Source: Henckelia pumila | Taxonomy: Eukaryota > Streptophyta > Magnoliopsida > Lamiales > Gesneriaceae | Assembly (NCBI RefSeq): GCF_033568475.1 | Contig: NW_027331840.1 | Location: forward strand, 806,001-870,000 | Length of the DNA stretch: 64,000 bases | Direction: 5' to 3' | Shown: in pieces, positions 1 through 64,000 of the stretch | How the letters are laid out: each line of letters begins with the position of its first letter | How positions within the stretch are numbered: position 1 is the stretch's first letter | Program-made: the position numbers and the translations under genes | The notes under the pieces: generated by a model | The model's input: only the letters and a program-made list of their open reading frames with translations | The model's database searches: none | Told to the model about the DNA's origin: nothing

Positions 1-1483
1 TTTATTTGAGTTAATCAGAGATTGCAGAGTTCACGAGCCGACTTGATTTTGATCAGGGTCCTTTTTGCAAATTTTGGAAATTTCAGGGACTAAAACGCAA
101 ATAGGGGATTTAATATTTTATCTACACTTAGATTTTTATTTTCATCACTTCTCCTTCCTCCCCAAAGCGTGAACCTCCATTGTAGGCGCCCAAAACGTTT
201 CTTCAAGCTTTGGAATTCTTCGATTTTGTCGATCCGTCCGTTAGAAATTATTTCTGAAGGCAGATTAGCGATCACAGCAACGAGAGCTTCGTTATATTGT
301 AAGTTCTTCTACGATCGGATACATTCTAGTTTTTGGATGTTGTTAGAATCGTTCTAGATTCGAGTATGTTGTTCTCTACAGAGTTCTGATCGTTTATTAT
401 CTGTCAGTTTTGAAATAGAGCGACGTTCGGATTTGTTATGATTTTTGGAAGCCATTTTCGAAAATCATGGTTTTGAGATTTGTTGGGTTTGTCTTGTTGT
501 TGTTGTATTAGCTTTGAATCGAGTTGATATCGGTATTGAACTGCTGTCTGCATATCCAGTTTGTTCAGTTATAGCCGTTATGCCGTCGGTTTGAATTTTG
601 GAGATTTTGAACCGTTTTTGAGTTATGAACTTGGCTTGTAAGTAGATCGTGGTTATTGATCAATCATCTCTTGTATCTGAACAGATTCGTTTGGAGTTGT
701 CAAGCCCTCAGTTAGCAACTGTTTGATCGTTTCAGAGATTGAACGAAGAACGGTATAAAGAGTTTTCCTTGAACCGTTGCCTTGTTGTGGTTAGATTGTG
801 TAGTTGTTGATACAATCTCTTTTGTAGCGTATCCAGAGTTGGGAGCTACTGCATTGAAAGGTAAAAGCAGTCATCGTAGCGGGATAGCATACTCGGGACT
901 GCGGTTCTCGAGTTTTCCCTTTTGAAATCACATACTTGCATCTACACTTGTTCTAGCATGAGGAACTTGTGTATTGTTTGATTGTATTGGCTTTTGTTAA
1001 AAGGATTATGTTTCTGTTATGCATTCATCTTGAGCCAATCTTGTTTCAGCGGGCAGAACCACCCTTTTTGTTTAGACGTTTGGGAACTATGATTGAGTGG
1101 CCCAGGTCGTAGTCATTTTGTCTGGTGCTATCATACTTATTATAGTTGCTCAAAGTCTAGAGGAGTGAGATACGTGGCACCACCTCGATTGGGAGAGTCG
1201 GTGAGTTGTTACGTGATCTTATCCTCGGGATCCCAAAAGCACAGCAGCAATCCCTCGTTATCAGATTTGATATCCCTGTTTAAAGACATGCATTTCATTA
1301 AGTTGTTATTGATTACGTTATTGCATTGAAAGCATGTTTGTTACTTGTATTACTTGTTATGTTGCTTTTACTGGGAATGTCGTTCTCACCGGTTATCCAG
1401 CTGTTGCTTTGTTTTGCTCCTGGATTCTTGTTCGCTTAATTGTTGTTTAATCTGATATTAGTTGTTTAGAACCGAGGTCTCAC
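1..1483. mobile_element. Unclassified LTR-like repeat at the left edge
   Basis: No protein domain is visible. The segment ends in GGTCTCACA, which on the minus strand reads TGTGAGACCTCGG, a plausible TG start of an LTR. This suggests one terminal repeat lying against, or inserted into, the Tat-type element to its right. Its other end lies outside the window. Only the last 75 bp or so (from 1409) recur in the three later array units, so the array breakpoint falls inside this repeat. Family and orientation are unresolved. Confidence 0.4.
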
Positions 1484-2675
1484 ACTTGGGCCTGGCTCCC
1501 CTGTGCCCGGCGCTCTTCAGCAAGTTGAAGGACCCTTGCTTTCCGGGCCGCTTCCGCAGCCTTATTGTCATCTTTTTCCTGAGCAGCCGCCTTCTCGGCC
1601 TCACGTTTTTGAGCGAAGGCCTGCTTCATTAGTCGGGGTTTCTTCTTCTTCGGGGCTGACTCAGCTGTGCAAAATATCAAGGAAAATAAGTGATATATTA
1701 GATACAGTATGGAAATAAAACAAGTACAAAATAACAGTAAAGCATACCAGAGACCGGGGCCTAGTCATCATACTCATCAATAATCCGGTCCACCGGATCA
1801 GTTACCCGGGCACCCAACCCGTAATCATTCAAAATTTTCTCCTCCAAGAGAGGGGCTGAAGGAAATTTTTGGTTTTCCACTAGCTCTTGAGATCGGAGAT
1901 AGGGTTCTTCCACTTTGTAATTCTTAGGGAGTTCGGGTTGAGGATGAAGGGTAGTTAAGAAGTTGGTGGGTCTGGTCCGGTTGCTAGGTAGTTGAATGTA
2001 AAAGAATATCTCTTTCCATCCTTTCCAAGAGGAGGGGGTATCATCCAAGAACCGGGCATTTTGCCGGGAGTTCAAGGAGAAGGACATCTCAGTGAAGCGA
2101 CACGAATAATAATAATGAAAAACAAGAGGGGTGATGGCCAAATTATTTGCTTTGAAAAGGACGTAAGTGGCGGCCATCATACGGAAGGCATTGGGATGAA
2201 ACTGGTTCAGAGGAACCTTATAAAAAGTAGCAATTTTATAATAGAAAGGATGAACAGGGAAACGAAGCCCATTCCTGAGCTGTTCTCTAAAGAAGGTATA
2301 GAACCCCTCGGGTGGCTGGTCAACCCGACCCAGAGGCCCAGGGATGATGATAGAATACGCCGGAGGGATGTTACCCATAAATCGAAGATCTTCTATGGAT
2401 TCCGGGTGTAGGGTACTGGTAAAGTGGGAGAACCAGGGACCTTCGGGGTTTTGTTTGGGCACAGGAAGGAGAGGCCCAGAGTCGGAGATTTTAGCCTTAT
2501 CCTTGTTTTTATAAGGCCCGATTTTAGCCTTCTTCGGACGAGATGAGGAGGGGGCTAGTATGGCTTGGACATTGGAGGTAGCAGGAAGGGGCGAATCGTG
2601 GCGTAAGGCCTCGGATTCTATATTAGAGGAGCCACGAATGTGGGCACTGGAGGATGAAGATGTGGAATTTGACAT
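1480..2675 (-). mobile_element. Antisense ORF of a Tat/Retand-type gypsy element (unit 1)
   Basis: The minus strand encodes a protein block of about 304 residues (1761-2675) followed by a Lys/Ala-rich block (1480-1680). The first block contains PPEGFYTFFREQLRNG and FPVHPFYYKIATFYKVP, which match the plant 'putative gypsy type transposon' family (PF04195). Extra ORFs of this family, antisense to gag-pol, are known from Tat-lineage elements. The ORF has its own promoter: a minus-strand TATAAATA near 2838-2845 and a leader to the ATG at 2675. The two blocks are separated by a gap that looks like an intron. Fossil; the main block looks whole here. Confidence 0.75.
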
Positions 2676-2904
2676 GTTTAAGGGACAAGGAAACTTTAAG
2701 GTAAGATAGACAGAAAACTTACAGAAGAAAGCAAGCTTGACACGCGGAGTCGCCGGAGACGGAGAAGCTTAGAAGCAGGGAAGGAATACGTGAACAGTGA
2801 AAGTAAAGAAAAAATGAAGAAAGGGGTTTCAGTATTTATAGGTGAAGAGCTTTAATTCTGACCGTAGATGAAAAGACGATCGAAGGGTAAGGGTGAACTT
2901 GGGA

Positions 2905-3846
2905 AGTTGAACCGAGCAGCATAATGATGACGCGGGAAGTCGAAAGGACAAGTAACGTCCTCTGACACCTGCCCGTCTTTTCAAATTCTAGGGCTAACGT
3001 CATCCCTATAGCTTTTGGACATTCATGGGGAATACCCTGGGAGGACCGGGGCAGCGGGACCTTAAACAACCAGGGGCAGGGCTGTAAGTCAGGACAGCGA
3101 ATACAACTCTAGCCTAACTATTTTTGGGATGAGTAGTGATGCCCTGGTAAGCCAAAGGGGCAGGGACATAAAGGGTCAGGAATGACAGGATTGTATTAAA
3201 GCAAGGATGACAAGGCTGTAAGTCAGGACAGCGAGTAAGACTCTAGCCCGACTATTTTTGGGGATGAGTAGTGATACCCTGGGAAGGCCGTGGTAGTAGG
3301 GCCATGAATGGCCAGGAGTGGCAGGGCCATATTAAGGCAGGCCATGATCCTCAGGAGCCCGGGATACCAGGTCTGCAGGACTTAGATAAGGTCCGGGTTT
3401 CAGGGACATGATCCCCACGATTACCATAAACCCGAGCATTCCGGGTTCATCATGTGTGACAGGCAAACGTGGGCAACTACTGCACCCACGATCCAGATCG
3501 TGGCCACTACCCAGGAATTGCGGAGTGACACTCTCACTCCAAGGTCTATAAATACCTTGTCACAGGTATTTGTAGAGGTATGTTCATCTAAATTGCCAGA
3601 ACAATATATTAATTTTCTCTAAAGCCCACTCTATTTCTAAGTCTAACTTAAGCATCGGAGTGGCCCCGCCGGAACCCTTCCGGCGCCCCCACTAACGTGC
3701 TTTTTTTTATTCCTTTCCTTGGTGTGCAGATCATCTCGACTAAGGAAGGACAACTCATATATTACCTCTACTAGCCCGGTCACTCAAGTCAGGCCCACTT
3801 CACTACTATGACATCCCGGGCCCTGGTTTTATTAGAACATCATCAA
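2905..3846 (+). mobile_element. Tat/Retand-type gypsy 3' LTR (unit 1; repeated in units 2-4)
   Basis: Plus-strand TATAAATA at 3547-3554 is followed by a leader with AAGCATCGGAGTGGCCCC and the CCGGAACCCTTCCGG palindrome, a layout typical of LTRs in the Tat lineage. The LTR runs directly into MOB1 intron sequence at about 3847, so this is the element's outer right end. The left LTR border is uncertain (2.9-3.1 kb). No gag or pol survives in the window. The equivalent right ends are near 9252, 14653 and 20055. Confidence 0.6.
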
Positions 3847-4096
3847 TCATGATGCCACACCAAGAGGGAAACTTGAATTTTAGTTTGTGTTAATGTAAAT
3901 TCCACTCTCTCTCTCTCTCTCTTTCATGCCACATTCTTCACATTCCATCATTCCTCACTGTTCGATTTATTGTGAATTTCATTTTATACTTGCTTTTTGT
4001 TTCTGGATGATGCCTTGCATCCACATTTTACATTCTGCATACCTTTATATATATGTTTATGAGCCACCGCGTTACATGATTCAATCAATATGATCA
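3847..4096 (+). pseudogene. MOB1 intron 2 fragment, array unit 1
   Basis: This 250-bp stretch matches the minus strand of the intact MOB1 gene between about 43795 and 43450. Shared marks are GATGCCACACCA, a CT microsatellite (3904-3923), and GAGCCACC-CGTTACATGATT just before GATCA. It carries no exon. It is the left flank of the target into which the Tekay/Del-type element inserted. The last five bases (4092-4096, GATCA) are the left target-site duplication. Confidence 0.88.
4092..4096. other. Left target-site duplication GATCA
   Basis: GATCA precedes the TGTAGCGACCC LTR end, and the same five bases follow the far LTR at 24625-24629. In the intact MOB1 paralogue (43450-43454, minus strand) the motif occurs once, which is the empty site. 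Confidence 0.9.
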
Positions 4097-5589
4097 TGTA
4101 GCGACCCATCCCGGATCCACTACCTAACAGAGTTAAGAGCATAATTAAGCATGCATTAAATAAATCGCTGCGGAAGTCTTAAATATAAACAGACCGGCGG
4201 AATACAACCGGCTAAACAAGCTCGATTAAACAACCCAATCGAATTTAAATAAAAACCTACAGCTAATCCTGCTGTCTTCAAGGTCACGGGCTACTCCAGG
4301 CTCCTGATGCTCAAACCTGCACCTCCACCTGCCCCGTCGAATAGGGTGTCCAAATATATAGAAAAGATTGGACGTGAGCTTTAAGCTCAATACGAAAGCA
4401 CGGATAAACATACAAATATGATGCATACAAATGACAGGGTATCCATATCTGGGATAACTGTATACAAACTGCTCAGACTGGCATCTGGGATATAAGTTCG
4501 TCACATCGGGGTAGCTAACCACTGTGTGCGACCACTCATTCCCGAATAACGGACGCGGACCACAGAGTCCTCCAGATATCAGTACCTAAGGGTACTCGAT
4601 ATCAAAACGTCCAACAGGGCTGAGTAACCCAAACTGCCTCATCTCAAAAGATATACTGATGTACAGGCACAAGATGATATGCACATGCCGCATAACAATA
4701 ATAACATGCAAACACATAAATGCAACATATAAGCATGCATATCCGCTAGCAATCTCAGTCAGTACTTACGTACCTTTCTAAGGCAGTCCTAGTAGTCCCA
4801 CTCTAGGTTCCAAGCCTATCAACAAGTCTACAATGAAAATATTCATGCATCAATCAATAAGCTCTAAAAGCCTTAACTAAGCTATTGCATACTCCTAAAT
4901 AATTTAAGGAGACCATAGCTATACATGCGTCCGTCGTCAGCCCACTGATGGCGACTATCCCGCAACTAGGGGCACACCCTTGCTGCAGCTCCATAGCCTC
5001 GAGCACTGCTCCGCTAAACGAGTACTGCTCAGCTACTATGTCAAACACTGTCTGACTATACTACAAATAATATTCTACTCCAAATCTAAAATAAGAGTAC
5101 CCAAAGCCCTAAAATAGAGCCACGTGGGCAAAGGAGAGAATTCGGAATTGGCAAGAAATGAGGAGCTCGGACCTCATATTTATAGCCAATGATCGGAAGC
5201 TCCGTTCCTGATCGGAAGCTCCGAACGTGTAGATCGGAAGATCCGTTCCTCCGATCGGAAGCTCCGTTTGATACGTGTAAATTCGGTCCACATGCAACCA
5301 CACACCTGTCACCGACAACCATCGGAAGCTCCGATCCTGATCGGACGTTCCGATCTCCCTGCTTCCGATGTGGTTCCGAACTTACCAAGATCGGAGGCTC
5401 CGATCCTGGATCGGTGGTTCCGATCCCACTCGAGTCATGAAACCCTCTAAGCCATTTTCGAGTGTCCTGGATCCATTTCTGGACTCCGTTAATCCTTCTG
5501 GAATTTCCTTAATCATGGTTTACTTAATCTCGATATGATTATACGATTAATTACTCATTAATCACTAGTTTTGGATACGGGTCACTACA
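4097..5589 (-). mobile_element. Tekay/Del-type gypsy LTR, array unit 1 (3' LTR of the element)
   Basis: A 1493-bp LTR with TGTAGCGACCC and GGGTCACTACA ends. It reads on the minus strand: a TATAAATA box lies at 5177-5184 (minus), and the polypurine-like CCTTTTAAGGTGGTGGGAA plus a GATTTCGAGGACGAAATCC tail stand directly before its minus-strand start. This tail is typical of Tekay/Del chromoviruses. Between 5190 and 5430 the U3 carries a cluster of near-palindromic ATCGGAAGCTCCGAT motifs. Fossil LTR; it looks whole. Confidence 0.85.
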
Positions 5590-6814
5590 TTCCCACCACC
5601 TTAAAAGGATTTCGTCCTCGAAATCTAAGGTAAACCTCGGAATATAGTAAAAACCACTTGTTCAATTCATCAATAGTTTCGATTCCAAATATTGGGTTTA
5701 ATAACCTTCTACAGACCCAATCTTCGATAAAATAGTGTAACACTACTGACTACCGTCAGTTATCCATAGATAACCTCAACAACACGGCACCTTCGGTCCA
5801 AATTGTCAATTGAATCAGTCACACTGCCTACAAATCTTAGCGATGACACCCTTGCTAAGATCGTAACTAATCAGCAGCTATGTCTAGACATGTACGAACT
5901 CCATCGCAGCCCAACTAGAGAACAAGATACAACACATTGTATCTCACTGGTCTATCGGTAACATCGTATCCCTTGATGTTATCGAAAAGCTCTAAACAAA
6001 CGATCTAGATTCAACTCTCGGTCAAATCCTAGATGTCCTTTTTCCAAAACAGTACCTTATGCGAAATAGAATGACAACTACCTGCCACCCGCTCGCAGAG
6101 CAATCGCACCACTTCACACAACTCTAACCATCAGAAATCCTCAGACTGATTGCAATAAACCTTGATCCGAATCTCGCTATCGTAGATAGCATCTACTCGA
6201 TTACATTAGTCATCCTGCCATGGATAACAACAAAATCCTGACAATTCCTGGCGTCATAGTACGTACTTTCAGTACTCACCCTGCCATTGACCAACGAATG
6301 TTCCCAAAGAACAACAACTAGCAAACAAAGATTACTAACCCCAATTGTGATAAGATCCTTATACACAATTTCTTGTCCAAAAGCATTCTTCGAGGTCGTC
6401 GTCTCGAAATTCACTAACATCATGTTGAAACTCCCAGATGGACCAACACCATACTCGGCAGTAGTATCCTATATCAGATGTTTACTTCTATCTCGGAACT
6501 AGAGATAGTATTGACGAAAACGATTCTGGTTAATCCTGTTCCAGATAACCAAACCTTGGCTCCCTAACGAGGATAACCAAACTGATTCACCAAGCGCGGA
6601 ATCCTTTCTTTTTTTTTTCTGCAGCCTGAGCATTTTCTGCCCAGGTCTTCCGCGCGCAGGCGAGGCCTTCGATGGGCCTCTGAATTGTTTGCCCACGCGC
6701 GCGCGAGCTTGGTACCTTGCGCAGACACGAGCCTTTGGTTGGTCTTGGGTGATGAAGCCCGCGCGAGCTTGGTGCCTCGCGCGGGCGCGCGGCGTTTAAA
6801 AAAAAACTTTTGAA
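5590..6814 (-). mobile_element. 3' internal region of the Tekay/Del-type element (repeated in units 2-4)
   Basis: This lies inward of the LTR and begins on its minus-strand end with the GACGAAATCC tail and the purine tract. No convincing reverse transcriptase, integrase or chromodomain sequence is seen, so it is probably untranslated 3' sequence or a decayed/non-autonomous body. The unit border falls in a GC-rich stretch at its far end. Equivalent stretches: 10992-12215, 16395-17618 and 21795-22245. Confidence 0.6.
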
Positions 6815-6885
6815 TTGTTTTGCTCCTGGATTCTTGTTCGCTTAATTGTTGTTTAATCCGAGATTAGTTGTTTAGAACCGAGGTC

Positions 6886-8081
6886 TCACACTTGGGCCTG
6901 GCTCCCCTGTGCCCGGCGCTCTTCAGCAAGTTGAAGGACCCTTGCTTTCCGGGCCGCTTCCGCAGCCTTATTGTCATTTTTTTCCTGAGCAGCCGCCTTC
7001 TCGGCCTCACGTTTTTGAGAGAAGGCCTGCTTCATTAGTCGGGGTTTCTTCTTCTTCGGGGCTGACTCAGCTGTGCAAAATATCAAGGAAAATAAGTGAT
7101 ATATTAGATACAGTATGGAAAGAAAACAAGTACACAATAACAGTAAAGCATACCAGAGACCGGGGCCTGGTCATCATACTCATCAATAATCCGGTCCACC
7201 GGATCAGTTACCCGGGCACCTAACCCGTAATCATTCAAACTTTTCTCCTCCAAGAGAGGGGCTGAAGGAAATTTTTGGTTTTCCACTAGCTCTTGAGATC
7301 GGAGATAGGGTTCTTCCACTTTGTAATTCTTAGGGAGTTCGGGTTGAGGAGGAAGGGTAGTTAAGAAGTTGGTGGGTCTGGTCCGGTTTCTAGGTAGTTG
7401 AATGTAAAAGAATCTCTCTTTCCATCCTTTCCAAGAGTAGGGGGTATCATCCAAGAACCGGGCATTTTGTCGGGCGTTCAAGGAGAAGGCCATCTCAGTG
7501 AAGCGACATGAATAATAATAATGAAAAACAAGAGGGGTGATGGCCAAATTATTTGCTTTGAAAAGGACGTAAGTGGCGGCCATCATACGGAAGGCATTGG
7601 GATGAAACTGGTTCAGAGGAACCTTATAAAAAGCAGCAATTTTATAATAGAAAGGATGAACAGGGAAACGAAGCCCATTCCTGAGCTGTTCCCTAAAGAA
7701 GGTATAGAACCCCTCGGGTGGCTGGTCAGCCCGACCCAGAGGCCCAGGGATGATGATAGAATACGCCGGAGGGATGTTACCCATAAATCAAAGATCTTCT
7801 ATGGATTCCGGGCGTAGGGTACTGGTAAAGTGGGAGAACCAGGGACCTTCGGGGTTTTGTTTGGGCACAGGAAGGAGAGGCCCAGAGTCGGAGATTTTAG
7901 CCTTACCCTTGTCCTTATAAGGCCCGATTTTAGCCTTCTTCGGACGAGATGAGGAGGGGGCTAGTATGGCTTGGACATTGGAGGTAGCAGGAGGGGGCGA
8001 ATCGTGGTGTAAGGCCTCGGATTCTATATCAGAGGAGCCACGAATGTGGGCACCGGAGGATGAAGATGTGGAATTTGACAT
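6886..8081 (-). mobile_element. Antisense PF04195-type ORF, unit 2
   Basis: Same two-block arrangement as in unit 1, with the start codon at 8081. The main block carries about one break, so this copy is a fossil. Sequence and upstream TATA region are nearly identical to the other units. Confidence 0.7.
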
Positions 8082-9252
8082 GTTTAAGGGACAAGGAAAC
8101 TTTAAGGTAAGATAGACAGAAAACTTACAGAAGAAAGCAAGCTTGACACGCGGAGTCGCCGGAGACGGAGAAGCTTAGAAGCAGGGAAGGAATACGTGAA
8201 CAGTGAAAGTAAAGAAAAAATGAAGAAATGGGTTTCAGTATTTATAGGTGAAGAGCTTTAATTCTAACCGTAGATGAAAAGACGATCGAAGGGTAAGGGT
8301 GAACTTGGGAAGTTGAACCGAGCAGCATAATGATGACGCAGGAAGTCGAAAGGACAAGTAACGTCCTCTGACACCTGCCCGTCTTTTCAAGTTCTAGGGC
8401 TAACGTCATCCCTATAGCTTTTGGACATTCATGGGGAATACCCTGGGAGGACCGGGGCAGTGGGACCTTAAACAACCAGGGGCAGGGCTGTAAGTCAGGA
8501 CAGCGAATACGACTCTAGCCTAACTATTTTTGGGATGAGTAGTGATGCCCTGGTAAGCCAAGGGGGCAGGGACATAAAGGGTCAGGAATGACAGGGTTGT
8601 ATTAAAGCAAGGATGACAAGGCTGTAAGTCAGGACAGCGAGTAAGACTCTAGCCCGACTATTTTTGGGGATGAGTAGTGATACCCCGGGAAGGCCGTGGT
8701 AGCAGGGCCATGAATGGCCAGGAGTGGCAGGGCCGTATTAAGGCAGGCCATGTTCCTCAGGAGCCCGGGATACTAGGTCTGCAGGACTTAGATAAGGCCC
8801 GGGTTTCAGGGACATGATCCCCACGATTACCATAAACCCGAGCATTCCGGGTTCATCGTGTGTGACAGGCAAACGTGGGCAACTACTGCACCCACGATCC
8901 AGATCGTGGCCACTACCCAGGAATTGCGGAGTGACACTCTCACTCCAAGGTCTATAAATACCTTGTCACAGGTATTTGTAGAGGTATGTTCATCTAAATT
9001 GCCAGAACAATATATTCATTTTCTCTAAAGCCCACTTTATTTCTAAGTCTAACTTAAGCATCGGAGTGGCCCCGCCAGAACCCTTCCGGCGTCCCCACTA
9101 ACGTGCTTTTTTTTATTCCTTTCCTTGGTGTGCAGATCATCTCGACTAAGGAAGGACAACTCATATATTACCTCTACTAGCCCGGTCACTCAAGTCAGGC
9201 CCACTTCACTACTATGACATCCCGGGCCCTGGTTTTATTAGAACATCATCAA

Positions 9253-9498
9253 TCATGATGCCACACCAAGAGGGAAACTTGAATTTTAGTTTGTGTTAAT
9301 GTAAATTCCACTCTCTCTCTCTCTCTCATGCCACATTCTTCACATTCCATCATTCCTCACTGTTCGATTTATTGTGATTTTCATTTTATACTTGCTTTTT
9401 GTTTCTGGATGATGCCTTGCATCCACATTTTACATTCTGCATACCTTTATATATATGTTTATGAGCCACCGCGTTACATGATTCAATCAATATGATCA
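9253..9498 (+). pseudogene. MOB1 intron 2 fragment, array unit 2
   Basis: Copy of the unit 1 fragment with a shorter CT tract. It was carried along by the tandem duplication. Confidence 0.88.
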
Positions 9499-10991
9499 TG
9501 TAGCGACCCATCCCGGATCCACTACCTAACAGAGTTAAAAGCATAATTAAGCATGCATTAAATAAATCGCTGCGGAAGTCTTAAATATAAACAGACCGGC
9601 GGAATACAACCGGCTAAACAAGCTCGATTAAACAACCCAATCGAATTTAAATAAAAACCTACAGCTAATCCTGTTGTCTTCAAGGTCACGGGCTACTCCA
9701 GGCTCCTGATACTCAAACCTGCACCTCCACCTGCCCCGTCGAATAGGGTGTCCAAATATACAAAAAAGACTGTACGTGAGCTCTAAGCTCAATACGAAAG
9801 CACGGATAAACATACAAATATGATGCATGCAAATGACAGGGTATCCATATCTGGGATAACTGTATACAAACTGCTCAGACTGGCGTCTGGGATATAAGTT
9901 CGTCACATCGGGGTATCTAACCACTGTGTGCGACCACTCATTCCCGAATAACGGACGCGGACCACGGAGTCCTCCAGATATCAGTACCTAAGGGTACTCG
10001 ATATCAAAACGTCCAACAGGGCTGAGTAACCCTAACTGGCTCATCTCAAAAGATATACTGATGTACAGGCACAAGATGATATGCACATGCCGCATAACAA
10101 TAATAACATGCAAACACATAAATGCAACATATAAGCATGCATATCCGCTGGCAATCTCAGTCAGTACTTACGTACCTTTCTAAGGCAGTCCTAGTAGTCC
10201 CACTCTAGGTTCCAAGCCTATTAACAAGTCTACAATGAAAATATTCATGCATCAATCAATAAGCTCTAAAAGCCTTAACTAAGCTATTGCATACTCCTAA
10301 ATAATTTAAGGAGACCATAGCTATACATGCGTCCGTCGTCAGCCCACTGATGGTGACTATCCCGCAACTAGGGGCACACCCTTGCTGCAGCTCCACAGCC
10401 TCGAGCACTGCTCCGCTAAACGAGTACTGCTCAGCTACTATGTCAAACACTGTCTGACTATACTACAAATAATATTCTACTCCAACTCTAAAATAAGAGT
10501 ACCCAAAGCCCTAAAATAGAGCCACGTGGGCGAAGGAGAGAATTCAGAATTGGCAAGAAATGAGGAGCTCGGACCTCATATTTATAGCCAACGATCGGAA
10601 GCTCCGTTCCTGATCGGAAGCTCCGAACGTGTAGATCGGAAGATCCGTTCCTCCGATCGGAAGCTCCGTTTGATACGTGTAAATTCGGTCCACATGCAAC
10701 CACACACCTGTCACCGACAACCATCGGAAGCTCCGATCCTGATCGGACGTTCCGATCTCCCTGCTTCCGATGTGGTTCCGAACTTACCAAGATCGGAGGC
10801 TCCGATCCTGGATCGGTGGTTCCGATCCCACTCGAGTCATGAAACCCTCTAAGCCATTTTCGAGTGTCCTGGATCCATTTCTGGACTCCGTTAATCCTTC
10901 TGGAATATCCTTAATCATGGTTTACTTAATCTCGATATGATTATACGATTAATTACTCATTAATCACTAGTTTTGGATACGGGTCACTACA
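9499..10991 (-). mobile_element. Tekay/Del-type LTR, array unit 2
   Basis: 1493 bp, same ends and same orientation as the LTR in unit 1. Confidence 0.85.
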
Positions 10992-12286
10992 TTCCCACCA
11001 TCTTAAAAGGATTTCGTCCTCGAAATCTAAGGTAAACCTCGGAATATAGTAAAAACCACTTGTTCAATTCATCAATAGTTCCGATTCCAAATATTGGGTT
11101 TAATAACCTTCTACAGACCCAATCTTGGATAAAATAGTGTAACACTACTGACTACCGTCAGTTATCCATCGATAACCTCAACAACACGGCACCTTCGGTC
11201 CAAATTGTCAATTGAATCAGTCACACTGCCTACAAATCTTAGCGATGACACCCTTGCTAAGATCGTAACTAATCAGCAGCTATGTCTAGACATGTACGAA
11301 CTCCATCGCAGCCCAACTAGAGAACAAGATACAACACATTGTATCTCACTGGTCTATCGGTAACATCGTATCCCTTGATGTTATCGAAAAGCTCTAAACA
11401 AACGATCTAGATTCAAATCTCGATCAAATCCTAGATGTCCTTTTTCCAAAACAGTACCTTATGCGAAATAGAATGACAACTACCTGCCACCCGCTCGCAG
11501 AGCAATCGCACCACTTCACACGACTCTAACCATCAGAAATCATCAGACTGATTGAAATAAACCTTGATCCGAATCTCGCTATCGTAGATAGCATCTACTC
11601 GATTACATTAGTCATCCTGCCATGGATAACAACAAAATCCTGACAATTCCTGGCATCATAGTACGTACTTTCAGTACTCACCCTGCCATTGACCAACAAA
11701 TGTTCCCAAAGAACAACAACTAGCAAACAAAGATTACTAACCCCAATTGTGATAAGATCCTTATACACAATTTCTTGTCCAAAAGCATTCTTCGAGGTCG
11801 TCGTCTCGAAATTCACTAACATCATGTTGAAACTTCCAGATGGACCAACACCATACTCGGCAGTAGTATCCTATATCAGATGTTTACTTCTATCTCGGAA
11901 CTAGAGATAGTATTGACGAAAACGATTCTGGTTAATCCTGTTCCAGATAACCAAACCTTGGCTCCCTAACGAGGATAACCAAACTGATTCACCAAGCGCG
12001 GAATCCTTTCTTTTTTTTTCTGCAGCCTGAGCATTTTCTGCCCAGGTCTTCCGCGCGCGGGCGAGGCCTTCGATGGGCCTCTGAATTGTTTTCCCACGTG
12101 CGCGCGAGCTTGGTACCTTGCGCGGACGCGAGCCTTTGGTTGGTCTCGGGTGATGAAGCCCGCGCGAGCTTGGTGCCTTGCGCGGGCGCGCGGCGTTTAA
12201 AAAAAAACTTTTGAATTGTTTTGCTCCTGGATTCTTGTTCGCTTAATTGTTGTTTAATCCGAGATTAGTTGTTTAGAACCGAGGTC

Positions 12287-13481
12287 TCACACTTGGGCCT
12301 GGCTCCCCTGTGCCCGGCGCTCTTCAGCAAGTTGAAGGACCCTTGCTTTCCGGGCCGCTTCCGCAGCCTTATTGTCATCTTTTTCCTGAGCAGCCGCCTT
12401 CTCGGCCTCACGTTTTGAGCGAAGGCCTGCTTCATTAGTCGGGGTTTCTTCTTCTTCGGGGCTGACTCAGCTGTGCAAAATATCAAGAAAAATAAGTGAT
12501 ATATTAGATACAGTATGGAAAGAAAACAAGTACACAATAACAGTAAAGCATACCAGAGATCGGGGCCTGGTCATCATACTCATCAATAATCCAGTCCACT
12601 GGATCAGTTACCCGAGCACCTAACCCGTAATCATTCAAACTTTTCTCCTCCAAGAGAGGGGCTGGAGGAAATTTTTGGTTTTCCACTAGCTCTTGAGATC
12701 GGAGATAGGGTTCTTCCACTTTGTAATTCTTAGGGAGTTCGGGTTGAGGAGGAAGGGTAGTTAAGAAGTTGGTGGGTCTGGTCCGGTTGCTAGGTAGTTG
12801 AATGTAAAAGAATCTCTCTTTCCATCCTTTCCAAGAGGAGGGGGTATCATCCAAGAACCGGGCATTTTGTCGGGCATTCAAGGAGAAGGCCATCTCAGTG
12901 AAGCGACACGAATAATAATAATGAAAAACAAGAGGGGTGATGGCCAAAGTATTTGCTTTGAAAAGGACGTAAGTGGCGGCCATCATACGGAAGGCATTGG
13001 GATGAAACTGGTTCAGAGGAACCTTGTAAAAAGCAGCAATTTTATAATAGAAAGGATGAACAGGGAAACGAAGCCCATTCCTGAGCTGTTCCCTAAAGAA
13101 GGTATAGAACCCCTCGGGTGGCTGGTTAGCCCGACCCAGAGGCCCAGGGATGATGATAGAATACGCCGGAGGGATGTTACCCATAAATCAAAGATCTTCT
13201 ATGGATTCCGGGCGTAGGGTACTGGTAAAGTGGGAGAACCAGGGACCTTCGGGGTTTTGTTTGGGCACAGGAAGGAGAGGCCCAGAGTCGGAGATTTTAG
13301 CCTTACCCTTGTCCTTATAAGGCCCAATTTTAGCCTTCTTCGGACGAGATGAGGAGGGGGCTAGTATGGCTTGGACATTGGAGGTAGCAGGAGGGGGCGA
13401 ATCGTGGTGTAAGGCCTCGGATTCTATATCAGAGGAGCCACGAATGTGGGCACCGAAGGATGAAGATGTGGAATTTGACAT
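12287..13481 (-). mobile_element. Antisense PF04195-type ORF, unit 3
   Basis: Start codon at 13481. Same domain motifs as unit 1. About two breaks are seen across the two blocks, so this is a fossil copy. Confidence 0.7.
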
Positions 13482-14653
13482 GTTTAAGGGACAAGGAAAC
13501 TTTAAGGTAAGATAGACAGAAAACTTACAGAAGAAAGCAAGCGTGACACGCGGAGTCGCCGGAGACGGAGAAGCTTAGAAGCAGGGAAGGAATACGTGAA
13601 CAGTAAAAGTAAAGAAAAAAATGAAGAAATGGGTTTCAGTATTTATAGGTGAAGAGCTTTAATTCTGACCATAGATGAAAAGACGATCGAAGGGTAAGGG
13701 TGAACTTGGGAAGTTGAACCGAGCAGCATAATGACGACGCGGGAAGTCGAAAGGACAAGTAACGTCCTCTGACACCTGCCCGTCTTTTCAAGTTCTAGGG
13801 CTAACGTCATCCCTATAGCTTTTGGACATTCATGGGGAATACCCTGGGAGGACCGGGGCAGTGGGACCTTAAACAACCAGGGGCAGGGCTGTAAGTCAGG
13901 ACAGCGAATACGACTCTAGCCTAACTATTTTTGGGATGAGTAGTGATGCCCTGGTAAGCCAAGGGGGCAGGGACATAAAGGGACAGGAATGACAGGGTTG
14001 TATTAAAGCAAGGATGACAAGGCTGTAAGTCAGGACAGCGAGTAAGACTCTAGCCCGACTATTTTTGGGGATGAGTAGTGATACCCCGGGAAGGCCGTGG
14101 TAGCAGGGCCATGAATGGCCAGGAGTGGCAGGGCCGTATTAAGGCAGGCCATGTTCCTCAGGAGCCCGGGATACCAGGTCTGCAGGACTTAGATAAGGCC
14201 CGGGTTTCAGGGACATGATCCCCACGATCACCATAAACCCGAGCATTCCGGGTTCATCGTGTGTGACAGGCAAACGTGGGCAACTACTGCACCCACGATC
14301 CAGATCGTGGCCACTACCCAGGAATTGCGGAGTGACACTCTCACTCCAAGGTCTATAAATACCTTGTCACAGGTATTTGTAGAGGTATGTTCATCTAAAT
14401 TGCCAGAACAATATATTCATTTTCTCTAAAGCCCACTCTATTTCTAAGTCTAACTTAAGCATCGGAGTGGCCCCGCCAGAACCCTTCCGGCGTCCCCACT
14501 AACGTGCTTTTTTTTATTCCTTTCCTTGGTGTGCAGATCATCTCGACTAAGGAAGGACAACTCATATATTACCTCTACTAGCCCGGTCACTCAAGTCAGG
14601 CCCACTTCACTACTATGACATCCCGGGCCCTGGTTTTATTAGAACATCATCAA

Positions 14654-14901
14654 TCATGATGCCACACCAAGAGGGAAACTTGAATTTTAGTTTGTGTTAA
14701 TGTAAATTCCACTCTCTCTCTCTCTCTCTCATGCCACATTCTTCACATTCCATCATTCCTCACTGTTCGATTTATTGTGAATTTCATTTTATACTTGCTT
14801 TTTGTTTCTGGATGATGCCTTGCATCCACATTTTACATTCTGCATACCTTTATATATATGTTTATGAGCCACCGCGTTACATGATTCAATCAATATGATC
14901 A
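14654..14901 (+). pseudogene. MOB1 intron 2 fragment, array unit 3
   Basis: Copy of the unit 1 fragment. The CT tract length differs again, as expected for a microsatellite. Confidence 0.88.
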
Positions 14902-16394
14902 TGTAGCGACCCATCCCGGATCCACTACCTAAAAGAGTTAAGAGCATAATTAAGCATGCATTAAATAAATCGCTGCGGAAGTCTTAAATATAAACAGACC
15001 GGCGGAATACAACCGGCTAAACAAGCTCGATTAAACAACCCAATCGAATTTAAATAAAAACCTACAGCTAATCCTGCTGTCTTCAAGGTCACGGGCTACT
15101 CCAGGCTCCTGATGCTCAAACCTGCACCTCCACCTGCCCCGTCGAATAGGGTGTCCAAATATACAGAAAAGACTGGACGTGAGCTCTAAGCTCAATACGA
15201 AAGCACGGATAAACATACAAATATGATGCATGCAAATGACAAGGTATCCATATCTGGGATAACTGTATACAAACTGCTCAGACTGGCGTCTGGGATATAA
15301 GTTCGTCACATCGGGGTATCTAACCACTGTGTGCGACCACTCATTCCCGAATAATGGACGCGGACTACGGAGTCCTCCAGATATCAGTACCTAAGGGTAC
15401 TCGATATCAAAACGTCCAACAGGGCTGAGTAACCCTAACTGGCTCATCTCAAAAGATATACTGATGTACAGGCACAAGATGATATGCACATGCCGCATAA
15501 CAATAATAACATGCAAACACATAAATGCAACATATAAGCATGCATATCCGCTGGCAATCTCAATCAGTACTTACGTACCTTTCTAAGGCAGTCCTAGTAG
15601 TCCCACTCTAGGTTCCAAGCCTATCAACAAGTCTACAATGAAAATATTCATGCATCAATCAATAAGCTCTAAAAGCCTTAACTAAGCTATTGCATACTCC
15701 TAAATAATTTAAGGAGACCATAGCTATACATGCGTCCGTCGTCAGCCCACTGATGGCGACTATCCCGCAACTAGGGGCACACCCTTGCTGCAGCTCCACA
15801 GCCTCGAGCACTGCTCCGCTAAACGAGTACTGCTCAGCTACTATGTCAAACACTGTCTGACTATACTACAAATAATATTCTACTCCAACTCTAAAATAAG
15901 AGTACCCAAAGCCCTAAAATAGAGCCACGTGGGCGAAGGAGGGAATTCGGAATTGGCAAGAAATGAGGAGCTCGGACCTCATATTTATAGCCAACGATCG
16001 GAAGCTTCGTTCCTGATCGGAAGCTCCGAACGTGTAGATCGGAAGATCCGTTCCTCCGATCGGAAGCTCCGTTTGATACGTGTAAATTCGGTCCACATGC
16101 AACCACACACCTGTCACCGACAACCATCGGAAGCTCCGATCCTGATCGGACGTTCCGATCTCCCTGCTTCCGATGTGGTTCCGAACTTACCAAGATCGGA
16201 GGCTCCGATCCTGGATCGGTGGTTCCGATCCCACTCGAGTCATGAAACCCTCTAAACCATTTTCGAGTGTCCTGGATCCATTTCTGGATTCCGTTAATCC
16301 TTCTGGAATTTCCTTAATCATGGTTTACTTAATCTTGATATGATTATACGATTAATTACTCATTAATCACTAGTTTTGGATACGGGTCACTACA
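14902..16394 (-). mobile_element. Tekay/Del-type LTR, array unit 3
   Basis: 1493 bp. Shares variants with the unit 4 LTR (for example CTCAATCAGTAC where units 1 and 2 have CTCAGTCAGTAC). Confidence 0.85.
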
Positions 16395-17689
16395 TTCCCA
16401 CCACCTTAAAAGGATTTCGTCCTCGAAATCTAAGGTAAACCTCGGAATATAGTAAAAACCACTTGTTCAATTCATCAATAGTTCCGATTCCAAATATTGG
16501 GTTGAATAACCTTCTACAGACCCAATCTTGGATAAAATAGTGTAACACTACTGACTACCGTCAGTTATCCATCGATAACCTCAACAACACGGCACCTTCG
16601 GTCCAAATTGTCAATTGAATCAGTCACACTACCTACAAATCTTAGCGATGACACCCTTGCTAAGATCGTAACTAATCAGCAGCTATGTCTAGACATGTAC
16701 GAACTCCATCGCAGCCCAACTAGAGAACAAGATACAACACATTGTATCTCACTGGTCTATCGGTAACATCGTATCCCTTGATGTTATCGAAAAGCTCTAA
16801 ACAAACGATCTAGATTCAACTCTCGGTCAAATCCTAGATGTCCTTTTTCCAAAACAGTACCTTATGCGAAATAGAATGACAACTACCTTCCACCCGCTCG
16901 CAGAGCAATCGCACCACTTCACACGACTCTAACCATCAGAAATCCTCAGACTGATTGCAATAAACCTTGATCCGAATCTCGCTATCGTAGATAGCATCTA
17001 CTCTTTTACATTAGTCATCCTGCCATGGATAACACCAAAATCCTGACAATTCCTGGCGTCATAGTACGTACTTTCAGTACTCACCCTGCCATTGACCAAC
17101 GAATGTTTCCAAAGAACAACAACTAGCAAACAAAGATTACTAACCCCAATTGTGATAAGATCCTTATACACAATTTCTTGTCCAAAAGCATTCTTCGAGG
17201 TCGTCGTCTCGAAATTCACTAACATCATGTTGAAACTCCCAGATGGACCAACACCATACTCAGCAGTAGTATCCTATATCAGATGTTTACTTCTATCTCG
17301 GAACTAGATATATTATTGACGAAAACGATTCTGGTTAATCCTGTTCCAGATAACCAAACCTTGGCTCCCTAACGAGGATAACCAAACTGATTCACCAAGC
17401 GCGGAATCCTTTCTTTTTTTTTCTGCAGCCTGAGCATTTTCTGCCCAGGTCTTCCGCGCGCGGGCGAGGCCTTCGATGGGCCTCTGAATTGTTTGCCCGC
17501 GCTCGCGCGAGCTTGGTACCTTGCGCGGACGCGAGCCTTTCGTTGGTCTCGGGTGATGAAGCCTGCGCAAGCTTGGTGCCTCGCGCGGGCGCGCGGTGTT
17601 TAAAAAAAAACTTTTGAATTGGTTTGCTCCTGGATTCTTGTTCGCTTAATTGTTGTTTAATCCGAGATTAGTTGTTTAGAACCGAGGTC

Positions 17690-18884
17690 TCACACTTGGG
17701 CCTGGCTCCCCTGTGCCCGGCGCTCTTCAGCAAGTTGAAGGACCCTTGCTTTCCGGGCCGCTTCCGCAGCCTTATTGTCATCTTTTTCCTGAGCAGCCGC
17801 CTTCTCGGCCTCACGTTTTTGAGCGAAGGCATGCTTCATTAGTCGGGGTTTCTTCTTCTTCGGGGCTGACTCAGCTGTGCAAAATATCAAGGAAAATAAG
17901 TGATATATTAGATACAGTATGGAAATAAAACAAGTACACAATAACAGTAAAGCATACCAGAGACCGGGGCCTGGTCATCATACTCATCAATAATCCGGTC
18001 CACCGGATCAGTTACCCGGGCACCTAACCCGTAATCATTCAAACTTTTCTCCTCCAAGAGAGGGGCTGAAGGAAATTTTTGGTTTTCCACTAGCTCTTGA
18101 GATCGGAGATAGGGTTCTTCCACTTTGTAATTCTTAGGGAGTTCGGGTTGAGGAGGAAGGGTAGTTAAGAAGTTGGTGGGTCTGGTCCGGTTTCTAGGTA
18201 GTTGAATGTAAAAGAATCTCTCTGTCCATCCTTTCCAAGAGGAGGGGGTATCATCCAAGAACCGGGATTTTGTCGGGCGTTCAAGGAGAAGGCCATCTCA
18301 GTGAAGCGACATGAATAATAATAATGAAAAACAAGAGGGGTGATGGCCAAATTATTTGCTTTGAAAAGGACGTAAGTGGCGGCCATCATACGGAAGGCAT
18401 TGGGATGAAACTGGTTCAGAGGAACCTTATAAAAAGCAGCAATTTTATAATAGAAAGGATGAACAGGGAAACGAAGCCCATTCCTGAGCTGTTCCCTAAA
18501 GAAGGTATAGAACCCCTCGGGTGGCTGGTCAGCCCGACCCAGAGGCCCAGGGATGATGATAGAATACGCCGGAGGGATGTTACCCATAAATCGAAGATCT
18601 TCTATGGATTCCGGGCGTAGGGTACTGGTAAAGTGGGAGAACCAAAGACCTTCGGGGTTTTGTTTGGGCACAGGAAGGAGAGGCCCAGAGTCGGAGATTT
18701 TAGCCTTACCCTTGTCCTTATAAGGCCCGATTTTAGCCTTCTTCGGACGAGATGAGGAGGGGGCTAGTATGGCTTGGACATTGGAGGTAGCAGGAGGGGG
18801 CGAATCGTGGCGTAAGGCCTCGGATTCTATATCAGAGGAGCCACGAATGTGGGCACCGGAGGATGAAGATGTGGAATTTGACAT
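17690..18884 (-). mobile_element. Antisense PF04195-type ORF, unit 4
   Basis: Start codon at 18884. The N-terminal Ser-rich region and the FYTFFREQLRNG motif are present. About one break is seen, so this is a fossil copy. Confidence 0.7.
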
Positions 18885-20055
18885 GTTTAAGGGACAAGGA
18901 AACTTTAAGGTAAGATAGACAGAAAACTTACAGAAGAAAGCAAGCTTGACACGCGGAGTCGCCGGAGACGGAGAAGCTTAGAAGCAGGGAAGGAATACGT
19001 GAACAGTGAAAGTAAAGAAAAAATAAAGAAAGGGGTTTCAGTATTTATAGGTGAGGAGCTTTAATTCTGACCGTAGATGAAAAGACGATCGAAGGGTAAG
19101 GGTGAACTTGGGAAGTTGAACCAAGCAGCATAATGATGACGCGGGAAGTCGAAAGGACAAGTAACGTCCTCTGACACCTGCCCGTCTTTTCAAATTCTAG
19201 GGCTAACGTCATCCCTATAGCTTTTGGAAATTCATGGGGAATACCCTGGGAGGACCGTGGCAGCGGGACCTTAAACAACCAGGGGCAGGGCTGTAAGTCA
19301 GGACAGCGAATACGAATCTAGCCTAACTATTTTTGGGATGAGTAGTGATGCCCTGGTAAGCCAAGGGGGCAGGGACATAAAGGGTCAGGAATGACAGGGT
19401 TGTATTAAAGCAAGGATGACAAGGCTGTAAGTCAGGACAGCGAGTAAGACTCTAGCCCGACTATTTTTGGGGATGAGTAGTGATACCCCGGGAAGGCCGT
19501 GGTAGCAGGGCCATGAATGGCCAGGAGTGGCAGGGCCGTATTAAGGCAGGCCATGATCCTCAGGAGCCCGGGATACTAGGTCTGCAGGACTTAGATAAGG
19601 CCCGGGTTTCAGGGACATGATCCCCACGATTACCATAAACCCGAGCATTCCGGGTTCATCGTGTGTGACAAGCAAACGTGGGCAACTACTGCACCCACGA
19701 TCCAGATCGTGGCCACTACCCAGGAATTGCGGAGTGACACTCTCACTCCAAGGTCTATAAATACCTTGTCACAGGTATTTGTAGAGGTATGTTCATCTAA
19801 ATTGCCAGAACAATATATTCCTTTTCTCTAAAGCCCACTCTATTTCTAAGCCTAACTTAAGCATCGGAGTGGCCCCGCCGGAACCCTTCCGGCGCCCCCA
19901 CTAACGTGCTTTTTTTTATTCCTTTCCTTGGTGTGCAGATCATCTCGACTAAGGAAGGACAACTCATATATTACCTCTACTAGCCCGATCACTCAAGTCA
20001 GGCCCACTTCACTACTATGACATCCCGGGCCCTGGTTTCATTAAAATATCATCAA

Positions 20056-20301
20056 TCATGATGCCACACCAAGAGGGAAACTTGAATTTTAGTTTGTGTT
20101 AATGTAAATTCCACTCTCTCTCTCTCTCTCATGCCACATTCTTCACATTCCATCATTCCTCACTGTTCGATTTATTGTGAATTTCATTTTATACTTGCTT
20201 TTTGTTTCTGGATGATGCCTTGCATCCACATTTTACATTCTGCATACCTTTATATATATGTTTATGAGCCACCGCGTTACATGATTCAATCAATATGATC
20301 A
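20056..20301 (+). pseudogene. MOB1 intron 2 fragment, array unit 4
   Basis: Copy of the unit 1 fragment, ending in GATCA directly before the LTR. Confidence 0.88.
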
Positions 20302-21794
20302 TGTAGCGACCCATCCCGGATCCACTACCTAACAGAGTTAAGAGCATAATTAAGCATGCATTAAATAAATCGCTGCGGAAGTCTTAAATATAAATAGACC
20401 GGCGGAATACAACCGGCTAAACAAGCTCGATTAAACAACCCAATCAAATTTAAATAAAAACCTACAGCTAATCCTGCTGTCTTCAAGGTCACGGGCTACT
20501 CCAGGCTCCTGATGCTCAAACCTGCACCTCCACCTGCCCCGTCGAATAGGGTGTCCAAATATACAGAAAAGACTGGACGTGAGATCTAAGCTCAATACGA
20601 AAGCACGGATAAACATACAAATATGATGCATGCAAATGACAGGGTATCCATATCTGGGATAACTGTATACAAACTGCTCAGACTGGCGTCTGGGATATAA
20701 GTTCGTCACATCGGGGTATCTAACCACTGTATGCGACCACTCATTCCCGAATAACGGACGCGGACCACGGAGTCCTCCAGATATCAGTACCTAAGGGTAC
20801 TCGATATCAAAACGTCCAACAGGGCTGAGTAACCCTAACTGGCTCATCTCAAAAGATATACTGATGTACAGGCACAAGATGATATGCACATGCCGCATAA
20901 CAATAATAACATGCAAACACATAAATGCAACATATAAGCATGCATATCCGCTGGCAATCTCAATCAGTACTTACGTACCTTTCTAAGGCAGTCCTAGTAG
21001 TCTTACTCTAGGTTCCAAGCCTATCAACAAGTCTACAATGAAAATATTCATGCATCAATCAATAAGCTCTAAAAGCCTTAACTAAGCTATTGCATACTCC
21101 TAAATAATTTAAGGAGACCATAGCTATACATGCGTCCGTCGTCAGCCCACTGATGGCGACTATCCCGCAACTAGGGGCACACCCTTGCTGCAGCTCCACA
21201 GCCTCGAGCACTGCTCCGCTAAACGAGTACTGCTCAGCTACTATGTCAAACACTGTCTGACTATACTACAAATAATATTCTACTCCAACTCTAAAATAAG
21301 AGTACCCAAAGCCCTAAAATAGAGCCACGTGGGCGAAGGAGAGAATTCGGAATTGGCAAGAAATGAGGAGCTCGGACCTCATATTTATAGCCAACGATCG
21401 GAAGCTCCGTTCCTGATCGGAAGCTCCGAACGTGTAGATCGGAAGATCCGTTCCTCCGATCGAAAGCTCCGTTTGATACGTGTAAATTCGGTCCACATGC
21501 AACCACACACCTGTCACCGATAACCATCGGAAGCTCCGATCCTGATCGGACGTTCCGATCTCCCTGCTTCCGATGTGGTTCCGAACTTACCAAGATCGGA
21601 GGCTCCGATCCTGGATCGGTGGTTCCGATCCCACTCGAGTCATGAAACCCTCTAAGCCATTTTCGAGTGTCCTGGATCCATTTCTGGATTCCGTTAATCC
21701 TTCTGGAATTTTCTTAATCATGGTTTACTTAATCTCGATATGATTATACGATTAATTACTCATTAATCACTAGTTTTGGATACGGGCCACTACA
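20302..21794 (-). mobile_element. Tekay/Del-type LTR, array unit 4
   Basis: 1493 bp, with the same TG...CA ends and minus orientation. Confidence 0.85.
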
Positions 21795-22245
21795 TTCCCA
21801 CCACCTTAAAAGGATTTCGTCCTCGAAATCTAAGGTAAACCTCGGAATATAGTAAAAACCACTTGTTCAATTCATCAATAGTTCCGATTCCAAATATTGG
21901 GTTGAATAACCTTCTACAGACCCAATCTTGGATAAAATAGTGTAACACTACTGACTACCGTCAGTTATCCATCGATAACCTCAACAACACGGCACCTTCG
22001 GTCCAAATTGTCAATTGAATCAGTCACACTGCCTACAAATCTTAGCGATGACACCCTTGCTAAGATCGTAACTAATCAGCAGCTATGTCTAGACATGTAC
22101 GAACTCCATCGCAGCCCAACTAGAGAACAAGATACAACACATTGTATCTCACTGGTCTATCGGTAACATCGTATCCCTTGATGTTATCGAAAAGCTCTAA
22201 ACAAACGATCTAGATTCAACTCTCGGTCAAATCCTAGATGTCCTT

Positions 22246-23308
22246 ATTCCCTCTCCCGAGTGCCGAATAAAATATATCAACTACAATTCAATTCCAATAT
22301 CCCTATTAAGAATTTACTTGCAGTGATCAATTCAAAACAATGTTCTTTTTAAAAGCTCTATTAAAGTTATAAGCTCTCCCGAGTCAGATAAACAATTAAC
22401 AGTGTATTTTCCAATGGTCCTATTCAAAATATCCTCTCTCGAGTGCCAGATTTCAAATAAATATTACAAATCAATTATTGATCAGATAATTGAAAAGACA
22501 ATCAATTCTAGAACAAACAATTAATCTAGAAGAAACTCAATTCAAGAAAATCAATAATTCATTTTACTCCCTGAGGGATCGATATCTGAATTTTTCACTA
22601 TATTAAAACTTGACACTCGTACGCTTGCGAGGAATTTTCACAACAAGTTTTTGGCGCCGCTGCCGGGGAGTAAATTTTGATTATTTTTTAGTCTTGTTAC
22701 AAATTAGTCTAGATTTTAATTTAGAGTTTTTTATTTTATTTTAAGTAACTAATTAATTTCCTCCTATTTTTAATTGCAGTTTATGCCGCGAAGAATAAGA
22801 AATTAAAATTTAAAAGGCGGTTCGTGGAATTTATTTGGCGAGTAAAAGAGAAAGGGAAGACTTAACACCGGTGAAAGTCGGGGTGACGACTATAAACCAA
22901 GCGCTTTTTGGGAGGCAACCCAAATTTTTTGTTTTACTTTATTTTTATTTTTATTTTTTATTTTATTTTTTAAATTATGCTTTAATTTTTATTCTTGTTC
23001 ATTAGATTAATTTTTGTTTTTGATTTTTAAAATTATTATTGATAATTTTGGAGGCCTGATTTTATAAACCTTTGAATTGTTTCAGGAATTTAGAGCTTAT
23101 GGCAGAGCTTTGTGCGCGCTCGCTCGTGAATCTCCCGCGCCCGCATTTCCTTTATGCTTCCTTAACTGCTTAATAGCGCTACACCTTGCGCTATCGCACA
23201 ACCCATCTGCGCTTCATATAGCGCTATCGCGCATCACTTCCAAAGCGCCAACAACGATCCCTCATTAGCGCTAGAGAAAGCGCTATCGCGCAGCCATCTC
23301 TTCAACAC
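22246..23308 (+). mobile_element. Athila-like gypsy remnant
   Basis: At about 22655 lies TTGGCGCCGCTGCCGGGG, which is complementary to the 3' end of plant tRNA-Asp and is the usual primer site of Athila-type elements. An LTR-like end (CTCGTACGCTTGCGAGG) stands just before it. A start like MPRR (near 22783) and the TTGGGAGGCAACCCAA motif (near 22910) follow. This motif normally lies far downstream in Athila elements, so nearly all coding sequence is gone. Repeated GCGCTATCGCGC words fill 23160-23300. It joins unit 4 on the left and a truncated Tekay/Del LTR on the right. Strongly broken. Confidence 0.65.
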
Positions 23309-24624
23309 CTGCTGTCTTCAAGGTCACGGGCTACTCCAGGCTCCTGATGCTCAAACCTGCACCTCCACCTGCCCCATCGAATAGGGTGTCCAAATATACA
23401 GAAAAAACTAGACGTGAGCTCTAAACTCAATAAAAAAGCACGGATAAACATACAAATATGATGCATGCAAATGACAGGGTATCCATATCTGGGATAACTG
23501 TATACAAACTGCTCAGACTGGCGCCTGGGATATAAGTTCGTCACATCGGGGTAGCTAACCACTGTGTGCGACCACTCATTCCCGAATAACGGACGCGGAC
23601 CACGGAGTCCTCCAGATATCAGTACCTAAGGGTACTCGATATCAAAACGTCCAACAGGGCTGAGTAACCCTAACTGGCTCATCTCAAAAGATATACTGAT
23701 GTACATGCACAAGATGATATGCACATGCCGCATAACAATAATAACATGCAAATACATAAATGCAACATATAAACATGCATATCCGCTGGCAATCTCAGTC
23801 AGTACTTACGTACCTTTCTAAGGCAGTCCTAGTAGTCCCACTCTAGGTTCCAAGCCTATCAACAAGTCTACAATGAAAATATTCATGCATCAATCAATAA
23901 GCTCTAAAAGCCTTAACTAAGCTATTGCATACTCCTAAATAATTTAAGGAGATCATAGCTATACATGCGTCCGTCGTCAGCCCACTAATGGCGACTATCC
24001 CGCAACTAGTTGCACACCCCTGCTGCAGCTCCACAGCCTCGAGCACTGCTCCGCTAAACGAGTACTGCTCAGCTACTATGTCAAACACTATCTGACTATA
24101 CTACAAAAAATATTCTACTCCAACTCTAAAATAAGAGTACCCAAAGCCCTAAAATAGAGCCACGTGGAATAAGGAGAGAATTCGGAATTGGCAAGAAATG
24201 AGGAGCTCGGACCTCATATTTATAGCCAACGATCGGAAGCTCCGTTCCTGATCGGAAGCTCCGAACGTGTAGATCGGAAGATCCGTTCCTCCGATCCGAA
24301 GCTCCGTTCGATACGTGTCAATTCGGTCCACATGCAACCACACACCTGTCACTGACAACCATCGGAAGCTCCGATCCTGATCGGACGTTCCGATCTCCCT
24401 GCTTCCGATGTGGTTCCGAACTTACCAAGATCGGAGGCTCCGATCCTGGATCGGTGGTTTTGATCCCACTCGAGTAACCCTCTAAGCCATTTTCGAGTGT
24501 CCTGGATCCATTTTTGGACTCCGTTAATCCTTCTGGAATTTCCTTAATCATGTTTTACTTAATCTCGACATGATTATACGATTAATTACTCATTAATCAT
24601 TAGTTTTGGATACGGGTCACTACA
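23309..24624 (-). mobile_element. Truncated second LTR of the Tekay/Del-type element
   Basis: Matches 4269-5589 of the unit 1 LTR with a few percent divergence by eye. About 170 bp at the inner end, including the primer-site side, is missing where the Athila-like remnant joins. Its outer end TCACTACA is followed by GATCA (24625-24629), matching the GATCA at 4092-4096. It is therefore the partner LTR of the same insertion (5' LTR, minus orientation). Confidence 0.87.
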
Positions 24625-24637
24625 GATCAACTGTCAG

Positions 24638-26420
24638 GGGGCACAGCTGAGAAAGCATATCGATGCCACTTTAGGTAGTGGAAACTTGAGAGAAGCTGTA
24701 AGGCTACCGCCTGGCGAGGATATAAATGAATGGCTTGCTGTCAACAGTACTCTCTTTCTCCCCCTCTGCATTTGTACAATTACGTGTGTTTGGAATTAGG
24801 TGGAAGTATGCTTATTAAGTTGTTCATCTTTTGAATTTACATTATTTTAAGTTTTGGTTTGGATATTAGATAAACATGCAAATCAGTACAAGCGTGTTGA
24901 TTTATTGAATTCATGGGAAAAAAATAACTAACGAACAAACGTCATGTTGTCTTGTTTAATAGTGAGACTGCGCATGCACCCCTTCAATCTAGTAGAGTCT
25001 GCTTATCAGTCAGTCAAGCCAATTCATCTCAGGTCCAGTCGAGCTTAAGATTGTTGTGCCTGAGCTCAATTTTAGTTTACGAGCTCGTGAACTTTTATGA
25101 ACTCAACCGAAGTTTGACTCTTTTACACCTTTATGTTGATTTGCTTCTCTTATTTGAGCCTTCGATATATCTCATGCTTTATTTGGAAGATCATATTTTT
25201 ATGAGTTTTAATGGGTATATTTCCATGAACCCTAATTATATTTTGGAAACTAACAGATGCATAGAATGCCTTACTTTTTTCCATTTGTTTGTGCATCCGT
25301 TCTCACTCTGAGGATCAGAATTAGTAAGTCTTCTTGATTATTAATTTTTTTACTTTTCAGCTGTGGATTTCTTCAATCAAGTGAACCTTCTTTACGGAAC
25401 CCTTACAGAGTTCTGCACACCAGAGAACTGCCCTACAATGTCAGCCGGCCCCAAGTATGTCTCAATTATTTTCGTAGGACAAATGTTTCACAGAAACATC
25501 TTTCCAGTTAATAATGTCAATGATGCCTCAATGATACCGCCATCTCCATCAGTCCATCTTTCTGAAGAAACTAAGAAATCTTAAGTGTTACCGAGCCACT
25601 AACCATAATTGTTTTGCAGATACGAATATAGATGGGCAGACGGCGTACAAATAAAAAAACCTATTGAAGTTTCAGCTCCTAAATATGTTGAGTACTTAAT
25701 GGATTGGATTGAAACCCAATTGGATGACGAGTCAATATTTCCTCAGAAGCTCGGTAATAATACTTTTTAGCGTCACCTCCTTGAATACACATTGGTCGTG
25801 ATTCTCTTAATTAGCTTGGGATTTCTGTCCTCTAGTTCTGTGATGCACATCAAACTGACAAAAAAAAATAATGTAGGCACACCTTTCCCTTCAAATTTCA
25901 GGGATGTTGTGAAGACCATATTCAAACGCCTGTTTCGTGTATATGCACATATATATCACTCCCATTTTCAGAAGATTGTGAGTCTCAAGGAGGAGGCACA
26001 TCTAAATACATGTTTCAAGCATTTCATACTATTTACCTGTGTAAGTTCCTTATTCTTGGTATCTCAGTGTTTGACTTATATTTCATCACCACTCAGCTCG
26101 AAATCATCAAAACTTTTCTTAACTCAGCTCGAAATCATCAAAACTTTCCTAGTTTATTTTATCCTTACACGTTGCAAACAATGAATCTAGCATCAGATCA
26201 TTTTTGGGCTTAGAAGCCCGATAGCTGGATATCTCTTGACCATACACGATTATTCTTGATATTCTTGGTTCTTTTGGTAGCATCGCACACATATCCATCC
26301 CCTCGTTTCAGAGTTTCAATTTGAAGAAGATTTGCTTTAATTATGCAGGAATTCATGCTGATAGACAAGAAGGAACTTGCTCCACTTCAAGAACTCATAG
26401 AATCCATTGTGCCATATTAA
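24638..26420 (+). CDS. MOB1-like kinase activator, exons 3-7 of a transposon-disrupted copy
   Basis: Five exons (24638-24746, 25361-25454, 25620-25753, 25877-26040, 26349-26420) encode the MOB1 body from [21 protein letters not shown] to a C-terminal ELIESIVPY. Frames and GT-AG borders match the intact paralogue at 41.6-45.1 kb exactly. The zinc ligands (Cys79, Cys84, His161 and His166 in full-length numbering) are retained. Exons 1-2 are absent from the window. The Tekay/Del-type element sits 13 bp before the exon 3 acceptor, and more than 20 kb of transposons fill the intron. If exons 1-2 survive, they lie beyond position 1. MOB1 proteins bind and activate NDR/LATS-type kinases. The body could still be made from a downstream start, but a normal transcript is doubtful. 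Homology to the paralogue continues through the 3' flank to about 26715. Confidence 0.85.
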
Positions 26421-26720
26421 AAACATGTTTCTGATTATTCGAACTGACTTTTATTTAGAGATCATGAAATAAGTATTTGGTTGCAACCCCAGTAACGATT
26501 TTAGTATTACTGATGTTTCGCAGCTATATTTATATGTATCATGTTCTGTAAGAATCCAGTTGCTTGTGTTCTTATTTTATGTGCTTGACATGCATCAACA
26601 TCGTCCCATATTAATATGGCATTACCATTTACAGGCCACACACACACACATTGCAAATTTCAGCCTGTAGTTTTTCGTAAGCTGAAACGTAAAAAATATG
26701 CACGTTTGTAGTTTCTTTTT

Positions 26721-27540
26721 ATCATGCCAAATTTTATTGTGTAATTTTCTTGTTATAATTTACACTTGTATATTGATAATTTTTGCACTGCCACACAATT
26801 TTCTTCTTTACAAAATATATATTATTTAAAATTTAGTTTTTTGGGCTTTTAGTTTTCATCTTTCTTTTGTTCCCTCTAAAAATTTTCGTTTTAAAAAAAA
26901 TTTTAGCCTATTTTTTGTATATATTTTATTTGTTTTATTTTTGATTTTTTGGACTTTTTTTTTGGCATTTTGTTTCTCTTTTTTTTTTTGGGAGGAAGAC
27001 TTGTGTTTCAATTTTTACTCATTTTTCACATGTTTGATTATTCCTCTTTTTTTTTGTTCTATTCATTTTTTAAAAAATTTACAACATGGAATGAGTGAGA
27101 ATATTTAAATATAAAACGTTTGATTTTTTTTCAACTTTTGCATTTCAGTTTTTTTTCTTCTAATTGTTTGGTTATTAAACTTATTTATTTTTGAATTAAA
27201 ACATATAATTATTTATTTTTATTTCTATATTGATATATTTTATTTATATTATATATTGTAAAAAGATAAATTATAACAAAAAAATTGATCCAAAAAAATT
27301 GACAATATAAAAATTAGACTGTATTAAAAAAAGGTAAAAAAAAAAAAGAAAACAAAAGACAAATAAGGAGAAATCAAAATATAATATAAAATAAAAAAAT
27401 AAAAAAAAAATGGTGATGTGGTGTCGTTTTGAAACCACAGCATTCCCCCGCAATAAAACCATCTGAAGCAAACGGTTTCCCCCCAATATTAGTTCAGAAA
27501 CTCTGCAAAGCTGGGAAAAAAATAATTCGGAGAGAAGGCG
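26721..27540. other. AT-rich spacer without a gene
   Basis: Long T and A runs, including A runs near 27300-27410. No coding signal seen. The last 60 bp probably belong to the leader of the next gene. Confidence 0.6.
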
Positions 27541-27587
27541 ACGCTGAGAATATCTTGATTTGCTTTGGTTCTTGGTGAAGATTGGCC

Positions 27588-28297
27588 ATGGAACCGCTGG
27601 GAACAGGAGGAATTGCTAGCTCTTTGTCAAAGCAACAAATAATTTTCCTTATATTGGAGTTCTTAGGTGAAGAGAATTTCGAGGAGTCCGCACGCAAGTA
27701 AGTCTTACGACTGCTTTATCCTTTGTTTTTGAATCGATTTGTGCTAATTATTGCTTGATCGCTCAGAGGATAACATGCCCAACTAGATATTGTGTTTTCT
27801 GAGATTACATAAATTAACAAATCGATTTGTGCTAATTATTGCTTGATCGCATTAAGAATTCAGAGGATAACATGCCCAACTAGATATTGTGTTTTCTGAG
27901 ATTACATAAATTAACAAATCGATTTGTGCTAATTATTGCTTGATCGCATTAAGAATTCAGAGGATAACATGCCCAACTAGATATTGTGTTTTCTGAGATT
28001 ACATAAATTAACAAATCGATTTGTGCTAATTATTGCTTGATCGCATTAAGAATTCAGAGGATAACATGCCCAACTAGATATTGTGTTTTCTGAGATTACA
28101 TAAATTGGACTCTTGCCTTTTTGAGGAATGTGAGGGAAAAATATAGATTTCTTCACCTTTGTTTGACTGGTTTTATTTTATGCAGGTTGAAAGAAGAATC
28201 TGGACTTTCTAAAGTTTTCTTTGATCTAAAAGAGCTTAACCTAGCTGCTTCAAGTTTAAGAAAAATGTTCAAAAGGTACATCTTCAATCAACTTTGA
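27588..28297 (+). CDS. TOPLESS-like LisH mini gene 1 (short copy)
   Basis: Exon 1 (27588-27697) encodes a LisH-type helix pair, QQIIFLILEFLGEENFEESA, closely resembling the N-terminus of TOPLESS/TPR co-repressors (LVFLILQFLDEEKFKE). It splices at GTAAGT to exon 2 (28186-28297), giving LKEESGLSKVFFDLKELN and then AASSLRKMFKR and a stop after 73 residues. The end of exon 2 resembles the ASSLRKLIER stretch far downstream in the neighbouring gene, so exon 2 looks like a fusion left by an internal deletion. LisH motifs mediate dimerisation. Nothing else of TOPLESS (CRA region, WD40 repeats) is present. It may be a decaying duplicate of the next gene. The intron carries a 97-bp tandem repeat. Confidence 0.55.
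27732..28107 (+). repeat. 97-bp intronic minisatellite, four copies
   Basis: AATCGATTTGTGCTAATTATT recurs with spacings of about 87, 97 and 97 bp (near 27732, 27819, 27916 and 28013). Each copy ends in GAGATTACATAAATT. The first copy lacks the GCATTAAGAATT insert of the others. The ancestral single copy is visible in the matching intron of the next gene near 28580. Confidence 0.9.
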
Positions 28298-28437
28298 GGT
28301 TTCTGTTCCTCTTATTAGCCATTCTTGGTTCTTGTATTTCTTTAATGGTTTTAGCTGCAGCATGAGCTATTGTTCTTTTTCTGAAAACATTATGTCTCAA
28401 TATCTTGATTTACTTTGGTTCTTGGCGAAGATGGGCC

Positions 28438-29479
28438 ATGGAGCAACCGCGAATAGAAACTGCTTGCTCTGTGTTGAAGCGAGAAATGATTTTCATGATA
28501 TTGCAGTTTTTGGGTGAGGAAAAGCTGAAGGAATCAGTACACAAGTTAGTCTTACGGCTGCTTTATCTTCTGCTTTTAAATTGATTTGTGCTAATTCTTG
28601 CTTGATATGAGGATAATTTGCCTCAACTACATATTGTGTTCTGTGAGATTAAATACATTGTACTCTTGGGTAAACACCCTTGAGGAATATGAGAGTAAAA
28701 TATGGCCTTCCTTCTTCATCATTGTTTTACTGGTTTTATGTTCTCTCGTGCCAGAGTCTTTGTCTAGGAAAGTCACCTGACCTTAAAATGTTGTAGGTTG
28801 GGGCAAGAATCCAAAGTTTTATTTGATATAAATTACTTTGATGAGCAAGTACAAGCTGGTGAATGGGAAGAGGTTAATCGCTATCTAAGTGGATTTTTAA
28901 ATCTAAATGATAATGATCAATCAAATACAATTTTTGTGGAGATCATGAAGCAGAAATCATTTGAAAAAATCGTCAGGTATGCGTTGTCAGAATGTTTGTT
29001 CTCACAAGTTTGAATTTATTCTGTAGCACCTTCCTTATGTAAACTGTTTCTATAGGGAGCAGACAGAGAAATTTTCAAGCTATAGGGATGCAAAGTCACA
29101 ACGTGAAACTTTGGTTCATAATCTGAGAAGGCCAATAGAGCTTAATCCACTGTTGCGTGACAAGCTCGAATTTCCACCTCTTGAGGCTTCAAGTTTAAGA
29201 AAATTGATAGAAAGGTATTTGCCCAACAGTGATGACGATGACGATCGTCATGACTATGACTATGACGATGACGATGACGATGGCGATGGCGATGGCGATG
29301 GCCATGGCGATGATGATTACTATGATGACAATGATAACAGCAAAAGTGAGGAAATCGACTATCCAGAAGAAGTTGATGAATATGGAGATGACGAGGATGA
29401 ACAGAAAATGAAAAGGAGGCTTAAGAGGATGGTTCATCCATCTCAATTGGAAAATGTTCTTGCTAGCTATGATAAATAA
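28438..29479 (+). CDS. TOPLESS-like LisH/CTLH protein with Asp-rich tail
   Basis: Three exons (28438-28544, 28797-28976, 29056-29479) give 236 residues. Residues about 15-35 form a LisH (EMIFMILQFLGEEKLKESVH). FDINYFDEQVQAGEWEEVNRYLSGF follows, as in the CTLH of TOPLESS, then KYRDAKS/LNPLLRDKLEFP-type sequence from the later N-terminal domain. Compared with TOPLESS, roughly 45 residues between KQKSFEKIVR and the SSYRDAKS stretch are missing, and there are no WD40 repeats. Instead the protein ends in a run of Asp/Gly/His (about 160-190) and an acidic/basic tail. An upstream out-of-frame ATG at 28431 precedes the chosen start. It could act as a dimerising decoy of TOPLESS, or be a degenerating copy. 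Family assignment is by remembered sequence. Confidence 0.65.
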
Positions 29480-29819
29480 TTACTTCTAATTCTAATACAT
29501 TTTTGAAAGGAATTTTTGATAAGGGCCAAAACATGCTCGATTCCCATTTCTTTCAACTGTATCTTTGTTGGCACAGCTGAACTTGTAGTTTGTCCAATCT
29601 TCCTTTCTCATGTTCGGTAGATACAATGGTTTGCTTCTTGTGGTTATTTGGATGGTTTAGCTACTCTTCTAAAAGTCTTGTTTTTCAGTCAAATTGTTAT
29701 TTGGATGGTTATTTGGAAGGTTTAGCTACTGTAACATTGAAAGGCAACGAACTGAAAGTAGCTTCAGAAATTTATATAACCTTTTACATCAGCTTTATTT
29801 CTCAATAAAACCAACCTTC
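29480..29819. other. 3' flank of the TOPLESS-like gene
   Basis: No ORF of note. A short phrase (TTATTTGGATGGTT..TTTAGCTACT) is repeated within 29640-29730. Probably 3' UTR and spacer. Confidence 0.5.
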
Positions 29820-29856
29820 CGAGGATAAAGCTGTGAGCTTCTTCTCCATTTTCAAC
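29820..29856 (-). pseudogene. Fragment of the PLR last exon
   Basis: About 37 bp (GAGGATAAAGCTGTGA-GCTTCTTCTCCATTTTCA) match the PLR last exon at 37932-37969 with one base missing. It directly abuts the MOB1 pseudogene, as if PLR and MOB1 remained next to each other in a duplicated and shrunken block. Confidence 0.7.
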
Positions 29857-31147
29857 ATATGAGGATAAAATAAACAATTTACTGGATAAAAAATAGATTT
29901 TGTTAAGTAAGCCAGGAAAGTTTTGATGATTTCGATCTGAGTGGTGATGAAATATAAGTCAAACACTGAGATACAAAAACAAGGAACTTACACAGGTAAA
30001 TAGAATAGTATGAAATGCTTGAAACCTTGAGACTCACAATCTTCTGAAAATGAGAGTGATATATATGTTCATATACACGAAACAGGCATTTGAATATGGT
30101 TTTCACAACATCCCTGAAATTTGAAGGGAATGGTGTGCCTCAATCCAATCCATTAAATACTCAACATATTTAGGAGCTGAAACTTCAATAGGTTTCTTGA
30201 TTTGTACGCCATCTGCCCATCTATAGTCGTATCTGCAAAACAAGTATGGTTAGTGGCACGGTAACACTAAGGTTTCTAAGTTTCTTCAGAAAGACGGAGA
30301 TGACAGTATCATTGACATTATTAATCGGAAAGATGTTTCTGTGAAACATTTGTCCTCCGAAAATAATTGAGACATACCTGGGACCGGCTAACATTGTAGG
30401 GTAGTTCTCTGGTGTGCAGAACTCTGTCAGCGTTCCGTAAAGAAGGTTCACTTGATTGAAGAAATCCACAGTTAAAAAGTAAAAAATAAATAATCAAGAA
30501 GACTTTCTAACTCTGATCCTCAGAGTTAGAACGGATGCACAAAGAAAGGGAAAAAAAGTAAGGCATTCTTTGCATCTGTTAGTTTCCAAAATATAATTAG
30601 GGTTCATGGAATTATACCCATTAAAACTCATAAAAATATAAACATCCAAATAAGATACGAGATATATCGAAGGCTCAAATAAGTTAAGCAGGTTAACATA
30701 GAGGTGTAAAAGAGTCAACTTTGAGTTCATAAAAGTTCACGAGCTCGTAAACTAAAATTGAGCACAGGCACAACAATCTTAAGCTCGACTGGACCTGAGA
30801 TTGATTGGCTTGACTGACTGATAAGGAGACTCTACTCAACTTACACGTCTAGATCGAAGGGGTGCATGCGCTGTCTCACTATTAAAAAAGACAACATGAC
30901 ATTTGTTCGTTAGTTAATTTTTTCCCCATGAATCCAATAAATCAGCACACTTGTACTGATTTGCATGTTTATCTAATATCCAAACCAAAACTTACAATAA
31001 TGTAAATTCAAAAAAAATGAACAACTTAATAAGCATACTTCCACCTAATTCCAAACACACGTAATTGTACACATGCAGAGGGGGAGAAAGAGAGTACTGT
31101 TGACGCCAGGTGGTAGCCTTACAGCTTCTCTCAAGTTTCCACTACTC
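29857..31147 (-). pseudogene. MOB1 pseudogene (internal exons only)
   Basis: The minus strand matches the intact MOB1 gene from inside intron 6 (CATATGAGGATAAAATAAAC, compare 41907) to the middle of exon 3 (31147). The last exon is missing. Exon 6 lacks about 27 bp coding for EEAHLNTCF, intron 5 and the borders of exons 5 and 6 are deleted, and exon 3 has lost its ends. Exons 1 and 2 are absent. The remaining exon 4 (about 30381-30474) still reads as [20 protein letters not shown]. It cannot encode a functional MOB1. Confidence 0.9.
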
Positions 31148-31189
31148 TCCTGCAAAACGAAAATAGTGTTAAACCCACTATAATAAATG

Positions 31190-32665
31190 TAATAAATATT
31201 AGAGGAAACGTCGAAAAAAGCTGTAGAGCACTGACTTCCATTCCAATAATAAACACAACAGAGCAGCGCAGGGGCGCTGGTCCGAGAGTGATGTAATAAA
31301 ATGTCTTTTTATTATATATATTAATAAATAATATAAGTTCCTATTTTTTTAAATTTTTTAATGCAATCATGAATATTCTAAAATCCGTCGTCAATTGAAG
31401 TTTGACCCATAGACAATCGGCTTTGTCTAAGCTCGGGGTCTTTTTTTTTCATTTGAGATAGTCTCGTTTTGAAATGGTACCGTTTTAAATTCTAAAAAAA
31501 TGGATCGATACTATTCGGACACTACTTGAATGAGATAGCTTAGACAAATCTGATTGATCATTTCTATTGCCATAAAATGCGGGTTGGATTGTGTATTTGT
31601 GTTCTTTGTGATATATTAGAACTTTTGTTAGATTATCAAATTATTTTTTCTTCTACATTATGATCGATAAATTTTAAAAAATTTATATGATTTATAATAA
31701 TTTATTTTAAATTGATTAATTTTAATATTTTTATTATTTATAATAATTTATTTATAGTTAATAAATATTTAAATATGTATATCATTTATAATTATTTCTC
31801 TATGATTTTTCCAAAATTCCAACCTTTTAACCTAAAAATATGATTTTTTTATTTTTATTTAAAAAATTAAATTTTACTATTTAATAGAAAATGTCTGAAC
31901 CCAAATTTGAGTCAAACTGGAATCGAAATCATCTTGAAAATATGAACTCGGACCCGACTAACCACATCAATCCGATTTGATTTTTTTTTTCAAAATAATT
32001 AAATAACAATTTAAAACACAATATCAATATAATGTTAAATCTAAAATTTTAATCCAATGCTTATTTAAGTTAACCAATTTTTTTTTCATAAATACTAGTG
32101 TATTGGTGTACGCGATGCGTGTTTGTACATAATGAGTTTAATTTTATTAAGAATGTAAATAAGTTTGCTAAAAAATTATATAGTTTAATGAAAATTTTAT
32201 AAATATGACTAAAAACAAACAACTTTGTGTGTTTGGAATAAAGATATAAACTATGAGAAGTTAGTATTATTATTTTAAAATATTTTTTACGATTTTTTAA
32301 TGTGTTTGGATTTATATATTAGAGCTTTAAAAAAATTTAATTTAATAAAATTAAAATAATTGTCTTCTAAAACTAACAGTGGAAATTAATATGGGTATTT
32401 TTTTTCCTTTTTTTATTTTTATTTTTATACCATCTATATTATTTTTGAAATATTTAATTTTTTAAAAAATAAAAATAAAAAACTCCAAAAATATATATTT
32501 ATCAGATGGGCCTATGTGAATTAAATCAATGTGGCATATATAACTAAAGCTAATAGGCTAATAGCCCATCTTCTTTCGCTCTTTCTTCCCCGACGATCAA
32601 AACATTTCGTATTGCCCATCCTCTCGCGAACCTCTGAACCAACACACAAACCTTAAGCAATTCGG
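31190..32665 (+). pseudogene. Duplicated MOB1-CYP65 intergenic region and CYP65 promoter
   Basis: 31190-31330 matches 45168-45300 (upstream of MOB1), and about 32500-32665 matches 45695-45840 (CYP65 promoter and leader, with GATGGGCCTATGTGAATTAA). The middle, 31330-32500, is AT-rich with only patchy similarity to 45300-45690 and is longer. No gene is seen in it. Confidence 0.75.
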
Positions 32666-32667
32666 CT

Positions 32668-33064
32668 TTAAAGCTGGTTACTTTTAGCTTTTGATATTTA
32701 TGTATTTTGTCTTCTCTTTGCCCTTACATGTATATGCGATCGGCATCTATAAGCTTGGCTGATTCTATGCAGTATGCAGAAACATTTAATTTTTTTGGTA
32801 AAGTAATGTTGTGTTCTTAACTTGTTATTGTTAAGGTGCTGACTTTTCTGTCTATTCATATGCAAACATGTAAAAACATGAAGATCAAGGAAGAAGTTAG
32901 AAGTGTTAAATACAGCTCTTGTTATATCTTCCTTTTGTACACATAAATTTCAAAATGTTGCAAGCACTTGCCCGAATTAAGGATGTTATAATTAAGAAGT
33001 ATGAAGGATCATATAGTTTAGAGAATATTGCATCTGACATTGTTGTGCAGCTGGACATTAGAGA
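32668..33064 (+). pseudogene. CYP65 fragment fused to its own promoter copy
   Basis: Begins with AAAGCTGGTTA, the last bases of CYP65 exon 7, and runs through about 350 bp of intron 7 (matches 48662-49020). Everything between leader and exon 7 is deleted. A short frame starting [18 protein letters not shown] (about 32955-33098) is preserved, as in the intact intron. Confidence 0.8.
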
Positions 33065-33149
33065 CACCTTATTAATTGGGACTCACCTTGATCAGTGAAC
33101 AACTGCTTGGGACAGAGAACTATGGGGTGACTGTGTTAAAACCATGCAC

Positions 33150-33352
33150 TACCTTGTTAAAACCATCCACTGATAATGCCACTGACTTTTTTCAGCAAGC
33201 ATGCACTACCTTGTTTACCTCCTTAAGTATCATTCACCAAAGCTCTTGTCCGAACACACCTCAATAAAATGGCCTTGTTGAACGTAAACACCGTCGTATC
33301 CTTGATATTACTCGTTCTTTACGCCTTCGAGCCTCTCTTTGTTAAATTTGGA
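33150..33352 (+). mobile_element. Ty1/copia integrase fragment, plus strand
   Basis: Encodes a stretch like the copia integrase core (TTLFTSLSIIHQSSCPNTPQ, ERKHRRILDITRSLRLRASL). It is closely related to, but opposite in orientation from, the larger copia element to the right. Broken fossil fragment. Confidence 0.75.
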
Positions 33353-36300
33353 AATGAAAAAGAAAGAAGAAGAACAGAGGCGGGAAGCTTTTCTCTATTT
33401 TGCCCAAAAATTCTTATATGATGTACAAGTATTTAGGTATTTATATGTACACCTACAAAGAATGAGAAACACGCTTCTATTATATATTCTAGCAACTTCT
33501 AACACTCCCCCTCAAGCTTGGAATATATTCAACATTCCAAGCTTGGATAATAAATAATGATGTTGGCTTCTTCCTAAAGCCTTTGTGAACATATCTGTCG
33601 GTTGATCATTTGTCGATATATAAGATGTCTTTATGAGCTTGTCTTGTATTTTCTCCCTCACCAAATGGCAGTCTATTTCGATATGCTTTGTTCTTTCGTG
33701 GTACAGTGGGTTTGCTGCTATGTACATTGCAGCCTTGTTGTCACAATGAAGTATGGCAGGCAAACTTAACTTCACTCCCATATCCTCCAGTATCCCAACA
33801 AGCCAGATAATCTCACATGTAGTTGTGGCCATTGCCCTGTATTCTGCCTCAGCTGAAGACCTGGACACTGTGGATTGTTTCTTTGTCTTCCAAGATAGTA
33901 GAGAATCTCCTAGTTTTATACAATAACCAGTCACAGACTTCCTGCTCATTGGACATGCGGCCCAATTTGAATCACAATATGCATTCAATGTAAATGAGCT
34001 TTTAGAAGACATTAGAATCCCAAAACCTGGTGCACTTTTCAAATACTTCAGAATTCTAATGGTTGCATCCATATGAGAAGTCTTGGGTTTACTCATAAAT
34101 TGGCTTAATGCTTGCACAGCAAAACATATATCCGATCGAGTGATAGTCAGATACAACAACCTTCCTATCAATCTTCTATATTCCCCTGGATTTTTCAACA
34201 ATGTATCATCGGAATTATCTTCCTTATTATAGGCATCAAGCTCTGTTGTGGTTAGTTTAAGATTTTGCTCCATAGGTGTTTCCAATATTTTTGTTCCAGC
34301 TAACCCCATATCAGATATTAATTCCAATGCATATTTCCTCTGGTTTAGACAGATTCCTTCCTTGGAACGAGCCACCTCAATTCCCAAAAATTATCTCAAA
34401 TGCCCCAAGTCTTTAATTAATGGCAACATGCAAATGCTCTTTAAGAGCCAAAATGGAAGCCTCGTGATTTCCAGAAATGACAATATCATCAACATAAACG
34501 AGTAATAAGGTGATGAACTCACCATATTTCTTAACAAATAATGAATGGTCATGTTTTGATTGACGAAAACCAGCTGTGACCATAATAGAAGCAAACTTCA
34601 AATTCCATTGCCTTGAGGCTTGTTTAAGGCCATAAAGAGATTTGAGTAATCGACAAACCTTGGTGTCTCCTAACTCCCCGTGATTACCAAATCCTTGAGG
34701 AATGGCCATGTAAATATCTTCATCAAGATCACCTTGCAAAAAAGCATTGGTGACATCCATTTGATACAAAGGCCAATAAAAAATAGCAGCAATACTCAAT
34801 AAGCAACGAACAGTCCCGATCTTAGCCACAGGAGAAAAAGTATCATGATAGTCAATCCCCGGAAGTTGAGTGTAGCCTTTGGCAACAAGTCGGGCCTTGA
34901 ACTTATCAACACTGCCATCCGGATGATATTTAACTTTGTATACCCATTTATTGGCAATCACAGATTTACCAGGAGGAAGGGAAACAATGGTCCAAGTACG
35001 ATTGGATTCCAATGCTGCAATTTCAAGTTCCATTGCTGATTGCCAACGCGGATCATCCATAGCCTCATGATAACTCCTAGGTTCCTTAATATGGGAGATG
35101 GAGGACAGAAAAGCTTGAAAAGATGGAGATAAATGAGAATATGATATGTAATTAGCTAGAAAATGCATCAATGAACTGGAATTTCCAAGTGTAGGACAAG
35201 TGTAATCACTAGACCAGACAGGAGGTCTGGAGAGACGAGAAGAACGCATGACCTCCTGAATTGGTTCTAAAGTTGGAGAGACATCACCAAGGGAAATGGA
35301 AGGAGATAAAGAAGAACTAGGAACAACATAATCTGGCATAGCAACAGGAGTAAAAATTGGAGAAGTGACTGTTTTGGTGGAAAAAGGAAAAATAGATTCA
35401 TGAAAGGTAACATCACGAGACACGAAGAACTTGTTAGAATGCAAGTCAAGAACTCGGTAGCCCTTTTGGGTGTTAGAATATCCAAGAAATACACATTGAG
35501 ATGCCCGAGGAGAAAATTTATGATCTCGAGGGAAGGTGGATGCATAACAAAGACATCCGAAAACACGAAGATGTGAGTAAGATGGACCTTGATGAAATAA
35601 CATTTCATAGGGTGTTTTGTTCAAAAGAAGAGGAGTTGGTATACGATTGATCAAATAGACAGCAGTAAAAACACAGTCCCCCCAGAATTTTGAAGGCAAA
35701 GAAGCTTGAAGTTTCAAGGAACGAGCAATTTCTAAAATATGTCGATGTTTTCGTTCAACCACTCCATTTTGCTGTGGAGTATATGAACATGAACTTTGGT
35801 GAATTATTCCTAATGAAGACAAGAAAGTGGTACATTCATGGTTGAAGAACTCTGTACCATTATCTGTCCGAATAGTTTTGATTGAGGCAGAGAATTGATT
35901 TTGAACAAGAGCTATAAAATTCTTGATCATGGTTAAAGTATCAAGCTTAGAATGCATTAAGTAAACCCAGGTTGAGCGGGTAAAATCATCCACAATGGTG
36001 AGAAAATACTTCTCCCCATTATAGGTGGCAGACTGAAAAGGACCCCAAAGATCCATGTGGATTAATTGAAAAGGATTCTTTGAATGTGAAGAGCTAGCTT
36101 TTGGAAAACACATCCTTGTTTGCTTAGACTGTGGACATACTTGACAATGATGAATATCAAACTCATGTGATAAGAAAGGTAGTAATTTCATTCGAGATAA
36201 GGAAACATGACCAAGGCGTTGATGCCAAGTAAATTCATTTGATACATCATTATTTGTAATGTGCAAAGCAGAAACTAAAGTATTACAATGAGCTGTAAGA

Positions 36301-37150
36301 TAATTCTTATTTGAAAGAGAGGAACTAACAACTCTAGGATCAAAGCTGGAGATATCTAAGTGATAAAGTCCATTCTTCACTTTACCAATCCCCATTGGCT
36401 TCCCAGTGCATAGGTCCTGAAAGAGACAAAAGTGTGGGTGAAAAATAATGAAACAATGATGGTCTTTGGTGAAGCGAGACACATATAGTAAGTTGAAGTG
36501 AAATTGAGGAATTGATAGATTAAACTACCGTTTGAGGTGGAGTCTTTGTGCCAGAGACAGGGTCATATGATATACAATGTGAGAATGTGACAACATGTGA
36601 TCCAAAAAAGGATTTTGAGTACTTATAATCTTGCAAGAGACAGAACCAGAAGGGAGATCAGAGCTCATAAGAGGTTTGGTGAAGCTGATCTGGCTTGGTA
36701 TGCACTTACAGTAGCTGAGGAGGAGGATTATTCAAAGCCAAATACATATGATGTAGTTATGGCTAGTAAACATAAATACAAGTGGATGGAAGCTATGAAT
36801 GAAGAGTTGAACTCACTGGAGAAAACATTATGCAAGACAAGGGCAGAAGTGAGGTTGACTGATCCAAGTGAGTAACACTAGTTTTGTTACCATTTGGCAA
36901 TTGGACAATCCCATTGGCACCAACATAGGGAACCACATTATATAGATTAACATCATGACCAACCATGTGATCATTAGCTCCAGTATCCACTATCCAGTCT
37001 GAACACCAATATTCATGAGAAGTACCTGCCATATTAGCATAAGCTAGAACCGAATCAGTAGGCGTGTCCTTCTCCAACAGCTTCAAAATGGCAGCATATT
37101 GCTCTGGTGTAAAAGTGACAGTTGGAGCACTTTCAGGATCCACGGCCCCA
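33353..37150 (-). mobile_element. Ty1/copia element, partial, minus strand
   Basis: Minus strand, in order: protease (DWIVDTGANDHM, about 37000), GAG-pre-integrase and integrase (HQRLGHVS; YTPQQNGVVERKHRHI), reverse transcriptase (VYKVKYHPDGSVDKFKARLVAKGY; LLLVYVDDIVISG) and RNase H (SRSSAEAEYRAMA; HCDNKAAMYIA). The 3' LTR begins on the minus strand at about 33501 (TGTTAGAAGTTGC) after a GAGGGGGAG purine tract and runs to about 33353. Gag, the primer site and the 5' LTR are not seen. A fossil with few breaks in pol (about two), plus one nested insertion. Confidence 0.85.
36600..36830 (+). mobile_element. Nested copia fragment of opposite orientation
   Basis: Plus-strand sequence LSTYNLARDRTRREI and KYKWMEAMNEELNSLEK is the stretch that precedes the reverse transcriptase in another copia family. 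It sits inside the minus-strand copia element between its protease and integrase parts. Fossil fragment. Confidence 0.7.
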
Positions 37151-37884
37151 ATGTCTAGAGTTAGTGAAGGAAGAGTGAAATAACCATTGATGCCCAGAAA
37201 TTATTATAAAAAATACTTAAAATTATGAGGGCATATTGATAAGCTCACAATTCAAACTGGTATATTTATGGGGGTTATAGATTATAGATTATAGAATAGA
37301 AGATTGTAGAGATAGATATGTATATATAAGTAAATGATTTATCTCTCATTGTGATTTGTTTCGAAAATATGAACCATCCATAAAAATTTTGATAATGTGT
37401 GAGGATCTTATTCTCATTCTATTCAACTAATCACAGGAAACTGCGGAAAGCAGACGTGAATAGACACCTCAAGATAAAGAGGTTTTACCTCCAAAAACTT
37501 CAAGTTTTGCTCGGCCATCTATAATACTTCACATTTCAAAGAAATTAAACCTCTCACATATGCATTGTTTTCTTTCTTGACATTCAATTCTCTGTATTGA
37601 TTTCTGTACATTTGGGTTTTACAGAGTTCGATATGACTTCATAGAACTAGAGTTGACATTATATGCGCTCATTGTGGTTTGATTGTAGTTAAAATAGTAT
37701 TCATTGATATAATTGGCTAGCTACCACACTTGTAAAAACACAGAAAGCATAAAACAGAAAAAGGAAAAAAATGCAATCTTGGAAGGCGTTTGACAGTGAA
37801 ATGAGGCATGCATTACAAGATATTGCAGCCATTTTTTAGAGGCAAAACAAGAAAAAGAAGGGACATTAATTATTGCAGAAACGA
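37151..37884. other. Spacer without a recognised gene
   Basis: AT-rich. The last part is probably PLR 3' UTR. No ORF or repeat of note seen. Confidence 0.5.
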
Positions 37885-39762
37885 TCATAGGTAACGCTTC
37901 AGATACTCGCGCATTCGAGTGTAACGAACTTGAGGATAAAGCTGTGAAGCTTCTTCTCCATTTTCACCAATCTCAAAGTTTGTTAGGCTTCCTTCATAGA
38001 AAATATGATAGAAATGTCCCATTCCAACTTGCTCAACAAAGTTGTCACTCCCTGCGTTATATATGTCGAGGAGAGGTGAAAAAAAAATTAGATTTTTAGA
38101 ACTTTTTATTTCCACTATTGTAGATATATTGCTTGGTTTACTTGAGAATTATTAATTCGCGTATCAATTTATTCCCATCTTTCATGCAAGTACTCTTATT
38201 ATTTGGACCATATATATAGTTAATTGACCCATCAACAATTATTTACCTTTTAATTGAGCTAGGAAGTCTTCTTCTGACACGGTCGTTTTCTCCAGTGTTT
38301 CTCCCGTGAGATTCTCCCATATTTCGACCAACTCTCTTTGAGTTAGAATGTTTTCCGGTGGCCTCAAGTACAATGTCTTGTTTAACATTCGAGGGTCGTC
38401 GATCGACTTTATCGTATACGTCGCGATATCATCTTCATCCATATATATCGCTAGTATTGTTAAAAAAAATCATCAAAAATAAGATTAGGTCCTCCCCTCA
38501 AATTGTAGAGTACTTGTGATCTAAATGACCATACCTATTTAGAGGAGTTTTGCTAAAAACATGCATCTAACATAATATATTAGTGTCATATTCTCCTAAA
38601 TTATTTCTAATATATGCACGCATTATATATTTTAGTTCCTGATTTTTCTTTCATACCGACGTGCATGATACATTAAAACAATTTTCTTTTTAAGAACTTG
38701 AGAAGTTATTTTTTTTATAAAAAAAAAGAAGAAGAAGAAGAAGAAGAAGAAGAAGAAGATTAAGTAATAGAACAAGTGTGTATTGACTAAATATTTAATT
38801 AATTAATACACAAAAATTTAAATAATAGTAAGGATATAGATAAAATGATAAAATGAAGGGGAATGTTACATACAGAGGATTACACGTTAGTTTGCATAAT
38901 ACACTTGAAATTACAAAAATATATTTGTACTTTATTTGAAAAAATTCTTTCCAAAATAAGTCAAAACAGTTATATAATTGTATAACCCAACGTCTCACCG
39001 TCGGTGGTGTATACATAGCATTTTTTTTAACTCAAAACAGTTATATATATAGCATTTCCCTAAAATGAAATAGGTAGGTGAAAGAAATTAATAGGATCGG
39101 GACCTTTGACATTTCCATGTCCATAGAGGGAGAGTTTGTGCTTTGGAGGAAGAAGGGTTCCCATCTGAGAGAGATTTCCGGCAAAATATCCGGCGAAACA
39201 GTTGGCGGAGACATATGTGTGAGGTATGTTAGCTTCTTCGATGGCTTTTCTTACAATCATTTTTTCATCAAAAGTAACTCTTCCTGGCTCCAGAGCATGC
39301 TCCATTCGAGCAGGGTCCAACCCAAACTCCGAAGGCAAGAATCGCTGCAAACAATTAACCATATATTATATCAGTGTTTTAGGAATTACATGAATTAATT
39401 AATTTTAGATATGAAATTAAGTACTTTCGTACCTTGATGTTTCCAGCTTCTTTAATGGCGTGGACGAGTTTGAGCTGCTGCAAGAGATTGTGGGTCCTGA
39501 AATGAACCCCCGACATGGCGGAAACCACCACGTCCACTCGCTTGACGGCCTCCACCAAGCTACGGTGGTCGGAAAAGGATCCCTCCACCAGCTCCGCCCC
39601 TTGCCGCTTGAACTCCAACAACAGCTGCAATTTGTCGATGTCGAGGCCGATCTCCGGGCGGCGGAGGATGTATGTAGGGTGGCCCTCCGCCAAGCTTGCC
39701 TTGACAAGCCTCTTGCCCATGTAACCTGTTCCACCCACCACAAGAACTCTACTTTTTTCCAT
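37885..39762 (-). CDS. PLR: Pinoresinol-lariciresinol reductase
   Basis: Four exons (39762-39433, 39344-39104, 38450-38247, 38051-37885) give 313 residues, the usual PLR length. PLR uses NADPH to reduce pinoresinol to lariciresinol and then secoisolariciresinol in lignan synthesis in the cytosol. Visible: the NADPH loop VVGGTGYMGKR (residues 8-18), the RPEIGLDIDKLQLLLEFK region, RFLPSEFGLDPARMEHALEPGR, the catalytic Lys138 in FDEKMIVRK, VSANCFAGYF, DEDDIATYTIKSIDDPRMLNKTLYL, and a C-terminal YLKRYL. All borders are GT-AG, and exons 2 and 3 join across K-AIYMDEDD. No break is seen. Close relatives (isoflavone and phenylcoumaran benzylic ether reductases) share the fold, but the pattern fits PLR best. 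Which enantiomer it uses cannot be read from the sequence. Confidence 0.88.
38724..38760. repeat. (GAA)n microsatellite in PLR intron 2
   Basis: About ten GAA units inside the long second intron (38451-39103). Confidence 0.9.
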
Positions 39763-39789
39763 ATCTTCAAGACTAATATATTAAGCAGT

Positions 39790-39802
39790 GGTTATATATA
39801 GG
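39790..39802 (-). promoter_or_regulatory. PLR TATA box
   Basis: The minus strand reads CCCCTATATATAACC about 30-40 bp before the ATG at 39762. If this TATA is used, the leader is only a few bases long. Confidence 0.5.
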
Positions 39803-41384
39803 GGATCGGATCGGAGTTTGATTTCTTGAAAATCTGAAGTGGAAGTTACTCAAATAATGTTATATTATATAACGTCCATAAGAATTCATGTATGAAAACG
39901 ACACACACTTACTATCGAGGTGTTCATCGTTTGATTCGGTTTGAATTTGTCTAATTTCGGTTCGGTTTTCTGGTTTTTGGTTTATGAAAAATACAATCCG
40001 AAGTCAAACCATTTTACTTCGGTTCGGTTTTTATACTATAACGGACTGTTTTATATGGTTCGGTTTGATCGTTTTTATCATTAATAATACATAACACAAT
40101 TAAAGATATTATACTGTTGAAAATGAAACCGATGGTCTATCTTAATTTCTTTATGTCAAAATTAAATATTAATTTCAGCGTCGATCATCATCGACTCTAT
40201 GGATTCTAAAGAAAACCAAAATCAACTTTAAGAAAATTTTCTTAAAAATCTTGTTTTAATCTGAAATTCATGAATATAATTAACTCCTTGAAAATGATTT
40301 ATTACGCGTTAATTTAACGTATTTATATTAAAATATTAAGTAATAAGTTCAAACATTGCTATATATATATATATAGTCTGTATTAGTATTACGATAAAAT
40401 TATTTTCTTGGTTTACTACCAATATATATAACCTAAAAAACAAAACTTTAATTAGCTTCAAAAAATAGTTTTATTTTGTACCAAAAAAAGGAGGTTTTGC
40501 TGATTTAACGCATATTATCTCTATTTTTATTATTCTTTAGCAAAATAACTTAATTATGAGTATTTCAAATTAGTAATACAATAATAAAGCTTAAACGTAA
40601 TAATAAACAAAGAAAATATTAAGTTAATTTACTATATTTACAACAACAACAAAAATCGTATGTGCGTAATGTTAATGGATAAAATATGGTTAAAATACAC
40701 AAGTACATAAGATCATATGCATTTTGGGAGCATCTGCTAACTTAAATTTGTAAAAATGGAGTTGTTTTAATTTTTGGTATAAATATAATAAATAATGTGC
40801 CTAAACAAATTAATAAGTTGTCTGTGAGGTCGAGTTAAAAGAATTTGCGTTAGGTGAACAACCGGCACCATATTCATTCTATATTATTTAATTATTTGAA
40901 AACGCGTACAACCAATTGTGGCTTTATGTTTATAATTTAAAAGCCATCTTTAACGATAACTTTATCTTTAATATTCCCGGACCCTACCACATATATTATA
41001 TATATCACAAAATTCCTATTAAACGGATTATCTCGTTAATTTTGCGAAATTGATTTTTTATTTGATTCAAGTTGTAAAATAACTATTACTTTTATTCTTA
41101 GATGTTTATGAACCAAGATGCTAACTTTAACTTTTTTGTATTTGAAATAAGATCATATTAACGTGTAATTATGTGGAGTTTATGATATTTATTTTTAATT
41201 ATCAATTGTTATAAAATTCAAATTTTGCCAATAACTATCTTGCCATGATTTATATTAAATATCCGACGAATATTATTGAACAAAAATAATTAAAAATGAG
41301 GAGCATCGTAGCTATATAAACTTTTAAATTGTACCTCATTCGGAAATGAAATAGAATTTCAAACATGTAGATTTTTTCCTTTTC
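39803..41384. other. AT-rich spacer with a GGTTCGGTTT repeat fragment
   Basis: 39920-40075 repeats GGTTCGGTTT phrases (GATTCGGTTTG, TTCGGTTCGGTTTT, TGGTTCGGTTTGATCG) after GAGGTGTTCATCG. It resembles one end of common small plant DNA transposons, but no second end was found. The rest is AT-rich with a TA tract near 40360 and no gene. Confidence 0.45.
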
Positions 41385-41642
41385 AGCTGATGAAAAACTA
41401 CAGGCTGAAATTTGCTGTGTGTGTGTGTGTGCTGTAAATGGTAATGCCAGATTAATATGGGACGATGTTGATGCATGTCAAGCACATAAAATAAGAACAC
41501 AAGCAACTGGATTCTTACAGAACATGATACATATTAATATAGCTGCGAAACATCAGTAATACTAAAATCGTTACTGGGGTTGCAACCAAACACTTATTTC
41601 ATCTCTAAATAAAAGTCAGTTCGAATAATCAGAAACACGTCT

Positions 41643-43615
41643 TTAATATGGGACGATGGATTCTATGAGTTCTTGAAGAGGAGCAAGTTCCTTCTTGTCT
41701 ATCAGCATGAATTCCTGCATAATTAAAGCAAATCTTCATCAAATTGAAACTGTGAAACGAGGGGATGGATATGTGCGAGATGCTACCAAAAGAACCAAGA
41801 ATATCAAGAATAATCGTGTATGGTCGAGCGATATCCAGCTAGCTGCAGGCTCTAAGCCCAAAAATGATCTGATGCTAGATTCATTGTTTGCACAAAGAAC
41901 TAACATGTGAGGATAAAATAAACAATTTACTGGATAAAAAATAGATTTTGTTAAGTAAGCTAGGAAAGTTTTGATGATTTCGAGCTGAGTGGTGATGAAA
42001 TATAAGTCAAACACTGAGATACCAAGAATAAGGAACTTACACAGGTAAATAGTATGAAATGCTTGAAACATGTATTTAGATGTGCCTCCTCCTTGAGACT
42101 CACAATCTTCTGAAAATGAGAGTGATATATATGTGCATATACACGAAACAGGCGTTTGAATATGGTCTTCACTACATCCCTGAAATTTGAAGGGAATGGT
42201 GTGCCTACAGTATTTTATTTTGTCAGTTTGATGTGTTATCACATAACTAGAGGACAGAAATCCCAAGCTAATTAAGAGAATCATGACCAATGCATACTCA
42301 AGGAGGTGACGCTAAAAAGTATTATTACCGAGCTTCTGAGGAAATATTGACTCGTCATCCAATTGGGTTTCAATCCAATCCATTAAATACTCAACATATT
42401 TAGGAGCTGAAACTTCAATAGGTTTCTTGATTTGTACGCCGTCTGCCCATCTATATTCGTATCTGCAAAACAATTATGGTTAGTGGCTCCGTTTGGTAAC
42501 ACTTAAGATTTCTAAGTTTCTTCAGGAAGATGGAGATGACGGTATCATTGACATTATTAACTGGAAAGATGTTTCTGTGAAACATTTGTCCTCCGAAAAT
42601 AATTGAGACATACTTGGGGCCGGCTGACATTGTAGGGCAGTTCTCTGGTGTGCAGAACTCTGTAAGGGTTCCGTAAAGAAGGTTCACTTGATTGAAGAAA
42701 TCCACAGCTGAAAAGTAAAAATTAATAATCAAGAAGGCTTTCTAATTCTGATCCTCAGAGTGAGAATGGATGCACAAAGTAAGGGAAAAAAGTAAGGCAT
42801 TCTAAGCATCTGTTAGTTTCCAAAATATAATTAGGGTTCATGGAATTATACCCATTAAAACTTATAAAAATATAATCATCCAAATAAGGCACGAGATATA
42901 TCGAAGGCTTAAATTAAGAGAAGCAGATTAACATAGAGGTGTAAAAGAGTCAAACTTCAGTTGAGTTCATAAAAGTTCACGAGCTCGTAAACTAAAATTG
43001 AGCTCAGGCACAACAATCTTAAGCTCCACTGGACCTGAGATGAATTGGCTTGACTGACTGATAAGCAGACTCTACTCAACTTACACGTCTAGATTGAAGG
43101 GGTGCATACGCTGTCTCACTATTAAAAAAAGACAACATGATGTTTGTTCGTTAGTTATTTTTTTCCCATTAATTCAATAAATCAACACGCTTGTACTGAT
43201 TTGCATGTTTATCTAATATCCAAACCAAAACTTAAATAATGTAAATTCAAAAAAATGAACTTAATAAGCATACTTCCACCTAATTCCAAACACACGTAAT
43301 TGTACACATGCAGAGGGGGAGAAAGATAGTACTGTTGACAGCAAGCCATTCATTTATATCCTCGCCAGGTGGTAGCCTTACAGCTTCTCTCAAGTTTCCA
43401 CTACCTAAAGTGGCATCGATATGCTTTCTCAGCTGTGCCCCCTGACAGTTGATCATATTGATTGAATCATGTAACGTGGTGGCTCGTAAAATTAAATATA
43501 AAGGTATGCAGAATGCAAAATGTGGATGCAAGGCATCCAGAAACAGAAAGCAAGTATAACATGAAATTCACCAAAAATCGAACAGTGAGGAGTGATGGAA
43601 TGTAAAGAATGTGGC

Positions 43616-43677
<62 letters not shown>

Positions 43678-45068
43678 AAGGAAAGAACGTGTAACTACCC
43701 TTTTACAGTGTGCATCCTCAATGAAATGAGAATGGAATTTACATTAACACAAACTAAAATTCAAGTTTCCCTTTTGGTGTGGCATCATGATGTATGGCAA
43801 ATAAAGTTGAAATTTCCTTGGAGAATAGAGAGGTGCAGACAGGTGTCACATAATCAAAAGAAGTATAACATTTGAAAATATTTAAAATCATCAGTCAAAA
43901 CACATCAAAGCTCTCAATTTATAGGAGGTTCAGATTTATTTTGTTTCTGCCAGCAGAAAACAGAACTGCTTAGAGGTTTAAAATTGAGCATTCGTCAAAC
44001 TGAAGTTCTTCACAACAGGGCAATAACTGAGAAACAGGATATATCACAAAAATTCCACCTTACTGCCTGACGGTGCACTTTTTTTTGGACGGAATGTTTT
44101 TTGGTTCCTGTTTGAGAAATTAAAAGCAGAGCTCATAAATAACAAGAAGCACTCAACAGAAATTATCGGTAACAAATAAACATATTAAAGATAAGAATGA
44201 ATGGATAAAGCCTTAAAGGTAATTGAGATGAAGATAATGGAAACAGCTACAGGCCAGTTTAGCACCATAAGATAATTCGATAAAAGGATTTAAGAAGCAC
44301 TAGCTTCACAGTCTTCATGTTTAACATGCAGATGATCACAAATTTTCAATGTTCAAACATCGCTCAGTTGTTCCTTTAGGGAAACAATTTCCTATAGACA
44401 TGTTATTGGTTAATAAATCACAGGGATTCAAATAGCAGAGATGTTCATTTGACTCACTGGACTAGGATCACACCTCCTGCCGCTCAACTGAAAAATAAGC
44501 CGTGTCTCAATTCCTTTATTCACGGTTACCCAATCTACTAGCACATGTTATGACAAATCTCCAGGAAAAAATGTAATTTGTTCCGTGCTATCAGAACTTA
44601 AGGATTCAACTGTCCTCCGGACAACATATGGATTCACTGGCAAAATCTCACAAACAAGCTATGTTCCCAATCCCCTTCTTCACAATCATAAGCTATTGAT
44701 GCATTCTGTACCCTCAAAACTTGATGGCTTACACCTTTTACCCTTCATTAGACTCCTCCAACATGAACTTTTTCTCTTCGAAAAAATTCAATCTTTAAGA
44801 TAAAAAAATCATTTCGTTCTTGAAAAATCATCAAGACAGCAACAAAAGAGAAAAAGAAAAGGATAACACAGATCACACAAAAAAACCCAGATGACAATAA
44901 TCAAGAAAAGCCAAACACAACAGATTAACATCAACAATACAAAGAATCAATCCAAGAAAGGGACAGATCTGACGTAAATCAATCACAAAACGAGATATGA
45001 GATCAATACACCACAAATGAAATGTTATTCAGGAACAGAAATCACCTGCCCAGGCCAAAGAGACTCAT
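41643..45068 (-). CDS. MOB1: MOB1 kinase activator, intact
   Basis: Seven exons (45068-45046, 44107-44059, 43441-43333, 42707-42614, 42462-42329, 42204-42041, 41714-41643) give 214 residues, matching the length of plant MOB1A. The protein starts [20 protein letters not shown]. The zinc site is complete: Cys79 and Cys84 (EFCTPENC), His161 and His166 (HIYHSHF). The acidic patch regions and C-terminal IVPY are present. MOB1 binds NDR/LATS-type kinases and SIK1-type partners and controls growth, cell division plane and gametogenesis. All introns are GT-AG. It is divergent from CYP65, with 958 bp between start codons. It is the intact member of three MOB1 copies in the window. Confidence 0.95.
43617..43672. 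repeat. (GA)n microsatellite in MOB1 intron 2
   Basis: About 27 AG units. The same site in the four array fragments holds only about 7-11 units (as CT on the plus strand). Confidence 0.95.
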
Positions 45069-46026
45069 GGCTCCGGATAGAAAGATGGAACGAAAGGGCG
45101 ATGAAAAGAGAGATTATTCACACACACAGAGGAATATGTTGGCGTATTTATGGGATTGGAGCAGTTGTCATAAATATTAGAGGAAACGTCGAAAAAAGCT
45201 GTCGAGCACTGACTTCCCCTCCAATAATAAACACAACAGAGCAGCGCAGGTGTGGGGTCCAAGAGTGATGTAATAAAATGTCTTTTTTATTATATATAAT
45301 ATATAATATAATAATAAATTAAATTTCCTAAAAATATTTTTATGTTATTTTTTCATGCATTCATAAATATTCTAAAACACATCGTCAATTTAGATTTGGC
45401 TCGTCGACCAATCAACCCCATCACCCTAAAATTGCGGGTTGGGTTAATTGTGTTCTTTGCGGCGCCTTAGGACCCCGGGCCGGATTACCAAATTCTTTTT
45501 TCTTCTTCATCATGATTGATAAAAAAAATTATATGATCGATAATAATTTATATATAATTGATTAATTTTAAAATTTATATTATTTATAATAATTTATGAT
45601 GGTTTCATGAATATTTAAATATGTATATTATTTATAATTATTTGTCTATGATTTTTTCAAATTTTTAACTTTTTTTAACAAAATAAAATAAAATTTATGA
45701 GATGGGCCTATGTGAATTAAATCAATGTGGCCCATATAGCTAATAGCCCATCCTTTTTCACCCTTTCTTCCCCGACGATCAAAACATTTCGCATTGCCCA
45801 TCCTCTCGCGAACCACCGAACCAGCACACAACTCGGCTTTAATCTCGTTTTGGGTTCCTTTCAATTTCTCTTTCTCGACTTTTTTGGTTTATTAATTGTC
45901 TTTATTTAGCGATAATATTAAGGAATTTATAGTTTACGGTATCACCAAACTATTCCAAAATTCTCAGCTCAACGGAACCTAATCTGACTCTGTCCGATTT
46001 TCTGGGAAACTGAAGTGTTGCCAGAG
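45069..46026. promoter_or_regulatory. Shared divergent promoter region of MOB1 and CYP65
   Basis: Close to CYP65 are three copies of the plant site II core (TGGGCY or its complement): GATGGGCCTATG (about 45700), GTGGCCCATAT (about 45730) and TAGCCCATCC (about 45745). Site II elements are typical of constitutive and cell-growth genes. The centre is AT-rich. The region is partly duplicated at 31.2-32.7 kb. Confidence 0.6.
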
Positions 46027-49000
46027 ATGGGGAAGAAGCAACACAGCAAAGACCGGATGTTCATTACGAAAACGGAGTGGGCCACCGAGTGGGGTGGCGC
46101 CAAATCCAAAGAAACCGGAACCCCCTTCAAACGCCTTCCTTTCTATTGCTGCGCGCAAGTATCCTTTTCTTTTTGGCCTCCCAAATTCAGAGCTTTCGTG
46201 ATTTTAGTAGTTCTTCTTGATTAATTAAATGATTGATTATAGTTTTTTTTTTAATGCAGTCTCACGTTTACCCCGTTTGAAAACCCTGTTTGCACAGCAG
46301 ATGGAAGTGTATTTGAGATGATGTTAGTTATTTACTGCAGTGGACTAACTCTTTCTCATGTTTATTTTAATCATTTTGTTTTTAAATTTGAAGTTGGAGT
46401 TGAAGAACTCTGATGTTGAATTTTTTTTTTTCAATTGGATTTAGGTATATTATGCCGTACATCTTGAAGTATGGGAAACATCCGGTAACTGGATCTCCGC
46501 TCAAGCAGGAGGATTTGATTCCTCTCACTTTTCACAAGAATTCTGAAGGTAAGTCATGTGTTATGTTTAATGGTTTTGAGTTTTCCTTTGTATTAAAGTT
46601 TGAAATATGTGCAGAGAAGATTGTGGTTGAAATATATTCAGTTAAATATCCCAGCCTCATTCATTCAATCATTTGAATGAACATGGGCAGTTTAAATCTT
46701 GCAGTTTTATTTGATAATGATGAGCTATCTACGCTGTTTATTACAGTTGTTTAACAATTTATATATGAAAAATAATCGTGGCATGGGCTTATCTGCCAAA
46801 GTTATTTTCTGCTCTGCCCGCTTGAACCTTGAGTTATTTGAGATTAATATTTTATTTCCTAGTATACTAATTGTATGTTGCTAACTACTTCCGGTACTTT
46901 ATCTTGCCATTCTTCGATGAGGCATTGTTATATTTCTTCAAGGGGGCTGCTGTGGGTTTGAGATGAGGGTTTCGGTATTAGTGGCTGGTGGCAACAGTGA
47001 TATATAACAAAAGGATAACAGAGAAGATGGAAAGAGGTTTTGGGCGACAAGATCAACAGATGTAACTATTTGTAAGGGTGTGGTGAAGTGGGTGGAGTCG
47101 GCTCACGAGGTTGTTGAGTTGACAAGATTCAAGCTTGACTACTCGAGTATTTTGAAGATGCAAGTTTGAGCTCAAGCATAGTGGTTGTTTGCAAGCTTAT
47201 TTCTTAGCGTTTTAGATTTTTTTAATAAATTTTTTATTCAATTAAGATTTTATCTAAATTTATCTATGAACTTATGACCATACTAATGAATTAAGTTCAA
47301 GGATTGATATATCGAGTCTTCTGATCGTGAGCTAAGTATCAATACTTTGAGCTAGATGAGCTCGAATTTTTGAATTCGAGCTCAAGATCATAAGTTCCAT
47401 GATTTCAACTTGTTTACTCTCCCAAGCAGATGGCAGTGGATGGGCACAATATCAAAACCTCGGTGGGAAGCATAATTAATATGATTGTTAGCCACGATGC
47501 ATAGAGATGTTCTGTACGTTTGATAGCTAAGTTTACTCCCGCTGCTGTTGCAGATAATAAGCTTGAGAAAAGATTACATCAGCCATACTTTTTGATCTAG
47601 TAGGACCTTTTGGAAATTTTAACTTTGATTTCCTAATCTTAGAATTTCAGGCTCTTTTAACTTTTAAACTTTACATTTATTATAGTGGGTTTAATACTAT
47701 TCTCGTTTTGCAGGAGAATATCATTGCCCTGTTTTGAATAAGGTCTTTACTGAGTTCACACATATAGTTGCTGTGAAGACCACTGGAAATGTGTTCTGTT
47801 ACGAGGTACATTTTTTTCCTGTTGGATTTTCACGAAGTTGAACTTTTTCCTGTTGATATCTTCGTTCATTTAGTCGTTGTTGCTGCCTAGGCTATCAAGG
47901 AATTGAATCTCAAAGCCAAGAACTGGAAGGAACTTCTCACTGACGAACCATTCACCAAGCAAGACCTTATAACCATTCAGGTGGAATATGTTGCACCATG
48001 CATTTTTTCACCGAATGGATTGATGCATTTTTTCACCGAATGGATTAAATATTTGAATTACTTTTCATTTAAATAATGGTTTAAGTCGGTAACAGTTTGT
48101 GTTTGGTTTTCCCGAGTAGAATCCCAATTTACTTGATAGCAAGACTCTGGTGGATTTTGATCACGTCAAGAAAAATTTAAAAATCGACGACGAAGGTGAG
48201 TTTCTATCTATGGATTTTTTAGATGCCTGCTTTCCCTTTTTTTTTTTTTTTTTTTGTGACTACCACATTATAGTCAACCATTATGTTTCTCCTGTGGCAG
48301 AATTAAAGAAAATGGAATCAGATCCGTCTTATAGTATAAACATTAATGGTGATATCAAACAAATGCTTGAAGAACTTGGAACTGAGAAAGCAAAGGAAAT
48401 TGCATTACATGGTGGTGGCGGAAACAAAGCAAAAAATGAAAGAGCGGTGGCCCTAGCTGCCGTTTTAGCTGCAAGATCACGTATCAAGGACGACGCTGAC
48501 TCAAAGAGCGATGGCATGCCCAAGCAGACATACAGTATTGTTGATGCGGCTTCTGCTGCAGTTCATGGAAGAAGTGCAGCTGCCGCAAAATCTGATGCCG
48601 GTAATAAAACCGCTGCTCGAATAGCCATGCACATGGCTGGGGAGAGGACACCAGTAAATGCAAAGCTGGTTAGTTTTAGCTTTTGATATTTATGTATTTT
48701 CTCGGAATCTATAAGCTTGGCTGATTCTATGCAGTATGCAGAAACATTTAATTTTTTTGGAAAACTGTTGGGTTCTTAACTTGTTATTTTTAAGGTGCTG
48801 ACTTTTCTGATCTATTCATATGCAAACATGTAAAAACGTGAAGATCGAGGGAGAAGTTAGAAGTGTTGAATGCAGCTCTTGTTATATCTTCCTTTTGTAC
48901 ACAGAAATTTCAAAATGTTGCAAGCACTTGCCCGAATTAAGGATGTTATAATTAAGAAGTATGAAGGATCATATAGTTTAGAGAATATTGCATCTGACAT

Positions 49001-50538
49001 TGTTGTGCAGCTGGAAATTAGAGATCGCGATAAAAAGTAATAAATGCTGTTTTTAAGTCTTACTATGCACAATTGGCTAGGATCTCCACTTACTGTCAAG
49101 CTACAATTCAAAACATTCTATGTTGAATTGTGACTTGATTGTTTATTAATAACCAGATATTTTAAAATGTTGATCACTTGATTTATGCCTTTCTTTGTTG
49201 ACGAGGTTCCTTATTTAATATTTATTACTATCAGTAGATTACTTCGCTATCCTCTTATGTGGTTTGCTTGTACTGTCTCAAGATGAGGTATGATTAACAT
49301 TGAGACTTTTTGAAAATCTTGTAGGTTAAGAGTCGCTTCACAAGTGGCGCTGCTTCACGATCTTTCACCTCTACCTCTTACGATCCCGTGACTCAAAATG
49401 AGTATGAATATGTTAAAGTTGAGAAAAATCCCAAGAAGAAAGGTTATGTCCGGCTTCAAACTACACACGGTGATTTGAACATTGAGCTCCATTGTGATAT
49501 TGCTCCAAGAACATGTGAGAACTTCATCACTCTTTGTGAACGTGGTTATTATAATGGAGTAGTTTTCCACAGAAATATTAGGTACTTGAAATTATTTAAC
49601 AACACTTGTAAAATTTTCTTTTACCCTTAGGACTTTAATATTAACTAATGCTGCACCCAACGAGCAGGAACTTCATGATTCAGGGCGGTGATCCTACTGG
49701 GACTGGGAGAGGAGGTGAGTCGATTTGGGGGAAGCCCTTCAAAGATGAACTTAACTCGAAATTAGTTCATTCTGGGAGAGGTGTTGTTAGTATGGCAAAC
49801 TCAGGTCCTCACACAAATGGTTCACAGTTCTTTATATTGTACAAATCTGCAAATCATTTGAACTTCAAGCACACAGTTTTTGGAATGGTCGTTGGAGGGC
49901 TGACAACCCTCTCAGCATTGGAAAAAGTACCCGTTGATGATGATGACCGTCCTTTGGTTTGTAATCTTCCTTTCTTACAATTTGTTCTTTCCTTTTGTCT
50001 TTAATTTACTGCCTTTTTACCTTTGTATGGATGCTCAACTTTAGTTTTCCAAGTATTTGCTTCTTAGTTTTGACTTTGAGCTTCTATACCTGCTTTTCTG
50101 TTCGCCTTTTGCAGGAAGAAATCAAGATTACAGGTGTAGAAATATATGTCAATCCTTACGCAGAATCTGATGACGAGGACAACACCGATAAAGAGAAGAC
50201 TGCTGATGATGAAGAAAATGTTAGTCTGATTGTCTGGTTGCAGTAATTGTCATTTCATGAATCTTTCTTCAATTTTCAAATGACAATTTTTTTATTGTTT
50301 TCTACGTGTTTTTTTGGAGTGATTTCAGGATAAGATAGGTTCATGGTACAGTAATCCTGGTACGACAGCAGCACAAAATCCTGCTTCGGGTGATGGTGTT
50401 GGAAAGTACTTGAAGGTGAGGATTGCTCCAGCTGCATCTGCCACCACCCTTGATAGTGATGTGCTTGCTGGTTCTGTTGTAAAGAAGAGAAAATTTGGCA
50501 AGTCAAGTGGAGAACTCAAAGATTTTTCTGCTTGGTAG
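46027..50538 (+). CDS. CYP65: U-box cyclophilin (PPIL2/CYP65 type peptidyl-prolyl isomerase)
   Basis: Eleven exons (46027-46154, 46260-46322, 46445-46548, 47714-47805, 47891-47980, 48120-48195, 48301-48668, 49325-49581, 49668-49956, 50115-50219, 50329-50538) give 593 residues, close to the Arabidopsis CYP65/PUB49 length. It starts [21 protein letters not shown]-box at about 38-105 ([29 protein letters not shown]). The middle includes [18 protein letters not shown] and [14 protein letters not shown]. Cyclophilin domain at about 348-500 with [15 protein letters not shown] and [13 protein letters not shown]. The cyclophilin A Trp121 position is His ([10 protein letters not shown]), so cyclosporin binding is unlikely. 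The family is nuclear, spliceosome-associated and has E3 ligase activity. The first intron uses a GC donor (GC|GCAAGT). No break seen. The start at 46027 fits the family; an in-frame GTG upstream was not used. Confidence 0.95.
48914..49041 (+). other. Conserved short reading frame inside CYP65 intron 7
   Basis: [18 protein letters not shown]...[10 protein letters not shown], about 42 codons, looks coding but lies in the intron between exons 7 and 8 and is not in a usable phase. An acceptor-like TTCCTTTTGTACACAG stands just before it. It is retained in frame in the duplicate at 32955. It could be a captured exon or gene fragment, or chance. Confidence 0.3.
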
Positions 50539-52189
50539 GTTTTCCTTGATTTGTGTTACTGATCTAGGTTTCCACTGACTTGAAAATGTTACGACTCGGA
50601 TTTGTCATTGCGTCTGCATTCAGAATAACAGTTTTCAGATATTGTAAGATCTCTTTAGTGACGCCTTCATTACCGAATATAATTTGTAGACATTGTCAGA
50701 CAAATTTTTCGTTGGAACGTGAATTCCATGCTTGTTACTGGTGCATTTTCGTATTAAGATGAAGTGACGGTTCTTAATACCATGCTTTACCCCATCCTTG
50801 CATTATCTCGATGATATGATGTAGAATTCAGTAATAGGAAAAGGATATGGCACCAAGAAATTCCATGTTTTTGACTCTGGTACTTTTATTTGATGGGATT
50901 CCTTGAAGCATATTTGGATTTATGATAGAGCTGGTTGGCATGTTTTCCCTTCCGTATTGTGCCTCCCCACGTTGTTGCAGACATTGCTTCTATGTTTCTG
51001 TAATTGATCAACCATTTATTTAACTTGGGCTATTATTGGTTATTGAAACTAGTATTTGCCTAGTTTTGAACATCATTCTTTTGCAGGATTCTATCGAAAA
51101 CCTGCAGTGTTCTGGTTTTAGACTAGATGTTTTTGAAGCTTGAGTTTCCAGTTTTTGGTCGTGTCTTGTACTATAAAATCTTATTTTTATCGACTAACGA
51201 TTCCAGCACACAGGTTGTGTAACTAATATGATAAATTTGGTAAGTTTGAGAAGATTAATAGATGTGTCTCTGAGCCCATCTTTTCGCTCCGCACTATTCG
51301 AGCCTAACTCTATACTCTTTTAAGTTAAACTCTCACCAATCATAGCTAACAAGATTCTAAAATTTTCAACATCCTAGCTAGCTTTTACTTAGGTAGTGTT
51401 TGGAAGAGCTTTTAGAAATCATTTTTCAACGCTTTCTTCACATTAATTACAAAAATCAATTTTTAGTCTTGAGTTCCGAGCAATATTGCTTTGTTCTCCA
51501 TTGTTTCTACCTTGTCCCCCAAAGCACATGAAAATCTAGATAAATAAAATAAATTTTTGATGTTTTGATTTATGTTCTAATGCTTTCTGCCAAATAACTC
51601 ATGCTCGAGCTTTATATGAGCCAAACTTAAGTGTTCGAAAGCTCACCAGCTATCTCATGAATTCCATCATCATTTGCTTACGTTTATCGGACAGTTGTTG
51701 ATGTTTTCATTTATGTTCTAATGTTTTCTGCATACCAGTCATTGCATGCATGCTGGGAAAGAATTATCGATGGTTTGATTTATGTTCTAATGATATAATT
51801 CGTGAATTTCGGCTCTGTGTAGGTCAACGTTTAAAGTTACCAAACGTGTATTTGCCGACCCTACCCACAGGTAGTCCTGTGGGTTCCTGTGGGTAGCGTG
51901 GCAGATTATCAATCATGGGGTTACATATTGCCCACAGAATACAGCATGTTCAAAACCGTAAACATGTTCAAATACGTACCTATCACAATCCGATTTTGGA
52001 CCGATTACATTAAACCACCTTTAATTATCTTGTCACAGTAATCGATGTCTAAAAACTCACTTTAATTCATCAATGATTCGTTTTACAGAGTTAAAATTGA
52101 ATCAATCTATAGAAAACAGTTACCATCTCAATTAAATTATAATAATAATAATAACAAAAAAAAAAATGTATATAGAAAGGGGACGACTC
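50539..52189. other. CYP65 3' flank and spacer
   Basis: No gene seen. The phrase GATTTATGTTCTAATG (or close variants) recurs near 51566, 51708 and 51777. 51870-51900 carries an imperfect inverted repeat (CCCACAGGTAGTCCTGTGGG). Confidence 0.55.
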
Positions 52190-52972
52190 CTATTGTAGGT
52201 CAAGCGCCGCAATCTTGGTTTTGGCGGCTCGTACAGCGTTTTCCATGTCCTGGAGTTGGGTGAAATCCATGTTCTGGAGAATCATGTCCCACGCGGGTTG
52301 CCCCTTCCCCAACGCCTCTTTGATCCCCTTCTCCATATCCGTCAGCTCGGCCATCTCCGATCCCATAAGGAGCGAGAATTCAGATGTACCGTTCTTGGCC
52401 ACCTCAGAACAAGGATCGGCAATGTAGCGCCTCGCGATCGAGAAGAACATAGGATCTCCTTGCGCGAACGCGTTGCCGAACCTGGAGAAGGCCACGACCC
52501 CCACCTTGGCGTCGAATTTCTCGCAGAAGTGACGGGCCTTCTTGAAGAGGCCTTGGCGCCGTTTTGTGAAGGTTGTGTTCAGTTCACTTCTCTCCTCGAT
52601 CAACTGGATCCCCACCCTCCTGTCCTTTCGTTTCCTCGATGGGTTTAAGGCTACTATCTGGTTTTCTTCTGTCTTTATTGCTACCACCGCAGATGTATCA
52701 CCTTCTTCTACAGGTACTATCTGGTTTTCTTCTGTCACGAGTTCTGTAGATGTATCATCTTCTTCTACAGCTACTATCTGGTTTTCTTCTGTCACGAGTT
52801 CTGTAGATGTATCATCTTCTTCTACAGCTACTATCTGGTTTTTTTCTGTCACGAGTTCTGTAGATGTATCATCTTCTTCTATAGCTACTATCTGGTTTTC
52901 TCCTGTCACGAGTGCTGTAGATGTATTAGCTTCTTCGACATCTACTATCTGGCTTCTTTCTCCTGTGTTCAT
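52190..52972 (-). CDS. Type I (M-alpha-like) MADS-box protein with N-terminal repeats
   Basis: A single-exon frame of 260 residues. The MADS domain spans about 111-170: RKRKDRRVGIQLIEERSELN, TFTKRRQGLFKKARHFCEKF, DAKVGVVAFSRFGNAFAQGDP. The intronless structure and the lack of a K-box fit type I (AGL62/AGL29-like) MADS genes, which act mostly in female gametophyte and endosperm. Unlike usual members, which begin with the MADS domain, about 110 residues precede it. Residues 7-103 are five 19-21-residue repeats (consensus NQIVAVEEDDTSTELVTEE), acidic and Thr/Ser-rich. The first ATG is in frame with all repeats. An internal start at the MADS domain has no obvious ATG, which supports the long form. 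The C-terminus is helical (MAELTDMEKGIKEAL; AVRAAKTKIAALDLQ). Confidence 0.8.
   Translation of the reverse strand: MNTGERSQIVDVEEANTSTALVTGENQIVAIEEDDTSTELVTEKNQIVAVEEDDTSTELVTEENQIVAVEEDDTSTELVTEENQIVPVEEGDTSAVVAIKTEENQIVALNPSRKRKDRRVGIQLIEERSELNTTFTKRRQGLFKKARHFCEKFDAKVGVVAFSRFGNAFAQGDPMFFSIARRYIADPCSEVAKNGTSEFSLLMGSEMAELTDMEKGIKEALGKGQPAWDMILQNMDFTQLQDMENAVRAAKTKIAALDLQ
52664..52954 (-). repeat. 57-bp coding minisatellite in the MADS gene
   Basis: Five tandem copies of about 57 bp, in frame, encode the 19-residue repeats. The central copies are nearly identical (GAAAACCAGATAGTAGCTGT). The copy nearest the MADS domain is six bases longer. Confidence 0.93.
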
Positions 52973-52998
52973 TGTTACGACCGCCCCGCAGATGTTTG

Positions 52999-53065
52999 TA
53001 TGAATGAATGAATGAGTGAATGAATGAAATCAAGAGGGAGATTGCTAATATATATATATATAGTT
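52999..53065 (-). promoter_or_regulatory. GAAT microsatellite and TATA tract before the MADS gene
   Basis: Six to seven GAAT units (53001-53028) and a TATATATATATA tract (about 53050-53062) lie 30-90 bp upstream of the MADS start. The tract may serve as the TATA region. Confidence 0.4.
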
Positions 53066-53629
53066 ACGTCTGTATATGTATGTGCGTATTTGAATAGAAA
53101 ACGAATTTGGTCTATGATGGATTCGTCGTCATCAAATCTCAAATTTTAATTTTAAATAAAAATAATAAATAGAGGACTTTAATAAATTTTAGAAAGTCTC
53201 GACTTGTGTGGTGCAGTCCTAATATAGTAAAATTTATAATATAGTTTTAGATTTTATGGAGACCCCCCTTTTTTTTTTTACCATATTTGAACGGATTGAG
53301 TCTTGATACAAATCAATTAGTTTCCCCCCAAAAGTCATAGAAACCGCTCAAGGCCCGTGTTTCCTTTTCTTGTCGGCCTTTATTCTAGTTGCATGTACAA
53401 CTACTAAAACTATAATCTATACTAATAATATGCACCCAACTCCTTAGTTTAAGGTAACTTATCTTCCTTATTTAACTCATTTTAGTAAACCCACAAAATA
53501 TATATTTTTTCATTCAATAAAATTATTTTAAGAACTTATTTTAGGAAGTTCTAAAAATAACTTCTAAATAAGTTGTAAACCATAATCAATTATTTAAAAG
53601 ATGTAGAAAATTAATTGATTACGTTCAAA

Positions 53630-53870
53630 ATTTAGAGTAGGTACCGTATCTTGTGAGACGACAGTAATTTTACCCATATTTATAACCAAAAGTAATACTT
53701 TTGGCATAAAAATAATATTTTGTGGTAGGTAATCCAAATAGGAGACTCAACAAAAAATAATACTTTTGGTGTAAAAAGTTATATTTTGTAATTGGTGACC
53801 CAAATAAAAGACCCGTCTTATAAAATTGACTCGTGAGACTGTCTTACAGAAGTTTTTGTCAAAAATTTAT
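53630..53870. mobile_element. Short GAGAC-type interspersed repeat (SINE- or MITE-like)
   Basis: TCTTGTGAGACGACAG at one end and CGTGAGACTGTCTTACAG-AAGTTTTTG at the other flank two AAGTAATACTTTTGG-like phrases and GACCCAAATAAAAGACCCG. I recall this layout from a high-copy repeat in asterid genomes. No gene. Confidence 0.5.
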
Positions 53871-54386
53871 GGACACGAATTATCATGTTGGTTGCTGATG
53901 TGGGAGGGTTTAAAAGTGTTATTAAAGAACTCAATTTAATTTATAAAATACAGCTTTTTTAATTATTTTTTTATGGTAAAGCTTGCAAATTTATTAATCA
54001 ATAGACAAATATTTGGTTATAAGATCTACCAACTAAAACGAAAAATGTTCATGTTCCCATACAAATCGAGAAGGGGAAGAAATAGAAAAAAAGAAATCGA
54101 GTTAACAACCACATTCGCCGTTCTACGTATATGAGATATTTCGTGTTTGGAGTAAGCATGAGTAGATGTCGTCAGTAGCTACGGAACTGATGTAACTTAA
54201 GTTTTCCTATGAACTAACGATTGTTTGCACCCCAAAAAAAAAATCAGTTTAAAGCGTGAAAAATCAACTGAAATCTATTAAATCTATCTTATACTAACCG
54301 CATTCCTTATCATACCTGAGAACTTTTTTTTAAAAAATAAAAATCGAAATCCACAATTCATAAGTTAACCTATTATAAATAAATAA

Positions 54387-54423
<37 letters not shown>

Positions 54424-54450
54424 TCTTTTTTATAAAAAGACCTAAACAAT
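53871..54450. other. AT-rich spacer
   Basis: No gene seen. An AT dinucleotide tract lies at 54391-54420. Confidence 0.5.
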
Positions 54451-54458
54451 CTTAGAAG

Positions 54459-54995
54459 TAGGAATGGAAACGGGGTGGGTTTGGGCAAACCCGAGACCCG
54501 CCCCGCCCCGCCCCGTGGACCCGACGGGTCCAATTCGGGCTAGACCCGTTGGATCCGTCAAATTAAATATAATTTAAATTATATTAAATAAAATTTTAAA
54601 TAAGTTAAAAAATTAACAAATCATTATTAAATTTATATTAATAATATTTAAAATAAAAAATATTTTTATAAGTTAAAATATATGATTTTAATTTAAATAA
54701 TAATTAATAACTAAGAAAAAAATCATAATAATATATTTTCATATTAAAAATACCATAATATATTAAAATTATTTAAATCCAAAAATATTATAAACTCAAA
54801 TTAAGGATAAAGTATGATTATGTAATATAATTATATATTGTTAATATATATACATATATAATTTATATTTATATTTAATATATATTTTTTGATGGGGTGG
54901 GTCCCGGCGAGACTCGCTTGGTCGGATCTAAACCCGTCCCGCCGGGCCGGGTTCAATGTGAGGTCGGATTTAAACCTGACTCATTGTCATCCCTA
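54459..54995. mobile_element. hAT-type non-autonomous element (MITE), 537 bp
   Basis: Ends TAGGAATG and CATCCCTA form short terminal inverted repeats. The 8-bp CTTAGAAG directly flanks both sides (54451-54458 and 54996-55003), the target-site length of hAT transposons. GC-rich sub-terminal arms (GGGGTGGGTTTGGG, CCCGCCCCGCCCCG; GGGGTGGGTCCCGG, CCCGTCCCGCCGGG) enclose a 330-bp AT-rich core. No transposase. Confidence 0.82.
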
Positions 54996-55249
54996 CTTAG
55001 AAGAGCTAAGATCGTTGCGCATTGACCATAAAAAAACTTCTATTTCTTTTTTATACATCATATTGGAGTGAGAGATTAGAACCTATGACCTCTGTCAGGT
55101 GGGACTTGGGAGAGGCAATGCTGTCAAACTTACAAGGCTTGAATTTTGGTACCATTGCAAAATTTCAATGTAAAGTATACAAACGTTGGAATTGTAGAAA
55201 TAGAGAGAACAAAATTGTAGAAATCCAAGCTGAATGAACTTGTGGAGTT

Positions 55250-55690
55250 CGCACACCTATTTAACATTCCGACACGATTGCGCTGCCCCTGCTTTTATGC
55301 ACCCAAGCCGTTGATACACGTAACCTCTCCGAATGAATCACCATATAAGAAAGTATTGTTGACATGAAGCTGTAATAGATATTGTCGATTTCGAGCTACA
55401 AGTGCTAGAAGTATCTTGACAGTGATGAGAGTCGCAACATGTGAAGAAGTCTGGATAAAATCAAGACCCGATCCTTCGCAACCAACCGTGCTTTATATAT
55501 GATTGTACTAAAAAGGTCCAGTTGTTGGACTCCATAGCTGCCAATTCACCTTTTTATGGCCTGAAGAGCTACTCTTCATGCTCCACGGCTTAATGATAGT
55601 GTTAAGAGGGTTTATATGCAGATGATCTGGCTTAAATCAGGTTCTTCTAGGATGGTCAAATCAGATTTACTAATCAAATACGAATTAAAA
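55250..55690 (-). mobile_element. Decayed Ty1/copia reverse transcriptase remnant
   Basis: Minus-strand phrases recall copia pol: GELAAMESNNWT, then ARLVAK, then LLALVA and a NNTFLYGD-like stretch. Many breaks; an old fossil with no LTR seen. Confidence 0.55.
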
Positions 55691-55917
55691 TAATTGTTCT
55701 CATGCATAAATTTTCCAATTACGTACAGGGACTCCAAAAACCTGCACAAAAGAGGACTCCACAAGTACAAAAATCTTGAAAAGACACTAGTCGCTCAAAA
55801 TCATTGAAAATTGTTGTTGTATGATGCTGTAGTCAAATGGATGTTTTCCCTTGAACTGGGGTGATCTGCAGGCCAAACTGGCGGATGATCTTTTCCGTTC
55901 GAGGTTTGTAGTCGGTG

Positions 55918-56700
55918 TCATTTCTTCGAATCTGTAAAATATAAAGTGTCACTTCAATTTCTAGAGACAAAAACAGTCGACAGAGCCAAGTGAAACATAA
56001 AGTATCACCTCTATCCCAGGGAAACAAGTTCCCACCAACTCTTTGTAAACAATCAGTGACGGGTTTTGTACGGGAAATCAACATGTTTCTCATGTCGGGT
56101 AAATTCATTCCGTTCTCCAGTGGATTTTTAAACTCAAACGGATTTAGTTGGCCATCGAAAATGTGTGATCTGCTTGCGTCCCAGTCAACTCCTTCACCAG
56201 TTTTGTTCGCAAGCGAACCTCTAGCCCGAGCAGCTTCCAATACTCCTCTTCTTGTCACCATAAAAGCTAACACAACAATCACTGATTAATCAAACTTCTC
56301 CATGATTTTACACCAATCAAGCAGCCAGAGAGCCGGTTTAAACCAAAAAAAAATTGCCATTATCTTCTGGTTTTCCATGCTTATATTGCATTCTGAGCAG
56401 TCTATAACAGAATTTGCAATGACATGCAAAATAATGGGTTTCATATGTTAGAAATGTACCATTACGAGGGACCTTAAAGATGTAATTGGTTGGAAGGCCA
56501 ATGCCAAAACCGAGCAAAGTGAAGCCAATGCTAAATCCGACGCCACAGCCGGCGCCAACATAGCCAATTACTTCAGGGCCAAAGCCAGGGCCCCATCCCA
56601 CGCCGCAACCTATGCCTATTCCAGCTCCCCAAAATGCTCCGTAAGTTGGATGCACTGGGTTCCATCTTTCATATCTCCTGAATATGCTCTTTATAATCAT
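55918..56700 (-). CDS. Cadmium-induced protein AS8-like, glycine-rich membrane protein
   Basis: Coding exons 56700-56460 and 56266-56009, with a last short piece at 55931-55918, give about 170 residues. The N-terminal half is RRYERWNPVHPTYGAFWGAG followed by alternating Gly/hydrophobic residues (GIGCGVGWGPGFGPEVIGYV, GAGCGVGFSIGFTLLGFGIG), suggesting one or two glycine-zipper membrane helices. This resembles the plant protein called cadmium-induced AS8 as I remember it. The second half (VTRRGVLEAARARGSLANKT...) is hydrophilic. A leader intron (57104-56707, GT-AG) separates a non-coding first exon ending at 57105. The final exon is uncertain: the phase-correct reading ends DSKK. Another acceptor would give a longer tail. 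Function unknown. Confidence 0.7.
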
Positions 56701-57211
56701 TTTAACCTGAAATCGAGAAACAAAAAGACGAGAATGGATAAACAATTATTACAATCGACATTCAATTTCAAAAGTTAATGTACACAAAGTATTTCATGAC
56801 AAATACTGTAGACACAAGAAAGCTTCGCTCTTCCAAAACATAACTTCTAATTTCAGAAAATTTATAACTTGAGGCTAGGCTTATCGGAGCGTAAAAACAT
56901 TAAATGGGCAATCAAACCGAATTCGGACGAATTGAAATTGAAATTCTTCCCAAAACAGAACTGAGCAAGGAAACAGTGGGGAAAAAAATTGTAAAAATTC
57001 CATTCCTGTGCGTGCATGCAAGCAAGAACCCACAGAAAAAATGGTAGAATTTGTTTGATAATTACAGTTTCATTAAAATAAAGCCATTGAAGAATTCGAA
57101 GTACCTGGAATTAAATGAGATTTTCGTGTGTCGGAGGCAAGCCAGTGTGAATATGTCGCGTTCACCGTTCAAGCGCTACCGCAAGATTTTGCAGATAACA
57201 TAAGAGTACCT

Positions 57212-57219
57212 TTTTATAG
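57212..57219 (-). promoter_or_regulatory. TATA box of the AS8-like gene
   Basis: TATAAAAA on the minus strand, about 110 bp before the end of the non-coding first exon. Confidence 0.5.
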
Positions 57220-57239
57220 ATATATAAGCTTATGTTTCA

Positions 57240-58480
57240 GCATATATATATAGACAATTATGAATTACCTCTATATATAGTTAAATGATTTAATTAATTA
57301 ATTTTGCACTAATCATATTTATAATATTTATCAAGTAATCAATCGTTATAGATAACGTTTTAATTAGTTCCTTTTTAACTTATCTATATATAACATAACT
57401 TTTAAGATAAATAATTAAATATTATATATGGTGTAAGTTTATCCAATGTTCACGGAATTTATTTAATTCGGCAGATATTGGGCCCAGTGATAAGCAATGG
57501 GACAAAATCTTATCAAATGGGCCTTGTTACTTCCCACGTACATACAAAGGAGTTGCCGTCATAAGCCATAACATAACATATGTGGCCATAAATAAAAGAT
57601 AAAGTTTTGTTTCAAAAAAAAAAAAAAAAAAAAAATATAAAGTTATATCATCTGTTAATTTATTTAATATAAAAAATTTATGAGTGAGATTTTAATAATG
57701 AATAATCTAATATATTAATCCCATATATTATTTAATATCAAATAGGCTCCCAACATTTTTCTATGTGATTCATTTTTTAATTTCATTAAATATATTTTTG
57801 ACGTTATATAATTAAATATCGTTTGATATTAAAAGACGAGTCATTGATTAACTATAAGGGTGTTTGACTAAACTTATTAAAAAGAGCTTATAAGTTTTTA
57901 GAGTTTAAAAGCTGTTTTACAAGCTTATAAGCTGTTATAACTTATTTTAAAAATAAGTTGTTAAGTGTTTGGATAAACTTATTTTAAATAACTTAAAGAT
58001 GTTGATGTGTTTGGTATTATAAGATCTTTTTATTGTCGAAATTACCAAAAAGAATATAATTATATGAAAATAATGTTTCGAGTTATACATATATGAAAAT
58101 ATTTTTAGAATAAACATATATTAAAAAATAAAATTGTTATAATATTTTTATTTTAAAAAAATTTATGTGATTTGGAATTATTTTAAAAAATAATATTTAA
58201 TATTTAATGGGTGGAGGATATGATGGAGATTTATTAAAATATTTAAGGATATTTTAGAGACATAAAATATTAAAATAAGATCTTTTTTTTAAAAAAGTGT
58301 CTCCCCTTACTTTTTTAAAAACAGCTTATAAGCTGTCAAACAGCTTATTTTAACAGCTTATAAGCTATCAAACAGCTTACAAAACAGATGCGGAGAGCTT
58401 TTAAACTCTTAAAAACAGCTTAAACTATTTATTGGTCTCTTCGGATATTTGACTCAATTTTACAAAATATTAGAGTTATA
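57240..58480. other. AT-rich spacer with an AGCTTATAAGCT-rich repeat
   Basis: 57606-57635 is a poly(A) tract. 57866-58440 starts with GGGTGTTTGACTAAACTTATT and has many AGCTTATAAGCT/AACAGCTTATAAGCTGT palindromes at both ends, as in common plant MITEs starting GGGTGTTTGG. The matching right end is not clean. No gene. Confidence 0.5.
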
Positions 58481-60196
58481 TGTTGTGAAAAAGTAAAAAT
58501 TTACGGTAAAAATTATTTTCAAGAAATATCTTTCATCTCGCAGAATAGTGTGCGTTGTACCACTATGTCTTGGAGTGCCACATTTATAACAAGCACTCTC
58601 ATATCTTTTTGAGTGATTTTATTTTCACTCATATTTTCATGCTGCCTTTTTGGGTGGTACGTGACGTTCTTTTGAGATTAGTTATTGAAGTAACTATCTC
58701 GATTATTTTCATATCCACGGCCGTAACTACGACCGCGATCATTTTTACGTCCACGTTCATGACCACATCCATTTCCTCGACCACGACCAAAATCTTATTT
58801 ATGCCTTTGATTTTGGTTTTCATTTTTCATTAAGACATTTGCTTCAGGAAATGTTGTTGATCCAGTGGGTCGTGATTGATGATTTCTTATTAACAATTCG
58901 TTGTTCTTTTCTAGTGATATTGAGCGCAACGAATTCAAGCTTTGCTAAGTTTGACATGGTGGTACTAAAAAAATAACAATGCATTTTATAAGTTAATTTC
59001 CATAAATATGACAATACAAAATAATGGAAGAACGTAAATTACAAGTGCGTATACAAATAGAGAAAAAATATGTGTTGGAAAATCGCTGGTGAGTAAAAGA
59101 CTCGTGAGCATGATGATCATAGTCGTTATGAAAAATATCCTTATAAATGCCATCATCTCCATCTTCGAAAAAACCGAGGATAAAATATTTTGAGAGAAAG
59201 AATGAATTTGGTGTGATTGAAAATGAGTTTGAGTGAACATATTTATAGGGCAAAAACTAGCCGTTTTGTTACCGTTTGTGACCGTTGGGGGTAAAGAAAA
59301 ATTGAGTATGTGTTGAATAAAAATTCGTGATAATCATGTAATGCATATAATGATAATCATAATTAAATAATTATGTATATCATATCACATTATTATAAGG
59401 TCAGTGTCGTAGACAGCCTTTTATATAATGTTGTGAAATTATACCAATATAGTTAGTATAAAGTCAGGTATAGTATATCATATCACATTATTATAAGATC
59501 GGTGTCGTAGACAACCTTTTATATAATAACATGAGATTATACAAATATGGTTAGTATATAAATACACAATAATATATATCATATCACGTTATTATAAGGT
59601 CAGTGTCATAGACAACCTTTTATATAATAACATGAAATTATATATTAATATAGTTAATATATATATATACATAATAAATATATATCACGTTATTGTTTAA
59701 AAACCTTAGAGGCTTTTATACTTGTCGTATCCCTTACCGGGAGTGTGGGATGTCGTCTTAACATCCTCCCAGGATTTATAACAAGTTTTGAAAAAAACTT
59801 ATTTTTTCATAACATGATATTATATATTAATATATACACAATAAAAATATATAAACAGTAAAATAAAAATTCTTACTTGTTGAATATTTTTGACTTCTTC
59901 TTGTATTTTGGAGCGTCGGAAAATATAGAGAACCTTCGAGCGATCGTGCTGATAACGTGTTGTGAAAAAGTAAAAATTTACGGTAAAAAGTAAAAACTCA
60001 AAAACTCAAAATTTATCAAATTCTACACTTTATAAAATTTTTCTCTCTTCACAATTGTGTTTTTCTACACAAATGGAGAGACCTATTTATAGATCTCAAT
60101 TGGAGATTAGTCAAAAATTAATACATCATTAATTACATCATCACACACTAATTTTCAATATTTTACAACTCAATTTTCAACTTTCAACATTCAACA
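58481..60196 (-). mobile_element. Ty1/copia-type remnant with gag zinc-knuckle region
   Basis: The right LTR, 59958-60196 (239 bp), reads on the minus strand from TGTTGAATGTTG to TTTTTCACAACA, with a TATAAATAGG box. Next on the minus strand comes CGTTATCAGCACG as probable primer-site region. The left end keeps only about 30 bp of the same LTR (58481-58511). Between them, 58520-58930 (minus) holds an Arg/Gly-rich GRGRGNG and a CYKCGTPRHSG-like knuckle of copia gag, and 58940-59340 has another TATA-containing, LTR-like stretch. Broken, with pol absent. Confidence 0.6.
59381..59700. repeat. 100-bp tandem repeat inside the copia remnant
   Basis: CATATCACATTATTATAAGG recurs at about 59381, 59480 and 59580, with a partial copy at 59681. 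Each copy continues with GTGTCGTAGACA-CCTTTTATATAAT. Confidence 0.88.
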
Positions 60197-60360
60197 ATAA
60201 ATAATAATATATATTTATATATATTTTCAACATTATAAATCATTATTTTTATGTTATACAACACAATTTATGTGTTGGTCATTTCATTTGTATCGTCCAA
60301 CAATATAAATCATAAATTCCAATATTCGATATTAAACGCGTGAAAGTTAAACCTTCAACA

Positions 60361-60386
60361 TTCCCGCCCTTACAAATTCGTCCCGC
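60361..60386 (+). promoter_or_regulatory. E2F-like site before the coiled-coil gene
   Basis: TTCCCGCC (60361-60368) and TCCCGC (about 60381) lie 55-80 bp before the ATG. They match the E2F/DP core and suggest S-phase-linked expression. Confidence 0.4.
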
Positions 60387-60439
60387 TAACTCTCTCAGGA
60401 AAGTAACTTCATTCGGGGAATAAAGACTTGCAGCGAAAA

Positions 60440-62451
60440 ATGAGGAAGAGAACAACGAAAAAAGCGGCGGCGGCGGCGGCAGCGAATGGTCTGTTTACCC
60501 CGCTGACTCCGGTGTCTGACACTGCAGCAGATAGGAGCCCTACGCCATCACCGGCGAAGTCTCCGGAGACACTGTTTAACTTCAACCTCAATGGACTGGC
60601 AAATATCGCCTCGTCGTCGAAGAAGAAGAGTAACGAGAAACTGATGAAGCCTATCGAACTTTCTCCTCAGAAGTTGCAATCGCTCAAAAACGTGAGCACG
60701 ATCAGCGATCTGAAAAATATGGCTACCTCGAACCTGGACAGCATCAAGCGGAATCTGGAGATGTCGCATTCTGAGATTTTAAAGGACATCGAGGCATCTC
60801 AGTGTCGCCTCCGGAAACGACACAAGGTCTGACTACTCTCGTTCTGATACCTTCCTCGTTCATATTTAGCTTCATGTGTGTTCAATATTGATATTCTCTC
60901 ATTGTTTCTGATTTCCGTTCTTGTTGGAAGAAGTTCATTTCGAATGTGGTTTTTTTTTGTTTTATGAATGTCATCAAAGTGATTTGTTACAATAGCATTC
61001 TCTAGGAATTTCCTTGGTATTGAAATGTATTTCTTACTCTATAGATCTGGAGAGTGAACGGATCATCAAATAAGTTTAGGAAGCTTAGCTTGTAGTTGTA
61101 GGAGTCAACATTTGCCAACATATTGCATCTCATCATTGCATTATGCTTTGCCTGCTTCACTAGTAGTAATAGTTTCCTTGTCCACTAGCGTTTGGACTGT
61201 GCAGCAGTAATTGTGGAGAACAGAAATTCAATAAGCAGCGAAATTAATGGGATGGTATAATTTTTCTGTAACATTGCATTGTATTGCAAGAAACAACACA
61301 TTTCCGAAATTTGCAAATTATGGCCTTCGAAAAATTGTATTCAACTATGAATCATGAGGATTTGTACACCTATGCACGAGCAGTTTGTTGATCTTTAGAG
61401 CAGAATGATATTGATTAAATGTATTCAGTCATGGTAACCACCTGAAGTAAGATATCATAAGGTGGTCCAAATCCATGTACTTGATTTTATTTGATTTGAA
61501 GATTCAATAAGCAAGCTAGATCCACTTTTCTATATTATCTATTTCCAGATCTTGGACTCTTTATGTACTTGATTTTAATTGATGATTCAATTATGAAATA
61601 AGCTAGATCCATTTTTCTATATTCATCACAAGGGCAATTTCAGTAAGTATTGTCGTTAGATGATTATATGTTATTCCTGAATTGTGTCTTTTTACCTTCA
61701 ATCTTTTCACCGTCTTAGCAGATGCAGACCCAAGCATGTCAGCAAGTGATGGATGAAGCAGAGAAGGAGTATAAGAAGATTTCTGAGCGAATCAAAGATG
61801 GTCAAGAAGCAATGATGGTGAGCAAGCGATTAGTTTTAAGATAGCTGATTCGACATCAAGTCCTTCCCTGCAGTTGTAGTATCACGCTCTTCTCTGATGT
61901 TGTATTCTTTCAGGCTTCATATGCAGAGTTTATAGCGGAAGCACAAGCCACATCATCTCGTCGTAAGCTTATTCTATTTGATAAGCATTCATGACTAGTT
62001 ACCATTGTCTTCTATTTCACTACAATTGCAACAAGATGTTTTCTCCTCTATTGTGTTTTTTTTTTCTATTCGTTCTCTTCTCTATCAAAGCGTTCAGTTG
62101 TGTGATACCTTAAATTTTATTAGCAAGTCAGACATTAAGAAGTTATTAACAAATAATACATTTTAGATCACCCACCCCTTTACACAGCTTGCATTAACAC
62201 TCTGACCTGGCTAATTTGTACAAAAACTTGTTACATAAATTTACGCACAGAGTATCTTGCTAGAATCATTAATGATGACCTGCAATACAGCACATATATT
62301 CCTGCAGCCTGGCGAGCTACTAGTTCCTTTTACCTATAATTTGTTTTAAATTTCAGTTTGCGAAACATCAATCCCTGTGCTTCAACAAACTTATGAGAAA
62401 GGCATAGCTGCACTTAGGAGCCGATATGGAATCTCGTCGTTCATGGTTTGA
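60440..62451 (+). CDS. Unrecognised nuclear-type coiled-coil protein, 208 aa
   Basis: Four exons (60440-60826, 61722-61817, 61914-61962, 62357-62451), all GT-AG and in phase, with no break. The N-terminus is basic with an Ala run (MRKRTTKKAAAAAAANG), then Ser/Thr-Pro sites (LTPLTPVSD; SPTPSPAKSPET) that could be CDK targets. Residues about 65-130 are Ser/Lys-rich with NLDSIKRNLEMSHSEIL. The C-terminal third (EAEKEYKKISERIKDGQEAM, ASYAEFIAEAQATSSRLCET, VLQQTYEKGIAALRSRYG) is predicted coiled-coil. The basic start may be a nuclear signal. I recall similar plant proteins but cannot name one. A cell-cycle or chromosome role is a guess from the E2F-like site and S/T-P motifs. Confidence 0.8.
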
Positions 62452-64000
62452 CAAGTGGAGTTCTTAGGTAATGATCTTTCCTTTGTCATCTATATCTTAT
62501 TATTGTTGGAGTTATTGTGCTTCTATTCAAATTTATCTGTACTTTTTTCAGATTAGAACTCTGTCTTTTGTTTTCATACTCGAGTGATGCTTGAATGAAT
62601 CTATGAATTTAAGACAGGATTTTGCATCCCTGAACTTAGAAGACCTAAAATTCCTATCTTCGTTTATGGTGATCACGTAAAGTAAAAGTTAATGGGTGGA
62701 GTTAAAAATCCAAACGATAACAGGTTTTTGAATCCCCTTGGAAGACAAAAAATTCCTATTTACGGCGATCACATAAGTAAAGCTCATGGGTGGAACTAAA
62801 AATTCAAATGATATTTGTTTTGTAAGTTGTTTCCATATGAAATGTCCATCAGACCACATTCCACTTTTGCAAAATGTCTTTGTTTGCCACAGCGATATTT
62901 TCCGTACTTTGCATGACTAGGATTCATAAACACAATGGAGGAGGAAGGATAAACAATAATGATCTAGCAGGGGCAAGTAAGAACAATTATTCTTTCAAAT
63001 AAAACAAAGATAAATTTGATATGATTTTTCTTGTTGTAAGAATGGAATAGTTTGTCATCTATCACCAAAATTACAAGGGAGTAGATTTATATTAAGTTCC
63101 TTGATCCTTTCCTAAGCTTCTTTTGACAGGATTTAAATGCATGCAAAATCGTATCAAGAAGGCGTAGGAAATGGCAATCTGGATTCTGGAGTCTTGGGTA
63201 GCAGCAATCTTACCAGATTTTGTCTATAAAACTTTCTCTATCTTTTTTGTTGAGTCCGTTGCAATTTGTGATGGTTATTGGTTAATAACCTGATACTAAT
63301 AGGAGCAGACGAGCAGTGATATTTTACAGTAGATAATCAAATAATGGCAGAAACGATATAGAGATTAACTTCCATTCCATGTATCTACGGATTAGATTCA
63401 GCTAAATTTGACCCAAGACCGGAAGCTTAGAGCATCTATCCATGATTCAGAATAAAGTTAAATTCTTTATCTTTAACGCATTGGGTTTGTGTATAACCTG
63501 TGTAGTTGATTACGTCCAAAAAAAAAAAAAAAACGTGTGTAGTGATTTTGTGTAGTGATTTTGTTTGTTTGTTTCTTCTTTTTTTTTTAAACATATTCGT
63601 GGAACTCGAAACCAATATCTAAAGTTGTCTCATGTTGATTAAGAATTTAAATTTAAGACGTACCTTAATTTAGGCTTTTAATTTAGTGGATACCGTTGAA
63701 AGACGAGTGCTTTCCGATGAGATATTGTCATCCAAAGGGAATATCATTCGTCAGTTGCAAATTAACCGTAAAGTTTTATAGAGTACAGGAAAGTTAGATA
63801 CAGATTAAGTGAAGGGCATAATGGTAAATATGTTTGCCTTCTTTGAACCAGATAAGCTCCAGTTCACAATATTTGTGGACACCATATTCACCAACGAATT
63901 CCTGTAATGGGAACCTATTCATATTCCAGAGCACCAACCTTACCATTGGCATTCGCACCTCCATTGACCACAACCAAACAAGGAATCCCATTCCCAATTC
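62452..64000. other. 3' flank and spacer to the window end
   Basis: A diverged direct duplication of about 90-100 bp (AATTCCTAT-TT..GGTGATCAC.TAA; 62650-62720 and 62750-62820). 63540-63565 repeats GTGTAGTGATTTT. At the right edge the minus strand (63900-64000) reads GIPCLVVVNGGANANGKVGA, which looks coding but soon ends. It may be the tail or a remnant of a gene beyond the window. Nothing else supported. Confidence 0.45.

Follow-up and report, generated by a model that had tools for sequence, protein, structure and literature searches.

Four head-to-tail copies of a composite unit of ~5.4 kb occupy positions 1409 to 22250 of the window, the 64,000-nucleotide stretch of Henckelia pumila DNA analyzed here (C86:806001-870000; assembly of 884.7 Mb in 133 contigs). 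Each unit begins with the tail of a long terminal repeat (LTR) of retrotransposon A and continues with part of element B, which is of the Ty3 type and lies in reverse orientation; 251 bp from an intron of MOB1 follow, and then a third element, C, represented by one LTR and some of its internal DNA. We consider it very probable (roughly 0.85) that this nested locus was duplicated in place through a join between C and an LTR of A and was then amplified to four copies. A sequence-only reading had already proposed a fourfold local duplication of a nested locus, which is borne out here; the site and nature of the junctions that it described had to be revised.

Composition of the array and its flanks

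In a self-BLAST of the window, positions 1409-16850 aligned with 6815-22250 over 15,446 columns at 98.4% identity, and the four copies were spaced 5406, 5401, and 5403 bp apart. Similarity between the copies is far beyond chance. Copies 2 and 3 are complete, while copies 1 and 4 are shortened, copy 4 stopping at about 22243-22250. The copy number of four is the count in the assembly. The features are as follows; the parts of the unit are given for copy 1.

1-1484, plus strand: LTR6 of retrotransposon A (Ty3-type), the last LTR of the A array; begins 29 bp left of window base 1 and carries the scar at 1409-1416
1409-1416, plus strand: scar of the LTR6 deletion, the 8-bp TTGTTTTG; apparent left border of the array
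1409-6591, plus strand: copy 1, its LTR-A tail cut to 76 bp by the deletion
1485-3845, minus strand: part of element B (Ty3-type), interrupted by A; terminal region and gag-region frame (Pfam Transposase_28); right end set by the MOB1 similarity from 3846
3846-4096, plus strand: MOB1 intron fragment, 251 bp; matches the uninterrupted MOB1 copy and terminates in GATCA
4097-5589, minus strand: LTR of element C (TGTAG...CTACA); the target site GATCA is duplicated, standing at 4092-4096 and 24625-24629
5590-6591, minus strand: internal DNA of element C, truncated by the duplication breakpoint
6589-6592, no strand: founding junction, first occurrence; C interior to mid-LTR of A, overlap ACC
6592-11993, plus strand: copy 2; LTR-A tail at 6592-6890, then B, MOB1 intron, and C
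11991-11994, no strand: founding junction, second occurrence (25-base pattern search)
11994-17396, plus strand: copy 3
17394-17397, no strand: founding junction, third occurrence (25-base pattern search)
17397-22250, plus strand: copy 4, ending ~550 bp short of its expected end
22244-23307, no strand: filler D; most of it matches a dispersed repeat family in two pieces, 22244-22562 and 22558 onward, that are oppositely oriented
23308-24624, minus strand: other LTR of the original C insertion, far end lost; 96.4 to 96.7% identical to the C LTRs of the array
24625-26708, plus strand: 3′ part of the C-interrupted MOB1 copy; exon pieces match Pfam PF03637

The left neighbor of the composite array is a tandem array of A (C86:755101-807484), in which six LTRs alternate with five internal regions at intervals of ~7.04 kb and two insertions interrupt the series. 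Its repeating unit is that of an LTR-LTR array, an LTR and an internal region belonging to a single element, and the 5.4-kb array begins within the sixth LTR. Full-length A LTRs measure 2070 to 2076 bp. Open reading frames of one A copy left of the window scored above the cutoffs for Retrotrans_gag, Ty3_capsid, RVP_2, RVT_1, and RNase H models; the integrase core (rve), at 26.5 bits, fell under its cutoff of 32.6. The insertion of A is seen directly from its 5-bp target-site duplication: one CTTGG precedes the first A LTR (C86:755101), and the other follows the last one, at 1485-1489. Judged by one spanning relative (L049), B resumes left of 755101 where window position 1502 begins B; under lenient scoring, L049 is 73% identical to B on the left side and 85% on the right, and this alignment continues to 3881, past the assigned right end of B at 3845.

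The gag-region frame of B matched Transposase_28 at 28 bits (cutoff, 26.2). Relatives of B that are 83 to 86% identical occur across the genome, and 36 of 40 scored matches lay outside the array. A search with B (1487-3845) over C86:636001-883365 gave no matches beyond the four copies, so no second B LTR is present there. A target-site duplication was not established for B, which may have integrated into the MOB1 intron or may have been joined there.

The MOB1 fragment, which had been put at 250 bp, corresponds to 43450-43638 (91.7% identity) and 43728-43791 (96.9%) of the uninterrupted MOB1 copy. GATCA flanks C on both sides, and the uninterrupted copy has a single GATCA, the empty site of C; the insertion of C, like that of A, is thus shown. 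When the three right-side exons, delimited by hand from the sequence, were compared with PF03637 (Mob1_phocein; cutoff, 27), two scored above the cutoff (43.3 and 52.2 bits) and the first fell just below it (26.8 bits). The upstream part of the MOB1 gene lies ~130 kb away and is reversed. With this part displaced and the other LTR of B not found within C86:636001-883365, the locus is rearranged beyond what the duplication accounts for.

The A-LTR tail, B, and C were each recognized elsewhere in the genome. The unit therefore holds parts of at least three transposons, as had been described, and the count of two elements in the title of that description should read three.

Founding junction and history of the copies

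The interior of C is fused to the middle of the A LTR at 6591/6592, 11993/11994, and 17396/17397, so that the unit ends inside two elements, as the sequence-only reading had recognized for its borders. A 25-base word across this junction, searched for with as many as three mismatches allowed, had three occurrences in the genome (window positions 6580, 11982, and 17385, all within the array), and the reversed-pattern control gave 0 matches in the 885-Mb assembly. The junction is therefore present at three of three intercopy positions and nowhere else in the assembly at that stringency. The junction between A and B was likewise found in four of four copies and nowhere else in the genome by pattern search. 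That between MOB1 and C was found in four of four copies, plus one three-mismatch match on C1.

Comparison with relatives also placed the breakpoint here. Of 40 scored matches, 37 were C relatives lying elsewhere than in the array, and these ended at query positions 190 to 195 of 301, equivalent to window positions 6589-6594, whereas the three array copies extended through this interval. Similarity to the A LTR starts at 6589, and LTR-A copies extend leftwards past the breakpoint. A sibling of C at C86:714939-717391, 94.7% identical over 4097-6591 and 95.5% over 5232-6591, extends beyond the breakpoint on the other side. The array thus has the properties of a tandem (adjacent) segmental duplication: the same breakpoints recur in head-to-tail copies, and both parents run past the breakpoint in unduplicated relatives. 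The overlap at the junction is 3 bp (ACC). Extended similarity between the C and LTR-A parents at the breakpoint was not found, only off-register words of 8 to 9 bp (E of at least 1.1). A join without long homology would fit microhomology-mediated (alternative) end joining; under a simple model, an overlap of at least 3 bp is expected in ~5% of random joins. Three shared base pairs are therefore weak evidence for that pathway.

In the reading that we favor, C inserted into the MOB1 intron, duplicating the 5-bp GATCA, B would have come to adjoin in the same intron, and A inserted into B, with duplication of the 5-bp CTTGG. Through a double-strand break or template switch, the interior of C (6591) would then have become joined to the middle of the downstream A LTR with a 3-bp overlap, yielding a single head-to-tail duplication of ~5.4 kb. 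Adjacent homologous copies would have grown to four in a short time by unequal exchange, gene conversion, or rolling replication, after which each copy would have diverged largely on its own. Copy 1 at some stage lost an LTR segment of ~563 bp that lay between 8-bp repeats. Copy 4 was cut and is followed by filler DNA.

Relative divergences agree with this order. Pairwise substitutions between the copies amount to 1.3 to 2.0%, the C LTRs differ by 2.95 to 3.25%, and LTR1 and LTR6 of A differ by 2.84%, which indicates that the insertions of C and A predate the duplication. Within the A array, LTR3 to LTR5 differ from one another by 0.7 to 1.0%, and LTR2 differs from them by 1.8%. The ~299-bp LTR-A tails of copies 2 to 4 differ by 2.3 to 3.7%, above the unit average. 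LTRs in rice evolve at 1.3 × 10−8 substitutions per site and year; at this rate, which is only indicative here, the copies are ~0.5 to 0.75 million years apart.

Sites in the C part were polarized with up to three C relatives. Copies 1 to 4 carried 14, 11, 8, and 9 private changes, respectively; shared sites were few (copies 2 to 4, two; copies 3 and 4, two; copies 1 and 2, one), three sites were ambiguous, and at one site all four copies differed from the outgroup. The B part was polarized with one relative, ~13.4% diverged. There, private changes numbered 22, 6, 15, and 14 for copies 1 to 4, and shared sites grouped copies 2 and 3 (six), copies 2 to 4 (four), copies 2 and 4 (one), and copies 1, 2, and 4 and copies 1, 2, and 3 (three each), with seven sites not polarized. 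Undirected patterns in four-copy columns gave 48, 19, 27, and 29 singletons for copies 1 to 4; nine sites set copies 2 and 3 against 1 and 4, and the other two-against-two groupings had three each. Beyond the end of copy 4, singleton sites numbered 14 in copy 3, 8 in copy 2, and 5 in copy 1. The tree of the C part is nearly star-like, and that of the B part is less clean. In the C part, the short inner branches agree with a rapid increase from one copy to four. The conflicts in the B part and its grouping of copies 2 and 3 suggest some later exchange between copies.

The near-star C part and the identical junctions would fit a single burst from a 5.4-kb extrachromosomal circle that formed when end joining linked C to LTR-A, replicated as a rolling circle, and was reinserted at the home locus by homologous recombination; the flanks left behind would be the same. 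We regard this origin as unlikely. No circle-specific trace was seen, the array is found in the assembly at its home locus only, and duplication in place needs fewer steps.

It is considerably less likely still that haplotypes or reads were misplaced as tandem copies during assembly, although C86 is short (883 kb) and repeat rich. Copies 1 to 3 differ by 74 to 106 substitutions and merely 4 to 5 gap columns over ~5.4 kb, and at two-state sites transitions outnumber transversions (116 to 49). Differences that are rich in substitutions and poor in gaps are unlike typical long-read error. Judged from the assembly, they look like evolution rather than read error. Moreover, haplotype stacking alone would not make the C/LTR-A junction, which is present three times.

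A displaced array border

The BLAST borders at 1409 and 6815 had been taken as the duplication junction, with TTGTTTT as microhomology. These borders arise from the absence in copy 1 of an LTR segment still present in copies 2 to 4. LTR6 is without ~563 bp present in LTR1 (C86:756544 to 757107), where the segment lies between two copies of TTGTTTTG, and the aligned lengths agree (LTR1, 2075; LTR6, ~1513). Of 40 scored matches to a query spanning 1409, 39 ended at window position 1416, and only the window itself extended further. Because of the deletion, the array border seen by BLAST lies 223 bp inside the unit. A simple model predicts overlaps of at least 8 bp in about 1 of 10,000 joins; because such an overlap is so rare, the deletion was probably mediated by the 8-bp repeats. 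TTGTTTT therefore marks this separate event in the LTR of copy 1 and not the duplication.

A duplication joined at 1409/6815 through TTGTTTT is accordingly highly improbable, despite the position of the BLAST borders. The interval from 6592 to 6890, across 6815, is continuous native LTR-A, and the word proposed as a genome-wide marker of the junction, TTGAATTGTTTTGCTCC, is ordinary LTR-A sequence: of 40 scored matches, the 37 that lie outside the array span the region at 87 to 93% identity, and a genome-wide search for the word found three occurrences, of which two belong to the array and the third to LTR1 of the neighboring A array. A general caution is that a deletion in an end copy can shift the BLAST borders of an array off its true duplication junction.

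Dispersal of the unit by transposition as a composite element, which the LTRs within it might bring to mind, can be dismissed with near certainty, as its ends fall inside C and LTR-A and the C/LTR-A and A/B junctions were found in the assembly in this array alone, in agreement with the earlier argument against transposition. Nor does the unit qualify as a composite transposon copy, which would terminate in element ends and be flanked, as a unit, by a target-site duplication. Simple recombination between LTRs was also rejected as the source of the 5.4-kb unit, which spans A, B, MOB1, and C.

Relation to known plant tandem repeats

Tandem LTR-retrotransposon arrays (LTR-internal-LTR-internal-LTR) arise by unequal recombination between LTRs. 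The neighboring A array has this layout; it is adjacent to the composite array, involves the same LTR, and shows similar divergence. Such arrays are joined through homologous LTRs, whereas the 5.4-kb array was founded without long homology. It is possible, though doubtful, that both arrays, with one LTR in common, came from the same local episode of overreplication or repair. If they did, a long-unit complex satellite would have been caught at birth, with its founder junction, its sources, and the empty site of C still legible.

The closest published match that we found is a segmental duplication in maize centromere 10, described as two adjacent copies of 22.7 kb dated to ~121,000 years (PMC4806543). 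As reported there, it starts in the coding region of an element, ends in an LTR, shares 5 nucleotides at its junction, and was assigned to alternative end joining (PMC4806543). In both cases, nested and partial retrotransposons were duplicated in place with one end within an LTR; the junction overlap is 5 nucleotides in maize and 3 bp here, and the Henckelia array differs in having four copies of 5.4 kb, 1.3 to 2.0% apart, that include a host-gene intron (PMC4806543). In anatomy and probable mechanism, the array agrees with the maize case.

The maize centromeric retrotransposon arrays CRM1TR and CRM4TR are thought to have been founded by an illegitimate UTR-LTR join and then to have grown; the account favors gene conversion for growth, and its authors did not exclude unequal exchange and rolling circles (PMC3648361). 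The present array was likewise founded by a join of retrotransposon interior to LTR, but CRM1TR and CRM4TR derive from one parent family and have many more monomers, compared with three elements plus an intron and four copies here (PMC3648361). The same source lists long retrotransposon-related satellites, among them E3900 of rye and sobo of wild potato, the latter with a 4.7-kb unit and ~360 kb in extent (PMC3648361). Their tandem units are also partly derived from LTR retrotransposons and, in sobo, are kilobases long; they are established satellites, whereas here four copies lie in one place (PMC3648361). Elsewhere, monomer trees in rye heterochromatin were described as mainly star-like (PMC4857426), and satellites of grass pea were traced to tandem repeats carried by retrotransposons (PMC7004042).

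The suggestion that arrays of this kind can seed satellite DNA holds in principle; in the assembly-wide junction search there were four copies at a single locus, neither a long homogenized array nor many loci, and no growth beyond that locus was seen. The array is a further, clear, and well-resolved example of a known process and leaves the accepted picture unchanged. It offers an unusually legible start of kilobase-sized plant tandem repeats: a single contig preserves the parents, the founding junction, and two target-site duplications, and the order in which the events took place can be read from it.

Tandem copies of retrotransposon A

A tandem array of A, a Ty3-type LTR retrotransposon, adjoins the composite array on contig NW_027331840.1 (C86).

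C86:755101-807484, tandem A array, starting beyond the window's left edge and taking in window 1-1484

The array has a period of ~7.04 kb, comprises five internal regions and six LTRs and carries CTTGG on either side. Its outermost LTRs diverge by 2.8%, and LTR3 to LTR5 differ from one another by 0.7-1.0%. The array is interrupted at C86:796852-802804 by a ~5.95-kb insertion that looks like a LINE, given the run of A at its end and a flanking repeat of ~16 bp (AAGTGGTCAGGTTCAG). On another contig (C1), three LTR-A matches among those listed lie on one strand at 57361581, 57368656, and 57375725, a spacing of ~7.07 kb that points to a probable second tandem A array.

Short repeats and filler

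Left of the A insertion, a 70-bp minisatellite ~2.2 kb in length (C86:751643-753854) probably sits within B, the reversed Ty3-type element that A interrupts. The filler separating the composite array from the LTR of the third element, C (window 22244-23144), contains two opposite-facing pieces that match a dispersed family and overlap by 5 bp (window 22558-22562). Farther right, a 97-bp unit is perfectly repeated 3.5 times (window 27763-28106), and a 57-bp unit is present in 4.6 copies matching at 94% (window 52691-52952); since 57 is a multiple of three, the latter may be a coding repeat.

MOB1 copies and the separated upstream part of the interrupted copy

Three MOB1-like copies are packed into 20 kb; the first faces the opposite way from the second and third (89.8-92.8% identical).

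Window 24625-26708, MOB1-like copy, inverted; 3′ part of the copy interrupted by C
Window 30140-31104, MOB1-like copy
Window 41360-43638, MOB1-like copy
C86:677194-678278 and 689944-690663, upstream part of the interrupted copy, opposite orientation (compared with window 43866-45594)

For the interrupted copy, the upstream part lies ~130 kb leftward in reverse orientation, and a 70-bp inverted stub adjoins it. This arrangement indicates an inversion or more.
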